NCBI GenBank assembly: GCA_902588315.1 | Contig: CACIOP010000001.1 | Coordinates: 62,001 to 126,000, forward strand | Reading direction: 5' to 3' | Source of the DNA: an uncultured Pelagibacteraceae bacterium | Lineage (GTDB): Bacteria; Pseudomonadota; Alphaproteobacteria; Pelagibacterales; Pelagibacteraceae | Length of the DNA: 64,000 bases | Part shown: piece after piece, positions 1 to 64,000 of the stretch | How positions within the stretch are numbered: the first letter of the stretch is position 1 | Layout: the number at the start of each line of letters is the position of its first letter | The notes under the pieces: model-generated | Databases searched by the model: none | The model's input: only the letters and a program-made list of their open reading frames with translations | What the model was told of the DNA's origin: nothing | Made by a program: the position numbers and the translations under genes

Positions 1-1214
<1,214 letters not shown>

Positions 1215-1219
1215 GAAAA

Positions 1220-2068
1220 ATGGCTGCTGGCAGAGATGATTTTGTAATTGCCATTAGGTCAGCTTTTTTAAAAAAAAAAGATAAGCAGAAATTTTCTTTA
1301 CTAACATTAATTATTTTATCAATTTTTGTAATTGTTCTAAGTAATTTAAATTTTAAAGCAATACAATTTGTTAAATTAGGAATTAATGAAGTAATTTATA
1401 GATCATCTCATATTGCATCAATCCCAGAAAATAAATTAAAAGAAATAACTTCAAAATTCAAATCACATATGGATTTGTATGAAAGTCATCAGAAAGAATT
1501 AATTAAAATAGAAAATTCTGACCAACTTAAATTACAAAATGAGTTTTTAACTGCAGAAAATGAAAAGCTTAGAGAGTTACTTGATGAAAGTATAAATTCA
1601 CAAGAAATATTTGCCAGAGTCTTAATTGATAAAGACAGCCCATATTTAAAATCAGTAGTATTAAATAAAGGCACAAAAGATAAAGTAAAAATTGGAATGG
1701 CTGTTATTGATGATGTTTATCTAGTTGGCCAAATAATTGAAGTAAATTATACTAATTCAAGGGCATTACTATTGTCTGATCTTAATAGTAAAATACCATC
1801 TGTATTAGAGCCAGATGACATACAAGCTGTAATTTCTGGTACAGGAAGTGATTTTGGAAAAATTGAGCATACTCAAGAAGAATTTAGAGAAGATTATAAA
1901 AATAAAGAAATTTTTGCTTACACCTCAGGTCTTGGTGGTTTATTCAAACCCGGTATACCAATTGGAAAAATTAAGGACATATCAGAAGGAAAAATTATAT
2001 TTTTTTCTGATTTTACTCAACTCAACTATGTAAAAATAGTTTCTTATAAAATAGGTGGAGAAGAATAA
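1220..2068 (+). CDS. mreC: Rod shape-determining protein MreC
   Basis: Bitopic inner-membrane protein linking MreB to the PBP2/RodA synthase. The 282-residue sequence has a short basic cytoplasmic start, one membrane segment around residues 26-45, a charged coiled-coil stretch around residues 75-120, and the beta-rich MreC core with the VLNKGTKDKVKIGMAVI motif near residues 148-164. The last base of its stop codon is the first base of the mreD start. The start is fixed by tight spacing to mreB and by the need to keep the membrane anchor. Confidence 0.93.
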   Translation: MAAGRDDFVIAIRSAFLKKKDKQKFSLLTLIILSIFVIVLSNLNFKAIQFVKLGINEVIYRSSHIASIPENKLKEITSKFKSHMDLYESHQKELIKIENSDQLKLQNEFLTAENEKLRELLDESINSQEIFARVLIDKDSPYLKSVVLNKGTKDKVKIGMAVIDDVYLVGQIIEVNYTNSRALLLSDLNSKIPSVLEPDDIQAVISGTGSDFGKIEHTQEEFREDYKNKEIFAYTSGLGGLFKPGIPIGKIKDISEGKIIFFSDFTQLNYVKIVSYKIGGEE

Positions 2069-2586
2069 TGTCATCACTTAATAAAAGTCCTTTTCTAAAA
2101 ATATTCTTATCCTACGTACCATTTATAATGTTATTTTTTTCTGTATTTAATGAATTTGATTTTAATTACTTAAAGCTTGATTATTTTGCTTTTAATTTTG
2201 TTCATCTATTAATTTTCTTTTGGACTTTAAGAAATCCTGATAAATTAGGTTATGTAGCAATTTTCTTTGCAGGTATAATTAATGATGTTGTAATAGGTAT
2301 ACCAATAGGTATTAGTAGTTTTTGTTACCTTATTCTTTGCTCAGTAACAGCTTATTTAAGAAACATTACTTTAACTCCAAATTTTATGAAAGACTGGATA
2401 TCATTGTTATTAATAATTTTATTAATAAATTCAATTCAAGTAATTATTTTGGATTTAGTCTTTTTAATTAAAGTCGATTACACAAATTATTTAATTAACT
2501 CTGGTTTTACTTTTTTATTTTATCCAATATTTTTTTTATTTTTTAATTTTTTAAACGAAAGAATTTCAAATCAAACAAATGCTTAA
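2068..2586 (+). CDS. mreD: Rod shape-determining protein MreD
   Basis: Small polytopic membrane protein of 172 residues with about five hydrophobic segments and little else conserved, as is normal for MreD. The motif GIINDVVIGIPIGISS near residues 70-86 resembles the usual loop of the family. Identification relies mainly on position between mreC (1-bp overlap) and mrdA (8-bp overlap). It belongs to the elongasome scaffold that activates PBP2/RodA. The composition is extremely Phe/Ile/Leu-rich, in line with the AT-rich genome. Confidence 0.88.
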   Translation: MSSLNKSPFLKIFLSYVPFIMLFFSVFNEFDFNYLKLDYFAFNFVHLLIFFWTLRNPDKLGYVAIFFAGIINDVVIGIPIGISSFCYLILCSVTAYLRNITLTPNFMKDWISLLLIILLINSIQVIILDLVFLIKVDYTNYLINSGFTFLFYPIFFLFFNFLNERISNQTNA

Positions 2587-4501
2587 ATCTAATTCAGGAA
2601 TAAGAAAAACTGATGTAATTAATAGAAGAATGTTCATAATAGGAGCAGCAAAAGTAGTAATTTTTGTTGGTATTGTCGCCCGTTTATTTTCTCTTCAGAT
2701 AAACGAAAATAAAAAATATCTTACTCTTTCAGACAAGAACAGAATTAGAGAATGGAAACTTCCACCTACAAGAGGAAATATAGTTGATTATTTTGGAAAT
2801 ATAATTGCAGGAAATTTAAAAGTTTATCAATTACACATAATTCCAGAACAAGTAGAGAATTTCAATTATTTGTTAGTGAGATTGAAAAATCTTTTAAACC
2901 TCAGTGACAAAAGAATTGCTAGAATAAATAAATTAAAAGCAGAGTTAAAACCATGGGATAGCATTATTGTTTCTGAAAATTTAACCTGGGGTCAATTTGT
3001 AAAAATTAATAATTATTTATACGATCTTGTAGGCGTTAAACCTGTAATGACAATCTCCAGAAACTATCCATTTAATGATGTATACACGCATGTTCTTGGA
3101 TATGTAAGCCAACCAAATGAACAAGAAATTTTAGAAAATGAAACAATCCAAGAAAGATTTGTACCTGGAATGAAAATTGGAAAACTAGGCCTAGAGAAAA
3201 GACTTGAAAATCATTTAATTGGAACAAATGCAATTCAAAGATATGAAGTTAATGCTTACGGTAAAAGAATTAACCAACTTGAGCATCAAAAAGGTAAGCA
3301 AGGATCAAAAATACGTTTAACTGTAGATACAGAAATACAAAAAGCTTGTGGAGAGTTGTTAAATGAAAAAGCAGGATCTATAAGTGTGATGGATATTTAT
3401 ACTGGAGATATAATAGCAATGTATTCATCTCCCTCTTATAACCCAAATTTATTTTTATTTGGAATAAGTCAAGAAGAATGGCAATTAATTAGAAATAATC
3501 CATTAAAACCACTAATTAACAAAACTCTTTCAGGTCTATACTCACCAGGCTCAACAATAAAACCAATCGTCGCTCTTTCAGCATTAGAAAATAAAGTAAT
3601 AGATACAAAGTTTAAAGTTAAGTGCACAGGTAAAATGGAGTTATATGGACAAACATTTCACTGTTGGAAGGAAAAGGGACATGGCTGGGTGAGTTTGAAA
3701 AATGCAATGAAACAATCATGTGATACATATTTTTATGAGGTCGCTAGGTTATTAGGTGTTGATAGATTAAACATTACAGCTGAAAAGTTTGGTTTAGGTA
3801 AAAAAGTACTTGGAGATATTTTTGATATTGAAAAAAAAGGGTTATTTCCGAATACAAAATGGAAAAAAAATAATCTTGGTAAAGGCTGGGTTTTAGGTGA
3901 AACCTTAATAACAGGTATCGGTCAAGGCTATGTTCAAACAACTCCCTTACAACTTTGTATGATGACTGCACAAATTGCAAATGGAGGTTTTGTTGTAAAA
4001 CCGAAAATAATTGTGGATAGTAATCCAATTTCTTATGAAGATGCAAAACAATCAATGGAGAGTGGATTATTATTTGATACCGACTCTGAAGAATTGTTAG
4101 ATAAAAAATTATTTATAAACCAAAAAAATATTAAGATTGTTCAAGAAGCCATGTTCGCTTCAACCAATGAAAGATTTGGAACTTCATATAAATCAAGAAT
4201 TGATGATCCTAAATACCAATTTGCAGGAAAAACAGGAACTGCTCAGGTAAAAAGAATTAGCAAAAGAGAGAGGGAATTAGATTTAGAATTAGAGCAAATA
4301 CCATACAAAGATAGAGATCACGCTTTGTATGTTGCTTATGGACCATATGTTAACCCACGATATGCGCTTAGTATAATTGTTGAGCATGGTGGTTCTGGAA
4401 GTAAGGCGGCAGCACCAATTGCAAAAAAATTATTTAAATTAATCATCGACAGACATGATTTAAGAAATAAACAATCAAATTTTGAGAGGATTACCGTTTA
4501 A
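2579..4501 (+). CDS. mrdA: Penicillin-binding protein 2, transpeptidase of the elongasome
   Basis: Class B PBP that crosslinks new glycan strands made by RodA. The 640 residues begin with one membrane anchor (about 20-42), then a pedestal/dimerisation domain with the RGNIVDYFGNIIAGN motif near 61-75, then the transpeptidase. The acylated serine is Ser325 in STIK, the second motif is SCDTYFYE near residue 380, and the KTGTAQ motif has its lysine at 551. All three catalytic motifs are intact. It overlaps mreD by 8 bp and abuts mrdB directly, consistent with one operon. Confidence 0.96.
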   Translation: MLKSNSGIRKTDVINRRMFIIGAAKVVIFVGIVARLFSLQINENKKYLTLSDKNRIREWKLPPTRGNIVDYFGNIIAGNLKVYQLHIIPEQVENFNYLLVRLKNLLNLSDKRIARINKLKAELKPWDSIIVSENLTWGQFVKINNYLYDLVGVKPVMTISRNYPFNDVYTHVLGYVSQPNEQEILENETIQERFVPGMKIGKLGLEKRLENHLIGTNAIQRYEVNAYGKRINQLEHQKGKQGSKIRLTVDTEIQKACGELLNEKAGSISVMDIYTGDIIAMYSSPSYNPNLFLFGISQEEWQLIRNNPLKPLINKTLSGLYSPGSTIKPIVALSALENKVIDTKFKVKCTGKMELYGQTFHCWKEKGHGWVSLKNAMKQSCDTYFYEVARLLGVDRLNITAEKFGLGKKVLGDIFDIEKKGLFPNTKWKKNNLGKGWVLGETLITGIGQGYVQTTPLQLCMMTAQIANGGFVVKPKIIVDSNPISYEDAKQSMESGLLFDTDSEELLDKKLFINQKNIKIVQEAMFASTNERFGTSYKSRIDDPKYQFAGKTGTAQVKRISKRERELDLELEQIPYKDRDHALYVAYGPYVNPRYALSIIVEHGGSGSKAAAPIAKKLFKLIIDRHDLRNKQSNFERITV

Positions 4502-5626
4502 ATGTTTCAGCACGATAGATTGAGTAATGAGATTACATTATTTCAAAAAATAAAAAACTTAGATTATATACTATTGATTTCTGTCATACTTCTTTCTGCA
4601 TTAAGTGTTTTTGTCATGTATTCTACAGATGGTGGTGAAATACTTTTTCATACAAAAAATCATTTTGTAAAACTTGCAGTTTTTTTTCCTTTAATGATTT
4701 TTGTGGCTTTCTTTAATATAAAATTTTGGCATAACTTTTCTTATATAATCTATTTTATAGTAATACTTTTATTAATTTATGTTTCATTTTTTGGACTAAA
4801 GTCCTCTGGTTCACAAAGATGGATGGATCTTTATTTATTTGTTCTGCAACCTTCAGAACTTATGAAAATAGCAATCATAATGTGTCTTGCAAAATACTTT
4901 CATAGAATAAAAATAGAAAATGTTAATTCATTTACTAGTATAACAATTGTGTTATCGATTATAATAATTCCAATAATTTTTGTAATTGCTCAACCTGATC
5001 TTGGTACATCTATATTAATTGCTTTAAGTGGATTAATTATTTTGTGGTTAGGAGGCATGAAAATTAAATATTTTATATACTCGTTTATTACTTTCTTAAT
5101 TTCACTCCCATTTATAATCTCATTCCTTAAACCATATCAAAAACTTAGAATATTAACTTTTTTAAATCCAGATAGAGATCCATTAGGTGCTGGATATCAA
5201 ATTATACAGTCAAAAATAGCTATTGGTTCAGGTGGCCTTAACGGAAAAGGGTTTTTAAAAGGAACACAAAGTTATTTAGATTTTTTGCCTGAAAAACATA
5301 CAGATTTTATATTTACTTTATTTTCTGAGGAGTTTGGTTTTATAGGCTCAGTTGGTCTTTTGATATTATACTCAATAATAATTTTTAGAATTGTAAGAAT
5401 AGGAGCAATTTCGAGAAGTAATTTCGCAAGACTTTTTTGTTTTGGTTATGCGTTTGCAATCTTTATTTATATTGTTGTAAATTTATCTATGGTTTTAGGT
5501 TTACTACCTATAGTTGGTTCTCCATTACCAATAATGTCCTATGGAGGTTCTTCAATGTTGGCCACTATGATCGGTTTTGGAATAGTATTGAGTGCAAAAA
5601 TTAATCATAAACAAATGATTGCATAA
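4502..5626 (+). CDS. mrdB: Rod shape protein RodA, SEDS peptidoglycan glycosyltransferase
   Basis: SEDS-family polymerase that makes glycan strands together with PBP2. The 374-residue protein is polytopic (about ten membrane segments). It carries the family signatures FLPEKHTDFIFTLFSEEFGF near residue 260 and the C-terminal SPLPIMSYGGSSM near residues 338-350, which separate RodA/FtsW from other membrane proteins. The start codon lies immediately after the mrdA stop. Assigned RodA rather than FtsW because it is paired with mrdA and mreBCD. Confidence 0.95.
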   Translation: MFQHDRLSNEITLFQKIKNLDYILLISVILLSALSVFVMYSTDGGEILFHTKNHFVKLAVFFPLMIFVAFFNIKFWHNFSYIIYFIVILLLIYVSFFGLKSSGSQRWMDLYLFVLQPSELMKIAIIMCLAKYFHRIKIENVNSFTSITIVLSIIIIPIIFVIAQPDLGTSILIALSGLIILWLGGMKIKYFIYSFITFLISLPFIISFLKPYQKLRILTFLNPDRDPLGAGYQIIQSKIAIGSGGLNGKGFLKGTQSYLDFLPEKHTDFIFTLFSEEFGFIGSVGLLILYSIIIFRIVRIGAISRSNFARLFCFGYAFAIFIYIVVNLSMVLGLLPIVGSPLPIMSYGGSSMLATMIGFGIVLSAKINHKQMIA

Positions 5627-5669
5627 TTTGTCACTCTGAAAATTTAATATTTACTTGTATAACAATTTT

Positions 5670-6911
5670 ATGAATAAAAATCTTAAAGTAGGAATAGTTG
5701 GAGCAGGCATTCAAGGTGTATCTAATGCTTTGTTTCTTCAAAAAAAAGGTTTCAACGTAACTATTTTTGATAGAGATAATCCAGGTAGCCAAGCCGCCTC
5801 TTATGGTAATGCAGGTCACTTTTCGCCATATGCATCTCTTTCTTTAAACAGAACTGATGTTTTGGCGGATGTCCCAGCTATGTTACTAAGTTCGACAGGT
5901 CCACTTGCCTTGAAATGGAACTACGTTCCTAAAATGATTCCATGGTTTATAAAATTTATAATGAATACTACTAAAACTAAGATGATGCATACTGCTAAAA
6001 ATATGCACCAAATTTTAGATCTAGCTTTACCTGCATATGATGAATTATTTGAAGAGATAGACTTAGAAGGTTTGGTTGAAAACAAAGGAATTCTTTATAT
6101 ATGGAATGATAAAGATTTAAAAAGTAGAGAATTAGAAATTAAAGTTAGAGATGAATTAGGTGTTGAGCAACAATTAGTTACTAAGTCTGAAATACATGAT
6201 CTTGAACCACATATTAAACCATTTTACCATGCAGGCGTATATTATCCTTATGCAAGACATGCAAGAAATCCGAAAAGAATTCTTTTAAAACTATTTGATT
6301 TATTTTTGCAAAAAGGTGGAAAGTTTAACAAAGTAAATATTAAAGATATTAGTTTTGATGAAGAAAAACCAGTTTTTAAAACTGAAACTCAAAGTTACGT
6401 TTTTGACAAAGCAGTAATAGCTTGTGGAGCTTTTTCAAAAAAATTAACAGATAATCTTGGTGAAAAGATACCCTTAGATACAGAGCGTGGATATCATGTT
6501 CATTTTAAAAATTGTGACCATTTATTAAGTAGACCCGTCATATTTTCCAACCGTGGATTTGGAATTACACCGATGGAACAAGGTTTAAGAGTTGTTGGAA
6601 CTGTAGAATTTGGTGGATTAGATAATCCATTATCTAAATCAAGAGTTAAAAATTTGATAAATAATGCAAAATATATGCTTGGTGATTTACCTGAGCATGA
6701 GGATGAGTGGCTAGGATTTAGGCCAACTTTACCAGATTTTTTACCTGTTATGGGGCCATCAAAAAATCACAAAAATATTTATTATTGTTTTGGGCATCAT
6801 CATTTAGGATGGACTTTAGGTCCAATTTCTGGAAAGATTGTTTCAGGGATGATAGCGAACGAAAATACAAATTTAGATTTAAAACCTTATAGTTCGCTTA
6901 GATTCAATTAA
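5670..6911 (+). CDS. FAD-dependent D-amino-acid dehydrogenase-like oxidoreductase (DadA family)
   Basis: DAO-type flavoprotein expected to oxidise the amino group of a D- or N-substituted amino acid. The dinucleotide-binding motif GAGIQG is at residues 11-16, followed by the acidic strand end IFDRD and the FAD-contact region SYGNAGHFSPY; the C-terminal GWTLGPISGKI helix is also typical of DadA proteins. I use ATG 5670, because the alternative TTG at 5655 adds only five residues before a normal N-terminus. It is 43 bp after mrdB and one base before an EamA gene, so it heads the metabolic run up to 11268. Substrate unknown. Confidence 0.8.
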   Translation: MNKNLKVGIVGAGIQGVSNALFLQKKGFNVTIFDRDNPGSQAASYGNAGHFSPYASLSLNRTDVLADVPAMLLSSTGPLALKWNYVPKMIPWFIKFIMNTTKTKMMHTAKNMHQILDLALPAYDELFEEIDLEGLVENKGILYIWNDKDLKSRELEIKVRDELGVEQQLVTKSEIHDLEPHIKPFYHAGVYYPYARHARNPKRILLKLFDLFLQKGGKFNKVNIKDISFDEEKPVFKTETQSYVFDKAVIACGAFSKKLTDNLGEKIPLDTERGYHVHFKNCDHLLSRPVIFSNRGFGITPMEQGLRVVGTVEFGGLDNPLSKSRVKNLINNAKYMLGDLPEHEDEWLGFRPTLPDFLPVMGPSKNHKNIYYCFGHHHLGWTLGPISGKIVSGMIANENTNLDLKPYSSLRFN

Positions 6912-7814
6912 GTGACTAAAGATAACAATTTTTTAGCTTATTTATATCTATTTTTAACAGTAACTTTTTGGGCAGGAAATTTTGTAGTAGGTAAACTTGC
7001 AAGTTTTTATGAAGTTCCTCCTTTTTCATTAAATTTTTATCGATGGCTTTTTGCTTGGTTAATTTTAGCACCTTTTACAATTCCTGAAATATTAGAGAAA
7101 AGAAACTACATAATTAAAAACTATAAACTTTTTATTGTTTTGGGAGTTACTAGTATAACGGTATTTAATTCAATTGTTTATTATTCATTAAATTTTACTC
7201 AGGTGATTAGTGGAGTTTTAATGATTTCGACTATACCTGTGATGATCATGTTGTTTTCTTCAATTTTAAAAATTGAAAAGACAAATATTTTTCAAATTAT
7301 AGGGGTAGTATTTTCTTTTGCAGGTGTAATTATGATTATAACCAAAGCAAATATAGAGATATTAAAAAATTTAGATTTTAATAAAGGGGACATAACCATG
7401 GTTATAGCAATGTTTTCATGGGCATTATATTCAACTTTATTAAAGGGAAAACAATATGAGTTATCTCAAATATCATTACTTCAAGTAGTAATTACTTTTG
7501 GTTTAGTATTTTTAATACCAGTTTATTTTATTGAATATCAAATTGGCTTTAGAATTAATTTAGAACTACCTTTTATTTTAATTTTATCTTATGTAGTTTT
7601 GTTTCCAGGTTTGGCATCTTTTCTTTTATGGATAAAAGGAATTTCCATGATTGGCGCTAATCGCTCTGGTGTTTTTTTGCACTTAATGCCAATATTAAGC
7701 GCAATTATGGCAATGATTTTTTTTAGTGAAAAATTTATGTTTTATCATATTTTAGGCGCTTGTTTTATTATTACAGGAATATTGTTATCAAATAAGAAAG
7801 TTAAAAATGCTTAA
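6912..7814 (+). CDS. DMT/EamA-family transporter
   Basis: Polytopic protein of 300 residues with about ten hydrophobic segments arranged as two EamA repeats; the repeat starts are visible as FWAGNFVVGKLA near residue 20 and MFSWALYSTLLKG near residue 164. Family members usually export amino acids or related metabolites. It starts with GTG directly after the stop of the FAD oxidoreductase and overlaps the next dehydrogenase by 8 bp. That suggests one transcript and possibly a shared substrate family. Substrate cannot be read from sequence. Confidence 0.85.
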   Translation: MTKDNNFLAYLYLFLTVTFWAGNFVVGKLASFYEVPPFSLNFYRWLFAWLILAPFTIPEILEKRNYIIKNYKLFIVLGVTSITVFNSIVYYSLNFTQVISGVLMISTIPVMIMLFSSILKIEKTNIFQIIGVVFSFAGVIMIITKANIEILKNLDFNKGDITMVIAMFSWALYSTLLKGKQYELSQISLLQVVITFGLVFLIPVYFIEYQIGFRINLELPFILILSYVVLFPGLASFLLWIKGISMIGANRSGVFLHLMPILSAIMAMIFFSEKFMFYHILGACFIITGILLSNKKVKNA

Positions 7815-8757
7815 AGTTGCTATATTAGATGATTACCAAAACGTTGCTCAACAGTTTGTAGATTTAGAAAAACTATCTGGGAAATATGAGTTTAAGATTT
7901 TTAGTGAACCTTTTTTAGACGAGGCCGATGCAATTGATCAGTTAGCTGATTTTGAAGCTTTATTAATAATGAGAGAAAGAACTCCAATCACAAAAAATTT
8001 AATTGATAATTTAAATGATTTAAAATTTGTAATCACAAGTGGATTACGTAATAGATCTATTGATTTAGAAGCTGCAAAGAAAAGAAAAATTACAGTTTGT
8101 GGTACAGATATAAATTTAAACCCAACACCTGAATTAACTTGGGGGCTAATTCTTGGTTTAGCTAGAAATTTTAAAGAGGAGTTTGACAATATGTATCAAG
8201 GGTATTGGCAGACTACAATCGGAGTAGAATTAAAAGGAAAAATCTTAGGCTTAATTGGTCTAGGCAGAGTAGGTACAGAAGTTGCAAAAATTGGAAAAGC
8301 ATTTGGAATGCAAGTAATGGCCTGGAGTGAAAACTTGAGCTTAGATAAGTGTAAAGAATTAGACGTATTACCTTGCAGCAAAGAAGATTTAATTACAAAT
8401 TCTGATGTACTTTCAATTCATGTTCAAGGAGGAGCAAGATACAAAGATTGCATTACTTTAAAAGAATTGGATAAAATGAAAAAAACAGCTTTTTTAATAA
8501 ATACTTCAAGAGGACCTATTGTAAATGAAGATGATTTAATTATTGCTTTATCAACAAATGTAATTGCTGGTGCAGGTATAGATGTTTATGATAAAGAACC
8601 CCTACCAGAGAATAACAAACTTAGATTTTTACCTAATGCGCTTCTTACTCCTCACATAGGTTATGTAACAGCTGAAAACTATAGCATTTTTTACAACCAA
8701 ATGATTGAAGGACTAGAGGCTTGTGTAAATGGAAAGCCTATTAGAGTGCTAGAGTAA
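7807..8757 (+). CDS. D-2-hydroxyacid dehydrogenase family protein
   Basis: NAD-dependent dehydrogenase of the SerA/formate-dehydrogenase superfamily, 316 residues. The Rossmann motif GLGRVG is near residues 150-156, the catalytic arginine is Arg235 in NTSRGPIVNE, and the catalytic histidine is His283 in TPHIGY, with the partner Glu in DVYDKEPLP between them. It lacks the C-terminal ACT domain of true SerA, so phosphoglycerate is not the obvious substrate. It overlaps the upstream transporter by 8 bp and is 2 bp from the deacetylase-like gene. Its role may be in hydroxyacid or oxoacid turnover after amino acid oxidation. Confidence 0.85.
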   Translation: MLKVAILDDYQNVAQQFVDLEKLSGKYEFKIFSEPFLDEADAIDQLADFEALLIMRERTPITKNLIDNLNDLKFVITSGLRNRSIDLEAAKKRKITVCGTDINLNPTPELTWGLILGLARNFKEEFDNMYQGYWQTTIGVELKGKILGLIGLGRVGTEVAKIGKAFGMQVMAWSENLSLDKCKELDVLPCSKEDLITNSDVLSIHVQGGARYKDCITLKELDKMKKTAFLINTSRGPIVNEDDLIIALSTNVIAGAGIDVYDKEPLPENNKLRFLPNALLTPHIGYVTAENYSIFYNQMIEGLEACVNGKPIRVLE

Positions 8758-8759
8758 AA

Positions 8760-9659
8760 ATGAACCTCCCTGTTGTTAATCATGAGGATTATTTTGCCAA
8801 AATTGGCGATGATCATAAATTTCCAATTAATAAATTTGGAGAGTTAGCAAACTACTTAACTCAAAACAAAATAGTAAGTAAATTTCATAAACCTTCAGCC
8901 TGTTCATTTGAAACATTAAGCTACGCACATTCAAAAAATTATATATTGGATATTAAAAATAAAACTTTAAGCAAAGAAGGAGTAAAAAAAATTGGATTTC
9001 CACTTGTAGATAGTGTTGTGCAAAGATCCTTAGTTGCTACAGGCGGAACTGTTCTCGCATCTAAACTTGCAATAAATTATGGTATTTCATGTAATACAGC
9101 AGGAGGTAGTCACCACGCAAGTTATGACGGAGGTGCAGGTTATTGTGTTTTTAATGACGTTGCAGTTGCAGCACATTATTTACTTAATAGAGGTCTAGCA
9201 AATAGAATTTTGATTGTTGATCTAGATGTTCACCAAGGTAATGGCAATTCAGAAATCTTTAGAGACAACAGAAGTGTTTTTACATTCAGCATGCATTCCA
9301 AAACTAATTATCCTGCTAAAAAATCAAATAGTGATTTAGATGTAGAACTTGAGGATAACTTAGAAGATGACGCTTATATCAAAACACTTAAACATTATTT
9401 AAAAGAGCTAAATCAAGAAAATTTTGATTTTGTTTTTTATATAGCAGGTGTTGATATTCATTTTAATGATAGATTGGGTAAATTAAAAATCTCTGACGAG
9501 GGAATAAAACTTAGAGATGAGCTTGTGGTAGAAAACTTTTTTTCTAGACGGATACCATTTTGTGGAGTTTTGGGCGGTGGTTACAACAAGGATTTCAATA
9601 AACTTGTTGAATTACATTCATTGTTACATCAATCTTGTGCTAAATATATAGGATCATGA
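8760..9659 (+). CDS. Histone deacetylase-superfamily hydrolase
   Basis: Zinc-dependent deacetylase/amidohydrolase of the arginase-deacetylase fold, 299 residues. The catalytic tandem histidines are His118-His119 in GGSHHASYDGG. Zinc ligands Asp156 and His158 sit in DLDVHQGNG, and the third aspartate is in AGVDIHFND. Bacterial members act on acetylated polyamines or other small amides, not histones. It lies in the same run as the hydroxyacid dehydrogenase (2 bp) and overlaps msrB by 4 bp (ATGA). Acetylpolyamine deacetylation would fit the polyamine genes elsewhere in the window, but this is inference. Confidence 0.85.
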   Translation: MNLPVVNHEDYFAKIGDDHKFPINKFGELANYLTQNKIVSKFHKPSACSFETLSYAHSKNYILDIKNKTLSKEGVKKIGFPLVDSVVQRSLVATGGTVLASKLAINYGISCNTAGGSHHASYDGGAGYCVFNDVAVAAHYLLNRGLANRILIVDLDVHQGNGNSEIFRDNRSVFTFSMHSKTNYPAKKSNSDLDVELEDNLEDDAYIKTLKHYLKELNQENFDFVFYIAGVDIHFNDRLGKLKISDEGIKLRDELVVENFFSRRIPFCGVLGGGYNKDFNKLVELHSLLHQSCAKYIGS

Positions 9660-10030
9660 TAAAAAAAATAAATCCAAATTTAACTGCAGAACAAAAATTA
9701 ATTTTATTCGAAGAGGGGACTGAGCGTGCAGGATCAAGTGAGTTAAATTATGAAAAAAGGGAAGGAAGTTTTCATTGTGCAAATTGTGGAGAAAAATTAT
9801 TTGACTCGAAAACGAAATATGAGAGTGGATCAGGTTGGCCTTCTTTTTATGAGTCTCTACCAGATGTGTTTGAAACAAAAACAGATCACTATTTAGGTTA
9901 TGCAAGAACCGAATATCATTGTAAAAAATGTGGCGGACATCATGGTCATATATTTGATGATGGTCCTAAACCAACTGGAAAGAGATTTTGCAATAACGGA
10001 GTATGTTTAGTTTTTAAACCAAAGAGCTAA
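9656..10030 (+). CDS. msrB: Peptide-methionine (R)-S-oxide reductase MsrB
   Basis: Repairs oxidised methionine (R-epimer). At 124 residues it is a short, single-domain MsrB. Two CxxC zinc pairs are visible (CANC near 41 and CKKC near 86), along with the SGSGWPSFYE loop, the HGHIFDDGP motif and the catalytic Cys112 in RFCNNG. The start codon overlaps the upstream stop (ATGA). The usual resolving cysteine pattern is not obvious; a second Cys is four residues after the catalytic one. Confidence 0.94.
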   Translation: MIKKINPNLTAEQKLILFEEGTERAGSSELNYEKREGSFHCANCGEKLFDSKTKYESGSGWPSFYESLPDVFETKTDHYLGYARTEYHCKKCGGHHGHIFDDGPKPTGKRFCNNGVCLVFKPKS

Positions 10031-10035
10031 ATTTT

Positions 10036-11268
10036 ATGTTTGAAGATATTGATATAAAGACAATAAAAAAAGAATTAAGAAATTTTTCAAAAAATTACAT
10101 AGAAAATTTCAATAAAATAGAAAAATTTTTAAAATCTGAAATAGATGAAATTTTAACTCTTAAAAAAAAGAATAAATCTATAATTCCTGAGATAAGTTTT
10201 AATCAGATAGATCAGGAAAATATTCAAGAAATAAGCAATATTAAAAAAAGAGGCTGTGTAATTATCCGTGATGTTTTTGATGACAAAATGATACAGAATT
10301 TGAATGAGAAATTAGAGAAATACATCGATGAAAATAATTATTATGAGGATCAAAAAAAAAAATCTAATTTAGATAAATATTTTAGTGACTTACAGTCTGC
10401 AAAACCTCAAATTTATGGTCTTTATTGGTCAAGAGCACAGATTGAAATTAGACACTCGGAGCAAATGGCTAAAGTAAAAAAATGGCTAAATAATCTTTGG
10501 ATTTATGAAAACTCTGAATATAAAGTTTTTGATCCAAATAAAGAATTATCTTATGCAGATAGAGTAAGAAGAAGAGAGCCAGGGGATGATACTTTAGGAC
10601 TTTCTCCTCATTGTGATGCTGGATCAATTGAAAGATGGACCGACAGTTATTATCAAAAAATTTATAGAGATATTTTTTCTGACAACTTTGAAAAATATAA
10701 TCCATTTGATGCAAAGTATAGAGATAGAACAATAGAATTCGAGTCTCCTGCGGTTGCACATGTATTTAGAACATTTCAAGGATGGACTGCTTTAACAGAG
10801 CAAGGACCAAGTGATGGAACTTTACAATTAATACCTATTGCTAAAGGAATTGCTTATGTTTTAACCAGAGCATTACTAGATGATGTTGAAGAAAATGAAT
10901 TGTGTGGATCAAAACTTGGTAGAGCTTTATCAGTAAACAAAGATTATCATTCATTACTGTTAAAAGGTTTAGTTTCAATTCCAAAAATGAAACCAGGTGA
11001 CACTGTTTGGTGGCATCCAGACGTTGTTCATGCCGTTGAAGACAAACATTCAGGAAAAAATTATTCAAATGTTGTTTACGTTGGTGCAACACCATATTGT
11101 AAAAAAAATTTGGATTATACAGTAAAACAATCAAAAAAATTTTTAGAAGGAAAGAGTCCACCAGATTTTGCAGCTGAAGATTATGAAATTAAATATAAAG
11201 ATAGAGTTAAACTAAAAGATTTAAGCACTTTAGCTAAGAAACAATTAGCTTTAGAGGAATGGAATTAA
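10036..11268 (+). CDS. DUF1479-family Fe(II)/2-oxoglutarate oxygenase-like protein
   Basis: A 410-residue protein of the DUF1479 (YbiU-like) family, which has a double-stranded beta-helix oxygenase fold. The candidate metal triad is His192 and Asp194 in SPHCDAGS with distal His332 in VVHAVED, and downstream SNVVYVGATPYC. The N-terminal 90 residues are helical and charged. No substrate is established for the family. It is the last gene of the plus-strand run and overlaps the convergent grxC by 4 bp. Confidence 0.8.
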   Translation: MFEDIDIKTIKKELRNFSKNYIENFNKIEKFLKSEIDEILTLKKKNKSIIPEISFNQIDQENIQEISNIKKRGCVIIRDVFDDKMIQNLNEKLEKYIDENNYYEDQKKKSNLDKYFSDLQSAKPQIYGLYWSRAQIEIRHSEQMAKVKKWLNNLWIYENSEYKVFDPNKELSYADRVRRREPGDDTLGLSPHCDAGSIERWTDSYYQKIYRDIFSDNFEKYNPFDAKYRDRTIEFESPAVAHVFRTFQGWTALTEQGPSDGTLQLIPIAKGIAYVLTRALLDDVEENELCGSKLGRALSVNKDYHSLLLKGLVSIPKMKPGDTVWWHPDVVHAVEDKHSGKNYSNVVYVGATPYCKKNLDYTVKQSKKFLEGKSPPDFAAEDYEIKYKDRVKLKDLSTLAKKQLALEEWN

Positions 11269-11522
11269 TTATTTAAAAGATCTTGAAGTTTATTTTCTTT
11301 TTCTAATGCTCTTACTTCATCATAACCACCAATATGCTGGTCATCAAAAAAAATTTGTGGAATAGTTCTTTTTCCATTAGCTTTTTTAATCATTTCATCC
11401 ATTGCTCCATCAACTTTTGAAATATCAATTTCATTATAAGGCGCATTATTTCTAGCTAATAATCTTTTTGCAGCCTCACAATAATTACATAGCGGACCTG
11501 TATACATGGTAATTTTTTTCAT
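11265..11522 (-). CDS. grxC: Glutaredoxin 3
   Basis: Small thiol-disulfide oxidoreductase (85 residues) that uses glutathione to reduce protein disulfides. The active site near residues 12-15 reads CNYC instead of the common CPYC. The GSH-binding TIPQIFF cis-proline motif is near residue 55, and GGYDEVRALE follows. Its stop overlaps the DUF1479 gene. It is co-oriented with, and 3 bp downstream of, the DUF2805 gene at 11526-11822, likely forming a two-gene operon. Confidence 0.93.
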   Translation of the reverse strand: MKKITMYTGPLCNYCEAAKRLLARNNAPYNEIDISKVDGAMDEMIKKANGKRTIPQIFFDDQHIGGYDEVRALEKENKLQDLLNN

Positions 11523-11525
11523 GAA

Positions 11526-11822
11526 CTATAGATAGTCACCTTTCTTAATTTTACTAGCTATTTCTTTTCTAGAATATTCAAATTTTTTTCGATGTTTTAT
11601 ACTTTTTTGGTTTACTCTTTTTCTCCATAACCTGAAAGATGATGGTTTTAGAGATCTTCGCATAATTTTAATTACATCAGACTCTTTCTTTCCTGTTTTT
11701 TTTTCAATTTCCTCGAAAGTGATCCTATCTGCCCAGGCTGCCCAAATGATCCAATCCGGATCGTCCATTTTGGGCTCTGGATTTTTGACTCTGGTAATTG
11801 GCCTGTGACCTTTTTTTTTCAT
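11526..11822 (-). CDS. TIGR03643/DUF2805 family small basic protein
   Basis: A 98-residue, strongly basic protein with the DPDWIIWAAWADRITFEEIE core of the DUF2805 family, then KKTGKKESDVIKIMRRSL and SSFRLWRKRV. The central region looks like a helix-turn-helix, so nucleic-acid binding is possible, but no function is established. It starts at 11822 and precedes grxC by 3 bp on the same strand. The region upstream is the divergent spacer shared with the LysE gene. Confidence 0.8.
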   Translation of the reverse strand: MKKKGHRPITRVKNPEPKMDDPDWIIWAAWADRITFEEIEKKTGKKESDVIKIMRRSLKPSSFRLWRKRVNQKSIKHRKKFEYSRKEIASKIKKGDYL

Positions 11823-11885
11823 AAATCCTTTATATTTGAAAAAAATATTTAATGCATTTTTTTTAGCCTCTGATATTATGTATTA

Positions 11886-11939
11886 GATAGTCCTTCTTAG
11901 CCATCTTTAGCTCCCGGTTTTTAAGGACTATCTTTTTTT
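11886..11939 (+). terminator. Perfect 10-bp hairpin with T7 tract touching the lysE start
   Basis: GATAGTCCTT at 11886-11895 pairs perfectly with AAGGACTATC at 11923-11932 across a 27-nt loop, followed by seven T (11933-11939). The next base is the A of the LysE start codon. A TATTAT box at 11874-11879 would place a transcription start near 11886, so the whole transcript could be this hairpin. It may be a tiny terminated RNA, an attenuator for the exporter, or a terminator for a transcript starting in the spacer. It points to the plus strand only. Confidence 0.55.
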
Positions 11940-12554
11940 ATGCTCCCCCTAGATTTTATACTTTATCTACAGATAATTATTTTTTTATTTATTACACCCG
12001 GAACTCCCAGGATTGTAATTATCTCTTATTCAATGAATTATGGAGTCGGAAAATGTATATGGTCTGCTTTAGGTGATGTTACAGCAAATTTAATTCAAGC
12101 AACTTTAGTTATTTTTGTCATTGGATCTTTTTTTTCAGAGAACTCAATGATACTTAATGCGTTTAAATGGATCGGAATAATTTATTTATTATATTTAGCT
12201 TATGATATTTATAAATCTCGACCAAAAAGTATTTCAAGCGATGGAGAAATAGAAAAAAGTAACTTATCTTTTTTTAGAGATGGTTTTTTAGTTGCTGGTA
12301 CAAGTCCTAAGGCTTGGATGTTTTTTCCTTTTATTTTTCCTCAATTTATTGACTTTAATTCTAATTTAGTGGTTCAGTTTGTAATTTTAATTACAACTTA
12401 CATAGTTTTAGATTTTTTATCTTTGATTGGCTATGCAATGCTCGCACAAAAATTAATAAAGTGGATAACTGCTAATCCAAAAACAATTAATACAATTTCT
12501 GCGAGTGTTTTAGTAATTATTGCCGCAATAATTGTTGTAACTCAACAATATTAA
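11940..12554 (+). CDS. LysE/RhtB-family amino acid exporter
   Basis: A 204-residue protein with about six membrane segments. The LysE-family start IFLFITPGTPRIVIIS is near residues 14-30, and GIIYLLYLAYDIYKS closes the first half near residue 90. Family members export basic or hydroxylated amino acids. The start codon follows a terminator T-tract with no room for a Shine-Dalgarno sequence, so translation, if from here, would be leaderless or rely on read-through RNA. A later start would remove the conserved first segment. Confidence 0.83.
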   Translation: MLPLDFILYLQIIIFLFITPGTPRIVIISYSMNYGVGKCIWSALGDVTANLIQATLVIFVIGSFFSENSMILNAFKWIGIIYLLYLAYDIYKSRPKSISSDGEIEKSNLSFFRDGFLVAGTSPKAWMFFPFIFPQFIDFNSNLVVQFVILITTYIVLDFLSLIGYAMLAQKLIKWITANPKTINTISASVLVIIAAIIVVTQQY

Positions 12555-12560
12555 TTAGAT

Positions 12561-12588
12561 TTGGCCTTTATTGCCACTTGCATAAAAT
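12561..12588 (+). promoter_or_regulatory. Candidate sigma-70 promoter of the first binding-protein gene
   Basis: TTGGCC (12561-12566) and TAAAAT (12583-12588) are separated by 16 bp in the spacer between lysE and the binding-protein gene. Transcription would begin near 12595, giving a leader of about 45 nt with an AGAGGAA Shine-Dalgarno element before ATG 12641. The boxes are approximate matches in an AT-rich spacer, so this is moderate evidence only. Confidence 0.45.
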
Positions 12589-12640
12589 AAAATTTCTTTA
12601 TTTAATCATTACATAATTAATTAATTAAAGAGGAAATAAA

Positions 12641-13879
12641 ATGAGATTAAATAAAATAATTTTAAGTTTTGTTTCTGCATTAGTAATTTTATTCTCAACT
12701 TCAGTTGCATCATTTGCAAAAGTTGTTGGTGATAAAATTATTTTAGGTGCTGCAATTTCCCTAACTGGTAAATACTCATCTAATGGTGTTCATACTCAAA
12801 ATGGTTATAACATGGCCGTTGACAGAATTAACAGCATGGGTGGTGTTAAAGTTGGTGGAAAAACTTATAAGTTTGATATTATTTATTACGATGATGAGTC
12901 AAACCCTAAGAGAGCTGCACAGCTTGCAGAAAGATTAATTTCACAAGATGGTGTTGAGTTTATGCTTGGCCCTTACAGTTCTGGTTTAACTAAAGCGATT
13001 GCGCCAGTGACTGAAAAATATGGTGTTCCAATGGTTGAAGCAAATGGTGCATCTAGATCTTTGTTTACAAAAGGTTACAAATATCTATTTGCTGTATTAG
13101 CTCCAGCTAACTTATATCTTGATGTTGCTATCGAAACAGCAGTTGAGTTAAATGGTGGAAAACCAGTAAGAATTGCACAAGCGTTTGAACAAGATGCATT
13201 CTCACAGGACGTTAGATTAGGTATTTTAGATGCTGCAGAAAGAACTGGTTCTAAAATCATAATCGACGACAAATTGCCTAAAGAGCTAAATGATATGGCT
13301 GCTACTTTGGTTAAAGTAAAACAAATGAAACCAGATGTACTTGTTGTATCAGGTCACACAAAAGGTGCGTTAACTGCGATCAGACAAATTGCTGAAATGA
13401 AAGTTGATGTTCCTATGTTGGCTATGACTCACTGTGATGCTGCTAAGCTATCTAAACAGCATGGTAAGAACTCACAGTACGCTCTTTGTGCTTCTCAATG
13501 GCACAAGTCACTAACTTATAAAGATGATTTCTTTAAAGATGGTATGACTTATGCTGCAGACTTTGAGAAAGAGTTTGGATATGATCCACCTTACCAATCT
13601 GCTGAATCTTCAGCTGCTTTATTGGTATTCAAAGATGCATTTGAAAGAGCAAATTCTTTTGATCAAAAGAAAGTAAGAGATGCTCTTGCAGCTACGAATA
13701 TGCAAACATTCTATGGAAATATTAAATTTGCACCTGGTGGTCAGAACGTTGACAAACCAATGGTACTTTTCCAAGTAATGTGTGATGCTTCAGGAAGTTG
13801 TGAAAACAAAGTTGTTGCTCCATTAAAATGGGCATCAGCTAAGTTGATACATCCAATTCCTAAGTGGTCAGAAAGATAA
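12641..13879 (+). CDS. Branched-chain amino acid/amide-type ABC transporter substrate-binding protein (system 1)
   Basis: Periplasmic binding protein of the LivJ/AmiC type, 412 residues. A signal peptide covers about residues 1-27 ending ASFAK. The mature start KIILGAAISLTGKYSS and the LGPYSSGLTKAIAPV and YQSAESSAALLVFKDA motifs are typical of the Leu/Ile/Val-binding superfamily. A strong terminator follows at 13891-13921, then the matching permeases and ATPases (13944-17423). The ligand could be a branched-chain, aromatic or amide solute. Preceded by an AGAGGAA ribosome-binding site. Confidence 0.88.
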   Translation: MRLNKIILSFVSALVILFSTSVASFAKVVGDKIILGAAISLTGKYSSNGVHTQNGYNMAVDRINSMGGVKVGGKTYKFDIIYYDDESNPKRAAQLAERLISQDGVEFMLGPYSSGLTKAIAPVTEKYGVPMVEANGASRSLFTKGYKYLFAVLAPANLYLDVAIETAVELNGGKPVRIAQAFEQDAFSQDVRLGILDAAERTGSKIIIDDKLPKELNDMAATLVKVKQMKPDVLVVSGHTKGALTAIRQIAEMKVDVPMLAMTHCDAAKLSKQHGKNSQYALCASQWHKSLTYKDDFFKDGMTYAADFEKEFGYDPPYQSAESSAALLVFKDAFERANSFDQKKVRDALAATNMQTFYGNIKFAPGGQNVDKPMVLFQVMCDASGSCENKVVAPLKWASAKLIHPIPKWSER

Positions 13880-13890
13880 AATAAAATACT

Positions 13891-13921
13891 AAAGCCCCCT
13901 AGTCATAGGGGGCTTTTTTTT
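13891..13921 (+). terminator. Intrinsic terminator between binding-protein and permease genes (system 1)
   Basis: GCCCCCT (13894-13900) pairs with AGGGGGC (13907-13913) around a 6-nt loop. AAA precedes and eight T follow (13914-13921), so the stem can extend by A-T pairs. It lies 14 bp after the binding-protein stop and 22 bp before the permease ATG. Partial read-through would give much more binding protein than permease. Confidence 0.9.
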
Positions 13922-13943
13922 ATATAACCCAAAAATACTTTTT

Positions 13944-14837
13944 ATGGATTTTCTTGTATTTCAATATCCTATGATAACTCTTCAAGCTTGCTTGGATGGT
14001 ATTTTGCTAGGAGTTTTGTTTGCATTGATTGCATATGGAATGGCACTTCAATGGGGTGTGATGAATATAATTAACATTGCACAAGGAGATCTTGTAATTT
14101 TAGGAGGATACATTGCATACTTTATGTATCTCTATGGTATTCATCCAGCATGGGGAGTTATTGTTGCGCCAGTAATAATGTACTTTGTTGGTATAGCGAT
14201 TTACAAACTCGTAATTAATAAAGTAGTAGATAGAGATCTATTTATCTCTATTTTAGCTACTTTTGGAATAAGTATTCTTTTCATGCAATTAATGAATTTT
14301 GCATTTGGTGCAGACGTTGTACTTGCAAATTCTGGTTATGGAACAACTATGTTGTTTGATAATAATGTTGTGTTACCAAATTCAAAGATATTTTCAGCGT
14401 TTATTAGCATTGTATTTGCAGTTTGTTTGGTTATTTATATGAAAAAATCAAAGCTAGGACGTGCAATTAGAGCTACAGCTCAAAATGCAAGAGCTGCAAA
14501 GATTTTAGGTGTCGATACAGAAAAAGTTTATGCCGCAACATTTGGAATAAATGCTGCTCTTTGTGGTGTTGCTGGTGCTTTGATATCTATAACTTTCACA
14601 ATTCATCCTTACATGGGATTGCCTTACACAATTAGATCTTTCATGATTGTAATTGTTGCAGGATTAGGAAACTTACCTGGAGTAGCAATGTCGGGAATGG
14701 GATTAGGAGTATTTGAAGAATTTGCAGATTATATACTGGGTACAGAATTTAGAATTGGTTCAGTATTTTTATTATTAGTATTAATCCTGGTTTATAGAAG
14801 GTTTAAACTTTCAAGAAAAAGAGAATATTTAAAGTAA
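13944..14837 (+). CDS. Liv-type ABC transporter permease, LivH family (system 1)
   Basis: Inner-membrane permease of 297 residues with about eight hydrophobic segments. The family signature MNIINIAQGDLVILGGYIA lies near residues 38-57, and the cytoplasmic coupling region GRAIRATAQNARAAKILGVD near residue 173. It is the first permease after the terminator of the binding-protein gene and precedes the LivM-type gene by 14 bp. No good Shine-Dalgarno element is visible upstream of ATG 13944. Confidence 0.92.
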   Translation: MDFLVFQYPMITLQACLDGILLGVLFALIAYGMALQWGVMNIINIAQGDLVILGGYIAYFMYLYGIHPAWGVIVAPVIMYFVGIAIYKLVINKVVDRDLFISILATFGISILFMQLMNFAFGADVVLANSGYGTTMLFDNNVVLPNSKIFSAFISIVFAVCLVIYMKKSKLGRAIRATAQNARAAKILGVDTEKVYAATFGINAALCGVAGALISITFTIHPYMGLPYTIRSFMIVIVAGLGNLPGVAMSGMGLGVFEEFADYILGTEFRIGSVFLLLVLILVYRRFKLSRKREYLK

Positions 14838-14851
14838 GATTGAGATGAAAA

Positions 14852-15901
14852 ATGAATAAGAATTTTATTTTATATGCAGTAATATTAATATTTGGATTAG
14901 CTGCCCCTTTTTTATTTCCAGCATTTAAAGTTCAGCTATCAATCCTTTGTGTTTTAATAGTTCTTGCTACTACTTGGAACATCCAAGGTGGGGAGATGGG
15001 CTATAATTCATTTGGAAATATATTATTTTATGGATTAGGAATGTACCTATGCGCTTCTGTTCAAGTTGGAATGTTTTTTCCATTAGCTGAATGGACTGAG
15101 AGTGGAGGGGAAAAAACATTTGTTCATACTCCAACACAGTTTTTTCAAGGTATGGCAGTTGGACTAGTCGTAGCTGCTTTAGTTCCAACTATTGTAGCTG
15201 GTTTGATAGGATATTCTATTCTTGGACTTAGAGGACATTATTTTGCAATTTGTACATTAGGTTTAGGTGTAGCTGCGGGTGAAATTTCTGGTGGAATAGA
15301 AATTATTGGAGCAGGTCAAGGCTTTACTACACCACCTTTTCCAAATGTTGGTAGCTTAGAAGCAAGAGGGGAGTTTTTCTATTTTTTAAGCTTCTTCACA
15401 TTAGTGCTCACATTCATTGCCGTTCGTTCAATCTATTCTACAAGATTTAAATTAATACTTAACGCTATTAGAGATAATGAGGATAAAGCTGAAGCAATGG
15501 GTATTGAAACAATGAAGTATAAAATTATTGGTTGGATGATCTCAGCTTTCTTTTGTGGATTGGCAGGAGGAATAATGGGTGGCTTGGTTGGATACATTGA
15601 TTCAACAGATGTTGCATTTGACGGAAGAGAGATGGGAGTATTTATGGTACTGATGGCAATACTTGGAGGTAAAGGAACTCTTTGGGGCCCAATTATTGGT
15701 GCAACTATATTTCACATTTTTAAAGAAGGCTTTTGGACATTCTTTTTGGGTTGGCAGTATGTTGCTCTAGGAGTTTTGATTGTTGTGATTGTAATTTATT
15801 TCCCAGAAGGAATTATGGGATGGCTAAGAGAAAAATATCCAGAGCGATTTGGTGAAGTAGTTGATGAAAAAGATCGTAAGGCACAGGTAGAACTTAAATG
15901 A
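14852..15901 (+). CDS. Liv-type ABC transporter permease, LivM family (system 1)
   Basis: Second permease of the system, 349 residues, polytopic. The LivM features are NIQGGEMGYNSFGNILFYGL near residues 44-63, RGHYFAICTLGLG near residue 127 and the ATPase-coupling loop AIRDNEDKAEAMGIETMKYK near residue 207. The C-terminus is the usual GIMGWLREKYPERFG. It overlaps the ATP-binding gene by 4 bp (ATGA), consistent with a coupled operon. Confidence 0.92.
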   Translation: MNKNFILYAVILIFGLAAPFLFPAFKVQLSILCVLIVLATTWNIQGGEMGYNSFGNILFYGLGMYLCASVQVGMFFPLAEWTESGGEKTFVHTPTQFFQGMAVGLVVAALVPTIVAGLIGYSILGLRGHYFAICTLGLGVAAGEISGGIEIIGAGQGFTTPPFPNVGSLEARGEFFYFLSFFTLVLTFIAVRSIYSTRFKLILNAIRDNEDKAEAMGIETMKYKIIGWMISAFFCGLAGGIMGGLVGYIDSTDVAFDGREMGVFMVLMAILGGKGTLWGPIIGATIFHIFKEGFWTFFLGWQYVALGVLIVVIVIYFPEGIMGWLREKYPERFGEVVDEKDRKAQVELK

Positions 15902-16638
15902 GCATTTTAGAAGTTAGCAATGTAAGTAAATCATTTGGTGGTGTTAAAGCTAACGTTGACATTTCAATGAGTGTTGAAAAAGGGAAGATTGTTGGACTAA
16001 TTGGACCAAACGGTTCAGGCAAAACTACATTATTTAATTCGATTGTAGGAACTTACCCAATAGATAATGGATCTATTAAATTTAATGGAAAAGAAGTTTC
16101 AGAATTACCAGTTCCAGTAATTGCTAAGTTAGGATTATTGAGAACTTTTCAGCAAACAAGAATTTATGGAAAGCTTAATTGCATAGAAAATATGCTCATT
16201 AGTCACAAAGGTAGTGATGCAAATTTAATGAAAATATTTTCTAAAATTCCAAAAGAATTAACTGAAAAAGCAGAAAATCTATTAAATTTTGTAGGATTAT
16301 ATCAAAAAAGAAAGCTAAGAGCAGGTGATCTATCATTTGGCCAGCAAAAATTATTAGAACTCGCAATGGCATTGATGAATGAACCAGAGATGTTACTGCT
16401 AGATGAGCCTACAGCTGGAATTAATCCAACTTTAATAAATGGTATTATTGATAGATTAATTAAAGTAAATCAAGATTTTGGAATAACACTTTTAGTGATT
16501 GAGCATAACATGAGAGTGATTATGCAATTAGCAGAAAATATTTTTTGTTTAGCTCATGGTAAAATGTTGGCTAATGGATCACCAGATGAAATTAAAAATG
16601 ATAAACGTGTCATTGATGCGTATTTAGGAGCACAATAA
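15898..16638 (+). CDS. Liv-type ABC transporter ATP-binding protein, LivG family (system 1)
   Basis: Cytoplasmic ATPase of 246 residues. Walker A is GPNGSGKTT at residues 36-44. The signature reads LSFGQQKLLE near residue 144 rather than LSGGQ, a common LivG variant. Walker B is LLLDEPTAG near residue 165 and the switch histidine is in VIEHNMRV. It starts inside the livM stop (4-bp overlap) and its own stop shares one base with the next ATPase start. Confidence 0.93.
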   Translation: MSILEVSNVSKSFGGVKANVDISMSVEKGKIVGLIGPNGSGKTTLFNSIVGTYPIDNGSIKFNGKEVSELPVPVIAKLGLLRTFQQTRIYGKLNCIENMLISHKGSDANLMKIFSKIPKELTEKAENLLNFVGLYQKRKLRAGDLSFGQQKLLELAMALMNEPEMLLLDEPTAGINPTLINGIIDRLIKVNQDFGITLLVIEHNMRVIMQLAENIFCLAHGKMLANGSPDEIKNDKRVIDAYLGAQ

Positions 16639-17423
16639 TGGCTAACCAATATGAAGTATTAGGAAAAGCTCCGACACCAGATGATTTAAAAAAATTGTCT
16701 CCAAACGAAGTCCATTTAACTATTAAAAATTTAAATGCAGGTTATGGAAAAATGGAAATTTTACATAACTTTGATTTATTCGTGAATAAAGCTCAGTCTT
16801 TATGTTTAATTGGACCTAATGGTGCAGGTAAATCTACAATTCTTCATTCAATATATGGTTTTACAAATATTTTTTCTGGTCAAATTGAACTTGAAGGAAA
16901 AGAAATTACAAATCTTACCCCAGCAGAAAAGTTAAAGTCAGTTGGTATAGCTTATATATTGCAGGATAACTCAGTATTTCCAGATATGACAGTAGAAGAA
17001 AATTTATTAATGGGAGGATACATAAAAGAAAAAACAGATGAGTCATATGAAGAGGCTGAAAGAATTTTTGAAAAGTATGAAAGGTTAAGAAATAGAAGAA
17101 ACCAACCAGCAAAAGTTTTATCTGGTGGGGAGAGAAGATTGCTAGAAATATCTAGAGCATTAGTTATGAAACCTTCAGTACTTTTAGTAGACGAACCGTC
17201 AATTGGACTTGAACCCAGATATATTGAGATGGTTTTTGAAATATTAAGAGATCTTCAAGAAAATGAAAAAAAAACAATCATTCTAGTAGAGCAAAATGCC
17301 AAAAAAGGATTGGAGTTTGCAGATATAGGATACGTTTTAGTATCTGGGCAAACTGCAATTGCAGGTAAAGGAGACGATTTACTTCAAAATCCTGATGTTG
17401 GTAGACTGTTCCTAGGTGGATAA
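16638..17423 (+). CDS. Liv-type ABC transporter ATP-binding protein, LivF family (system 1)
   Basis: Second ATPase of the importer, 261 residues. Walker A GPNGAGKST is near residue 58, the signature LSGGERRLLE near 160, Walker B VLLVDEPSIGL near 182 and the switch region LVEQNAKKGL follows. Compared with typical LivF it carries about 27 extra N-terminal residues before the NLNAGYGKMEIL start. No better start is seen, and the ATG overlaps the LivG-type stop (TAATG). It overlaps azlC by one base. Confidence 0.92.
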   Translation: MANQYEVLGKAPTPDDLKKLSPNEVHLTIKNLNAGYGKMEILHNFDLFVNKAQSLCLIGPNGAGKSTILHSIYGFTNIFSGQIELEGKEITNLTPAEKLKSVGIAYILQDNSVFPDMTVEENLLMGGYIKEKTDESYEEAERIFEKYERLRNRRNQPAKVLSGGERRLLEISRALVMKPSVLLVDEPSIGLEPRYIEMVFEILRDLQENEKKTIILVEQNAKKGLEFADIGYVLVSGQTAIAGKGDDLLQNPDVGRLFLGG

Positions 17424-18067
17424 TGATTAATAAAAATTTTTTCTTTAAAGGATATAGATCTATTTTTACTCATGATAGTCCAGCTATAGCTCTTACTTGT
17501 TGTTTTATAGCAATTGGTGCTCTCTTTAAAAATTTAGGTTTTAATATTCAAGAAAGTATTTTTTCAACTGTTTTAACTTATGCTTTACCAGGTTCATTGG
17601 TAATGGCAGAGTCAATGTTGATTGGAGCATCTTTATTAAATATTTTTCTAGCAGTTTGGTTTGTAAATGCTCGACTTTATCCAATGGCTGTATCTTTATT
17701 TCCATTAATGATGCACAAATCTCAACCTAAGTGGAAGTATTACTTTTCTTGTCATTTTATTGCTGTTTCAGCGTGGTTAATCATGAAAAGCAATTATAAG
17801 AAAATTCCAAAAGAATATAGGATTGATTATTGGATTGGAATTGGAAGTGCAACAGTAAGTGTGTCTGTTATTGGAACATTTATAGGTTTTTATTTTTCAG
17901 AATTCATGAATAAAGATATGATGATTGGATTGGCAATTCTTAATCCAGTGTATTTTTTATGCATGATGGTTGGAGCATCTAAAACTATACAAGTTACATT
18001 ATCTGTCTTACTTGGAATAATTTTAGGACCAATTATTTATTTTCACCTGAGTGGTCAATTTTGTTAG
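17423..18067 (+). CDS. azlC: AzlC-family branched-chain amino acid exporter subunit, apparently frameshifted near its end
   Basis: Large subunit of the AzlCD exporter of branched-chain amino acids. The frame gives 214 residues with the AzlC features HDSPAIALTCCFIAIGALF near residue 13, PGSLVMAESM near 55 and LYPMAVSLFPLM near 84. The last seven residues (HLSGQFC) do not fit the family. Shifting frame by one base at the T4 run 18040-18043 continues as SPEWSILLAGVIGGTIAYLA through to a TAA at 18121-18123, the expected AzlC ending. So this is a one-base deletion, a sequencing error or a slip site. It begins one base inside the LivF-type stop. Confidence 0.85.
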   Translation: MINKNFFFKGYRSIFTHDSPAIALTCCFIAIGALFKNLGFNIQESIFSTVLTYALPGSLVMAESMLIGASLLNIFLAVWFVNARLYPMAVSLFPLMMHKSQPKWKYYFSCHFIAVSAWLIMKSNYKKIPKEYRIDYWIGIGSATVSVSVIGTFIGFYFSEFMNKDMMIGLAILNPVYFLCMMVGASKTIQVTLSVLLGIILGPIIYFHLSGQFC

Positions 18068-18123
18068 CAGGTGTAATCGGTGGAACTATAGCCTATTTAG
18101 CTGGAGAGTATAATGTCAGCTAA
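18041..18123 (+). other. azlC: Out-of-frame 3' end of azlC
   Basis: Read in the frame of base 18043, this stretch encodes 26 residues beginning SPEWSILLAG and ending at TAA 18121-18123. It matches the usual AzlC C-terminal membrane segment and overlaps the azlD start (18113) by 11 bp, the normal azlCD arrangement. The zero frame stops at TAG 18065-18067. The tail is therefore recognisably conserved but detached from the body of the gene. Confidence 0.8.
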
Positions 18124-18436
18124 TATCGTTTATGCAATTTTAGTTACATCTCTTGCTACATTTTTATCTAGATTTTTAGGTGCTCTTACCTCTCAAGGTA
18201 TTAAGGAAACATCAAAACTTTTTAAGTGGTTTAATTGTTTAGCCTATGCAACTTTAGCAGCATTAATAGCAAGAACTATAATTTTTCCTGCTGGTGTGTT
18301 AATAGAAGCTAGTTATTACAGTAGATCAATTGTTGTATTTTTATCCTTGTTTGTTTTTTTTATTTCTAGGAAAAACTTTGTTTATCCTACAATTTTCTCA
18401 GCTATTTGTATGGCAATAATTAATAATTATATCTGA
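18113..18436 (+). CDS. azlD: AzlD-family exporter small subunit
   Basis: A 107-residue protein with about four hydrophobic segments, the usual size of AzlD. The conserved start VTSLATFLSRFLGAL near residues 11-25 and the FKWFNCLAYATLAALIAR segment fit the family. It pairs with AzlC to export branched-chain amino acids. It would overlap azlC by 11 bp if the azlC frame were restored. Location right after a Liv-type importer suggests control of internal branched-chain amino acid levels. Confidence 0.85.
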   Translation: MSANIVYAILVTSLATFLSRFLGALTSQGIKETSKLFKWFNCLAYATLAALIARTIIFPAGVLIEASYYSRSIVVFLSLFVFFISRKNFVYPTIFSAICMAIINNYI

Positions 18437-18441
18437 TTAAA

Positions 18442-18470
18442 TTGATTTATAAAATAAGGTAAAATAAAAT
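18442..18470 (+). promoter_or_regulatory. Candidate promoter of glaH giving a leaderless transcript
   Basis: TTGATT (18442-18447) and TAAAAT (18465-18470) are separated by exactly 17 bp. A start point seven bases after the -10 box falls at or beside the A of the ATG at 18476. No Shine-Dalgarno sequence is present. The match is good for an AT-rich spacer, but the spacer is only 39 bp long. Confidence 0.5.
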
Positions 18471-18475
18471 TTAGA

Positions 18476-19387
18476 ATGCAAAAAATTACAGGCATAGACA
18501 TTCAAAAACATGATAAATCAAATAGGATTATAAAAATTAGTTTAGAAAATGATATAATAGATAAATTAATTTTCCCGTTTAATAAATTTGATTTAACAGC
18601 ATTAGAGCTAAAACCATTTACAAGATTTACTTTAGCTAAAAGTTTAGATGATTTAACAAATAATAAATTAAGCGAATTAATGAACTCAATTATTAGAGAT
18701 AGATCTACAGGTTGTTTTATTATTGGACCAAAAAATATAACTGCAAAAATTAATGATATATTTTTAGTTAAGTTATCAACTGCAATAGCTCATCTAATTG
18801 GTGTACCTAATCATGATGCCATGGCAGGAAAATATTATGCTCGTTTTCATGTTAAACATGAAGATAGTAGCGACTCTTATTTAAGAAAGGCTTATAGGAA
18901 TATGGATCTTCATACAGATGGGACATATGTAAAAGATGTGACTGATTGGTTAATTATGACAAAAATTGATGAGCAAAATGTTGAAGGAGGTGAAACAGCT
19001 ATGCTGCACCTTGATGACTGGGAGCATTGTGATGATTTATACAATGATCCAGTTGGGAGACAAAATTTTGTTTGGGGGTCACCAAAAAGTAAAAATATTG
19101 ATTACAAGGTAGAGCACCCAGTTTTTTCAACTGATAAAGAGGGAAGACCAACAATATCTTATATAGATCAATTTCCAGAACCTCAAAATATGGATCAAGG
19201 AAATTTTTTACAAAAATTATCTGATGGATTAGAGGAAAGTAAAAAAAAAATAATAACGAAATTACCTGTTGGATTCTCTGTGATTGCAAATAATTATTTC
19301 TGGCTTCATGGAAGAAAACCCTTCAAAGAAAACAAGGAATTAAGCAGAGAATTACTAAGAATTAGAGGTTCTTTTTTTGTTAATTAA
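18476..19387 (+). CDS. glaH: Glutarate 2-hydroxylase (CsiD/GlaH family)
   Basis: Fe(II)/2-oxoglutarate dioxygenase that converts glutarate to L-2-hydroxyglutarate in lysine/cadaverine breakdown. The 303 residues match E. coli GlaH along the length: RFHVKHEDSSDSYLRKAYR near 122, the metal pair His146 and Asp148 in DLHTDGTYV, EGGETAMLHLDDWEH near 170, YIDQFPEP near 228, distal His278 in FWLHGR and the 2OG-binding arginine in the C-terminal RELLRIRGSF. No L-2-hydroxyglutarate oxidase gene accompanies it. A ProC-like gene and a Liv-type importer follow. Confidence 0.9.
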   Translation: MQKITGIDIQKHDKSNRIIKISLENDIIDKLIFPFNKFDLTALELKPFTRFTLAKSLDDLTNNKLSELMNSIIRDRSTGCFIIGPKNITAKINDIFLVKLSTAIAHLIGVPNHDAMAGKYYARFHVKHEDSSDSYLRKAYRNMDLHTDGTYVKDVTDWLIMTKIDEQNVEGGETAMLHLDDWEHCDDLYNDPVGRQNFVWGSPKSKNIDYKVEHPVFSTDKEGRPTISYIDQFPEPQNMDQGNFLQKLSDGLEESKKKIITKLPVGFSVIANNYFWLHGRKPFKENKELSRELLRIRGSFFVN

Positions 19388-19419
19388 TTCAATATAATCA
19401 ATATAAAGTATCCAAAATT

Positions 19420-20187
19420 ATGAATTTAGGTTTTATTGGTACTGGAAAAATTGCAGCTTCAGTGATTACTGGAATATGTAAATCAAAAATTTCATATAAA
19501 AAAATCATTATTTCTCCAAGAAATAAAAAAATAGCTCTTGGGTTAAAAAGAAAGTTTAAAAAAATAGTTATTGCCAAGGATAATCAACAAATTGTAGATC
19601 AATCTAATTGGGTATTTTTATCTGTTACACCTACAGTCGGTGAAAAAATTATTAAAGATTTAAAATTTAAATCGACCCAAACGATTGTTAGTTTTATTTC
19701 GACAATTACTTTATCTCAATTAAAAAAAGCAATTAAAGTAAAAGCAAAAATTGTAAGAGCAATACCTCTTCCTCCAATTTCATTAAAAAAAGGCCCTGTA
19801 CCTATTTGCCCTCCTAATTCAAAAGTTAAAGCGTTTTTCAATAACTTGGGCACAACTGTAGAAATTAAGAATGAAAAATCGTCTATAAATTTTTGGTCAA
19901 CATCTGGAATGATGGCACCATTTTATGAGGTGTTAAGAGTTATGACTGATTGGTTGGTAAAAAGAGGGGTAAAAAGAAATAATGCTCAAAAATATATTAC
20001 TTCTTTATTTTTAGCTTTATCTGAGGATGCTGTCGTAAATTCAAAAGAAAATTTAAAGAATTTAGTAAAAGAGTCTCAAACGCCAAAAGGATTGAATGAG
20101 CAAGGTGTTAAAGAATTAACTAAAGCAGGTTTTTATAAATCTCTTGAAAGAACATTAAATAGTATTCACAAAAGACTAAATAAATAA
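19420..20187 (+). CDS. Pyrroline-5-carboxylate reductase-like protein
   Basis: NAD(P)-dependent imine reductase-like protein of 255 residues. The Rossmann motif GFIGTGKIAASVITGI is at residues 4-19 and the ProC-type dimer domain begins near residue 160. The C-terminal TPKGLNEQGVKELTKAGFY replaces the usual proline-synthesis motif with SPGGTT, marking a divergent alphaproteobacterial subfamily. It may reduce a cyclic imine other than pyrroline-5-carboxylate. It lies 32 bp after glaH and 5 bp before the second importer, suggesting a link to the same substrates. Confidence 0.78.
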   Translation: MNLGFIGTGKIAASVITGICKSKISYKKIIISPRNKKIALGLKRKFKKIVIAKDNQQIVDQSNWVFLSVTPTVGEKIIKDLKFKSTQTIVSFISTITLSQLKKAIKVKAKIVRAIPLPPISLKKGPVPICPPNSKVKAFFNNLGTTVEIKNEKSSINFWSTSGMMAPFYEVLRVMTDWLVKRGVKRNNAQKYITSLFLALSEDAVVNSKENLKNLVKESQTPKGLNEQGVKELTKAGFYKSLERTLNSIHKRLNK

Positions 20188-20192
20188 ATCAA

Positions 20193-20981
20193 ATGTCTGA
20201 AAATATTTTAGAGATTAATAATTTAAGTAAATATTTTGGTGGATTAGCTGCAGTTTCGGATTGTTCAATAAAAGTTAAAAGAGGAACAATCACTGGTATT
20301 ATTGGACCAAATGGATCTGGTAAAACAACTTTATTTAATTTAATTGCTGGAAACTTAAAATCCTCTGGTGGTAATGTTGTTTTTGATGATGAAAATATTA
20401 CTGATGTTCCATCTTATGAATTATTTTCTAAAGGTTTGTTAAGAACATTTCAAATTGCACATGAGTTTTCAAATTTATCTGTTTTAGAAAATTTAATGAT
20501 GGTTCCAGGAAATCAATCTGGAGAAAAAATAATGACAGCATTATTTAAACCAGGTTTAGTTGCAGAAGAGGAAGCTGTGGTTAAAGAGAAAGCGAAAGAA
20601 GTTGTTGAATTTTTAAATTTAGGACATTTATCAAATGAGCTTGCTGGAAATCTTTCAGGTGGACAAAAGAAATTATTAGAACTTGGAAGAACCATGATGG
20701 TTGATGCAAAATTAGTACTATTAGATGAAGTAGGGGCTGGAGTTAACAGAACTTTGTTAAAAGACCTTGGAACTGCAATAGAAAAGTTAAATAAAGAAAA
20801 AGGTTACACTTTTTGTATGATTGAACATGATATGGATTTTATTGGAAGATTGTGTGATCCAGTGATTGTAATGGCTGAAGGATCAGTTTTATTTGAAGGA
20901 AGTGTTGAGGAAGCAAAAAAAGATGAGAAAGTTATAGAGAGTTATCTTGGTAGAGGATCAAAACTAAAGGATACAAACTAA
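20193..20981 (+). CDS. Liv-type ABC transporter ATP-binding protein, LivG family (system 2)
   Basis: ATPase of 262 residues. Walker A GPNGSGKTT is near residues 37-45, the Q-loop region LLRTFQIAHEF near 84, the signature LSGGQKKLLELG near 152. Walker B reads VLLDEVGAGV, with Val replacing the usual Pro after DE. The switch histidine is in CMIEHDMDF. It opens a second importer whose genes run LivG, LivF, LivH, LivM, an order different from system 1. Its stop shares one base with the next start. Confidence 0.92.
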   Translation: MSENILEINNLSKYFGGLAAVSDCSIKVKRGTITGIIGPNGSGKTTLFNLIAGNLKSSGGNVVFDDENITDVPSYELFSKGLLRTFQIAHEFSNLSVLENLMMVPGNQSGEKIMTALFKPGLVAEEEAVVKEKAKEVVEFLNLGHLSNELAGNLSGGQKKLLELGRTMMVDAKLVLLDEVGAGVNRTLLKDLGTAIEKLNKEKGYTFCMIEHDMDFIGRLCDPVIVMAEGSVLFEGSVEEAKKDEKVIESYLGRGSKLKDTN

Positions 20982-21688
20982 TGGCATATTTTGAAGGAAT
21001 AGAAATGACAGGTGGTTATGGTAATGGTCCTGACATTATTAGTTCGTGTTCAGTAAATGTTAATAAAGGTGAAATAGTTTCTATTTTAGGTCCTAATGGA
21101 GCTGGTAAATCAACTGCCATGAAAGCAATGTTGGGTTTGCTAAATTTAAAATCTGGATCAGTAAAGATCGATGGTAAGGATATTTCAAAATTATCTCCTC
21201 AAGATCGAGTTAAAGAAGGTATTTCTTTTGTACCTCAGACTAAAAATGTTTTTGCAGGTATGACTGTTGAAGAAAATTTAGAAATGGGAGCATTTCTTGT
21301 TGAGGATGAAATAAAAAATATAATTGAGGAAATTTATGAATTGTTCCCAATTTTAAGAGAGAAAAGAAATCAGATGGTTGGTGAACTTTCTGGAGGTCAA
21401 AGACAACAAGTGGCTCTTGGTAGAGCTTTAATGATTAAACCTACAGTTTTAATGTTAGACGAGCCAACTGCAGGTGTATCACCAATTGTGATGGACGAAT
21501 TATTTGATCATATTGTAAAAGTAAAAAGAACAAACGTTGCTATCTTGATGGTAGAACAAAATGCAAAACAAGCATTAAGTATTTCAGATAGGGGCTACGT
21601 TCTGGTTACTGGAGAAAATCGTTATTCAGGAACTGGAAAAGAATTATTAGACGATCCAAGAGTAAGAAGCTCTTTTTTAGGAGGGTAA
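20981..21688 (+). CDS. Liv-type ABC transporter ATP-binding protein, LivF family (system 2)
   Basis: ATPase of 235 residues, standard length. Walker A GPNGAGKST is near residues 37-45, the signature LSGGQRQQVALG near 139, Walker B LMLDEPTAGVSP near 161 and the switch motif MVEQNAKQAL near 192. It overlaps the LivG-type gene by one base and is followed by the LivH-type permease after one base. It powers the importer served by the binding protein at 25345-26535. Confidence 0.93.
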   Translation: MAYFEGIEMTGGYGNGPDIISSCSVNVNKGEIVSILGPNGAGKSTAMKAMLGLLNLKSGSVKIDGKDISKLSPQDRVKEGISFVPQTKNVFAGMTVEENLEMGAFLVEDEIKNIIEEIYELFPILREKRNQMVGELSGGQRQQVALGRALMIKPTVLMLDEPTAGVSPIVMDELFDHIVKVKRTNVAILMVEQNAKQALSISDRGYVLVTGENRYSGTGKELLDDPRVRSSFLGG

Positions 21689-21689
21689 T

Positions 21690-22700
21690 ATGGATTTTGT
21701 AAATGCAATAATTCTTTTATTAAACTATATTTTCATTCCTGCATTAACTTATGGTTCTCAGTTAGCACTGGGTGCAATATTTGTAACACTTATCTATGGA
21801 ATTTTAAGATTTGCTAATTTTGCAACTGGTGACATGATGTCTTTTGGAACCATGGCTACGATCTTATTCACATGGTATTTTCAATCTTTAGGCGTCTCTT
21901 TAGGTGTTTTACCTACTGCTCTGTTAGCTATCCCATTTGGAATTATTTTTATGATTCTCTATATGCTTTTAATTGATAAATTTGTCTTCAAATATTACAG
22001 ACATCAGAAAAGCCCCCCAGTTCAATTTGCAATGGTAAGTATAGGTGTAATGTTTGTGACACAAGCCATAGTAAGAATAATAATTGGTCCCGGTGACAGA
22101 AGATTTTTTGATGGAGAAAAATTTATTATTAAGGCTCGAGAATTCAAAGAGATTACAGGTTTAAACGAAGGTCTCGCATTGAAATCAACTCAAGTAATAA
22201 CTATTTTTGTGACAATAGTTTTGGTCTCTTTATTGTTTTGGTTTTTAAATAGAACAAAAACTGGAAAAAGCATGAAAGCTTATTCTGATAATGAAGATCT
22301 TGCTTTGTTATCAGGTATTGATCCAAAAAAAATAGTTTTAGTTACCTGGGTTATTGCTGGAATTTTAGCAACTATTGGCGGTGCTTTGTATGGTTTAGAT
22401 AAAAGTTTTAAACCATTTACTTATTTTAATAATATGCTTCCTATTTTTGCTGCAGCAATTGTTGGAGGAATTGGAAATCCATTTGGAGCTTTTTTAGGTG
22501 GATATGTAATTGCTTTTTCAGAAATTTTATTAACTTATGCCTATAAGAAATTTTTTATGTATGTTTTACCAGAAAGTATGGAGCCAAATAGTTTAGTTCA
22601 GTTACTGTCTACAGATTACAAGTTCGCAGTCTCGTTCTCTATTCTTGTAATAGTTTTAATTTATCGACCTTCGGGAATATTTAAGGGGAAAGTATTGTGA
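21690..22700 (+). CDS. Liv-type ABC transporter permease, LivH family (system 2)
   Basis: Permease of 336 residues with about eight membrane segments. The signature LRFANFATGDMMSFGTM is near residues 39-55 and the coupling loop GKSMKAYSDNEDLALLSGID near 193. The permease ends RPSGIFKGKVL. It is slightly longer than system 1 LivH, with an extra loop around residues 125-150. Its stop overlaps the GTG start of the LivM-type gene (GTGA). Confidence 0.92.
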   Translation: MDFVNAIILLLNYIFIPALTYGSQLALGAIFVTLIYGILRFANFATGDMMSFGTMATILFTWYFQSLGVSLGVLPTALLAIPFGIIFMILYMLLIDKFVFKYYRHQKSPPVQFAMVSIGVMFVTQAIVRIIIGPGDRRFFDGEKFIIKAREFKEITGLNEGLALKSTQVITIFVTIVLVSLLFWFLNRTKTGKSMKAYSDNEDLALLSGIDPKKIVLVTWVIAGILATIGGALYGLDKSFKPFTYFNNMLPIFAAAIVGGIGNPFGAFLGGYVIAFSEILLTYAYKKFFMYVLPESMEPNSLVQLLSTDYKFAVSFSILVIVLIYRPSGIFKGKVL

Positions 22701-24067
22701 GAAAAAACCTAAATGTAATTGCAGCTTATAGTATCATGATGGTGCTCATTCTGATGGTTGGTATATTTCAGTCTTGGAACATAGCATTATCAATATTTAA
22801 CCTTTGTTTGATTTCTGCAGTTATGACAATGGGTGCAAATATTCAGTGGGGATATGCTGGCTTAATTAATTTTGGAATTATGGGTTATACAGCTTTAGGT
22901 GGTTTAGCTGCAGTATTGATATCTGTCGATCCTGTTCAAGAAGCATGGAGGGCAGGAGGTTTCGACATTCTAATGTCATTATGGCTCATAGTAGTAATGG
23001 TATTAGTTATAAGGTTTATTTTAAAAAGATTTGAAAAATCAAAAATAAGAACATACAGCATAGCTGCAATAATAATCTCAGGTATTTTACTTATTAGATT
23101 TTCTGCAGAGCCAGGCATAGAAGCAATTGAGGCAGTAGATCCAGCTAAAACTGGTTTCCTAGGAGGATTTGGATTACCAATTATATTTTCTTGGATAGTT
23201 GGAGCTCTCTTTGCAGGGGGTTTAGCTTTTATAGTTGGAAAAGTTGCGCTTGGTCTTAGAGCAGATTATTTAGCAATTGCCACTCTACTTATTTCTGAAA
23301 TTGTTATTGCAATTATTAAACACGAGGATTGGCTCACAAGAGGGGTCAAAAATGTTATTGGATTAAAAAGACCTGCACCTTATGAAGTAGATCTTCAAAC
23401 AACTGGTTGGTTTATAAACTTAGTTGAAAAGTTTAATTCAGGAAAATTAAGTGTAATTGAGAATTTAGCTGATAGACAAGCTGCTTTAAACCAACTTGTG
23501 ATTGAAGGATCTTCAGTATTTGTAAAACTGTGTTATTCAGGATTATTCTTAGTAGTAGTAATTATTCTTTTAATTTTAACTCAAAAAGCTCTTTATTCTC
23601 CCTGGGGAAGAATGATGAGAGCGATAAGAGATAATGAGGAAGCTGCAAATGCAATGGGTAAAAATGTTGTTAAGCAACATTTATTAATTTTTATTTTAGG
23701 CTCAGCTATAGTTGGAATTGCTGGTGCAATGTTGGTTACACAGGATGGTCTATTTACTCCAGGAAGTTATAGACCCATGAGATATACGTTCTTAATTTGG
23801 GTGATGGTAATTGTTGGAGGAAGTGGAAATAATTTTGGGGCAATTTTGGGAGGATTTGTTGTTTGGTTCTTATGGATTGAAGCAGCACCAATATCATTAT
23901 TTTTAATAAACTTTTTCACTGCGGGAATTCCTGAAACAAATGCACTTAAAGCTCATTTAATTGAAAGCGTTCCTTATTTCAGATTTTTACTGATGGGATT
24001 AGGATTGTTGTTTATAATGAGGTATCGACCTAAAGGTATACTTCCTGAAAAAATAGAAATAAAGTAA
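22697..24067 (+). CDS. Liv-type ABC transporter permease, LivM family (system 2)
   Basis: Large permease of 456 residues starting with GTG inside the LivH-type stop. The core motifs are NIQWGYAGLINFGIMGYTAL near residue 49, GLRADYLAIATLLISEIV near 188 and the coupling loop AIRDNEEAANAMGKNVVKQH near 310. It is longer than system 1 LivM (349) because of an extra membrane/loop region near 90-160 and a soluble insert near 220-270. Family members of this length exist in alphaproteobacteria. A 23-codon ORF follows after 5 bp. Confidence 0.9.
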   Translation: MRKNLNVIAAYSIMMVLILMVGIFQSWNIALSIFNLCLISAVMTMGANIQWGYAGLINFGIMGYTALGGLAAVLISVDPVQEAWRAGGFDILMSLWLIVVMVLVIRFILKRFEKSKIRTYSIAAIIISGILLIRFSAEPGIEAIEAVDPAKTGFLGGFGLPIIFSWIVGALFAGGLAFIVGKVALGLRADYLAIATLLISEIVIAIIKHEDWLTRGVKNVIGLKRPAPYEVDLQTTGWFINLVEKFNSGKLSVIENLADRQAALNQLVIEGSSVFVKLCYSGLFLVVVIILLILTQKALYSPWGRMMRAIRDNEEAANAMGKNVVKQHLLIFILGSAIVGIAGAMLVTQDGLFTPGSYRPMRYTFLIWVMVIVGGSGNNFGAILGGFVVWFLWIEAAPISLFLINFFTAGIPETNALKAHLIESVPYFRFLLMGLGLLFIMRYRPKGILPEKIEIK

Positions 24068-24072
24068 ACATA

Positions 24073-24144
24073 ATGAAATATATTATATTAGGTGCTGCTG
24101 CTGCTTGGGCTTTGTATATGGCTGATAAGTATTTATTCTTTTAA
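24073..24144 (+). CDS. Candidate 23-residue membrane microprotein
   Basis: ATG 24073 to TAA 24142-24144 encodes 23 residues beginning MKYIILGAAAAWALYMADKY, one hydrophobic alanine-rich segment with a positively charged start. It sits exactly in the gap between the LivM-type gene (5 bp upstream) and the MFS gene, whose start shares the last base of its stop (TAATG). This exact fit resembles the other coupled junctions in the window and argues for a translated gene. No known family is recognised and chance cannot be excluded at this length. Confidence 0.5.
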   Translation: MKYIILGAAAAWALYMADKYLFF

Positions 24145-25313
24145 TGAATAAAAATCTTTCGTTACTTATATTAAGCCAAATTTTCGCTTTTACAGCTGCA
24201 CCGGTCACCGTTTTTTTAAGCGGCATAATTGGTTCAAAATTTAGTCCAATAAAATCTTTAGCTACTCTTCCAATGGCTTTGTCAGTTCTTGGAATTGCGT
24301 TATTCGCTTTTTTTGCTGCAAAGCTAATGAGTATAATTGGACGAAAATTAGGTTTTATTTTTGCATCAATAGGTACATGTTTTGCATCTCTTTTAACTGC
24401 ATACTCTATAATTATAGAAAGTTTTGTCTTATATAACTTAGGATGCTTTTTAATTGGTGGAGGAATAGCTTTTAGCCATCAATATCGTTTTGCAGCAGTG
24501 GAGGTTGTGGATAAGGATTATGCACCAAAAGCAATTTCTATAATTTTGTTAGCAGGAATAGGTTCGGCTTTTATTGGTCCAAATATTGCAAACATTTCTA
24601 AAGGACTTATCTCAAATCATATGTATGCTGGTTCTTATATTGCACTCGCCATTTTATCTATCTCATCAACAATATTTTTAATTTTTTATCAGGAACCAAA
24701 AACGATATCTAGTAATGAATATAAAACTGGAAGAAGTTTTTTTGAGCTTATTTCTCAACCTAGATTTCTACAGGCGCTCGTAGCTTCAGCTTTTGCCTAT
24801 GCTGTAATGACTTTTTTAATGACAGCAACTCCTATAAGTATGCATCTGATGGAGAAAATAAGTTTAAGCAAGACTGGATTTGTTATTCAGCTTCATATAG
24901 CAGCCATGTTTTTACCTTCACTGGTTACAGGAAATTTAATTAAAAGATTTGGTCATAGTAAAATAATGTATGTGGGAGTTTTATTGTTTTTAGTCACAAT
25001 TATTACCAGTTTATTTGAACAGAATTATATTAACTATATGGTTGCACTTATTTTTCTGGGGCTAGGGTGGAATTTTTTATTTATATCAGGAACGAGCTTA
25101 CTTGTTTTGTGTTACAGAGAAGAGGAAAAATTTAGAGCTCAAGGGTATAATGATTTAATTGTTTATTCTATACAAGCATTAGCCAGTTTGTCTGCTGGAG
25201 TATTTCTTAGCTTAACTAGCTGGAAAACTATGAATTTAATATGTTTGATTTTTCTAATTATCATAGCTCTATCTACCATAAGAGCTGATTTAAAAAAAAA
25301 CCCCAGTAATTAA
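24144..25313 (+). CDS. Major facilitator superfamily transporter
   Basis: A 389-residue polytopic protein with about twelve membrane segments. The MFS loop motif between segments 2 and 3 is seen as AKLMSIIGRKLGFIF near residues 60-74. Other features are a GGGIAFSHQYRFAAVE stretch near 108 and the second-half LIKRFGHSKIMYVG near 267. Substrate is unknown. It starts one base inside the microprotein ORF, so it probably shares the transcript of importer system 2. Its TAA stop lies in the loop of the following terminator. Confidence 0.85.
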   Translation: MNKNLSLLILSQIFAFTAAPVTVFLSGIIGSKFSPIKSLATLPMALSVLGIALFAFFAAKLMSIIGRKLGFIFASIGTCFASLLTAYSIIIESFVLYNLGCFLIGGGIAFSHQYRFAAVEVVDKDYAPKAISIILLAGIGSAFIGPNIANISKGLISNHMYAGSYIALAILSISSTIFLIFYQEPKTISSNEYKTGRSFFELISQPRFLQALVASAFAYAVMTFLMTATPISMHLMEKISLSKTGFVIQLHIAAMFLPSLVTGNLIKRFGHSKIMYVGVLLFLVTIITSLFEQNYINYMVALIFLGLGWNFLFISGTSLLVLCYREEEKFRAQGYNDLIVYSIQALASLSAGVFLSLTSWKTMNLICLIFLIIIALSTIRADLKKNPSN

Positions 25314-25328
25314 ATTACTGGGGTTTTT
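25301..25328. terminator. Bidirectional intrinsic terminator between convergent genes
   Basis: CCCCAGTAAT (25301-25310) pairs with ATTACTGGGG (25314-25323) around a 3-nt loop that is the TAA stop of the MFS gene. Five T follow on the plus strand and nine A precede (25292-25300), which form a T-tract on the minus strand. It therefore ends both the MFS transcript and the binding-protein transcript coming from the other side. Confidence 0.92.
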
Positions 25329-25344
25329 GAATTAAGATAAAAAA

Positions 25345-26535
25345 TTATCTTTGTTTTTTAGTTTTGAATTTTCCACCTTTAACTTCTTGTTCTAAGAAAG
25401 AACCTTCAGCTTCACCAACACTAGTAAAAGTTACTCCAGTAGCACCTTCGTAATTAATCTTTTTACCTTTTGCTAGTAAGTCTAAACCTTTCTTAAGTTC
25501 ACCTGGATAAATTTTAGTTCCAGGAGCATTAGCAACATCCATTACATTTTTTGCAATTGATGCTCTGTCAGCAGAATTACCTGCTTGCATTGCAAGAACG
25601 ATTAAAGCAGCTGCATCGTAAGATTCACCTGTGTAAGGACCAGAAGCTTCTACACCCCCAGCTTTTGCAACTTCAGCAAATATACCTGCACCTTTACCAG
25701 TAGAACCTGGTAATGATCCAAATGATTTACTTAAATCTTTTCCGAATGCATCAACTAAAGATTGACCAATCATACCATCTGATAAAATAAATCTATCAAA
25801 CGCACCAGAGTCTAAAGAAGCTTGAATAATTCCTTTTCCTCCTTGGTCAAGATAACCAATAACTGCTACAGCATCACCACCAGCAGAAGCAAGAGTTGCT
25901 ACTTCAGATGAGTAATCTGCTTTTCCATCTTCGTGAGCAGTTACAGTTGTAACTTTAATACCATGAGCCTCAACTGCTGCTTTGTAAACATCAGCTAAAC
26001 CTTTACCATAGTCATTGTTAGTATAAGTGATTGCAACACTTTTTACTTTTCTGTCTTTAGTTATATCAGCTAAAATTTGACCACCTCTAGCATCAGATGG
26101 AGCAGTTCTAAAGAAATACCCTTTGTCATCTAGAGTTGTTAATCCTGGAGAAGTAGCTGAAGGTGAAATCATTACTACACCATTTGGTACAGCAACGTTA
26201 GTTGCGATAGCACCAGTTACACCTGAACAGTCTGCTCCCATAATTGCAGCTACACCACCTGAAATTAAACCTTCAGCTGCAGCTGTTGCCGCTGCTGAGT
26301 CAACACAAGTTGAGTCTGCTCTTACTGGCTCAATTTTTTTTCCACCTAATAGCGAACCTGAGTCAGAAGCTTCTTTAAATGCAAGCTCTGCAGATGCAGC
26401 CATAGCTGGAGTTAGAGATTCAATAGGACCAGTGAATCCTAAGATGATCCCCATTTTAATCGAATGTCCGTCTGCCATTACATTTGAACCAAAACTTGAT
26501 ACAAACATAAATACAGCGATAAATAGTTTTCTCAT
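25345..26535 (-). CDS. Branched-chain amino acid-type ABC transporter substrate-binding protein (system 2)
   Basis: LivJ/BraC-like periplasmic binding protein, 396 residues from ATG 26535, which has an AGAGGAAG ribosome-binding site. A longer frame to 26559 adds eight residues before the signal peptide and is rejected. The signal peptide covers about residues 1-21, ending NVMADG. The mature start IKMGIILGFTGPIESL, IMGADCSGVTGAIATN and GPYTGESYDAAALIVLAM are typical. It converges on the system 2 ATPase/permease genes and is presumably their binding protein, expressed from its own promoter. Confidence 0.9.
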   Translation of the reverse strand: MRKLFIAVFMFVSSFGSNVMADGHSIKMGIILGFTGPIESLTPAMAASAELAFKEASDSGSLLGGKKIEPVRADSTCVDSAAATAAAEGLISGGVAAIMGADCSGVTGAIATNVAVPNGVVMISPSATSPGLTTLDDKGYFFRTAPSDARGGQILADITKDRKVKSVAITYTNNDYGKGLADVYKAAVEAHGIKVTTVTAHEDGKADYSSEVATLASAGGDAVAVIGYLDQGGKGIIQASLDSGAFDRFILSDGMIGQSLVDAFGKDLSKSFGSLPGSTGKGAGIFAEVAKAGGVEASGPYTGESYDAAALIVLAMQAGNSADRASIAKNVMDVANAPGTKIYPGELKKGLDLLAKGKKINYEGATGVTFTSVGEAEGSFLEQEVKGGKFKTKKQR

Positions 26536-26548
26536 TATCTTCCTCTTT

Positions 26549-26601
26549 ATTGTTAACAATTTATAAAATCCAATTTAAGTATGAATACAATCAATATTCA
26601 A
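26549..26601 (-). promoter_or_regulatory. Candidate promoter and palindromic operator of binding-protein gene 2
   Basis: On the minus strand TTGAAT (26596-26601) and TTAAAT (26573-26578) are separated by 17 bp, giving a start near 26566. Just downstream, ATTGTTAACAAT (26549-26560) is a perfect 12-bp palindrome lying between the start point and the ribosome-binding site. The layout suits a repressor site, though AT-rich palindromes arise by chance. Confidence 0.4.
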
Positions 26602-26642
26602 TGACAAAATTATCCTATTTTAGATGGGTTAATTGATATGGA

Positions 26643-28124
26643 TTATCTTATTGAGAAAGGGTCTAAAGAAGGTTCGTCAGAGGTATAGAACCATGTTGTT
26701 TTTACCCTTGTGTAGTCTTTAATTGAATCAATTCCTGCTTCTTTTCCATACCCACTATCTTTGATACCTCCAAAAGGGGCAGAGGGTGAAATTAATCTAT
26801 AAGTATTTACAAATGTTATTCCTGCGCGGATAGCATTAGATACCCTCATGCCTCTTGCAAGATCACTAGTATAAACACCTGAAGAAAGACCATATTGATT
26901 GTCGTTCATTAATTCTATTACCTCTTTTTCAGTATCAAATTTCATCACTGATAAAACAGGTCCGAAAAGTTCGTTTTCAGCAGCCGGTAAATTATGATTT
27001 TCACACTCAATAATTGTTGGGGGGAAATAATAACCTTTATTTGAAAAAGGATGTCTTTTACCACCGCATTTAATTTTTCCACCTTGTTCAACAGTTAATT
27101 TAATATTTTTTTCTATTACTTCTAATTGTTTAAAGTTACTTAAGGGACCCATTTCAGTATCAGAATCCATTGGAGCACCTATTTTAATTTTTTCTGCTCT
27201 TGATGCTAACTTATCTAAAAATTCCTTATAAATTCCTTTTTGTAAGTATAACCTTGAACCTGCTATACAACTTTGACCACTTGCTCCAAATATTCCAGCA
27301 GTTATTCCATTAATTGCATTTTCTTGTTTAGCATCATCAAAAACAGCTACAGGACTTTTTCCACCTAACTCTAAACTCACCTCAGATAAATTTTCTGCAG
27401 AGTTTCTAATTATATGTCTTGCAGTTTCAGGACCTCCTGTAAAAGCTACTTTCTCAACTAAGTTGTGAGTAGTTAAAGCTTTACCACAAGGATCTCCAAA
27501 ACCAGAAACTACATTTACCACACCTTTTGGTATTCCAGTTTCTTCCACTAACTTCGCAAACTCAAACATAGTTGCTGGTGCTAATTCAGAACATTTAATT
27601 ACTACTGTATTACCCATAGCTAAAGCAGGAGCAACTTTTGTTGCAGTTAAAAACATTTGAGAATTCCAAGGAATGATAGCTGCAATAACACCTATTGGAA
27701 TTCTTGTTGTGATCGCTTGAATATTTGGTTTATCTATAGGAAGAACTGTTCCCTCAACTTTGTCAGCTAAACCTGCATAGTAATCATAATATTCTGCAAT
27801 ATATTTTGCTTGTTGATAAGTTTCTCTGTAGAGTTTTCCTGTATCAATGGTTTCAATCTTTCCTAATAATTCAGAATTTTCTCTAAGTTTATTTCCAATG
27901 GCTCTTAAATATTTTGCTCTATCTCTTGCAATCATTTTTGGCCATTCACCTTCAAAAGCTTTTTGTGCAGCTTTTACAGCTCTATCCACATCATTTGCGC
28001 TAGCTTCAGGTACTACAGCCCAAGGCTTATTGTTTTCTGGATTTAAAGTTTCAAAAGTTTTTTTTGTATCAGAGTCTACCCACTGACCATCTATATACAT
28101 TTGATATTTTTTTAATTCAGGCAT
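26643..28124 (-). CDS. NAD(P)-dependent aldehyde dehydrogenase
   Basis: ALDH superfamily enzyme of 493 residues that oxidises an aldehyde to the acid. The catalytic Cys286 is in GASGQSCIAGS and the general-base Glu is in SLELGGKSPVAVF near 252; the NAD-binding IPWNSQ region and the C-terminal SGYGKEAG motif are present. It is the last gene of a four-gene minus-strand operon and overlaps the hydrolase gene by 8 bp. In trigonelline-type pathways such an enzyme oxidises the semialdehyde made by ring opening, which is a possible role here. Confidence 0.88.
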   Translation of the reverse strand: MPELKKYQMYIDGQWVDSDTKKTFETLNPENNKPWAVVPEASANDVDRAVKAAQKAFEGEWPKMIARDRAKYLRAIGNKLRENSELLGKIETIDTGKLYRETYQQAKYIAEYYDYYAGLADKVEGTVLPIDKPNIQAITTRIPIGVIAAIIPWNSQMFLTATKVAPALAMGNTVVIKCSELAPATMFEFAKLVEETGIPKGVVNVVSGFGDPCGKALTTHNLVEKVAFTGGPETARHIIRNSAENLSEVSLELGGKSPVAVFDDAKQENAINGITAGIFGASGQSCIAGSRLYLQKGIYKEFLDKLASRAEKIKIGAPMDSDTEMGPLSNFKQLEVIEKNIKLTVEQGGKIKCGGKRHPFSNKGYYFPPTIIECENHNLPAAENELFGPVLSVMKFDTEKEVIELMNDNQYGLSSGVYTSDLARGMRVSNAIRAGITFVNTYRLISPSAPFGGIKDSGYGKEAGIDSIKDYTRVKTTWFYTSDEPSLDPFSIR

Positions 28125-28905
28125 TATTTATATGTTTCATTATTGCATTATTTACTTCGTCTGCATATTCAATAGTGCATAGATGTTTTCCATTTTTGAT
28201 TTCAACATATGTTGAATTTTCTATATCTTTATTTAAATTTTTAGACATATCAGGTGTAGATCCTGGATCATCCGATCCTGTTATTATTAAAGTATTTGTT
28301 TTTATATTTTTTATATTTTCAAGATTGTCCTTATAGTTTGCAAATACCTCATAAGATTTAATAAAATTTTCTTGATCAATTCCTTTCTTGTTAAGAATTT
28401 TCATAAACTCATCATATAACTCAGGATTTTGTTCAAGGTATTTATCTGAAAACCATCTCTTCATTGCCATTTGAGATATTGGCATATTTTTTTTTGCCAA
28501 ATTCACTCTATCAATTACATTTTGTCTTTCCTCTGCTGTCCTTTGATATGTAGTGGATATTAGAGTTAAAGAATTTAAATAATTTTCATATTTTGAAGCA
28601 AATTCAATTGCAATCAAAGATCCGATAGAAAAACCAATTAAATTAAATTTTTCTATCTTTAGGTTTTTTACTAAATTTGATAATTGATCAATAAAATTTT
28701 CCATTGATAAATTTGGCTTTTTAAAAGGTGTTTTTCCATGTCCCAACAGATCATAAGTTATAAAGGAATTGTTCTTAAAAAATTCAATTTGTGGTTTCCA
28801 CATTTGTTGATTTAAACCAACACCATGAATAAAGATTATTGGTAAAGAATTTTTGTTGTTAAAATAATAATGATTTTGATCGTTATCAAAATTGTAAGAC
28901 ATCAA
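28117..28905 (-). CDS. Alpha/beta-fold hydrolase
   Basis: A 262-residue hydrolase with the oxyanion region PIIFIHGVGLNQQMW near 23-37, the nucleophile serine in GFSIGS near residue 95, the acid in GSDDPGS near 215 and the histidine in NGKHLCTIE near 240. Substrates of this broad family range from esters to ring-fission products. It abuts the DUF1185 gene upstream and overlaps the aldehyde dehydrogenase by 8 bp. Within this operon it is a candidate for hydrolysing an N-formyl/enamide or lactone intermediate (inference). Confidence 0.85.
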   Translation of the reverse strand: MMSYNFDNDQNHYYFNNKNSLPIIFIHGVGLNQQMWKPQIEFFKNNSFITYDLLGHGKTPFKKPNLSMENFIDQLSNLVKNLKIEKFNLIGFSIGSLIAIEFASKYENYLNSLTLISTTYQRTAEERQNVIDRVNLAKKNMPISQMAMKRWFSDKYLEQNPELYDEFMKILNKKGIDQENFIKSYEVFANYKDNLENIKNIKTNTLIITGSDDPGSTPDMSKNLNKDIENSTYVEIKNGKHLCTIEYADEVNNAIMKHINNA

Positions 28906-29490
28906 TTAGTTATCGATACCCATCTCTTTCATATCTTGATATCTATCACCCGTTCTTGCATGAGCTCGTCCAGTTGGAGCGCCTCCAATTGCAACAACTA
29001 TTTCATCTTCATTAGGTGCATCATGAATTGTAAATTCATGCGTTAGATAAAAAGGTCTTAATCCAGCATCAGTTTTATGCATCATTGGAATTGAAATTTT
29101 TGCTCCCGCAGGACCTCTAGTGTTAGTAAAACTTAAATAAGAAGTTCCACCAACGGCATCTCTAAATTTATTTCCAAATCTTAAAGTATGAATAAATGCA
29201 GATGCATGTTCTATTTCACCATTTAATCCAACCATCGCAGATTTCCCATAAGCTAAAATTTTTTCACCTGATCCAATTTCTTTTGTTAATTCTGGCACTA
29301 AAAGATCTCCTAATTGAGGTGCAAGATCTAGTATTTCTGGTTTTAAATCTTCTACAAAACCTTTTCCAGCCCAAGGGTTTTCTATAACAGCTGCAACCGA
29401 AACTAGCAGAACAGGCTCTTTAGCTTTTTTTCCACCTTCAATAAAAGTTTTATCTACAAATTTAGCAAATTTTCTAAGTTTTAAATCCAT
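28906..29490 (-). CDS. DUF1185 (amino acid synthesis family) protein
   Basis: A 194-residue protein of the DUF1185/AA_synth family, recognised from VAAVIENPWAGKGF near residues 32-45, YGKSAMVGLNGEIEHASAFI near 102-121, and HDAPNEDEIVVAIGGAPTGR near the C-terminus. The family name implies amino acid synthesis but no reaction is established. It lies between the LLM monooxygenase (3 bp) and the hydrolase (0 bp), so its function should belong to that pathway. Confidence 0.82.
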   Translation of the reverse strand: MDLKLRKFAKFVDKTFIEGGKKAKEPVLLVSVAAVIENPWAGKGFVEDLKPEILDLAPQLGDLLVPELTKEIGSGEKILAYGKSAMVGLNGEIEHASAFIHTLRFGNKFRDAVGGTSYLSFTNTRGPAGAKISIPMMHKTDAGLRPFYLTHEFTIHDAPNEDEIVVAIGGAPTGRAHARTGDRYQDMKEMGIDN

Positions 29491-29493
29491 TTA

Positions 29494-30660
29494 TTAGCTA
29501 GCTCTTTGAATGTTCGTATCTATTGGTTTTATATTTGGAATAACTTCTTCTGTAAATAATTTGATGCTTCTCATGCAGTCTTCGTGTTTAATTCCTGGAA
29601 AGTTAGACCAGACTTGTAAATTTTGAAGATTTAATTCTTGTTGAAGTTCTTTTATTTTTTCTATTACAAACTCAGGTGTTCCAAATAAAAGATTTCTTTT
29701 ATGAAGAAATTCATAATTTAATAAATCTAGCTTATTTTTCGTCTCTGGTAATTTTTCATCAGGGTCCATATGATTTCCTAAACCTCTCCAATGACAAACC
29801 CATCTCATATAATTTACAATATGTTCTCCAGCCATTTTTTCAGCCTCTTCCATAGTTTCTGCAACAAACATATCTCTAACCAAACTAATACCTTCCCCTA
29901 GTGGTACATCTCTATTTTCAGCTTTAGATTTTGCCTCTTTATAAATTTCAAATCTTTTTTTCAAAGCTTTTACAGTTGGTATCCACATAATTGTATTAAG
30001 CCCATTTTCTGCTGCCCACTGAATTGATCTTTCTCCATCAACTACTTGAGAAATTGGTGGGAAAGGTTTTTGATAAGGTTTTGGTAATACAGATATTTGT
30101 TTTAATTCGTTTGTTTTTAAATCTACAATATTTTCTTTTGGAGGACTCATATCGTGTTGCCAAATGAAATTAGGAGATGGATAAGTATAGAATTCGCCCT
30201 GGTGAGAGAAGAAATCTTCAGACCATGCTTTTTTCATTATGTCCAATGTTTCAGAAAATAGTCTAAAATTTTTTGCTTGGTCTTTTAAGTCAGCTTCTTT
30301 GTTCATGTTAATAGCTTCTCTACCATAAACTCCTCTACCAATACCCACTTCAACTCTTCCTTTTGACATTTGGTCAAGGGTAGCAATATCTTCTGCAAGT
30401 CTTATAGGATTATGAAATGTAATTACGTTACAAGCTTGTCCTAAACGAATATTTTTAGTTCTTGCAGCAGCATCAGTGCACATCATTAGTGGATTGGTAC
30501 ACGACTCCATTCCTTCATGATTAAAATGATGTTCGGTATACCAAATAGAATTCCAATTATTTTGATCACAATATTCAGTGATCTCTCTAGCTTCATCTAA
30601 AAGTTGGGTATAAGGTTTTTTATCCCAATTAGTAGTGTTACAAAAATATCCAAAGTTCAT
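29494..30660 (-). CDS. LLM-class flavin-dependent monooxygenase
   Basis: Luciferase-like (F)MN-dependent monooxygenase, 388 residues from ATG 30660. That start has a strong AAAGGAGG element; an in-frame extension to 30702 crosses it and is rejected. Family features are MNFGYFCNTTNW at the start, WYTEHHFNHEGM near 40, LGQACNVITFHNPIRLAEDI near 78 and GRVEVGIGRGVYGREA near 106. The enzymes use reduced flavin and O2 to insert oxygen, including opening N-heterocycles (TgnB, RutA). No flavin reductase gene is adjacent. It is the first gene of the operon with DUF1185, hydrolase and ALDH. Confidence 0.88.
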   Translation of the reverse strand: MNFGYFCNTTNWDKKPYTQLLDEAREITEYCDQNNWNSIWYTEHHFNHEGMESCTNPLMMCTDAAARTKNIRLGQACNVITFHNPIRLAEDIATLDQMSKGRVEVGIGRGVYGREAINMNKEADLKDQAKNFRLFSETLDIMKKAWSEDFFSHQGEFYTYPSPNFIWQHDMSPPKENIVDLKTNELKQISVLPKPYQKPFPPISQVVDGERSIQWAAENGLNTIMWIPTVKALKKRFEIYKEAKSKAENRDVPLGEGISLVRDMFVAETMEEAEKMAGEHIVNYMRWVCHWRGLGNHMDPDEKLPETKNKLDLLNYEFLHKRNLLFGTPEFVIEKIKELQQELNLQNLQVWSNFPGIKHEDCMRSIKLFTEEVIPNIKPIDTNIQRAS

Positions 30661-30765
30661 AAAGCCTCCTTTAAAAATTAATTTAAAGACGACCGATCCC
30701 ACTTTCGTAAATTTTTGAATTTAACGACGAGTTATGTATCGCTTTATATTTAAACCTTATTATTA
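30661..30765 (-). promoter_or_regulatory. GC-richer leader upstream of the LLM operon
   Basis: This 105-bp spacer between the oxygenase stop and the LLM start is unusually GC-rich for the window in its centre (GACGACCGATCCCAC on the plus strand). On the minus strand CGTTAAATT can pair with AATTTACG (one bulge), flanked by TCGTCG and GGTCGTC elements that repeat GTCG. The ribosome-binding site AAAGGAGG follows. A structured 5' leader or operator is plausible. I do not recognise a known riboswitch class. Confidence 0.35.
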
Positions 30766-31734
30766 CTAACGTTGATATTCAATAAATTTCTTTAAGGATT
30801 TGTTAAGAAATTTCTCATAAATTGGACCATTATTTTTGAATTTGCTACCATTTAAAAATGATTGGTTCATTTTGAAATCATAGGAAGGTTCAAAGAAAAA
30901 AGGAACAGAGAGTCTTTTACTTTTATTCCACAAAACTCTGTGATTAGTTGCTTTAAATCTTCCTTTGCTTAGAAACTCCAAAGCTTTACCAGTGTTTACT
31001 ACTAAAGCTTTTTTGTTAAATGGTACATCATACCATTTTTTATTTTTTCTATTTTGTACCTGCAATCCACCTTTTCTATCTTGATAGAGAACTGTGAATA
31101 TACCACTATCAACATGCGTTTCACATCCAAGAGCAACCCCATCTTGTTTAGATATTTCTACCGGTTTTGTCTGATTAGGATAATAATTAAATCTTAATGT
31201 GCTTAATGTTTTTAATCTTGAAAAAGCTATACTAGAAATATCAGGATTTTTTTTATTAAGTTTTATTACACTTTTAAATAAGGTTTCACTCAATCTATAA
31301 ATATTATCAAAATATTTGTTTAAAATATTTATTGAACTTTTTTTAAAACACTCATCTAGTTTAAGAAATTCTATGTATTGATTATTTAGATTTGAAGAAT
31401 ATTTTTTAGTTACTTTTAAATCACCTATATCCAAACCTTCTTTTCCGTTTACATCATTAGGAAAATATCCTCTGTAAAGATTTTTATTTTTTTTATTCCA
31501 TTTTTTAGGTGATAATTTTCTTTTCTTACTGTCTGGTAAATTAAAAAATTTATTCCCAACTTCGCATGTTTTTTTAATTTCTTTTAGATTAATTCCATGT
31601 CCAGTAATTTGAAAAAATCCTACATTGACACAAGCTTTTTCAATTTCTTTAATTGTTTTAAATGCATTTTGAGTTTCAAAATTATTTTTTATTAAAGAAG
31701 AAATATTAATTGTTGGTATAAAATTCTTGCTCAT
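30766..31734 (-). CDS. Isopenicillin-N-synthase-like Fe(II)/2-oxoglutarate oxygenase
   Basis: Non-haem iron oxygenase of 322 residues. The N-terminal DIOX_N-like part has GFFQITGHGI near 37-46. The metal triad is His207 and Asp209 in ETHVDSG and His265 in NHRVLW, with the RLSVPFFFEP motif supplying the co-substrate arginine near 276. Family members hydroxylate or cyclise amino acids and many other small molecules. It is 105 bp upstream of the LLM gene on the same strand and overlaps the EamA gene by 4 bp. Substrate unknown. Confidence 0.88.
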   Translation of the reverse strand: MSKNFIPTINISSLIKNNFETQNAFKTIKEIEKACVNVGFFQITGHGINLKEIKKTCEVGNKFFNLPDSKKRKLSPKKWNKKNKNLYRGYFPNDVNGKEGLDIGDLKVTKKYSSNLNNQYIEFLKLDECFKKSSINILNKYFDNIYRLSETLFKSVIKLNKKNPDISSIAFSRLKTLSTLRFNYYPNQTKPVEISKQDGVALGCETHVDSGIFTVLYQDRKGGLQVQNRKNKKWYDVPFNKKALVVNTGKALEFLSKGRFKATNHRVLWNKSKRLSVPFFFEPSYDFKMNQSFLNGSKFKNNGPIYEKFLNKSLKKFIEYQR

Positions 31735-32684
31735 CTTCTAACTGGTGTTTCTGTTGCAATAAATTGATCTCTAACTCTCTCTCTCATGTAAATATAAATT
31801 CCAGCTGCTATAATACACGCAACACCAATAAACGTTCTAGTCGTTGGTACCTCATTAAATAAAAAGTAGCCAGGTATCATAGACATAATTATTAATGAGT
31901 ACTCAAACAAAGAAACAACGGAAGGTGATGCAACTATATATGCTGAAAAAATACAAACAAAAGCTATTGATGCAGCAAAACCAAAAAATAAAATAAATTT
32001 CCATGTATATTCAATATTTGAAAACCATTCTCTAAAGATGAATTGTATTGTTGGATCAAAGTTTGAATTATTAAGCTGACCACTACCCATAAAAATATAT
32101 AAAATTACACACAGTAATATTGCAATCAGATAAAAGTAATATAGTTGAGTGTTAACATCATCTTTATCAGATGTATATTTAGTGATAGTCATAGATGCAG
32201 CATAACAAAATGCACAAAAAACTGGTAAAAGACTTCGATATTCAAAGTCTGAAAAATTTGGATTTAAGACTATAAAAACGCCAACAAAACCAAAAACAAT
32301 TGCTGACCACCTTCTAATACCAATAGTTTCTTTTAAAAATAACTTTGCAAATATTGATACGAAAAAAGGGGAGGAAAAGAATAGAGCATTTGCTGTTGCT
32401 AAAGGCATAAAAGTTAGTGAGATAAAAAAAGCAGAAAAAGCAATAAAATGCAAAACCACTCTTAGTATTGTTAAAAAAGGATAGTGAGTTTTAAGAGAGA
32501 CTTTTTGTTTTCTGAATTTTATATAACCAAATAGCAAAATTGCTGCAACAAAATATCTTCCAAAAAATATTTCATATAAAGCTGCTTTTTCAAAAATGAA
32601 TTTAATTAAAGCATCCTGCATTGCAAAAAATGTCATTGCAGTAATAATTAAAAGTATTCCTTTTGAATTATTATTAGCGCCCAT
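31731..32684 (-). CDS. DMT/EamA-family transporter
   Basis: A 317-residue protein with about ten membrane segments in two EamA repeats; the start reads GILLIITAMTFFAMQDALIK near residues 9-28 and the second repeat PVFCAFCYAASMTITKYTS near 155. It resembles RarD/S-adenosylmethionine-type and riboflavin-type carriers in general layout, but the substrate cannot be assigned. Its stop overlaps the start of the isopenicillin-N-synthase-like oxygenase (ATGA), implying a joint role. Confidence 0.85.
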   Translation of the reverse strand: MGANNNSKGILLIITAMTFFAMQDALIKFIFEKAALYEIFFGRYFVAAILLFGYIKFRKQKVSLKTHYPFLTILRVVLHFIAFSAFFISLTFMPLATANALFFSSPFFVSIFAKLFLKETIGIRRWSAIVFGFVGVFIVLNPNFSDFEYRSLLPVFCAFCYAASMTITKYTSDKDDVNTQLYYFYLIAILLCVILYIFMGSGQLNNSNFDPTIQFIFREWFSNIEYTWKFILFFGFAASIAFVCIFSAYIVASPSVVSLFEYSLIIMSMIPGYFLFNEVPTTRTFIGVACIIAAGIYIYMRERVRDQFIATETPVRR

Positions 32685-32724
32685 TATGCACCTATATCAA
32701 AAAAAAATTGTATAGAATATTTAA

Positions 32725-33186
32725 TTATTTCTTTAATTTAGAAGAGAATAGAAGACCTTCGCTTGAAAATTTTGACTTATTTTCTTCAATAAAATCTTTC
32801 ATTAATTTTACTTTTTCTTCTTCAAATTCAGTAACTTTCCTTTTGCTTAAATCTATATATAGCGATATCCATTCCATAGAAGCTGAAAGTTTGTTAGTTT
32901 TTTGAGAAATCATTTCCATTTTTAAATGCAATCTTTTTTTATCATGATCAAAATAAGTCAGATTAACCTTGACTATTTCTCCCTCTTTTACCTCATTTAA
33001 ATATTTAGTATTAGTTTCAACAACCATTGTGCTTCTATTAAGATTTTTTGCTGCTGTTCCACCCATTTTAAATTTTTCAAGAGCAACTTCCCATGCTTGA
33101 TCAAAAACAAGCACATAATAAGCCATATTCATATGATTGTTGTAATCAACCCATTCTTTTTTTACCTCGAAAGTTTTTAATAACAC
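32725..33186 (-). CDS. Hotdog-fold thioesterase, betainyl-CoA thioesterase-like (CdhB)
   Basis: A 153-residue hotdog-fold acyl-CoA thioesterase. The active-site loop WVDYNNHMNMAYY is near residues 12-24 and KYLNEVKEGE plus KKRLHLKMEM match the pattern of CdhB, which releases glycine betaine from betainyl-CoA in carnitine breakdown. It starts one base after the stop of proV, a betaine importer ATPase, which supports a betaine/carnitine role. CdhA and CdhC are not in the window, so another acyl-CoA remains possible. Confidence 0.75.
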   Translation of the reverse strand: MLLKTFEVKKEWVDYNNHMNMAYYVLVFDQAWEVALEKFKMGGTAAKNLNRSTMVVETNTKYLNEVKEGEIVKVNLTYFDHDKKRLHLKMEMISQKTNKLSASMEWISLYIDLSKRKVTEFEEEKVKLMKDFIEENKSKFSSEGLLFSSKLKK

Positions 33187-33187
33187 T

Positions 33188-34213
33188 TTATGATCTTGTT
33201 AATGAAGACTGTAATTCTTGATTTGAAATGTATCCTTTTACATTTCCACTTTTATCAACCACTTCACAATTTGAATCAGAACAAACGATTTTTGGTAAAA
33301 AATCTTCTATAAATTCGTCTTCATTTACTTTTATTAAGTTTGATTTATCTATGTCATTAGCTTGATCAGCAGTTTTCATAATAATTTTTGCCTTTATAAC
33401 TTTTGCTCTATTCACATCTTTTACGAAAGCTTTTACATAATCATCAGCAGGGTTCATAATAATTTCTTCTGGAGTTCCTACTTGGACTAATTTTCCAGAG
33501 TTTAATATCCCGATATGATCACCCAATCTTAATGATTCATCTAGATCGTGAGTAATAAATACAATTGTTTTTTTTAGTTCTGCTTGAAGATCAATTAATT
33601 GTTTTTGCATATCACTTCTAATCAGAGGATCTAGAGCGCTGAAAGCTTCATCCATTAACATGATATCTGTATCAGTAGCTAATGCTCTTGCTAAACCAAC
33701 ACGTTGCTGCATTCCTCCCGATAATTGAGCGGGGTATTGATTTTCAAAACCAGTAAGACCAACTGCATCGATTTTTTCCATTGAGATTTTATTTCTTTCA
33801 TCTTCACCTTTGCCTTGCATTTCTAATCCGTAACCAACATTTTGAATTACTGTTTTATGTGGGAATAAACCAAATCTTTGAAATACCATGCTCATTTTAT
33901 GTCTTCTAAATTCAATAAGCTTATCTTTATCAAGTGACATTACATTCGTGCCCTCAACTAAAATTTCACCATCAGTTGGATCGATTAGTCTATTTAAATG
34001 TCTTATTAGTGTTGATTTTCCTGATCCTGATAAACCCATACAAACAAAGGTTTCTCCTTCTTCAATTTTAAGTGAAACATTATCTAATCCAACGGTATGA
34101 CCAGTTTGCTCTAGAATTTCGTCTTTTGTTGCACCATCTTTTACCATTGGTAGTACAGAAGAAGGGTTGTTTCCAAAAATTTTGTATACGTTGTTGATCT
34201 CAATTTTTGACAT
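33188..34213 (-). CDS. proV: Glycine betaine/proline-type ABC transporter ATP-binding protein (ProV/OpuAA)
   Basis: ATPase of 341 residues. The ProV-specific N-terminus has IFGNNPSSVLPMV followed by the helix before the ABC fold. Walker A GLSGSGKST is near residue 61, the signature LSGGMQQRVGLA near 164, Walker B MLMDEAFSALDP near 185 and the switch HDLDESLRLG near 219. The C-terminal 70 residues form a regulatory CBS-like tail. The permease (ProW) and binding protein (ProX) genes are absent here, so it must work with subunits encoded elsewhere. It forms an operon with the thioesterase. Confidence 0.9.
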   Translation of the reverse strand: MSKIEINNVYKIFGNNPSSVLPMVKDGATKDEILEQTGHTVGLDNVSLKIEEGETFVCMGLSGSGKSTLIRHLNRLIDPTDGEILVEGTNVMSLDKDKLIEFRRHKMSMVFQRFGLFPHKTVIQNVGYGLEMQGKGEDERNKISMEKIDAVGLTGFENQYPAQLSGGMQQRVGLARALATDTDIMLMDEAFSALDPLIRSDMQKQLIDLQAELKKTIVFITHDLDESLRLGDHIGILNSGKLVQVGTPEEIIMNPADDYVKAFVKDVNRAKVIKAKIIMKTADQANDIDKSNLIKVNEDEFIEDFLPKIVCSDSNCEVVDKSGNVKGYISNQELQSSLTRS

Positions 34214-34260
34214 GATGTAATGTTTTAACAGTTACAATCATCATATGTAAAACAAATATT

Positions 34261-34298
34261 ATACAACTTATAATTGTTTTAGGAAATAACAGTTGTAT
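34261..34298. promoter_or_regulatory. Inverted repeat in the divergent proV/aldolase spacer
   Basis: ATACAACT (34261-34268) and AGTTGTAT (34291-34298) form a perfect 8-bp inverted repeat 22 bp apart inside the 125-bp spacer between proV and the aldolase/oxygenase operon. The spacer must hold both promoters. The same AACAGTT word recurs at 34227-34233. A shared regulator binding site is plausible; a protein for it is not encoded nearby. Confidence 0.4.
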
Positions 34299-34338
34299 TT
34301 ATTTGCTTTTGCTTATTTTTTAAATAAGAATTTTATAT

Positions 34339-35070
34339 ATGGCGCAAACAGATAAAGATGTGCGACTAGAGTTGTCTGCTCTCTATAGAATTTTACATAT
34401 GTACGGCATGACAGACCTTGCAAACCAATGTGCAGGGGCAAGATCTGCTGAAGATAAAAATTGTTCTTTCGTTCATCCATATGGAATGTTTTATGAAGAA
34501 ATTACCGCTTCATCTTTAGTTAAAATTGATCAAAACGGAAAAAAATTAGATTCAGATGGACCTTGGTTAAATGATGGATGTATTAATCTTGCTCAATGGA
34601 TTTTTAATAAAAGAAATGATGTAAATTTTTATGTTCACGGACATGCCAATGATGTGATGGCAGTTGGAGGTACCAAAGAAGGTTTGATGTATCTTTCACA
34701 GGCCGCAGTTTATTTAAATCATCTTGTTGGATATATTGATTATGAATTTGTTGAGGACAAAGAATTTGCAAGAAAATTTGAAAACCTAATTAGCAAACAC
34801 GACATTTTGATTACAAGAAATCATGGATATTACACGGTAGGAAAAACTGCTGCAGAAGCATTCTTCAGAGCTTATTATCTAGAGCAAGCATGTTCAGTTC
34901 AGGTAAAAAACCTTGCCATGGGGTTAAACAAACATGAAATAGATAAACAGAAAGCTGCATATTTTTGGGAAAACATGAGTGACTCTGATGATTATAATTA
35001 TGATGGAAAAACGGAGTGGGCTGCTTTATTAAGAAAACTAGAGAGAGAACATTCAAATTATAAAAATTAA
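34339..35070 (+). CDS. Class II aldolase/adducin-family protein
   Basis: A 243-residue protein of the L-fuculose-phosphate aldolase/adducin fold. Zinc-binding histidines are seen in VHGHANDVMAVG near residues 99-110 and in TRNHGYYTVG near 155-164, the usual class II pattern. The N-terminus LSALYRILHMYGMTDLANQ is typical of the adducin-type subgroup. Its stop shares a base with the gamma-butyrobetaine hydroxylase-like gene, so both likely act on one pathway. Whether it is an aldolase, epimerase or decarboxylase is open. Confidence 0.85.
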   Translation: MAQTDKDVRLELSALYRILHMYGMTDLANQCAGARSAEDKNCSFVHPYGMFYEEITASSLVKIDQNGKKLDSDGPWLNDGCINLAQWIFNKRNDVNFYVHGHANDVMAVGGTKEGLMYLSQAAVYLNHLVGYIDYEFVEDKEFARKFENLISKHDILITRNHGYYTVGKTAAEAFFRAYYLEQACSVQVKNLAMGLNKHEIDKQKAAYFWENMSDSDDYNYDGKTEWAALLRKLEREHSNYKN

Positions 35071-36221
35071 TGGAACAAAATTTTACAATTAAAAACATAA
35101 CTAAAAATTCTACAAATTTAGAAGTTGACTGGAGTGATGGAAAAAAAAGCAAATTTAATTATTTATGGTTAAGAGACAATTGTCCGACTGCACATGATAA
35201 AGACTCACGTCATAGAATGTTTAATATTTTAAAAGTATCAAACAAAATTAATCCAAAAAAATTTACATTAAATAATGAAGGTAAGCTTGAAATTGAATGG
35301 AGTGAAGGTGACCACATAAGTTATTATGACCAAAATTGGTTAAGAGAAAACTGCTATACTATAAAAAATAATTTAGAATATAAATCTCCATATCAACTTT
35401 GGGACAACTCTTTACAAAATGATCTGAAGTCAATTGAGATTGAACATGATGAAATTATGAGTTCAGATGAGGGACTTCTCAGATGGTTAGAGCTCTTACA
35501 TCACACTGGAATTGCTATAGTAAAAAATGCTCCAACTGAAAATAATTCTGGTTTTAAAATTTTAAACAGAATTAGCCATACTAGAGAAACTTTTTTTAAA
35601 ACACCTTTTGAAGTAATAAATATTCCTAAACCAAATAATTCTGCTTACACAGCACATGCCCTAAGAAATCATATGGATTTACCATGGTTTGAAACACCAC
35701 CTGGTTATCAATTTCTTCATTGTTTAGTTAATTCTGCAACAGGAGGAGACTCATCCGCTGTAGATGGCTTTGCAGTTGCAGATTATTTAAGAAAAAATGA
35801 GAAAGAAATATTTGATACGCTAGTAAATGTTCATTTAAAATTTAGAGACATGGATTATACACAAGAGTCTGTTAGAAGTTATTACGCACCCGCGATATCT
35901 TTAACAAAAGATAATGATTACCATGATATTCGGTTTAGCGTAGCAACTATGGATGCTTTAGACTGTCATCCTGATTTAATGGATAAAGTTTATAAAGCTC
36001 ATCACCGATTTGGAAATTTACTTCATGACGATCAATTTCAGATTAAATTTAGATTAGGACCAGGTGATATTTTTTCTTTTAACAATAGACGATTATTACA
36101 CGGTAGAACTGAATATGATCCAAACTCAGGACATAGACATTTACAAGGTTATTACATGGATCGAGATGAAATTATTGGGAGACTAAGATATTTAAAAAAT
36201 TCTGTTAACTCCAACCAGTAA
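35070..36221 (+). CDS. Gamma-butyrobetaine hydroxylase-like Fe(II)/2-oxoglutarate oxygenase
   Basis: A 383-residue oxygenase with an N-terminal GBBH-like (DUF971) domain, residues 1-95, and a TauD-like catalytic domain. The metal triad is His201, Asp203 (NHMDLP) and His344 (LLHGRTEYD), positions very close to those of human gamma-butyrobetaine dioxygenase (202, 204, 347). The GDSSAVDGF motif is also shared. The N-terminal domain keeps WLRDNCP but lacks the clustered cysteines of the zinc site. Likely substrates are gamma-butyrobetaine, trimethyllysine or a related onium compound. It follows the aldolase gene directly. Confidence 0.85.
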   Translation: MEQNFTIKNITKNSTNLEVDWSDGKKSKFNYLWLRDNCPTAHDKDSRHRMFNILKVSNKINPKKFTLNNEGKLEIEWSEGDHISYYDQNWLRENCYTIKNNLEYKSPYQLWDNSLQNDLKSIEIEHDEIMSSDEGLLRWLELLHHTGIAIVKNAPTENNSGFKILNRISHTRETFFKTPFEVINIPKPNNSAYTAHALRNHMDLPWFETPPGYQFLHCLVNSATGGDSSAVDGFAVADYLRKNEKEIFDTLVNVHLKFRDMDYTQESVRSYYAPAISLTKDNDYHDIRFSVATMDALDCHPDLMDKVYKAHHRFGNLLHDDQFQIKFRLGPGDIFSFNNRRLLHGRTEYDPNSGHRHLQGYYMDRDEIIGRLRYLKNSVNSNQ

Positions 36222-37635
36222 CATTCTTTACTTCAAGATATTCCTCAAGGCCCCAAACACCTCCTTCTCTCCCATTACCTGATTGTCTGTAACCACCAAA
36301 TGGAGTTCCGGCATCTGCTCCATTTCCATTTATGTAAACACATCCAGATCTTAATTTTTTAGCAACTCTGTGTGCTTTTTCTCTGTCTTCAGTTTGCAAA
36401 TAATTTCCAAGACCATAAGAAGTATCATTTACAATATTGACTGCCTCGTCTTCGGTCTCAAATGGAATTATAGATAATACAGGTCCAAAAATTTCTTCTT
36501 TAGCAATTCTCATTTCATTAGTTACATCTGTAAATATAGTTGGTTTGATAAAGTATCCTTTGTTTAAACCGTTTGGTAACTCAGGTCCACCTGCTGCAAG
36601 AGTCGCGCCTTCAGAAATTCCACTTTCAATAAGATTTATAATTTTATCATATTGAATTTTAGAAATTACTGGTCCTATATGATCTCCTTTTTTTGAAGCT
36701 TGATCTACTTTAATTTTGTTTGCTTCATCAACAGCTTCTTTAACAGCTCTTTCGTAAATTGATTTTTCAACCAGCATTCTTGTTGGTGCATCACAAGATT
36801 GACCAGAGTTGCTCATTACATTTCTAATACCGTCTCTTACTGCATCTTTATAACTATCAGCAAAAACAATATTTCCACCTTTTCCACCTAATTCAAGACA
36901 AACTCTTTTAATTGTTTCAGCAGCATTTTTTGAAATTAATCTTCCTGCTCTTGTTGAACCTGTGAAAGAAACCATATCAATATCAGGGTGGTTTGAAATG
37001 TGGGTCCCCACTCCTGCGCCGTCTCCATTTACCAAATTAAATACACCTTTTGGAAAACCTGCTTCATCAATCATTTCTGCAAATAGCATTCCAGAAATAG
37101 GAGCTATCTCTGATGGTTTTAAAATCATTGTACATCCGGTTGCGAATGCGGGGACAACCTTCAAAGCAATTTGATTAATTGGCCAATTCCACGGTGTGAT
37201 TAATCCACAAACTCCAATTGGCTCATAATAGATATGATTATTTGATTTATTATCAAAGTGTTCATCAAATTTAAAATTTTTTAATCTTAAAATGAAATCA
37301 TCTAAATGATCTTTCCCTGAAGCTGTTTGAACATCTGTTGCCCAATCTATTGGTGCGCCCATTTCAAGAGAAATAGCCTCAGCCATTTCATTAAATCTTT
37401 TTTTATAAACTGATGATAATTTTTCAAGTAAACTGAGCCTTTCTTCCTTGCTAGTTTCTTTCCAAGTATTAAAGGCATTTTTTGCTGATTTAACAGCTAA
37501 ATCTGTATCCTCTTTTGAACCTAAAGAAATAACAGCAAACGGGTCTTCATTGCATGGATTAATTACGTCAAAATCATTTTTTTTAATTGGATCAACCCAC
37601 TGACCATTTATGTAAAATTTTCTTTTATCTAACAT
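36205..37635 (-). CDS. NAD(P)-dependent aldehyde dehydrogenase
   Basis: ALDH of 476 residues. The start MLDKRKFYINGQWVDP, the ITPWNWPINQIALK NAD-site segment, the Glu in CLELGGKGGNIVF near 250 and the catalytic Cys in NSGQSCDAPTR near 284 are all intact. It is clearly paralogous to the enzyme at 50667-52100, with near-identical length and shared motifs. It converges on and overlaps the gamma-butyrobetaine hydroxylase-like gene by 17 bp. Betaine-type aldehydes or semialdehydes are plausible substrates. Confidence 0.88.
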   Translation of the reverse strand: MLDKRKFYINGQWVDPIKKNDFDVINPCNEDPFAVISLGSKEDTDLAVKSAKNAFNTWKETSKEERLSLLEKLSSVYKKRFNEMAEAISLEMGAPIDWATDVQTASGKDHLDDFILRLKNFKFDEHFDNKSNNHIYYEPIGVCGLITPWNWPINQIALKVVPAFATGCTMILKPSEIAPISGMLFAEMIDEAGFPKGVFNLVNGDGAGVGTHISNHPDIDMVSFTGSTRAGRLISKNAAETIKRVCLELGGKGGNIVFADSYKDAVRDGIRNVMSNSGQSCDAPTRMLVEKSIYERAVKEAVDEANKIKVDQASKKGDHIGPVISKIQYDKIINLIESGISEGATLAAGGPELPNGLNKGYFIKPTIFTDVTNEMRIAKEEIFGPVLSIIPFETEDEAVNIVNDTSYGLGNYLQTEDREKAHRVAKKLRSGCVYINGNGADAGTPFGGYRQSGNGREGGVWGLEEYLEVKNVTGWS

Positions 37636-37655
37636 TTTTTATCTTAACACATTAA

Positions 37656-38597
37656 TTAAATTTCATATCCTTTTTCCTCAGGTTCATTGTCAACCAACTC
37701 ATCAGGAAAACCATTGGCTCTAAAATTAATATTATGTAAATCTTCCATCCTTTTCACAATCATAGATGACCAAGCTCTAGAACCATATTTTTTTTGACCA
37801 TCTTTAAAAATTTCAACTATTTGCGGAGAAATTTCTAAAGGAGCATTCAGCTTTTTTGCAAGATTGTCAAATAGACTTGTGTCTTTTAAAACCAAATCCA
37901 TTGTAAAATTTATATTATAAGATCCATTTAATATAACCTGACTTTCAGTTTCATGCACAAATGAATTACCAGAGGAAATAGCAATCCCTTTATAAGTTTT
38001 TGCTAAATCTAAATTAGATTTTTTTGCTACAGTCCAAGCCTCACCTAATGCAACTAAATGTGCAGATGCTAGATAATTTGTAATTACTTTTAATACACTT
38101 GCTGTACCAAGCTCACCTGTGTGCAATATTTTTCTTCCCATAACGGTTAATGCAGGTAAAATTTTTTCAAATGCTTTTCTTTCTCCACCCACGAATATAG
38201 CAATATTACCTGTTGCTGCTCTATGACATCCACCACTCACAGGTCCATCCATTGGTATAGCTTTTTTTTCTATTACTTTTTTCCCAAGTCTTTTTACTTC
38301 ATTTTCATCTGTGGTGCTCATTTCTAACCAAATTTTATTCTCTGATAATCCATTTATAATTCCATCATCGGCCTCCATCACTTCAGCAGATACTTCAGGG
38401 GAAGGAAGGGAAGTAATTATTAAATCCGAGTTTTCTGCTAATTCTTTTGGAGATTTTGCAACCCTAGCACCTAAGTCTTTTAAGGAATTTGTTAAATTTT
38501 CATCTAAATCTCTTACTGTAAGATCAAAGTTATTTCTTAATAAGCTTCCAGCAAGTTTTCCTCCAACATTACCTAAACCAATAAATCCTATTTTCAT
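37656..38597 (-). CDS. 3-hydroxyisobutyrate dehydrogenase-family NAD(P)-dependent reductase
   Basis: Beta-hydroxyacid dehydrogenase of 313 residues. The Rossmann motif GFIGLGNVGGKLAGSL is at residues 4-19, the substrate-binding motif DGPVSGGCHRAATGN near 117-131, and the catalytic Lys region GTASVLKVITNYL near 162-174. It lies 20 bp downstream of the aldehyde dehydrogenase start and overlaps the EamA gene by 4 bp. The family reduces or oxidises 3-hydroxyisobutyrate, tartronate semialdehyde and similar short hydroxyacids. Confidence 0.88.
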   Translation of the reverse strand: MKIGFIGLGNVGGKLAGSLLRNNFDLTVRDLDENLTNSLKDLGARVAKSPKELAENSDLIITSLPSPEVSAEVMEADDGIINGLSENKIWLEMSTTDENEVKRLGKKVIEKKAIPMDGPVSGGCHRAATGNIAIFVGGERKAFEKILPALTVMGRKILHTGELGTASVLKVITNYLASAHLVALGEAWTVAKKSNLDLAKTYKGIAISSGNSFVHETESQVILNGSYNINFTMDLVLKDTSLFDNLAKKLNAPLEISPQIVEIFKDGQKKYGSRAWSSMIVKRMEDLHNINFRANGFPDELVDNEPEEKGYEI

Positions 38598-39466
38598 TTT
38601 ATTTCCTCTTCTTTTTTGTTTTTTGTAAATACAATCAAAATCACACCAACTATGATTATTGCACCACCTATAAATAATTCTTGAGTTGGTTTTTCTCCTA
38701 AAAGAAAAATAGCAGCTAATAAACCTGTTGGTGGTATCCCCATAGTAACAATTGGAAGCACTTTATAAAGTGGGTTATTTTTTAAAACATAATAAAAACA
38801 ACCGTATGTAATTGGTTGCATGATGAAACCAATATAAATAGCAATAATCCAATGATCAAATTTTGCATTTGTTAGATAATTAATTGTGTTTCCATCAATT
38901 ATTGCAGATAGCATTACTAAGATTGGTCCAGAGAATAATGCTAACCAAGCAACTAACGCTAAAGGATTTATTTCTTTACTTAATGGTTTAACCATAACTT
39001 GTCCAAGAGCCCATACAGCTGAACCTAAAATCGTAAGTCCAATTCCAATAAATTTTCCATCCAAGTTAGGAGATCCGGTTAAAATATAAACACCAACAAA
39101 AGCGATAGCTATACCAATCAAAGCTTTAATAGTTGGTTTTTCTTTGAGCATGAAGTAAGCAAAAATAACTCCAAATGGAACTTCTGTTTGAACCAAAAGA
39201 ACTGCTGCAGATGCATCAATTAAATCTAAACCAGAATATGTAATGCTATATTGTAAAGTATTCGCCACTAATGATGCAGCAAAAATTCTTTTTAAATATC
39301 CTTTTGGTATTGGAAACCACCAAATTAATAATGATGCAGCAAACATAAATCTGATACCCATCAAAAGAATAGGAGGAAAAGATTCAAATGCTGGTTTAGC
39401 TATTACAAAACCAAAGCCTAAAAAAATAGGCACCAAGGATGCTACGAAAGTATCTTTTATATTCAT
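38594..39466 (-). CDS. DMT/EamA-family transporter
   Basis: A 290-residue, roughly ten-segment membrane protein with both EamA repeats visible (MGIRFMFAASLLIWWF near 35 and LTILGSAVWALGQVMVK near 143). It overlaps the start of the beta-hydroxyacid dehydrogenase gene, so both are one transcript from the divergent spacer at 39467-39524. Probably a metabolite exporter. The substrate is unknown. Confidence 0.83.
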   Translation of the reverse strand: MNIKDTFVASLVPIFLGFGFVIAKPAFESFPPILLMGIRFMFAASLLIWWFPIPKGYLKRIFAASLVANTLQYSITYSGLDLIDASAAVLLVQTEVPFGVIFAYFMLKEKPTIKALIGIAIAFVGVYILTGSPNLDGKFIGIGLTILGSAVWALGQVMVKPLSKEINPLALVAWLALFSGPILVMLSAIIDGNTINYLTNAKFDHWIIAIYIGFIMQPITYGCFYYVLKNNPLYKVLPIVTMGIPPTGLLAAIFLLGEKPTQELFIGGAIIIVGVILIVFTKNKKEEEIK

Positions 39467-39524
39467 ACCTATTTTTTATATTAATGATTATTAAAGAACT
39501 TCTGATATATTCACCTTTTAAAAT

Positions 39525-40271
39525 ATGAATTCAACAAAAATAGATCCTAAATATATCACCAAATCAAATCCAAGAATTGGACTTATTGCGCTTGCAAGTG
39601 ATTTTATGATTGAAAGAGATTTTATAAACGTAATTAAAGACAGAGAAGTTGATTTCTTTGTAAATCGTATCGAATGCTATAACCCTCTAACAAAAGAAAA
39701 TTTGATCAAAATGTCAAACAAAGTGACTGAGGTAACAAAAGATATATTACCTGATCAGGATATTGATTGTGTTGTTTATGGCTGCACATCCGGAACAATA
39801 GCTGCAGGCTACGAGTCTATTGAAAAAAAAGTAAAAGCTGCAAAACCTATGGCAGAAGTGACAACTCCAAGCACCGCTGCAATCAAAGCTTTAAAAAAAT
39901 TAAATATAAATAAAATAAGTCTATTTACACCATATAGCAAAAAACTTAATGATGAAGTTTTGGAATATTTTAAAAACGAAGGATTTGAAGTTACTTCAAA
40001 TTCTTATTTTGATATAGAGGCTGATTACGATATCGGAAAAGTTGATCAGAATTATTTATATAATGTTCTATCTGAAATAGATTTAAATGGGGCAGAAGCA
40101 CTCTTTGTTTCTTGTACTGCTTTACCAGTGTTGCCAATTATTGATAAATTAGAGAAAAAATTAAATACTACAGTTTTATCTAGCAATCAGGCTTTAATTT
40201 GGGATACGCTTGTTAAAATAAACAAAAATAATTCCGTCGAAGGATTTGGTAAATTATTTAATGAAAATTAA
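39525..40271 (+). CDS. Asp/Glu racemase-superfamily protein, EutA/maleate isomerase-like
   Basis: A 248-residue protein of the aspartate/glutamate racemase fold. The two active-site cysteines are visible in VVYGCTSGTIAAG near residue 86 and in LFVSCTALPVLP near 195. The layout matches EutA of ectoine-utilisation clusters and maleate cis-trans isomerase/arylmalonate decarboxylase relatives. Its stop overlaps the start of the ectoine-hydrolase-like gene, and EutA and DoeA genes co-occur in ectoine catabolism. Exact reaction unknown. Confidence 0.8.
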   Translation: MNSTKIDPKYITKSNPRIGLIALASDFMIERDFINVIKDREVDFFVNRIECYNPLTKENLIKMSNKVTEVTKDILPDQDIDCVVYGCTSGTIAAGYESIEKKVKAAKPMAEVTTPSTAAIKALKKLNINKISLFTPYSKKLNDEVLEYFKNEGFEVTSNSYFDIEADYDIGKVDQNYLYNVLSEIDLNGAEALFVSCTALPVLPIIDKLEKKLNTTVLSSNQALIWDTLVKINKNNSVEGFGKLFNEN

Positions 40272-41440
40272 TGTTGTTCACAAAAGAAGAATATAAGCAA
40301 AGATTAACAAAAGTTAAAAAAATGATGCAAGAAAAAGGCATCGATCTTTTAATCTCACATGACACTAACAACATGAATTACCTAACAGGTTATGATGCTT
40401 GGTCTTTTTATTATGCTCAATGTGCAATTGTTCATATAGATTCGGACGAGCCTCTATGTTTTGTTAGGGCTCAAGATGCAGGAGGTGCATATATTAAAAC
40501 TTATTTAAAGGATGAGAATATTTTAGTTTATGACGAAAATTATATCCATACTTGGCCAAAACATCCTTATGATAATTTGGTAGAGATTATAAAAGAAAGA
40601 AAATGGGATAAGTTATGCATTGGATTAGAAATGGATGCTCATTACTTCACTGCGTTTTGTTATGAAAAAATAAAGCAAGGATTACCTAATGCAAAAATCA
40701 AAGATAGCGATCGTTTAGTTAACTGGGCAAGATTAGTTAAATCCGATGCTGAAATTGGTTTTATGAAATCTGCTGCAAAAATTTCTGAAAAAGGAATGAA
40801 AACTGCAATGGAGGTTATTAAACCAGGTGTCAGACAGTGCGACGCAGTAGGGGAAATTCAAAAGACCTTATTTTATGGTACAGAAGAATTTGGAGGTGAA
40901 TATTCTAGTATTGCAACTTTACTTCCAACTGGAAAAGGAACTTCAGCATCACATTTAACTGCAACTCAAGATAAATTTGTGGAAGGAGAGGCTACAATTA
41001 TTGAATTATCTGGAGTTTATAAGAGATATCATGCTCCAATGGCTAGAACAGTTCTGCTTGGAAAACCAAATCAATTAAAAATTGATACAATGAACAAAAC
41101 AATAGAAGCTTTAAATGCAGGCATAAGTCAAATTAAACCTGGGAATACAGCAGATGATGTTGCACAAGCTTTTTGGAAAATATTAGATAAATATGGAATA
41201 GAAAAAAAATCTAGAACAGGCTATTCGATAGGAATTGGTTATCCTCCTGATTGGGGTGAACATACACTTAATATTTATAAGGGAGATATGACAATACTTG
41301 AGCCTAACGTTTGTTTTCATATGATAGCAGTGATGCAGTTTGGTGATTGGGGTGTTGAAGCATCTGAGGCTATAAGAGTTACAGAGAATGGATCAGAATT
41401 GTTTTGTAATTTTCCAAAAGAGCTTCATATTAAGAGTTAA
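40271..41440 (+). CDS. M24-family hydrolase, ectoine hydrolase (DoeA)-like
   Basis: A 389-residue creatinase/prolidase-fold enzyme. The N-terminal domain has NMNYLTGYDAWSFYYAQ near 32-48 and the catalytic domain has GVRQCDAVGEIQ near 188, RYHAPMARTV near 256 and SIGIGYPPDWGEHTLNIYKG near 318-337. These segments closely match DoeA, which opens the ectoine ring to N-acetyl-diaminobutyrate. It starts inside the stop of the EutA-like gene. DoeB, DoeC and DoeD homologues are not adjacent, so a different cyclic amide is possible. Confidence 0.8.
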   Translation: MLFTKEEYKQRLTKVKKMMQEKGIDLLISHDTNNMNYLTGYDAWSFYYAQCAIVHIDSDEPLCFVRAQDAGGAYIKTYLKDENILVYDENYIHTWPKHPYDNLVEIIKERKWDKLCIGLEMDAHYFTAFCYEKIKQGLPNAKIKDSDRLVNWARLVKSDAEIGFMKSAAKISEKGMKTAMEVIKPGVRQCDAVGEIQKTLFYGTEEFGGEYSSIATLLPTGKGTSASHLTATQDKFVEGEATIIELSGVYKRYHAPMARTVLLGKPNQLKIDTMNKTIEALNAGISQIKPGNTADDVAQAFWKILDKYGIEKKSRTGYSIGIGYPPDWGEHTLNIYKGDMTILEPNVCFHMIAVMQFGDWGVEASEAIRVTENGSELFCNFPKELHIKS

Positions 41441-41447
41441 TTAGCTA

Positions 41448-41477
41448 TTGAAATCTATTTACACAAATGTTTTATAT
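41448..41477 (+). promoter_or_regulatory. Candidate promoter of the polyamine importer genes
   Basis: TTGAAA (41448-41453) and TTATAT (41472-41477) are separated by 18 bp in the 45-bp spacer before potA. Transcription would start near 41484, two bases before ATG 41486, giving an essentially leaderless mRNA. No Shine-Dalgarno element precedes potA. Weak evidence by itself. Confidence 0.4.
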
Positions 41478-41485
41478 TCACCTTT

Positions 41486-42571
41486 ATGTCTAAAAATCCA
41501 GAGTTTGTTAAATTCGATAAAGTAGATAAAAGTTATGACGGTAAGGTTCTTGTCGTCAAAGATCTTCAATTAGATATTGCAGAAGGTGAATTCATAACAA
41601 TGCTTGGTCCTTCTGGTTCAGGTAAAACAACTTGTTTAATGATGTTGGCTGGTTTTGAAACTCCAACTCACGGTGAAATATTACTAGATGGAAATATAAT
41701 TTCTAATATTCCTCCTCATAAAAGAGGTATTGGTATGGTTTTCCAAAACTATGCATTATTTCCACATATGACAGTTTATGAAAACTTAGCTTTTCCATTA
41801 AGAGTAAGAAAAGTTGAAAAAGATGAAATAGATAAAAAAGTTGATAAAGCATTATCGATGGTTTCATTAAGCGGGTTTGAAACTAGAATGCCGGCTCAGC
41901 TTTCTGGTGGTCAACAACAAAGGGTAGCAGTTGCAAGAGCTTTAGTGTTTGATCCTGCAGTTGTTTTAATGGATGAACCTTTGGGAGCATTAGATAAAAA
42001 TTTAAGAGAAAGCATGCAATATGAAATAAAACATATTCATGAAAGTATTGGTGTAACAGTTGTGTATGTAACTCATGATCAAAGTGAGGCATTAACTATG
42101 TCAAACCGAATTGCAGTATTCAATGATGGAAAAGTTCAACAGCTTTCAAATCCCGCTGAGCTTTATGAGAAGCCAGTAAATTCTTTTGTCGCTGAGTTTA
42201 TTGGGGAAAACAATACTTTCAATGGTGAAGTTGTGGATATCGATAAAGATAAATGCAAAGTTAAATTAGCCAATTCAGAAATACTAGCCAATCCAATTTC
42301 TGTAAAGTCTAAAGGTGAGAAAACAACTGTTTCTTTAAGACCTGAAAGGGCGTTAATTAATCCGACTGATAAGATGGATAATATGTTTACTGGAAAGATT
42401 GAAGAAGTAATTTATCACGGTGATCATACAAGAGTTAGATTAAATCTTTTAGGAAGCTCAGAGTTTATTCTTAAAGTACCCAACAGCACATCCAATTTAG
42501 AGCTAAAAGTAAGTCAAGATATAAATATTGGCTGGAATAGTGTTGATGCTAGAGCATTAGACCCAAAATAA
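41486..42571 (+). CDS. potA: Spermidine/putrescine-type ABC transporter ATP-binding protein
   Basis: ATPase of 361 residues with a C-terminal TOBE domain. Walker A GPSGSGKTT is near residues 40-48, the signature LSGGQQQRVAVA near 138, Walker B VVLMDEPLGALD near 159 and the switch VTHDQSEALTMS near 194. The TOBE part covers about 280-360, with SLRPERALI near 285. It heads a PotA, PotD, PotB, PotC gene set. Substrates of such systems include putrescine, spermidine and related amines. Confidence 0.92.
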   Translation: MSKNPEFVKFDKVDKSYDGKVLVVKDLQLDIAEGEFITMLGPSGSGKTTCLMMLAGFETPTHGEILLDGNIISNIPPHKRGIGMVFQNYALFPHMTVYENLAFPLRVRKVEKDEIDKKVDKALSMVSLSGFETRMPAQLSGGQQQRVAVARALVFDPAVVLMDEPLGALDKNLRESMQYEIKHIHESIGVTVVYVTHDQSEALTMSNRIAVFNDGKVQQLSNPAELYEKPVNSFVAEFIGENNTFNGEVVDIDKDKCKVKLANSEILANPISVKSKGEKTTVSLRPERALINPTDKMDNMFTGKIEEVIYHGDHTRVRLNLLGSSEFILKVPNSTSNLELKVSQDINIGWNSVDARALDPK

Positions 42572-42660
42572 TCCTATTTAAAATATTTACATCTAATAGA
42601 AGTAACTACTGACAAAATCAGCTGTTGACTTAATCATTCCTATTTGTTGTACTTTTACTT

Positions 42661-42695
42661 ATATAAATTAATTTATATCAACGTTTAAACGGAGG
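42661..42695 (+). promoter_or_regulatory. Perfect 18-bp palindrome and strong ribosome-binding site before potD
   Basis: ATATAAATTAATTTATAT (42661-42678) is perfectly self-complementary and lies 22 bp before the potD start. GGAGG (42691-42695) is a strong Shine-Dalgarno sequence. An upstream TTGACT (42625-42630) with a weak TGTACT 17 bp later (42648-42653) could be the promoter, placing the palindrome at its start site. An operator is likely but the AT-only sequence limits certainty. Confidence 0.45.
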
Positions 42696-42699
42696 AATA

Positions 42700-43815
42700 A
42701 TGAGAAAAATAAGTAAATTATTACTAGCTCTTTCTTTTGTTGTGTCTCTAACATCTTCAGCCTTTGCTGTTACTGTAGCATCATGGGGTGGAGCTTATAC
42801 AGAGTCTCAAAAGCTAGGGTATGGTGATCCAACTGCTAAAGCATTAGGAATAGAAATCAATTGGGTTGACTATTCTGGTGGTTTATCAGAGATCAAAGCA
42901 CAGAAAGAAGCAGGTGCAATCACTTGGGATATCATAGATGTATTTGCATTCGACACTATTAACGGATGTGACGAAGGAATATTTGTTAAATTTGATTTTG
43001 ACAAAGATTTCCCAGCAGCACCAGATGGAACTAAAGCAAGTGAAGATTTCTTTGCACCAATGCCGAGTGAATGTGCTGTAGGTAACATTTTATATTCTTG
43101 GAACTATGCATATAACAAAAACAATTTAAAAGGCACTCCAAAGACTATTAAAGATTTCTTTAATACTAAAAAGTTTCCTGGAAAAAGAGCAATCTATAAA
43201 AGTGCTTTAACTAATTTAGAAATCGCTTTAGCTGCAGATGGTGTTAAGCTAGGTGACGGCGGAACTAGAGTTTACAGAAAACTTCTAGAAGACGGTGGAA
43301 TCGACAGAGCGATGAATAAAATTAAAAAATTATGTACAGATCCTAATGGCGGATGTGTATTCTGGTCAGCAGGTGCTCAACCACCAGAACTTTTAATGAG
43401 TGGTGAAGTTGTGATGGCAACTGGTTGGAACGGAAGATTTTTTAACGCAATAGTTGGTGAAGGTGCACCACTTGTACAAGTATGGGATGGTCAAGGTCTT
43501 GATTATGAATACTTTGCACTAGTTAAAGGTGGACCAAACGAAGCTGATGCTAAAAAAGCTCTTGCAATGATGACTAACACAGAAATGTTAGCTGGTAGTG
43601 CGAAGTATATTGCTTATGCACCATACAGAAAATCATCTCTTGATGTAATTACTGCTGGTGAGCCTTGGTACAAAGATGGTAAAACTGAAATGATGCCACA
43701 AATGCCAACAGCTCCTGCAAACACTAAGAATTATTTCTTAGTAGACCCATTCTTCTGGGCTGATAACAATACTGAAATCAGTGAGAAGTGGGAAGCAATG
43801 AAAGCAGGACTATAA
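42700..43815 (+). CDS. potD: Polyamine-type ABC transporter substrate-binding protein
   Basis: Periplasmic binding protein of 371 residues with a signal peptide (about 1-23, ending SSAFA). The mature protein begins VTVASWGGAYTESQ, typical of the PotD/PotF family in alphaproteobacteria. FNTKKFPGKRAIYKS and ATGWNGRFFNAI motifs follow. It has the best ribosome-binding site in the operon and is followed by an intrinsic terminator before the permeases. Ligand may be a polyamine or another amine. Confidence 0.88.
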   Translation: MRKISKLLLALSFVVSLTSSAFAVTVASWGGAYTESQKLGYGDPTAKALGIEINWVDYSGGLSEIKAQKEAGAITWDIIDVFAFDTINGCDEGIFVKFDFDKDFPAAPDGTKASEDFFAPMPSECAVGNILYSWNYAYNKNNLKGTPKTIKDFFNTKKFPGKRAIYKSALTNLEIALAADGVKLGDGGTRVYRKLLEDGGIDRAMNKIKKLCTDPNGGCVFWSAGAQPPELLMSGEVVMATGWNGRFFNAIVGEGAPLVQVWDGQGLDYEYFALVKGGPNEADAKKALAMMTNTEMLAGSAKYIAYAPYRKSSLDVITAGEPWYKDGKTEMMPQMPTAPANTKNYFLVDPFFWADNNTEISEKWEAMKAGL

Positions 43816-43850
43816 TTTCAGTTTTAAACACTGAATTTATATAATATATT

Positions 43851-43883
43851 TAGGGCGGTTATTTTTAACCGCCCTATTTTTTT
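43851..43883 (+). terminator. Intrinsic terminator between potD and potB, touching the potB start
   Basis: TAGGGCGGTT (43851-43860) pairs perfectly with AACCGCCCTA (43867-43876) around a 6-nt loop, followed by seven T (43877-43883). The potB ATG begins at the very next base. Most transcripts should end here, so the binding protein is made in excess and permease synthesis depends on read-through. Confidence 0.92.
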
Positions 43884-45149
43884 ATGAGCTCTGAAACAAA
43901 ACAAATATTAACAACTGACGGAATACCTTTAGAGGTTAGTTTAAAAAAAGCAGAAAAGAAGAATAAAATAAAAGCATTTCTTCTTGTAGCTCCATTACTA
44001 TTATTTCTTGTTATCACTTATATATTTCCAATTGGCGACATGTTTATGAGGAGTGTTGATGACAGAATGGTTACCAATATGCTTCCAAAAACTTTCAAAG
44101 CAATGGAAAAATGGGAAAACCTTGAGGAATTACCACCCGAAGAAGTATATAGAGGATTTTATGAAGATTATAAAGTACTTGTTGAGAAGCAAGAGCATGG
44201 AAAATTAGGACAAAGGTTAAATAAAGAAAAAAATGGTTTTAATACAATTACTAAAAGACTTTTTAGACAAATAAAAAGAAATAAAATTGATGAAAGTATT
44301 AGTATAAAAGAACAAATTAACAAAATTCATAAGAGATGGAGAAATGTAGAGTTTTGGTTAGCAATTAAAAGAACTGCCCCTCCTTATACAATGGCAAAAT
44401 ATTTGAAGGGTATGGATATGTATGTTGCTTCAGATGGCAGTATAGCTCAAGTAGACGAAGACAGAAGAATTCACAGAATTTTATGGCTTAGAACATTAGA
44501 AATTGCATTTTTTGTTACACTTTTTAGCTTTTTTATGGGCTATCCAATAGCTCATTTGCTTGCAACACTTCCGATGAAGTACAGCAATCTATTGATGATT
44601 TGTGTATTGCTCCCATTCTGGACATCTTTGCTGGTCAGAACTGCAAGTTGGATGATTTTGTTGCAACAGCAAGGAGTGGTAAATGATTTTTTTGTAATGA
44701 TTGGTTTAGTTGGAGACGATAACCGGCCAGAGATGATGTACAATAAAGTTGGAACTTACGTTGCTATGACACAAATATTATTACCTTTTATGGTTCTACC
44801 TTTATATAGTGTCATGAAAACAATATCACCAAGTTTAATGAGAGCAGGAAAATCATTAGGTGGAACACCTTTCGTTGCTTTTTGGAAAGTTTACTTTCCT
44901 TTAACAATTCCGGGAATAGGAGCTGGATGTTTATTAGTTTTCATTTTAGCGATAGGATACTACATAACCCCTGCTTTAGTTGGTGGAGCATCAGGAACTT
45001 TAATAAGTAATCAAATTGCATTTCATATGAAGACAACTCTTGATTGGAGTTTTGCATCAGCGATGGGATTAATGCTTTTGACAGGAGTTTTGGTTATTTA
45101 TTGGATTTATAATAAATTGGTTGGAGTTGATAACATTAAATTAGGATAA
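43884..45149 (+). CDS. potB: Polyamine-type ABC transporter permease, PotB family
   Basis: Inner-membrane permease of 421 residues. A first membrane segment at about 30-50 is followed by a hydrophilic insert of roughly 140 residues (50-190) before the remaining five segments; E. coli PotB lacks such an insert. The EAA coupling loop is seen as RAGKSLGGTPFVAFWKVYFP near residue 316. The start codon directly follows the terminator T-tract, with no ribosome-binding site. No better start exists before the first membrane segment. Confidence 0.9.
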   Translation: MSSETKQILTTDGIPLEVSLKKAEKKNKIKAFLLVAPLLLFLVITYIFPIGDMFMRSVDDRMVTNMLPKTFKAMEKWENLEELPPEEVYRGFYEDYKVLVEKQEHGKLGQRLNKEKNGFNTITKRLFRQIKRNKIDESISIKEQINKIHKRWRNVEFWLAIKRTAPPYTMAKYLKGMDMYVASDGSIAQVDEDRRIHRILWLRTLEIAFFVTLFSFFMGYPIAHLLATLPMKYSNLLMICVLLPFWTSLLVRTASWMILLQQQGVVNDFFVMIGLVGDDNRPEMMYNKVGTYVAMTQILLPFMVLPLYSVMKTISPSLMRAGKSLGGTPFVAFWKVYFPLTIPGIGAGCLLVFILAIGYYITPALVGGASGTLISNQIAFHMKTTLDWSFASAMGLMLLTGVLVIYWIYNKLVGVDNIKLG

Positions 45150-45151
45150 TT

Positions 45152-46006
45152 ATGGCATTACCAAGTTACACAGAAACTAGATATAGAATTTGGCATTATA
45201 TTTATCTTACGATTTGTACCTTTGTTTTTTTCTTTTTGATTGCACCTTTATTTGTAATTTTTCCTTTGTCATTTAATGCAGAAGAATTTTTAGTTTTTTC
45301 TGAAGGAATGAAAAATCTTGATCCAGATGCATTCTCTTTGAGATGGTATAAAGATATGATTTATGGAACTAAAAATCCATGGGGACTAGCGGCAAAAAAT
45401 AGCTTCATAATTGCAATCTTTGCAACAATTGGATCAATTATTTTAGGTACATTAGCTGCACTAGGACTCAGCAGTAGACATATGCCTTATAAAGGATTGA
45501 TAATGGCGACCTTAATATCTCCAATGATTGTTCCATTAATTATATCAGGTGTTGCAATTTTCTTTTTCATGGCAAAAGCTGGTTTAGCAGCAACCCACAC
45601 AGGAATAGTTTTGGCACATATTATATTAGGAACACCTTTTGTTGTTATTACTGTAACAGCTACACTTTCAGGTTTTGATCATAGCGTAACAAGAGCTGCC
45701 GCAAGTTTGGGTAGTAACCCAGTTAACACATTTATGAAGATAACACTCCCTTTAATATTACCAGGAGTAATTTCTGGGGGATTATTTGCTTTTGTAACAT
45801 CCTTTGATGAAGTTGTTGTGGTATTATTCCTAGCAGGATTAGAAAATACAACTATCCCAATACAGATGTGGACTGGTTTGAGAGAACAACTAAGCCCCAC
45901 AATTCTTGCAGTTGCAACTTGTTTAATTCTTTTATCTACCTTGATATTAATTAGTGCAGAGTTATTAAGAAGAAGATCTGAAAGATTAAGAGGAATAAAT
46001 AGATAA
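45152..46006 (+). CDS. potC: Polyamine-type ABC transporter permease, PotC family
   Basis: Second permease, 284 residues with about six membrane segments. The EAA-loop RAAASLGSNPVNTFMKITLP near residue 181 contacts the ATPase. The standard PotC length contrasts with the enlarged PotB. It begins 2 bp after potB and completes the importer; a FadN-like gene follows 36 bp later on the same strand. Assignment to PotC rather than PotI or PhnE-type permeases is from gene order. Confidence 0.9.
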   Translation: MALPSYTETRYRIWHYIYLTICTFVFFFLIAPLFVIFPLSFNAEEFLVFSEGMKNLDPDAFSLRWYKDMIYGTKNPWGLAAKNSFIIAIFATIGSIILGTLAALGLSSRHMPYKGLIMATLISPMIVPLIISGVAIFFFMAKAGLAATHTGIVLAHIILGTPFVVITVTATLSGFDHSVTRAAASLGSNPVNTFMKITLPLILPGVISGGLFAFVTSFDEVVVVLFLAGLENTTIPIQMWTGLREQLSPTILAVATCLILLSTLILISAELLRRRSERLRGINR

Positions 46007-46042
46007 TTTACCCAAATAAATTATTCATATATAGAGTTCTTT

Positions 46043-48265
46043 ATGGAAATTAGAAAAGTTGTAGTCATTGGATCTGGTACAATGGGAAGTGGTATAGCAG
46101 CACATTTATGTAATGCTGGTGTTCCAGTTACTCTTTTAGATTTATCTACTGAAATCAGCGAAAAAGCTAGAGATAGAATACATAAATCTAGACCTCCTTT
46201 GCTAATAGATAAGAGCAAAATTAACAATATTAATGTTGGAAATATTGAAGAAAATTTTGACGTAGTAAAAGATGCAGATTGGGTGGTAGAGGCAGTAGTA
46301 GAAAGAATTGATATTAAACATAATATTTATGAGAAGATATTTAAGAACAGAAAAAAAGGTGCAATAGTTTCATCAAATACATCATCAATTCCAATTAAAG
46401 TTCTATCAGAAAAACTAAATGACGAAGAAAAAAAAGATTTTTGTATCACTCACTTTTTTAATCCCGTCAGATACATGGGATTGTTAGAAATTGTTAAAAA
46501 CGAAAATAATGACTTAAATAAAATTAATTCTTTAAAGAAATTTTGTGAAGTTGAGCTTGGTAAAGGAGCAATAATTTGCAACGATACGCCAGGTTTTCTA
46601 GGTAATAGGATTGGTGTTTACGCTATGCAGGTTGCTATGACGGAAGCATTCAAAATGAAACTTTCAATTGAAGAAGCAGATGCAGTTTTTGGTAGACCAA
46701 TGGGTATACCTAAAACAGGAGTATTTGGATTGTATGATCTGATTGGAATTGATTTGATGGCTGATGTATTAAAAAGCTTTATAAAAGAACTTTCAGATAA
46801 AGATGAATTTCAAATTGTTGCAAAAGAAATTGCATTAGTAAAAAAATTAATTGAGACAGGCTACACCGGTCGTAAAGGAAAAGGTGGCTTTTATAGAATG
46901 AATAAAAGTGGAGATCAAAAAATTTTAGAAGCGATTAATTTAGAAACAGGAGAGTATTCAGCAACAAAAAAAATAGATTTAGGAATTGAGAATGTTGACA
47001 TCAATAATTTAATTAATCGAAAAGATAAGTATGGTGAGTATGCTTGGATTGTAATTTCAAAAATAATTAAATATGCATCTTCACTGGTTCCAGGAATTAC
47101 CGATAAGTTTAATGATATTGATGAAGCTATGAGACTTGGTTTTAATTGGGCAATGGGTCCTTTTGAAATGTTAAAATCTATAGGGGTAAAGAATTTCTTT
47201 GAAAGAATCGATAACTTTGAAAATAATAAATTTTTAGAAAATTTATCAAAAACAAAAGATGAAAATTTCTATGGAGAAAGACAAATTTATACAGATATTC
47301 AAACTTTAGGAAAAATAAGACCATCAGCAATTAAACTGGATAAAAATAATTCAGCTGAAATTCATCGATTTAAAGATTTTAATATTGTTGAATTTACAAC
47401 AAAAGCTTGTGCATTAGATTATGACTCAATGGATGCACTGAAAAATGCAACTGACAAACCTTTAATAATAATTAATGAAAGCATGCAATTTTCAGCAGGT
47501 GTAAATTTAAGTTATACTATGAATTTTGCTGATAAAGGAGATTTTAAATCAATTGAAAAATTCATTAAGTATTTTCAAGATACATGCAAAACTTTAAAAT
47601 ACTCTAAGTACCCAGTTGTATCAGCTCCCTCTGGACTTACGCTTGGAGGAGGCTTTGAGGTTTTAGTTCAAAGTAATTTTGTTGCCTCACACACAAATTT
47701 AGTTATTGGATTAGTTGAAACTATTGTTGGATTGGTTCCAGCAGGTGGGGGATGTAAGGAAATGTTGTGGAGATGGTCACAAACAGAAGAAGCAAAATCA
47801 GACCCAGATTATGCACCACTAAAAGTTTTTGATATTATTGGTTATGCTAAAACAGCTACATCTCCAATCGAGGCTGAGCCATTAAAGTATTTAAGGCCAG
47901 ACGACAAAAAAATAATGAACAGAAACAGTCTTTTTGAGGAATCAAAAAATTTAATTGATCAAAATAATGATTTTGTTCCTCCAGAAGAGTGCAAATTCAA
48001 ACTTTCTGGAAAGCCGTTGAAAGATAAAATGGTTAAGGTTTTAGAGAAATTATACAACGAAAAGGTAATTTTAGATCATGGTATGCATGTTGGAACTGAA
48101 CTTGCAAACGTTTTAAGTGGTGGAGACACTACTATTGAAAAAGAATTGTCAGAGGATGATCTTTATAAATTAGAACTAGACTCTTTTATGAGATTGATAG
48201 AAACAAAACAAACTCAAGAAAGAATTAAACACACATTGTCGACTGGCAAACCTTTGGTTAATTAG
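46043..48265 (+). CDS. FadN-like fused 3-hydroxyacyl-CoA dehydrogenase/enoyl-CoA hydratase
   Basis: A 740-residue bifunctional beta-oxidation enzyme with the dehydrogenase first, as in FadN, not the hydratase-first order of FadB. The NAD motif GSGTMGSGIAAHL is at residues 10-22; catalytic dehydrogenase residues lie in THFFNP and NDTPGFLGNR. Two C-terminal HAD domains follow, then a crotonase domain (about 440-600) with FSAGVNLSY, GGGFEVLVQ and VETIVGLVPAGGG, retaining both glutamates. It overlaps the PPIase gene convergently by 8 bp. It may finish an acyl-CoA made from imported amines or simply serve fatty acids. Confidence 0.9.
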   Translation: MEIRKVVVIGSGTMGSGIAAHLCNAGVPVTLLDLSTEISEKARDRIHKSRPPLLIDKSKINNINVGNIEENFDVVKDADWVVEAVVERIDIKHNIYEKIFKNRKKGAIVSSNTSSIPIKVLSEKLNDEEKKDFCITHFFNPVRYMGLLEIVKNENNDLNKINSLKKFCEVELGKGAIICNDTPGFLGNRIGVYAMQVAMTEAFKMKLSIEEADAVFGRPMGIPKTGVFGLYDLIGIDLMADVLKSFIKELSDKDEFQIVAKEIALVKKLIETGYTGRKGKGGFYRMNKSGDQKILEAINLETGEYSATKKIDLGIENVDINNLINRKDKYGEYAWIVISKIIKYASSLVPGITDKFNDIDEAMRLGFNWAMGPFEMLKSIGVKNFFERIDNFENNKFLENLSKTKDENFYGERQIYTDIQTLGKIRPSAIKLDKNNSAEIHRFKDFNIVEFTTKACALDYDSMDALKNATDKPLIIINESMQFSAGVNLSYTMNFADKGDFKSIEKFIKYFQDTCKTLKYSKYPVVSAPSGLTLGGGFEVLVQSNFVASHTNLVIGLVETIVGLVPAGGGCKEMLWRWSQTEEAKSDPDYAPLKVFDIIGYAKTATSPIEAEPLKYLRPDDKKIMNRNSLFEESKNLIDQNNDFVPPEECKFKLSGKPLKDKMVKVLEKLYNEKVILDHGMHVGTELANVLSGGDTTIEKELSEDDLYKLELDSFMRLIETKQTQERIKHTLSTGKPLVN

Positions 48266-48908
48266 AATTAAACATTCTCAGGGTTTTAATATAATCAGGT
48301 CTTAAAACATAAATTGCTTTATTACCTGTTTTAATTTTAGTTAATATATCTAAACCATAAACTACTTTACCAATTGGAGTATATTCACCTTGATAAATTG
48401 GAATTTCTTTTAATGTAATAAAGAATTCACTATCTTCTGTATCAAATTCTGTTGCTCTAGCAAAACCTACACTTCCCTCTGTAAATTTAAAATCATCGCT
48501 CAGTTCTGATTTTAACAATCCTAATCCAGACTTTCCGCTACCAATTTTGGAATAATCTAAATTATTTATATTTCCATACTCGATATCTCCAGCTTGTACA
48601 AAAGTATTTTCTAAAACTTTATAAAAAGCAGAACCATCATACATTTTTTGTTCAATTAAAATTTTAAATCTTTCCACCGCTTTAGGAGAAACATCTGGAT
48701 AAAGTTCAATTATTACATTTCCACACTCAACATTCATTACTACAATATTATCTGAATTATTAAAATTAAGTTTACTTAAATTATTTTTTTCTACAAATAG
48801 ACATTTATTTTTTAATAAAAAAAAAGATGTAAAAACAAAAATTGAAAGACAAATTAAAAATAGAAATAAAATTTTTTCTGATTTTGAGGCTTTAATTGTT
48901 TTAATCAT
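48258..48908 (-). CDS. Membrane-anchored cyclophilin-type peptidyl-prolyl isomerase
   Basis: A 216-residue protein with one N-terminal membrane segment (about 13-32) and a periplasmic cyclophilin domain: NVIIELYPDVSPKAVERF-like start near 57-75, MYDGSAFYKVLENTFVQAGD near 90-109, and VGFARATEFDTEDSEFFITL near 145-164. The domain is a divergent, shortened cyclophilin of the PpiA type. It likely helps fold exported proteins. Its start overlaps the upstream peptidase gene stop (ATGA), suggesting a shared export-linked role. Confidence 0.82.
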   Translation of the reverse strand: MIKTIKASKSEKILFLFLICLSIFVFTSFFLLKNKCLFVEKNNLSKLNFNNSDNIVVMNVECGNVIIELYPDVSPKAVERFKILIEQKMYDGSAFYKVLENTFVQAGDIEYGNINNLDYSKIGSGKSGLGLLKSELSDDFKFTEGSVGFARATEFDTEDSEFFITLKEIPIYQGEYTPIGKVVYGLDILTKIKTGNKAIYVLRPDYIKTLRMFNSN

Positions 48909-49633
48909 AAAATATTTTTATCTATTTTAGCTAAATTTATTTTTATAAAATTCACTTTGTTTTTTAGAATTTTGTCACTATTAATTTTATCATCGATTGT
49001 TTCCTTATCAGTCATTAAAAATGAAAAAATTTCAGCCATATCTTCAGATGGGATAGATTTAGAATATTCTGTTAAAAAACCATCAGTTTTTTCATATAGA
49101 TCTAAATTTAATCTATCAGAACAAGTCGAACATTCAGCGTAATTAAATGATGTTAGATTAAAAGAGGAAAATTTATCCTCATCAAAATATTCAATGTGAG
49201 TGTTTTGTATCATATGAAAAATTTCATGATGCATCATTCTTTCAAAATATTTTTTATTAAAATTAATATCTAAAATTAATGTCCTGTTTTTATTATCAGG
49301 TATTCCTCCAGTATTAATTTCAGAGATGAATAAATTTTCACAAAATACAATATATTTTAATTTTATTTTATTAAGAAAATTAGAATTATATCGATTAAGA
49401 TTTTTTTCAATTAAAGGAAATTTTGTATTTAAATTATTTATATCAACTTTGTCACAAGTAATGTTCTTATTTGCACCAATTTTAAAATTACCTTTAGCGC
49501 TTAAATAACGAATATTATTGTCGTTTTTTAATTTAAAAATTTCTAAATTAGGAATTTTTATCAGATTATAAATTTCATCAGCATTTACATGCGAAATATG
49601 AAAAATAAGAATAAATAAAAATAAAATTTTCAT
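48905..49633 (-). CDS. Putative secreted HExxH zinc metallopeptidase
   Basis: A 242-residue protein with a signal peptide (about 1-18, ending HVNADE) and a zincin motif HHEIFHMIQ near residues 139-147 (HExxH is HEIFH). Downstream FNYAECSTCSD may hold the third ligand, and SEDMAEIFSFLM may form the wall of the active site. Lys/Asn content is very high. I do not recognise a named family. It is coupled to the cyclophilin gene and divergent from the ureohydrolase gene. Confidence 0.65.
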   Translation of the reverse strand: MKILFLFILIFHISHVNADEIYNLIKIPNLEIFKLKNDNNIRYLSAKGNFKIGANKNITCDKVDINNLNTKFPLIEKNLNRYNSNFLNKIKLKYIVFCENLFISEINTGGIPDNKNRTLILDINFNKKYFERMMHHEIFHMIQNTHIEYFDEDKFSSFNLTSFNYAECSTCSDRLNLDLYEKTDGFLTEYSKSIPSEDMAEIFSFLMTDKETIDDKINSDKILKNKVNFIKINLAKIDKNIL

Positions 49634-49658
49634 TAAATTATTATAGACGAATTAGATT

Positions 49659-49672
49659 AGATAATATTATCT
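49659..49672. promoter_or_regulatory. Palindrome in the divergent peptidase/ureohydrolase spacer
   Basis: AGATAATATTATCT is a perfect 14-bp palindrome in the 53-bp spacer, 14 bp before the ureohydrolase start. It is flanked by TTAGAT on both sides (49652-49657 in part and 49672-49677). It could be an operator for one or both genes; the AT-rich sequence makes chance occurrence possible. Confidence 0.35.
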
Positions 49673-49686
49673 TAGATTATTAAAAA

Positions 49687-50646
49687 ATGAAAAAAGAAAG
49701 AAACAAAAATCCAATTCAACCAGTTAGTGGAACTAAAGTTCCAAGATTCGCTGGCCCAAGCACTTTTGCAAGACTTCCCGAACTAAGAGATGTGGAAAGT
49801 TGTGACGTTGCAATTGTTGGAATTCCATTTGATGCTGGCACAAGTTATCGACCCGGAGCAAGATTTGGTCCACAAAGCATCAGGCAAGCATCTAGACATT
49901 TGAGAACTAATTATCATCCTAATTATGATGTTGAGCCTTTTAAAATCCAACAAGTAGCTGATGCTGGTGATATTGCTTGCAATCCATTTAGTATTGATGA
50001 AGCAATCAAACAAATAGAAGTAGGCGCAACAGATTTACTAAATAAGGTTGGAGGAATTATAAGTTTAGGTGGAGATCATACTATTGCAGTTCCACTGTTA
50101 AGAGCAATCAATAAAAAAAATAAGGGTCCTGTATCTTTAGTTCATTTTGATGCCCACTTAGATACTTGGGATACATATTTTGGTGCACCTTATACTCATG
50201 GAACTCCATTCAGAAGAGCAAGAGAAGAAGGTTTATTTTTAGATGATGCTTCTATGCATGTTGGAATTCGTGGACCACTTTATAGTAGAGATGATATTAA
50301 AAATGATGAAAGTTTTGGATTTAAAATAATTCATTGTGATGAGTTTCAAACAGAAGGAACCGATAAAATAGCAGAAAGAATTAGAAAAAGAGTGGGAGAC
50401 AATCCTTTATACTTATCAATTGATATTGATGTTTTAGACCCTGCATTTGCTCCAGGTACTGGTACACCAGAAATTGCAGGGATGACTACAAGAGAAATGG
50501 TAAACGTGTTAAGAGGTTTGTCTGGATTAAATTTAGTTTCAGCAGATGTTGTTGAGGTTTCTCCAGCATATGATCATGCAGAAGTAACTTCTTTAGCAGC
50601 AGCAACTATTGTTTATGAATTAACTAATTTATTTGCAAAAACATAA
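49687..50646 (+). CDS. Agmatinase-family ureohydrolase
   Basis: Manganese enzyme of 319 residues that removes urea from a guanidino compound. The metal ligands are in GGDHTIAVPLL near 122, DAHLDTWDTYFG near 151-162 and DIDVLDPAFAPGTGTPE near 240-256, all intact. FGAPYTHGTPFRRA is the substrate loop typical of agmatinase and guanidinobutyrase. It lies 20 bp before an aldehyde dehydrogenase and downstream of the polyamine importer region. Agmatine to putrescine or 4-guanidinobutyrate to GABA are both reasonable; sequence alone does not decide. Confidence 0.88.
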   Translation: MKKERNKNPIQPVSGTKVPRFAGPSTFARLPELRDVESCDVAIVGIPFDAGTSYRPGARFGPQSIRQASRHLRTNYHPNYDVEPFKIQQVADAGDIACNPFSIDEAIKQIEVGATDLLNKVGGIISLGGDHTIAVPLLRAINKKNKGPVSLVHFDAHLDTWDTYFGAPYTHGTPFRRAREEGLFLDDASMHVGIRGPLYSRDDIKNDESFGFKIIHCDEFQTEGTDKIAERIRKRVGDNPLYLSIDIDVLDPAFAPGTGTPEIAGMTTREMVNVLRGLSGLNLVSADVVEVSPAYDHAEVTSLAAATIVYELTNLFAKT

Positions 50647-50666
50647 AGAAAGGATAACGTCAAAAC

Positions 50667-52100
50667 ATGTTAGACAAAAAAAATTTTTACATTAATGGAG
50701 CGTGGGTTAAGCCAAACAGTTCTGAGGAAATTAAAGTAATTGATCCTGCCACAGAAGAAAATTGTGCAGTAATTACTTTAGGGAACAAAGCTGATGTTGA
50801 TATTGCTGTTAATGCAGCTAAAGATGCTTACGAGTCTTGGGCCTTTTCTTCCAAAGAAGAAAGAATTGCACTATTAGAAAAACTTTATGAAAATTATAAG
50901 AAAAGATGGGCAGATATTGCAGAAGCTATAACTCTTGAGATGGGTGCTCCAAAAGATTTTGCAACAAAATTACAAGCAGGCACAGGAGCAAGTCATATTA
51001 AATCATTTATTAGATACTTAAAAAATTTTGCATTTGAAAAACCATTAGGTGAGCATGCTCCTAATCAAAGATTAATTTATGAACCAAAAGGTGTTTGTGC
51101 ATTAATAACACCATGGAATTGGCCGATGAACCAAGTTTGTTTAAAAGTAATGCCAGCAATAGCTGCAGGTTGTACAATGGTTTTAAAGCCATCAGAATTA
51201 GCACCACTATCTTCAATGATACTTGCTGAAATTATTGATGATGTAAAATTTCCAAAAGGTGTGTTCAATTTAGTTAATGGTGATGGAGCAACAACAGGTG
51301 ATGCTCTTACAAGTCATCCAGATATTAATATGATTTCTTTTACGGGATCAACAAGAGCAGGAGCTTTGATTTCACAAAATGCTGCTAAAGATTTTAAAAG
51401 AGTAAGCTTAGAATTAGGTGGTAAAGGAGCAAATATAATTTTTAAAGATGCTGATCCAGAGGCTATTGAAAGAGGTGCTTTAAGATGTTTTAGAAATTCT
51501 GGACAATCTTGTAATGCGCCAACAAGAATGTTAGTTGAAAAATCAATGTATGAAGAGGCTATTGAGAGATTAAAAAAATATACTGAAAGTTTTGAGGTTG
51601 GTGACCCTAAAAAAGAAGGAGAACATATAGGTCCAGTTATTTCAGAAACTCAATACAATAAAATACAAACTTTAATTCAAAAAGGAATAGATGAAGGTGC
51701 AAAATTAGTTGCTGGAGGAACAGGTAAACCTGATGGATTAGACAAAGGTTACTTTGTTAAACCAACTGTTTTTGCGGACGTAAATAATAATATGGAAGTT
51801 GCAAGAACAGAAATTTTTGGACCCGTTTTATCTGTTATCCCATTTGAAACAGAAGAAGAGGCAATAACAATTGCAAATGATACTGCTTATGGATTAACAA
51901 ATTATATCCAAACTCAAGATTCCGAAAAAGTACAAAGAGTTGCGAGAAAATTAAGATCTGGAATGGTTGATGTAAATGGAGCAGGTATTGCAGTTGATGC
52001 ACCTTTCGGTGGTTTTAAACATTCTGGAATAGGTCGAGAAGCAGGTGAACACGGTTTAGAAGAGTTTTTAGAAGTAAAAGCCGTAGGTGGTTGGAGTTAA
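50667..52100 (+). CDS. NAD(P)-dependent aldehyde dehydrogenase
   Basis: ALDH of 477 residues with MLDKKNFYINGAWVKP at the start, ITPWNWPMNQVCLK near 145, the Glu in SLELGGKGANIIF near 250 and catalytic Cys in NSGQSCNAPTR near 284. It is a close paralogue of 36205-37635. Being 20 bp after the ureohydrolase gene, it likely oxidises an aminoaldehyde such as 4-aminobutanal or 4-guanidinobutanal. It overlaps the convergent M20 gene by 4 bp. Substrate inferred only from context. Confidence 0.88.
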   Translation: MLDKKNFYINGAWVKPNSSEEIKVIDPATEENCAVITLGNKADVDIAVNAAKDAYESWAFSSKEERIALLEKLYENYKKRWADIAEAITLEMGAPKDFATKLQAGTGASHIKSFIRYLKNFAFEKPLGEHAPNQRLIYEPKGVCALITPWNWPMNQVCLKVMPAIAAGCTMVLKPSELAPLSSMILAEIIDDVKFPKGVFNLVNGDGATTGDALTSHPDINMISFTGSTRAGALISQNAAKDFKRVSLELGGKGANIIFKDADPEAIERGALRCFRNSGQSCNAPTRMLVEKSMYEEAIERLKKYTESFEVGDPKKEGEHIGPVISETQYNKIQTLIQKGIDEGAKLVAGGTGKPDGLDKGYFVKPTVFADVNNNMEVARTEIFGPVLSVIPFETEEEAITIANDTAYGLTNYIQTQDSEKVQRVARKLRSGMVDVNGAGIAVDAPFGGFKHSGIGREAGEHGLEEFLEVKAVGGWS

Positions 52101-53275
52101 TTTACCGATTTATCTTTTACACCTTCTAAAAATTTAAGACATTTTTTCATTTCATTTAATTCTATGAACTCGTCAATTTTGTGAGCTTGTTCTATGGATC
52201 CAGGTCCACAAACAACTGTACTGATTCCTAATTCTTGAAATAAACCAGCTTCTGTTCCAAAAGAAACTACTTCTCTAGAATTATCACCAGTTATATTTGA
52301 TACAAATTCACATGCTTCAGACTCATCTAATCTATTAAAACCAATAACTTCACCTATTACTTCTTTTTTAATATAAGAATCTGGAAATACTTTTTTCATT
52401 TCAGGTAGAAGTACTTCATTTGCATATTTATCAATTTCATTAGTAACAAATTCCCCATCTTCTTTAACAACTGGTCTTGTTTCCCATTCAACACTACATT
52501 TATCGGCAATGACATTATGGGCAATACCACCTTTAATTCCACCAATTGATAAAGTTGAATGTGGAGGATCAAAAATACTATCTTTTTGAACTCTTTTTTT
52601 CAATTCTTCTCTAATTTCTAAAAGTTTTCCAACATATCTAGTAGCATATTCTGCTGCATTTACTCCTAAATGTGGTTTAGAACTATGTCCTGCAAGCCCT
52701 CCAAAGTGAACTGTGTATTCATTCATACCTTTGTGGGCGTCAATAATCTTCATTTTAGTTGGTTCACCAATTATACAAATTCCATTTTTGATTTCTCTTT
52801 TTTTCAATTCTTCTATTAGTAAAGGGGCTCCAATACATGCAGTCTCTTCATCAAATGTGTAACAGAAATGTAAGTCTCTATCTAAATTACTTTCTTTGAA
52901 GATAGGCGCATAAGCAAGTGTACATGCAATAAAACCTTTCATATCACATGAGCCTCTTCCATATAATTTATCATTTTTAATAGTTGCAACGAATGGATCA
53001 CTTGTCCAACCTTTAGATACGGGAACCACATCAGTGTGACCGGATAATATAATTGGTTTTTTTGTGCTTTGATTTTTTGCTTTTAGAGTTCCAAAAAGAT
53101 TTACTCTTTTTTTATCATCATCATAAACTTTGAAAGTATCTATTCCGATGTTATTTAAAATTTTTTCACAATAATCAATTAAATTACTGTTATCCTGACC
53201 TGAGATAGTTTTAAATGCGATTAAGTCAGTTAAAATCTTGATTGATTTTTCATATAAATTGTTATCTATACTCAT
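52097..53275 (-). CDS. argE: M20-family deacylase, acetylornithine deacetylase-like (ArgE)
   Basis: Metal-dependent deacylase of 392 residues. The metal sites are in SGHTDVVPVSKGW near 80-92, YGRGSCDMKGF near 110-120, DEETACIGAPLL near 146 and the C-terminal GPGSIEQAHKIDEFIE near 358. The fit is to the ArgE subfamily, which releases ornithine from N-acetylornithine. Related M20 enzymes act on other N-acyl amino acids. Lies next to the ureohydrolase/ALDH pair, so an ornithine or polyamine link is plausible. Confidence 0.85.
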   Translation of the reverse strand: MSIDNNLYEKSIKILTDLIAFKTISGQDNSNLIDYCEKILNNIGIDTFKVYDDDKKRVNLFGTLKAKNQSTKKPIILSGHTDVVPVSKGWTSDPFVATIKNDKLYGRGSCDMKGFIACTLAYAPIFKESNLDRDLHFCYTFDEETACIGAPLLIEELKKREIKNGICIIGEPTKMKIIDAHKGMNEYTVHFGGLAGHSSKPHLGVNAAEYATRYVGKLLEIREELKKRVQKDSIFDPPHSTLSIGGIKGGIAHNVIADKCSVEWETRPVVKEDGEFVTNEIDKYANEVLLPEMKKVFPDSYIKKEVIGEVIGFNRLDESEACEFVSNITGDNSREVVSFGTEAGLFQELGISTVVCGPGSIEQAHKIDEFIELNEMKKCLKFLEGVKDKSVN

Positions 53276-53299
53276 AAACTTAAAACACTATATTATATT

Positions 53300-53644
53300 A
53301 TGATTAAAGAGCAAATTACCTATAATGATTTTGATAAAGTAGATATTAGAATTGGTACTGTAATTTCTGTAAAAAAAAATGAAAAGGCCAGAAAGCCATC
53401 TTTAGTGGTTGAAGTTGATTTTGGAAGCGAAATTGGCATTAAACAATCTTCGGCTCAAATTACACATTATTATAATGAGGAAAATTTAAAAGGAAAACAA
53501 GTTATTGCTGTTTGTAATTTTCCTGAAAAAAATATTGCCGGAATAGTTTCTCAAGTATTGGTTTTAGGAGCAATTGATGCCGATGGCAAAGTTACACTTG
53601 TTCATCCCTCTCAAAAAGCAGAAAATGGATTACCGATCGCTTAG
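53300..53644 (+). CDS. CsaA-like tRNA-binding domain protein
   Basis: A 114-residue OB-fold protein of the CsaA/EMAP-II type. The motifs FDKVDIRIGTVISVK near 11-25, SLVVEVDFGSEIGIKQSSAQ near 34-53 and QVIAVCNFPEKNIAGI near 71-86 are those of CsaA, including the helix end where the tRNA or chaperone dimer interface lies. CsaA has been described as a secretion chaperone and binds tRNA. It is 3 bp before a LysE-family gene. Confidence 0.9.
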   Translation: MIKEQITYNDFDKVDIRIGTVISVKKNEKARKPSLVVEVDFGSEIGIKQSSAQITHYYNEENLKGKQVIAVCNFPEKNIAGIVSQVLVLGAIDADGKVTLVHPSQKAENGLPIA

Positions 53645-53646
53645 TA

Positions 53647-54240
53647 ATGCATCCTGAAATTCTTTCTATAACTTTATTTGGAATTGTTGCTGCATTTACT
53701 CCTGGACCAAATAATTTCGTTGCTTTCTATTCTGGTTTCAATTTTGGTATTCTAAGAACCCTACCTCATATAATTGGTGTAACTTTAGGATTTCCTTTTT
53801 TGTTATTATGTTTAGCTCTAGGTCTGATAAATATTTTTAAGCTTTATCCTTTAATTCAAGAGATATTGAAATACTTAGGAACTCTATTTTTAATTTATTT
53901 AGCATACAAAATTTCTTTTTCAGGACCTTCTGATCAGGAAAATAAAAACAAAAATCCAATTAAGTTTCATGAAACTTTTATTTTTCAATTTTTAAATCCT
54001 AAAGGCGTTATTGCATCAATTATTCTTGTTTCAACTTATATTAATCCAGGAGAAACCTTTGTAAGTTATACGACTCAAATTATCATTATGGCTTTAATTG
54101 TTTCAGTGACTAGTATAACTCTGTGGACTTTTTTAGGTAAATTTTTCAGGAAATTTGCGACAAATCAGAAATTTATTAATTACTTTAATTATGCTATGTC
54201 ACTGCTTCTTTTAACAAGCATAATAACTTTTTATTTATAA
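53647..54240 (+). CDS. LysE/RhtB-family amino acid exporter
   Basis: A 197-residue protein with about six membrane segments. The family signature ALFGIVAAFTPGPNNFVAF-like is seen as AAFTPGPNNFVAFYSGFNFG near residues 15-34, and FQFLNPKGVIASI near 110. The canonical TPGPNN motif contrasts with TPGTPR in the other LysE paralogue at 11940-12554, suggesting different substrates. It lies 1 bp upstream of acnA and 2 bp after the CsaA gene. Confidence 0.87.
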   Translation: MHPEILSITLFGIVAAFTPGPNNFVAFYSGFNFGILRTLPHIIGVTLGFPFLLLCLALGLINIFKLYPLIQEILKYLGTLFLIYLAYKISFSGPSDQENKNKNPIKFHETFIFQFLNPKGVIASIILVSTYINPGETFVSYTTQIIIMALIVSVTSITLWTFLGKFFRKFATNQKFINYFNYAMSLLLLTSIITFYL

Positions 54241-54241
54241 T

Positions 54242-56911
54242 ATGACCCCAGGAAACAAAAATTCTTATAAATCACTAAAAAAAATCACAGTTAATGACAA
54301 GGAATATAATTATTACTCATTAAATGAAGCAGAAAAAAATGGACTTGAAGGAATAAATAAACTTCCAAAATCACTAAAAGTTTTACTAGAAAATTTATTA
54401 AGATACGAAGACGACTTAAGTGTAACAAAATCTCAAATAGAAGCGATTAAAAACTGGCTAAAAACAAAAAAATCTAAAACTGAAATTGCATATAGACCAG
54501 CAAGAGTTTTGCTTCAAGATTATACAGGAATACCTGCGGTTGCAGATTTAGCTGCAATGAGAGAAGCAGTTAAAGAAAAAAATAAAGATCCAAATACTAT
54601 TAATCCACTGTCTGCAGTTGATCTTGTAATTGATCACTCTGTGCAAGTCGACCAATCTGCAAAAGCAGATTCTTTTGAAAAAAATGTCGATATAGAATTT
54701 GAAAGAAATGGTGAGAGATATTCTTTTTTGAAATGGGGACAACAGGCATTTGATAATTTTAGAATAGTTCCACCAGGAACAGGAATTTGTCACCAAGTAA
54801 ATCTGGAATATTTGTCAAAAGTTGTTTGGTCAGAAGAATTTAAAGGTGAAAAATATCTTTTTCCAGATACTTTAGTTGGAACAGACAGCCATACAACAAT
54901 GGTAAATGGCTTATCTGTTTTAGGATGGGGTGTTGGTGGAATTGAAGCTGAAGCAGGAATGTTAGGTCAACCAATTTCTATGTTAATACCAGAAGTCATT
55001 GGTTTTGAAATAAAAAACAAATTGCCAGAAGGAACCACTGCAACAGATTTAGTTTTAACTGTTGTTAAAATGTTAAGAGATAAAGGTGTGGTTGGTAAGT
55101 TTGTTGAGTTTTATGGAGAAGGTTTAAAAAATTTAACTCTTGCAGATAGAGCTACAATTGCAAACATGGCACCAGAATATGGTGCTACTTGTGGCTTTTT
55201 TCCTATCGATGAAGAAACTCTAAAGTATTTAAAATTTTCTGGAAGAGATCAACAAACTGTTGATATTGTAGAAAATTATGCCAAGGAACAAGGTTTATGG
55301 GCGAGTAACGAAATAGAATTTACTGACATTATATCTTTAGATATGTCCACAGTCGTACCAACTATTTCAGGACCTAAAAGACCTCAAGACAAAGTTCTTT
55401 TAACAGATGCACCTGGTTCGTTTAAAAAAGTATTGCAGGAAGCTACAAATAAAAATGAAAAATCAATTTCAAAAGTAACAAATACAGATTATGAAATTAA
55501 AGATGGTTCAATATTAATTGCTGCAATAACTTCTTGTACCAACACTTCTAATCCAAATGTTCTAATTGGAGCTGGACTATTAGCTAAAAAAGCTATTGAA
55601 AAAGGTTTACAGGTTAAACCCTGGGTAAAAACTTCTTTAGCACCTGGATCTCAAGTAGTTACAGATTATTTGGCAAAAGCTGGATTGAACACTTATTTAG
55701 ATCAGCTTGGCTTTAATTTAGTTGGGTATGGCTGCACAACTTGCATTGGAAATTCAGGACCACTTCCAGAAAATATTGTAGAAGCGATCCAAAAAGAAAA
55801 TATTTATGCTGTTTCAGTTTTATCTGGAAATAGAAATTTTGAGGGAAGAATTTCTCCACATATAAAAGCTAACTATTTGGCTTCACCTCCACTTGTTGTT
55901 GCATATGCAATAGCTGGGCATATGGAAGTTGATTTGTACAAAGATTCATTAGGAAAAGATAAAGATGGAAAAGATGTATTTTTAAAAGATATTTGGCCTT
56001 CAAATAAAGAAATAGAAGAAACTTTAAAAGATTCACTTAATGCTGAGATGTTTAGACAAAGATACTCAAATGTTTCTGAAGGTCCAACTCAATGGCAAAA
56101 AATTAAAACTGATAAAAGCAGCATCTATAATTGGGATGAGGGATCAACATATGTAAAAAAACCTCCGTTTTTTGACTCGTTACCAGATAAACCAGAAGGA
56201 TTTAAAGAAATTAAGGACGCAAGACCATTATTAATTTTAGGCGATATGGTTACCACTGATCATATATCGCCAGCAGGGAGTATTCAAAAAGATAGTCCAA
56301 CTGGTGAATATTTCATGGAACACCAAATTTTACCTAAAGATTATAATTCATATGGTTCAAGAAGAGGTAACCATGAAGTTATGATGCGAGGAACTTTTGC
56401 AAATATAAGAATTAGAAACGAAATGGCTCCAGGTACAGAAGGTGGTTTTACAAAATTATACCCAGAAGAAAAAATTCTTCCTGTCTATGATGCAGTTGTT
56501 GAATATAAAAAAAGAGGAACAGATTTGGTTGTAATTGGTGGAAAAGAGTATGGAACCGGATCGTCTAGAGATTGGGCAGCTAAAGGAACAAAATTACTCG
56601 GGATAAAAGCAGTAATCGCAGAGAGTTTTGAAAGAATCCACCGATCTAATTTGATTGGAATGGGAATATTACCGTTACAATTTATCGAAGATGTAAATAG
56701 AAAAAATCTAAAATTAATTGGTTCTGAATTAATTAGTATTCTAAATATAGAAAAGGGTGTTAATCCCTCAGATGAAGTGACAGTTGAAATTAAATATGCT
56801 TCAGGCGAAATAAAGAAAATTAAAACTTTATGCAGAATTGATACAAAAAATGAATTAGAGTATTATAAAAATGGAGGTATTCTGCAGTACGTTTTAAGGA
56901 ATATGATTTAG
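54242..56911 (+). CDS. acnA: Aconitate hydratase A
   Basis: TCA-cycle enzyme interconverting citrate and isocitrate, 889 residues, the normal AcnA length. The iron-sulfur cluster ligands are Cys432 (ITSCTNTSNP), Cys498 and Cys501 (GCTTCIGNSG). Further conserved parts are RPARVLLQDYTGIPAVADLA near 80, GTDSHTTMVNG near 215, and SRDWAAKGTKLL near 775 in the swivel domain. No defect is visible. It is followed 2 bp later by the YfgM-like gene. Confidence 0.97.
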   Translation: MTPGNKNSYKSLKKITVNDKEYNYYSLNEAEKNGLEGINKLPKSLKVLLENLLRYEDDLSVTKSQIEAIKNWLKTKKSKTEIAYRPARVLLQDYTGIPAVADLAAMREAVKEKNKDPNTINPLSAVDLVIDHSVQVDQSAKADSFEKNVDIEFERNGERYSFLKWGQQAFDNFRIVPPGTGICHQVNLEYLSKVVWSEEFKGEKYLFPDTLVGTDSHTTMVNGLSVLGWGVGGIEAEAGMLGQPISMLIPEVIGFEIKNKLPEGTTATDLVLTVVKMLRDKGVVGKFVEFYGEGLKNLTLADRATIANMAPEYGATCGFFPIDEETLKYLKFSGRDQQTVDIVENYAKEQGLWASNEIEFTDIISLDMSTVVPTISGPKRPQDKVLLTDAPGSFKKVLQEATNKNEKSISKVTNTDYEIKDGSILIAAITSCTNTSNPNVLIGAGLLAKKAIEKGLQVKPWVKTSLAPGSQVVTDYLAKAGLNTYLDQLGFNLVGYGCTTCIGNSGPLPENIVEAIQKENIYAVSVLSGNRNFEGRISPHIKANYLASPPLVVAYAIAGHMEVDLYKDSLGKDKDGKDVFLKDIWPSNKEIEETLKDSLNAEMFRQRYSNVSEGPTQWQKIKTDKSSIYNWDEGSTYVKKPPFFDSLPDKPEGFKEIKDARPLLILGDMVTTDHISPAGSIQKDSPTGEYFMEHQILPKDYNSYGSRRGNHEVMMRGTFANIRIRNEMAPGTEGGFTKLYPEEKILPVYDAVVEYKKRGTDLVVIGGKEYGTGSSRDWAAKGTKLLGIKAVIAESFERIHRSNLIGMGILPLQFIEDVNRKNLKLIGSELISILNIEKGVNPSDEVTVEIKYASGEIKKIKTLCRIDTKNELEYYKNGGILQYVLRNMI

Positions 56912-56913
56912 TT

Positions 56914-57558
56914 ATGGATGAAGATTTATCAATTATAAATACCAACACTAGAAATGAAAAAATTAAGAATTTTTTTGTAAATAATAAAAATAAAATAATT
57001 TCAGGTATAATTATCTTAATAATTATTATAGTTGGTGTTTTTAGTTACGATAAATATTTAGTTAATAAAAAAAAAGATATCTCAGATAGTTATAATTCAA
57101 TAATCATTGATTATTCAGAAAAAACAAAAGAAAAAACAGCTAGTAGCCTGATTGAAATTGTAAACAAGAAAGATCCAACTTATTCACCTTTATCCCTTTA
57201 TTTCATAATTGATAATAATCTTGTAAGTGATCAGTCTAGAATCAATTCATTATTTGATATATTGATAAACGATACTTCTTTAGACAGTGAGATTAACAAC
57301 TTGATTATATACAAGAAGGCACTCTACAATGCAGATAACGCCCAGGAGAGTGATCTTCTAAATATGCTAAATCCACTGATTAATTCAAAAAGTGTCTGGA
57401 AATCACATTCTTTATATTTAATGGCAGAATATTTTTATGCAAATAATCAAAAACAAAAAGCTAAAGAATTTTTCAATCAAATAATAGTTTTAGAAAATTC
57501 AAATCCAGACATAAGACTTCAAGCAGAGAAAAGATTGAACAGAGACTTGAGTGAATAA
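56914..57558 (+). CDS. YfgM-like membrane-anchored TPR protein
   Basis: A 214-residue protein with a short cytoplasmic N-terminus, one membrane segment at about 27-46 and a periplasmic helical repeat domain of the TPR_21 (DUF2133) type; KKALYNADNAQESDLLNML and AEYFYANNQKQKAKEFFNQI fit TPR-like helices near residues 130-190. YfgM relatives act as periplasmic chaperone ancillaries of SecYEG and are commonly encoded next to bamB, as here (8-bp overlap). Confidence 0.75.
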   Translation: MDEDLSIINTNTRNEKIKNFFVNNKNKIISGIIILIIIIVGVFSYDKYLVNKKKDISDSYNSIIIDYSEKTKEKTASSLIEIVNKKDPTYSPLSLYFIIDNNLVSDQSRINSLFDILINDTSLDSEINNLIIYKKALYNADNAQESDLLNMLNPLINSKSVWKSHSLYLMAEYFYANNQKQKAKEFFNQIIVLENSNPDIRLQAEKRLNRDLSE

Positions 57559-58849
57559 ATTAATTTTTACTTTCATTGCATTATTTTTTCTTAATAACTG
57601 TTCATTTAATGAAAACTCCAGAATTTGGAAAGATAAAGAAAATAAATTAGAAACAGATAAAAAAATAACAAAAGTTTTTGCAGAAGAAAATATAAGTGTT
57701 TCAGAATTTAATAGAGATTTAAAATTAGATTTATCCTCAATAAAAATAAATAATAAAAAAAATGAAAATCAAAATAATCTTGGTTTGCAAAATTACAAAG
57801 GCGAATTAGCAAAGATTGGCAACTTTAAATTTTCAAAGTTAGAGGAAATTAATCAATTAGATTTCGAACCGATTTTTTTGAAAAATGGAATAATATTTTT
57901 CGATAAAAAAGGTTCAATTATTAGGTATGATAATAATCAGAAAGTTATTTGGAAAAAAAATCATTATTCAAAATCTGAAAAAAAATTAAAACCAAAACTT
58001 AATTTTTTAGTAGATGGTCAAAATCTTTTAGTAACTGATAGCATAGCAAAATATTATTCTATGAATATTAGTACTGGAGAATTAAATTGGTCAAATAATA
58101 ATGATTATCCGTTTAATTCAAATATTAAAAAGCATAAGGATAAAATATTTGTTATTGATTATAAAAATACATTGAGATGTTTTAAAATTAAAGATGGTTC
58201 TGAATGTTGGAATTTGCAAACAGAGGATTCATTTACAATTTCAAATATTAAATATTCTTTAATTATTTTAAACGACAATGTTATTTTCAATAATTCTATA
58301 GGAGATATTACAGCTGTAGATATTGAAACAGGTTTAATTACATGGCAACTACCTACACAGAGTAGCTCGATAATAAATGAAACTTATAACTTTAAGACTT
58401 CTAAACTAGTATCAGATGGAAACTCAGTATTTTTTTCAAATAATAAAAATCAGTTTTATTCAATTGATTTAAAAACAGGAACAACAAACTGGATAAATGA
58501 AGTTAATTCTAATGTAAAACCTATTTTGGTTGGAAATCTAATTTTTACAATCTCTAATGAAGGTTATTTATATTTAATTGATAAAAATAAAGGCAATATA
58601 GTTCGAATTACAGATCTATTTATGAATTACAAAGATAAAAAAAGAAAAAATATTTATCCAATTGGTTTTGTAATTGGACACAAAAACGTATTTTTGACTA
58701 ACTCAGATGGCAAAATGATCATAGCTGGGATTGAGGATGGAAAAATAATAAAAATTGAAAAAGTTTCTGGTGGATTAGTATCTGAACCGTTTATATTTAA
58801 TAACAATTTATATGTAGTAAGAAATGGTTCAATTGTACAATATAACTAA
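57551..58849 (+). CDS. BamB-like outer-membrane assembly lipoprotein (PQQ-type beta-propeller)
   Basis: A 432-residue lipoprotein with a GTG start inside the YfgM-like gene stop region. The signal peptide ends LFFLNNCS with the lipobox cysteine near residue 17. Repeated blade motifs such as NISTGELNWSNNN, IETGLITWQLP, LKTGTTNWINE and VSDGNSVFFSNNKNQFYSID are PQQ-like beta-propeller repeats, as in BamB. BamB helps BAM insert outer-membrane proteins. The gene order YfgM-BamB supports this; the rest of the usual neighbour (der) is absent here. Confidence 0.78.
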   Translation: MNKLIFTFIALFFLNNCSFNENSRIWKDKENKLETDKKITKVFAEENISVSEFNRDLKLDLSSIKINNKKNENQNNLGLQNYKGELAKIGNFKFSKLEEINQLDFEPIFLKNGIIFFDKKGSIIRYDNNQKVIWKKNHYSKSEKKLKPKLNFLVDGQNLLVTDSIAKYYSMNISTGELNWSNNNDYPFNSNIKKHKDKIFVIDYKNTLRCFKIKDGSECWNLQTEDSFTISNIKYSLIILNDNVIFNNSIGDITAVDIETGLITWQLPTQSSSIINETYNFKTSKLVSDGNSVFFSNNKNQFYSIDLKTGTTNWINEVNSNVKPILVGNLIFTISNEGYLYLIDKNKGNIVRITDLFMNYKDKKRKNIYPIGFVIGHKNVFLTNSDGKMIIAGIEDGKIIKIEKVSGGLVSEPFIFNNNLYVVRNGSIVQYN

Positions 58850-58851
58850 AC

Positions 58852-59283
58852 ATGTTCTTAAAATTTTTAGAAAAAATTGGTAGAAAAAAAGTTGTATTAG
58901 ATAGAGGACCTTCACATCCAAATTTTAAAGAGGCAAAGCCTTGGATGAACCGTTACTATGTTTTGATGAGGCATCGACCTAAATGGTTTCCATTCAATAT
59001 ATTAATTCATGAGATGCTAGCAGATGACCATGGAGAAGGAGTTCATAATCACACATTTCCTTATATAACTATAATTTTAAGAGGCGGTTATTGGGAAACA
59101 TTAAGCACTGGCAAGTTTTGGCGTCCACCTGGGTATATTGGTTTTAGATCAGCAAATAATTTGCATAGAGTAGATTTGGAACCAGGAACTAAACCATTAA
59201 CTTTATTTATCTCAGGTCCATTCGGGCTAAGGAAAGGACCAAGATCAGAGTATGGTATTGACTTTAAAACTAAAAAAAATTGA
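58852..59283 (+). CDS. Cupin-like protein of unknown function
   Basis: A 143-residue protein of a beta-barrel cupin type. VHNHTFPYITIILRGGYWE near residues 63-81 has the HxH pattern and the glycine-rich turn, and NLHRVDLEPGTKPLTLFISG near 103-122 supplies the second-motif histidine. A metal-binding site is likely. It belongs to a conserved hypothetical group I do not have a name for. It is encoded between the BamB-like gene (2 bp) and zapE (1-bp overlap). Confidence 0.65.
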   Translation: MFLKFLEKIGRKKVVLDRGPSHPNFKEAKPWMNRYYVLMRHRPKWFPFNILIHEMLADDHGEGVHNHTFPYITIILRGGYWETLSTGKFWRPPGYIGFRSANNLHRVDLEPGTKPLTLFISGPFGLRKGPRSEYGIDFKTKKN

Positions 59284-60338
59284 TGCCAAAAAAATTTGAA
59301 AAAGAATTCATATCTTATTGTGAAATTCAAAATTTAGAAGTTAATCCTAATCAAATCAAAGTTATTAAAAAATTTGAAGATTTCCATAATAGTAATTACA
59401 AATCATTTTTTTCAAAATTATTTTCCAAACAAAAAACTAAAAAAGGATTTTATTTATATGGTGGTGTAGGGGTTGGTAAAACAATGATTTTAAACTTCTT
59501 TTATGATCATCTTGAAGAAAAAAAATTAAAAAAGCATTTTAATGAATTTATGTTAGGTTTTCATGATTTTGTCCATGAGCAAAAAGATAAAAATGAAGAA
59601 AATGTAATCAATCAATTTGTGAAAAATTTAAAATCAAAAGCTTCATTAGTTTATTTCGATGAGTTCCAAGTAACAAACATTGTTGATGCAATGATTTTAG
59701 GAAAACTATTTGAACAAATATTTAAAGAAGATATTAAAATTATTCTTACTTCAAATACTAAAATTTCAGAACTTTATAAAGAAGGTCTTCAACGTGAACA
59801 ATTTATACCTTTTATAAAAATAATGGAAGATCAATCCATAGAGTATGAATTAAAAATTGAGGATGATTATAGAAAATCTAATAATAATCAAAAACAAAGA
59901 TATTTTTTTCCACTTAATCAAGAAACCAATTTTAAGATTAATAAATTTTTTAGAACTATAACAAAGGATAAAAAACAATCTTCAATAAAAATTAATGTAA
60001 AGGGAAGAGAATTTAAAATAGAAAACTTTTATGAGGGAATTGTTAGATGTGACTTTAATCAACTTTGTGATCAAAATTTAGGTGCGGAAGATTATTTAGA
60101 AATAGTTAAAAACTGTAAATTTATGGTAATAGATCAAATACCTAAATTTAATGATGTAAATTCAAATCAACAACAACGTTTTATCACTTTGTTAGATGTA
60201 ATTTATGATAAAAATATTTCATTAGCAGTTACAGCTGATATAAATTTAGATCAATTTACCTCTTCAAGATTATTAGAAAAACCATTTAAACGAACCATTA
60301 GTCGTTTATATGAGCTTACATCGAACGAGTATAATTAA
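59283..60338 (+). CDS. zapE: AFG1-family ATPase ZapE
   Basis: P-loop ATPase associated with cell division and, in relatives, with respiratory-chain protein turnover. From ATG 59283 it has 351 residues; a TTG three bases earlier is a poorer start. Walker A GGVGVGKTM is near residues 60-68, Walker B VYFDEFQVTNIVDAMILG near 123-140, and the arginine-finger region SRLLEKPFKRTISRLYE near the C-terminus. The start overlaps the cupin stop (TGATG); its stop shares a base with the next start. Confidence 0.93.
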   Translation: MPKKFEKEFISYCEIQNLEVNPNQIKVIKKFEDFHNSNYKSFFSKLFSKQKTKKGFYLYGGVGVGKTMILNFFYDHLEEKKLKKHFNEFMLGFHDFVHEQKDKNEENVINQFVKNLKSKASLVYFDEFQVTNIVDAMILGKLFEQIFKEDIKIILTSNTKISELYKEGLQREQFIPFIKIMEDQSIEYELKIEDDYRKSNNNQKQRYFFPLNQETNFKINKFFRTITKDKKQSSIKINVKGREFKIENFYEGIVRCDFNQLCDQNLGAEDYLEIVKNCKFMVIDQIPKFNDVNSNQQQRFITLLDVIYDKNISLAVTADINLDQFTSSRLLEKPFKRTISRLYELTSNEYN

Positions 60339-60757
60339 TGAAACAAGAATTTTACAATCTTCATATTAAGACCAATGGTCAAAAGTTATATGAATTTACT
60401 AATGATACAATTCATTGGATTGGTCAAAATAACTTTAAAAATGGTATTCTTAATTTAAGTATTCAGCACACAAGCGCCTCATTAATTGTTCAAGAAAATG
60501 CAGATCCAGATGTACAAACAGATTTAATAAATTATTTTGATAAATTAGCTCCTATGGATAACAAACTATATGTTCATACTACGGAAGGAAAAGACGATAT
60601 GCCTGCACATATTAAATCTGCATTAACAAATAATCAAATTTCTCTAAGTGTGAAAGATAGTGAATTGTTGCTTGGAACTTGGCAGGGTATATATTTATTT
60701 GAACACAGATTAGAGGCTCAAAAAAGAACTATAATCCACCATTTTATTGGAGAATAA
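60338..60757 (+). CDS. YjbQ/UPF0047 family protein
   Basis: A 139-residue protein of the UPF0047 (YjbQ) family, recognised from LNLSIQHTSASLIVQENADP near residues 40-59, the HTTEGKDDMPAHIKSAL loop near 86-102 and the C-terminal GTWQGIYLFEHR near 115. Members have been linked to thiamine-phosphate synthase side activity, but their main role is not settled. It follows zapE with a one-base overlap and converges on the photolyase gene. Confidence 0.88.
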   Translation: MKQEFYNLHIKTNGQKLYEFTNDTIHWIGQNNFKNGILNLSIQHTSASLIVQENADPDVQTDLINYFDKLAPMDNKLYVHTTEGKDDMPAHIKSALTNNQISLSVKDSELLLGTWQGIYLFEHRLEAQKRTIIHHFIGE

Positions 60758-60768
60758 AACTAAATTTA

Positions 60769-62187
60769 TTATTTTTTCAAAGATTGAAACGCTTCAAGAG
60801 CTGCAGCTCTAGCTTTTTCATGAATAACAATAGGACCCGGGTAATCTTTGCCAATAATTGTTTTTATAGCTTCTTGATACTTTAATTCCATTTCCCATGG
60901 CTTATGAATGAATTTTTTTGGCACTTTGCTTAATTCAGGAACCCATTTTTTTACATATAAACCTTCCTTATCAAATTTTTCTCCCTGCAAAATCGGATTA
61001 AATATTCTAAAGTAAGGTGCAGCATCAGCTCCACAACCAGCAACCCATTGCCATTGAGCTACATTATTTGCTTTATTAAAATCTAGTAGACAATTTCTGA
61101 AATGTTTCTCACCTTCCGTCCAATTAATTCTTAAATGTTTTACAAGAAAGGAACCAACAACCATTCGAATTCTATTATGCATCCATCCAGTTTCATATAA
61201 TTCTCTCATTCCAGCATCCACAATAGGATAGCCAGTCATTCCTGATTTCCATGCCTTTAAAAATTTCTCATTTTTTACCCACGGAAATTTATCAAATTCT
61301 TTTCTATAATTACCTTTTAAAAATTCAGGAAAGTAATTAATTAAACTATGTGAAAATTCACGCCACCCTAATTCATTGATATATTTCCTATAGCCAATTC
61401 CTTTGGATTTTATTTCATTACATTTTTGCCAAATACTACTTACGTGAATTTGACCATGTTTAATGTATGGAGACAATTTTGATGTACCTTCGACTGATGG
61501 ATAATCTCTAGCTGTTCCATAATCTTTAATTTTTTTTTCAATTAAATTGTTAAGAACTTTTTTCGAATCATTTTCAGAAACTTTCCAGTATTTCTCAAAT
61601 TTTTTATACCAATTTTTTTTTGGTAAAATATTTTTAGGTTCAACACTGTTTTTAAAAAAAGAAATTAATTTAGTTTTTTTTTTTACAACATAATTTTTGC
61701 TTGGGGGCAAATTAAGATATTTCTCTTCAGCATTTCTCCAGAATGGACTAAATACTTTAAAAGGTGTACCATCATTTTTAGTTACTTCTTGAAACTCATT
61801 AAGAATATTTCCTTTAAAATATTTGAACTCAACTTCGTTTTTTAGAAAAGCATCTCTTATTTTTTTTCCTTTAGCAATTACATCTGGTTCATATATCTTA
61901 TTCCAATAGACAGAAATATTATCTTTTTTTTTAATTTTTGATAATATATCTATCTCGTCTCCCTCCAATATTTGAAGATTGATTTTGTATTTAAATAATT
62001 TTGATTTAAATTCCACTAAAGACTTATATAGCCACCATTTTTGTGCTTCTCGTTTTTTATCAAAATCACTTTTATTATAAATAAACAATGCAATAACGTT
62101 ATCATGATTTTGACTTGCAAAAGATAGTGCAGGATTATGTTCAATTCTAAAATCTTCTCTAATCCAAAATATCGCATTTTTTTTCAT
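60769..62187 (-). CDS. phrB: Deoxyribodipyrimidine photolyase
   Basis: Light-driven repair enzyme for UV-made cyclobutane pyrimidine dimers, 472 residues with an N-terminal antenna domain (FWIREDFRIEHNPAL near 7-21) and a C-terminal FAD domain. FAD-pocket motifs are GTSKLSPYIKHGQI near 233, YINELGWREFSHSL near 270, DAGMRELYETGWMHNRIRM near 325 and the C-terminal FNKANNVAQWQWVAGCGADA near 378. It is a class I photolyase. It is 6 bp downstream of the ammonia-lyase-like gene. Confidence 0.93.
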   Translation of the reverse strand: MKKNAIFWIREDFRIEHNPALSFASQNHDNVIALFIYNKSDFDKKREAQKWWLYKSLVEFKSKLFKYKINLQILEGDEIDILSKIKKKDNISVYWNKIYEPDVIAKGKKIRDAFLKNEVEFKYFKGNILNEFQEVTKNDGTPFKVFSPFWRNAEEKYLNLPPSKNYVVKKKTKLISFFKNSVEPKNILPKKNWYKKFEKYWKVSENDSKKVLNNLIEKKIKDYGTARDYPSVEGTSKLSPYIKHGQIHVSSIWQKCNEIKSKGIGYRKYINELGWREFSHSLINYFPEFLKGNYRKEFDKFPWVKNEKFLKAWKSGMTGYPIVDAGMRELYETGWMHNRIRMVVGSFLVKHLRINWTEGEKHFRNCLLDFNKANNVAQWQWVAGCGADAAPYFRIFNPILQGEKFDKEGLYVKKWVPELSKVPKKFIHKPWEMELKYQEAIKTIIGKDYPGPIVIHEKARAAALEAFQSLKK

Positions 62188-62193
62188 GTGAGT

Positions 62194-63327
62194 TTATTTT
62201 CTGCCTTTAGATAGCAGTTGTTTGTAAAGTTTTACATCTGCATTACCTTCGCATCCTATTACCAAAACATTAGAATTTTCGTTAAGTTCTATAATTTTTT
62301 TAATTTTAGTATTATTACAAACGCCTACCAGGCTCATAATACCAGGTGCAGAGCACTCGCCACCAATTATTGAATTTTTACTAAGCTTTTTGTCTTTCAA
62401 CATCGCTACAGTTTTAGCAATATTTCGATCACTTACAGACACACAACAATTGCTCGTTTTTTTCAATATTTGCCAAGGAATATATGACATTTCATTACAT
62501 GACATGCCACCCATGATGCTCTCCTTTTTAATTTTAATTTTTTTTAATTTATTGTGTTTTATGCTTTGAAGAACACAATCAGCTCTATCAGGCTCAACAA
62601 TTATTATCTTTGGAATTCTTTTAAAATATTTTGCAACACCAGTAACTACACCAGCAGCCATACCACCAACACCAGCTTGTAAAAAAATATGGGTTATATA
62701 TTGATTTGTTTGTTTAGAAATTTCTTTGATCATTACGGAATACCCTGCCATAGTAAGTTGAGGGACTAATTTGTAATCTTTTGTTGAAACATCTTGTACA
62801 ATTTTCCAATTATTTTTTTTTGATAATTTCTTACATTCGTTGAGTGAATTTTCATAATCTCCTCTAACTCTTATTACTTCAGCACCAAATTTTTTAATTT
62901 CTTTAACCCGTGTGTCGCTTACGTATTGACTAACAAAGATTTTACATTTTAACCCAAGCCTTTTCGCACCCCATGCTACAGATCTTCCGTGGTTCCCAGC
63001 GGTTGCCGAAGAAATGATTATATTTTTTTTCCCTTTAGATATTTTTTCAACAGCATAAGCACCACCCAAAGCTTTAAATGATTTTAAATGAAATCTTTTA
63101 GACTCATCCTTATAAAAAACATTATTTAGTTTTAAATTTTTTTGTAATTTATCAAGTTTTAATAATGGGGTTGGTTTATAATTTTTCCAACTGGAAATTG
63201 ATTTAAAAGCGTTTGTTAATAGTAATGAAGGAACAAATCTTAATACATAATTTCTTTTAAAACTAAAATTATTATTTTTTAAAGATTTTGTAAGTGTCCA
63301 GTTTTTAATGCTTTTTAAACTCTTCAC
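62194..63327 (-). CDS. Diaminopropionate ammonia-lyase-like PLP enzyme
   Basis: Fold-type II PLP enzyme of 377 residues with a GTG start one base after the glutamine synthetase stop. The PLP lysine is Lys85 in KSFKALGGAYA, and the phosphate-binding loop is SATAGNHGRSVAW near 107-119. The family usually has ATDGNHG; the aspartate (a catalytic base for the D-isomer in Salmonella) is Ala110 here. LLQAGVGAMAGGV-like FLQAGVGGMAAGVV and ECSAPGIMSL follow. It likely deaminates an amino acid, releasing ammonium; the substrate may differ from 2,3-diaminopropionate. Confidence 0.78.
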   Translation of the reverse strand: MKSLKSIKNWTLTKSLKNNNFSFKRNYVLRFVPSLLLTNAFKSISSWKNYKPTPLLKLDKLQKNLKLNNVFYKDESKRFHLKSFKALGGAYAVEKISKGKKNIIISSATAGNHGRSVAWGAKRLGLKCKIFVSQYVSDTRVKEIKKFGAEVIRVRGDYENSLNECKKLSKKNNWKIVQDVSTKDYKLVPQLTMAGYSVMIKEISKQTNQYITHIFLQAGVGGMAAGVVTGVAKYFKRIPKIIIVEPDRADCVLQSIKHNKLKKIKIKKESIMGGMSCNEMSYIPWQILKKTSNCCVSVSDRNIAKTVAMLKDKKLSKNSIIGGECSAPGIMSLVGVCNNTKIKKIIELNENSNVLVIGCEGNADVKLYKQLLSKGRK

Positions 63328-63328
63328 T

Positions 63329-64000
63329 TTAACAGTCTAAAGTATTTTGTCTTTCCCATTGAGTTACAGGTTTGGACTTATCGAAGTTTTCTATATTATC
63401 AAATTCATTAATTTCAGATTTTCTAAGTTTTATATAACTATTGATTGTTTCTTTTCCAAAAGCGTCATTCATTTCCTTATTATTTCTTAATAGTTCAAGT
63501 GATTCTTTAAGTTCATTTGGTAGTTTTGGCAGGTCAGGATACTTCTTGTAATCTGTGTACATGTTACAATTTAAAGGTTCGCCTGGATTGATTTTATGTT
63601 TTAATCCATTCAAACCTGCTGCTAACACACTTGCTTGTAATAAATATGGATTTGCAGATCCATCCATCAATCTCAATTCAAACCTTCCAGGGTCTGGAAT
63701 TCTTATCATATGAGTTCTGTTATTTCCCGTATAAGATATACTACTTGGCGACCAAGATGCTCCAGATTTTGTTGGAGGTGCATTAATTCTTCTATAGCTA
63801 TTGATTGTTGGATTAAAAAAAGCAGATAATGAAGAAGCATTTTTAATTACCCCTCCTAAAAAATTATAGGCCATTTTACTTAATCCAAGTTTGTCTGATT
63901 TGTCTAAAAATTTATTTTTTTTTCCATCCCAAACTGATATGTGGGCATGACAGCCATTACCTGTGAGGTTTTCGAATGGTTTAGGCATGAATGTTGCTCT
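63329..64000 (-). CDS. Glutamine synthetase-family protein, C-terminal part (GlnT-like, partial)
   Basis: The frame is open to the window edge, so only the last 223 residues are seen. They carry ATFMPKPFENLTGNGCHAH, the ATP/metal-binding HISVWDGK, NRTHMIRIP and the glutamate-binding RFELRLMDGSANPYLLQAS. This is the C-terminal catalytic domain of a glutamine synthetase relative of the GlnT type, which may ligate ammonium or amines to glutamate. Pairing with an ammonia-lyase-like gene suggests capture of freed nitrogen. The N-terminus is outside the window. Confidence 0.85.
   Translation of the reverse strand, partial: RATFMPKPFENLTGNGCHAHISVWDGKKNKFLDKSDKLGLSKMAYNFLGGVIKNASSLSAFFNPTINSYRRINAPPTKSGASWSPSSISYTGNNRTHMIRIPDPGRFELRLMDGSANPYLLQASVLAAGLNGLKHKINPGEPLNCNMYTDYKKYPDLPKLPNELKESLELLRNNKEMNDAFGKETINSYIKLRKSEINEFDNIENFDKSKPVTQWERQNTLDC

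Follow-up and report, generated by a model that had tools for sequence, protein, structure and literature searches.

A compact set of four genes in the genome of an uncultured Pelagibacteraceae bacterium probably encodes a catabolic route of the trigonelline (tgn) kind for an N-methylated pyridine carboxylate, with homarine or trigonelline as the likeliest substrates. The operon copy studied (the window copy) lies within a 64,000-nt stretch of DNA, hereafter the window, from a genome that is 83% complete. It comprises genes for a luciferase-like (LLM) flavin monooxygenase, a DUF1185 protein, an alpha/beta hydrolase, and an aldehyde dehydrogenase (ALDH). We infer every chemical step and the substrate from the gene order and its conservation, the strong similarity of the ALDH and the DUF1185 protein to their Acinetobacter baylyi counterparts, and the weak similarity of the hydrolase. 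The steps of the tgn pathway serve as the model for the proposed reaction order. Using reduced FMN from a reductase whose gene would lie elsewhere, the LLM monooxygenase would cleave the ring next to the N-methylated nitrogen, yielding an N-formyl-N-methyl aldehyde. The ALDH would oxidise this ring-opened aldehyde to the acid and the hydrolase might remove formate, leaving methylamine or an N-methylamino acid skeleton, with the DUF1185 protein presumably assisting as TgnF does.

Homarine and trigonelline are marine betaines. We favour homarine over trigonelline on purely ecological grounds, and no substrate-specific gene was found. According to an excerpt of PMC8269262, homarine is abundant in marine plankton; the same excerpt argues that TgnA/TgnB are unlikely to act on it for steric reasons. 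If small-genome bacteria have a ring-opening operon of their own, their share in the carbon and nitrogen turnover of homarine and trigonelline becomes testable from genomes, and the DUF1185-hydrolase-ALDH set together with an LLM gene offers a search marker.

Operon structure and conservation

The tight packing claimed in the original prediction was borne out: the four genes are real ORFs, all on the minus strand (Table 1), with gaps of 3 bp between LLM and DUF1185 and 0 bp between DUF1185 and the hydrolase, and an overlap of 8 bp between hydrolase and ALDH. The LLM gene starts with ATG, and a GTG at 30702 would lengthen the ORF. The term "four-gene operon", however, fits the short form only, as many relatives carry an extra gene for a thiamine-diphosphate (TPP) enzyme.

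Table 1. Genes of the putative ring-opening operon and its neighbours, in window coordinates.
Feature	Coordinates	Strand	Family matches and remarks
EamA-family permease	31731..32684	-	PF00892; upstream of 2OG oxygenase
2OG-Fe(II) oxygenase	30766..31734	-	PF03171/PF14226; upstream of LLM, 105-bp gap
LLM flavin monooxygenase (bacterial-luciferase family), 388 aa	29494..30660	-	PF00296 E 3e-46; proposed ring-opening oxygenase
DUF1185 (AA_synth), 194 aa	28906..29490	-	PF06684 E 2e-64; putative TgnF-like accessory protein
Alpha/beta hydrolase	28117..28905	-	PF00561 E 3e-22; GFSIG nucleophile elbow; proposed TgnD-like deformylase/hydrolase
Aldehyde dehydrogenase, 493 aa	26643..28124	-	PF00171 E 8e-161; GQSC and LELGG motifs; proposed TgnC-like
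Liv-type substrate-binding protein	25345..26535	-	PF13458; downstream neighbour

Of 37 genomes from the window's genus, the window's own included, 14 carry DUF1185, as do 5/24 genomes from a second family within the order. The succession DUF1185, hydrolase, ALDH is kept in the same order and strand in all 19 DUF1185-positive loci of both families, and the arrangement is therefore not due to chance. Among loci with window-type or related LLMs fetched from outside the order, the partner genes are missing in 13/15. The same gene set is found in another alphaproteobacterium (L160) with a window-type LLM (55%) and a PF01613 flavin reductase. The operon is named in no title or abstract start among the literature matches listed, and the excerpts of PMC2954203 (on DUF1185 structures), PMC12817926, and PMC4213383 hold no clue to its substrate.

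Relationship to known ring-opening pathways

The trigonelline-kind ring opening proposed from the sequence gains support from the ALDH, which falls in a TgnC-type clade, from the hydrolase, which groups with DUF1185-linked hydrolases, and from the DUF1185 protein, which belongs to the family of TgnF. The only PF06684 gene of A. baylyi DSM 14961 lies in a cluster of DUF1185, hydrolase, flavin reductase, LLM, and ALDH, followed by an NCS1-like transporter, an unassigned 388-aa ORF, and a GabD-type succinate semialdehyde dehydrogenase (SSADH); we take TgnA-E to be the letters of the individual genes. Both this tgn cluster and the type I clusters of Leisingera, Ruegeria, Pantoea, and Paraburkholderia likewise have DUF1185 (TgnF), hydrolase (TgnD), ALDH (TgnC), and LLM packed together. 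Over 490 residues, the window ALDH shares 51% identity with the ALDH of the A. baylyi cluster; its identity to those of type I clusters is 50-53%, as against 33% to the A. baylyi SSADH. Window-group and TgnC-type ALDHs form one clade (support 99*) in a tree where only three other ALDHs and the type II enzymes fall outside it, which marks the window ALDH as TgnC-type, if not necessarily a strict orthologue.

With 56% identity to the single A. baylyi copy and 54-61% to type I and II clusters, the window's PF06684 protein is of the TgnF type. It had initially been read as the sign of a distinct pathway, its place in the family of TgnF having been overlooked. Relatives with solved structures are 2QTP and 3BYQ. 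In an excerpt of PMC7913881, DUF1185 is called a TgnF homologue of the trigonelline pathway, and the DUF1185 protein HcdD is assigned to a coumarin cluster, so a DUF1185 gene is by itself no proof of an N-heterocyclic substrate.

The hydrolase is more distant (28% identity to A. baylyi, 32% to Agrobacterium, 25-32% across type I/II hydrolases). In its tree it joins hydrolases linked to DUF1185, those of type II among them, with an unstarred support of 93. The ALDH and hydrolase trees both include L320, and the hydrolase tree additionally L285, L304, L310, L317, L287, L338, L297, L314, and L337.

The LLM monooxygenase departs from the tgn model. It lies in its own clade apart from TgnB, with starred support, and in the tree this clade contains no member of known function. 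Its identity to the A. baylyi LLM is 27% at full length (33% over 162 residues); to type I and II LLMs it is 24-27% over the full length and 27-31% in a second comparison. These LLMs lack a 26-column insertion at window residues ~162-187. The separate clade and the low full-length identity rule out a TgnB orthologue, and substrate or cleavage site may therefore differ. Kinship with RutA or SsuD is rejected on identity and on matches of E 0.03 and E 0.01, respectively; the trees are no test of it because RutA, SsuD, and RutD were preset outgroups in the LLM and hydrolase trees. The phylogenetic check thus placed the LLM outside the TgnB clade and, in the tree, with no member of known unrelated function. 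An AlphaFold model (mean pLDDT 71, built with 36 sequences) had its best PDB matches in 7bip, 8cbb, and 2i7g; its relatives were luciferase-like and type II Baeyer-Villiger enzymes and gave no hint of the substrate.

Further differences from tgn concern missing partners. As stated in the original prediction, the operon contains no flavin reductase corresponding to TgnA, and a PF01613 family search found no match in the 83%-complete genome. A 168-aa gene upstream of the second-family LLM was considered as a candidate and rejected, since it hit no Pfam family even with the threshold relaxed to E 1. Unlike tgn, the operon also has no SSADH (TgnE), its sole ALDH being nearer TgnC, and no GntR regulator was matched among the 10 neighbouring ORFs scanned with Pfam.

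Type II clusters (Rhizobium, Agrobacterium, Mesorhizobium) share a DUF1185 protein 57-61% identical to the window's and a hydrolase from the broader branch to which the window enzyme belongs, but differ in having an LLM of the TgnB-containing clade, a flavin reductase, a carboxymuconolactone decarboxylase, and an ALDH of 40-41% identity. ProXWV betaine transporter genes are located near the Agrobacterium cluster. Sagittula-type DUF1185 pairs, located beside 6-hydroxynicotinate reductase and UPF0280, are also PF06684 proteins with pyridine-type enzymes adjoining, but are 31-36% identical to the window's.

Our class survey of DUF1185 neighbourhoods comprised 123 stretches, 3.1 to 20 kb long and chosen so as to cover DUF1185 matches. 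It kept stretches cut by contig ends but excluded the partial match in G140, the match below cut-off in G117, and those in G000 and G272; of ten further stretches, L340-L342 alone entered the counts. At tgn-type loci, a hydrolase was found in 25/27, hydrolase and ALDH in 19/27, and LLM, hydrolase, and ALDH in 17/27, with no LLM within the fetched stretch at the remaining 10. The full trio was present in 0/96 loci of the other, Sagittula-type branch, which adjoins 6-hydroxynicotinate reductase in 47/96 and none of the markers in 39/96. The reductase also points to pyridines. No other substrate class was tied to these neighbourhoods, but the coumarin cluster of HcdD is evidence to the contrary.

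The TPP enzyme and mosaic operon copies

Roughly half of the same-genus operon copies differ from tgn in carrying the TPP enzyme, which is linked to the operon in 7 of the 14 DUF1185-positive genomes of the genus; its gene lies between LLM and DUF1185 in many relatives. It can be absent with the other four genes remaining, and neither the window copy nor the second-family operon L042 (genome G039) has it in place. TPP relatives of 60-61% are linked to DUF1185-hydrolase at three other alphaproteobacterial loci (L333, L334, and L339), whereas the L161 gene, merely 20-25% like the operon's, was left out of the linked count. Both the glutamate and GDG motifs are present in the 6 complete genus copies; the motif scan did not match the glutamate motif in the L339 enzyme, or either motif in 3 complete second-family copies. 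No TPP gene was seen at the A. baylyi locus, where ORFs were judged by eye, and the TPP step is hence unexplained by the tgn analogy.

The window copy is a mosaic in the trees: its hydrolase groups with TPP-minus copies, its LLM likewise but more weakly, and its ALDH with TPP-plus copies. It therefore looks recombinant from its sequence affinities. We tentatively suggest, as a possibility of limited weight, that streamlined bacteria of this order possess a non-tgn ring-opening route that combines an LLM of another clade with TgnC/D/F-like enzymes and a TPP step new to trigonelline degradation. Versions with and without the TPP gene might be swapped at one site by recombination, so that strains would differ in methylated heterocycle or product. 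Such an exchange, together with the TPP enzyme linked to the operon, would offer a concrete handle on substrate range. A homarine study of 2026 reportedly describes five catabolic genes plus a regulator, and their presence in ocean bacteria with small genomes as well; the TPP-plus operon likewise has five genes, and the operon may already be described as a homarine pathway. Mgd takes part in homarine catabolism, according to an excerpt of PMC13390433, which has the homarine study (Nat Microbiol 2026;11:1531) among its references.

Alternative substrates and pathways

The same chemistry could act on another substrate, such as a non-methylated pyridine, an N-alkyl imidazole, or a different marine betaine, with the LLM and the TPP enzyme marking the shift. 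The separate LLM clade, its insertion, and the linked TPP relatives at the three other alphaproteobacterial loci would fit such a change, which we nevertheless consider rather unlikely given an ALDH that shares its clade with TgnC-type enzymes, a DUF1185 protein of the tgn branch, and a dispensable TPP gene. Sulfonate use or aliphatic desulfonation by an SsuD-like LLM and an Xsc-like TPP enzyme appears highly improbable. Sulfoacetaldehyde acetyltransferase and acetolactate synthase are indeed the best NCBIfam matches of the TPP enzyme, and a TauD gene is close by at L025. Both assignments were set aside, however, with scores far under the cut-offs (399.5 vs 620 and 397.8 vs 538 bits), and the enzyme stayed under the cut-off for every one of the best 25 of 54 NCBIfam families. 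The marginal SsuD match of the LLM and the TPP-free window copy also speak against sulfonates, and we know of no role for a TgnC-like ALDH or DUF1185 in sulfonate pathways.

RutA is a member of the LLM family, RutD an alpha/beta hydrolase, and RutF an FMN reductase, and the catabolic rut operon of E. coli thus resembles the window's in pairing a monooxygenase of LLM type with an alpha/beta hydrolase. Pyrimidine catabolism of this type is nonetheless scarcely credible here: both enzymes are very distant from the window's (the hydrolase is 20% identical to RutD and scores 75.6 bits against a RutD model whose cut-off is 238.5), and the E. coli rut operon lacks both an ALDH and a DUF1185 gene. The window operon does not combine a RutA-type LLM with RutB/RutC, and no isochorismatase or RidA match was obtained with Pfam among the 10 ORFs around it. 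Trigonelline-kind catabolism of an N-methylated pyridine carboxylate stays our preferred reading.

Flanking genes

The downstream Liv-type binding protein had been proposed to supply the substrate; we reject it as a dedicated importer. Relatives lacking DUF1185 carry it no less often (34/42) than those with DUF1185 (13/19), and so it is not operon-specific; in G022, a 99%-identical copy sits on a different contig from the operon. Directly upstream on the same strand follow a 2OG-Fe(II) oxygenase and then an EamA permease. The oxygenase, which likewise lies upstream in 7/7 TPP-plus loci of this genus, may be an extension of the operon.

The operon and the trigonelline cluster

All four minus-strand genes, for a luciferase-like monooxygenase (LLM), a DUF1185 protein (PF06684), an alpha/beta hydrolase and an aldehyde dehydrogenase (ALDH), have strong Pfam matches and are as closely packed as the original prediction had it, separated by 3 and 0 bp and then overlapping by 8 bp. 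The genome (29 contigs, 1.12 Mb, about 83% complete) carries one PF06684 and one PF00296 gene, and no PF01613 gene was found in it. Its relatives were compared as assemblies of 0.5-1.3 Mb, e.g. the single-contig G012 (1.34 Mb). Upstream of the operon lies a quaternary-amine neighbourhood, whose thioesterase matches the carnitine 3-dehydrogenase model at its end.

Coordinates of the operon and of neighbouring or related features
Feature	Sequence	Positions	Strand
LLM, DUF1185, hydrolase, ALDH genes	window	30660 to 26643	minus
Choline/betaine-type ABC ATPase and thioesterase	window	32725-34213	
Liv genes and neighbours	window	20075-26474	
soxA (sarcosine-oxidase alpha) family gene near tgn cluster	L059 (A. 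baylyi)	1817-4738	
DUF1185 genes, often tandem, beside 6-hydroxynicotinate reductase, UPF0280 and Mo-hydroxylase	L049; also L220-L342 (many alphaproteobacteria)	5110-9678 (L049)	
Small methyltransferase gene between TPP enzyme and DUF1185	L027 (one relative)	7335-7964	
Five ORFs between 2OG oxygenase and LLM	L357 (G006)	3127-8254	
PdxH-like gene and 168-aa protein ahead of LLM	L040 (second family)	4339-5463	

The claim that DUF1185 has no established reaction overlooked its kinship to TgnF: PMC7913881 calls HcdD, which belongs to DUF1185 and to a 7-hydroxycoumarin cluster, a TgnF homologue, and has TgnF stimulating succinate semialdehyde oxidation by TgnE in A. baylyi. TgnB is a luciferase-family monooxygenase according to PMC11354265. 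Because of these two assignments, the DUF1185 cluster of A. baylyi DSM 14961 (not strain ADP1) is taken to be the trigonelline (tgn) cluster. This genome, among the best 80 of 547 loci in a scan with an Acinetobacter LLM, has a single PF06684 gene, in the order DUF1185-hydrolase-flavin reductase-LLM-ALDH (the reductase named by similarity to annotated reductases), after which come an NCS1-like transporter, a 388-aa ORF, a GabD-type succinate semialdehyde dehydrogenase and a 129-aa ORF. In Leisingera, Ruegeria and Pantoea, annotation shows the same cluster (type I); Rhizobium, Agrobacterium and Mesorhizobium have another arrangement (type II).

The ALDH and DUF1185 protein of the window resemble those of A. 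baylyi (51% and 56% identity), whereas the hydrolase reaches 28%; the LLM shows 33% across 162 residues. Compared with types I and II, identities are 54-61% for DUF1185, 25-32% for the hydrolase and 24-27% over the full length of the LLM, and for the ALDH 50-53% (type I) and 40-41% (type II).

Phylogeny of the operon genes

In the LLM tree (70 rows), types I and II share one clade (99, starred), and the window LLM lies outside it in a separate clade of 22 rows (96, starred) comprising the window group and the LLMs of L160 and L161, two loci outside the order. In the ALDH tree (55 rows), a clade (99, starred) unites the window's order and type I, splitting into a branch of the order with L320, L333, L334 and L339 (91) and a branch of type I with L160, L161 and L281 (88); the type II ALDHs and three others fall outside. 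The window-group hydrolases (19 of 63 rows; 100, starred) join those of type II and further DUF1185-linked ones (93), not type I (90). Top PDB relatives were 7bip, 8cbb, 2i7g and luciferases for the LLM structure model and 4go3, a hydroxymuconic semialdehyde dehydrogenase, for the ALDH.

With L160 and L161, there are at least two cases outside the order in which the new LLM clade goes with these partner genes. In L160, from a 4.8-Mb genome, ALDH-hydrolase-DUF1185-LLM, with an LLM 55% identical to the window's, adjoins genes for a PF01613 reductase, a Rieske oxygenase, a LysR regulator and an oxidase of the DAO family (top model L-pipecolate oxidase, under cut-off), and L161 holds two window-type LLMs (44%), ALDH, DUF1185 and hydrolase inside 12 kb. 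Counting the window's own, 19 of 385 genomes of the class had a window-type LLM at E 1e-30. Speaking the other way, the partner genes were missing at 13 of 15 loci fetched from such matches, and no second L160-like case was found among 43 genomes of L160's order.

DUF1185 neighbourhoods in Alphaproteobacteria

Among 387 alphaproteobacterial genomes, 95 had a PF06684 match, 94 of them above cut-off. The 123 loci surveyed comprised 27 of tgn type, with hydrolase (25), ALDH (19), LLM (17), reductase (13) and TPP enzyme (3), and 96 of the other, Sagittula type; absences are soft because markers were searched by tblastn with few reference proteins. The Sagittula-type neighbourhood is, judging by gene content, a putative pyridine-type pathway, with 6-hydroxynicotinate reductase at 47 loci, UPF0280 at 52 and either at 52, but the LLM-hydrolase-ALDH set at none of the 96; 39 lacked any such marker or Mo-hydroxylase. 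In places these neighbourhoods add a ring-hydroxylating dioxygenase and a Liv-type transporter.

Proposed function

The tgn pathway opens the ring by the N-methyl nitrogen, oxidises the aldehyde and removes formate. By analogy, the LLM would open a ring next to an N-methyl nitrogen, the ALDH would oxidise the resulting aldehyde and the hydrolase would remove formate; from homarine the product would be a 2-(methylamino)glutaconate/2-oxoglutarate skeleton, from trigonelline succinate semialdehyde. A 2026 homarine study reportedly describes a five-gene operon plus regulator, occurring also in small-genome ocean bacteria, so the window operon may already be known from that work. Citing a 2026 study, PMC13390433 states that Mgd has recently been reported as a participant in homarine catabolism.

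A longer operon and a mosaic copy

DUF1185 was found in 14 of 37 genomes of the genus, seven of which have a thiamine-diphosphate (TPP) enzyme gene linked to the operon (TPP-plus). It stands between LLM and DUF1185 in G004, G005 and G022-G025, joined in G024 by a methyltransferase gene; in G006 it comes after the LLM where a contig ends, with DUF1185 at the end of another contig. Six genomes lack it in the operon (TPP-minus: G000, G002, G012, G015, G028, G030), of which G012 and G000 have only paralogues at 28-31%, and the cut locus of G020 was counted as neither. In the second family of the order, the gene is present in G038, G054 and G059, partial in G050 and absent in G039. TPP relatives (60-61%) adjoin DUF1185-hydrolase at three other alphaproteobacterial loci: L333 adds reductase and ALDH, an LLM being found neither there nor in the preceding 13 kb, and L334 and L339 have a type II LLM and ALDH. 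In NCBIfam, the enzyme comes close to Xsc and acetolactate synthase, missing both cut-offs. The 168-aa protein of the second family had no Pfam match; of the five ORFs of the close relative G006, the two scanned are an FAD oxidoreductase and a DegT-type aminotransferase.

The window ALDH is nested within TPP-plus ALDHs (99, starred), while its hydrolase (99, starred) and LLM (89, unstarred, with five rows) group with TPP-minus rows. A 2OG gene lies upstream in the window, as it does in each of the genus's seven TPP-plus loci; the five other TPP-minus loci have none, although at L034 the upstream sequence covers only about 0.5 kb. The simplest reading of these sequences is a recombination event by which a TPP-minus block, from LLM to hydrolase, would have entered a TPP-plus site; alternatively, the TPP gene may have been lost separately. 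Computed in 400-bp steps, DNA identity to G006 is 81-97% across the stretch with the Liv genes; within the operon it is 78-87% for ALDH, 68% for the hydrolase and 76-80% for DUF1185.
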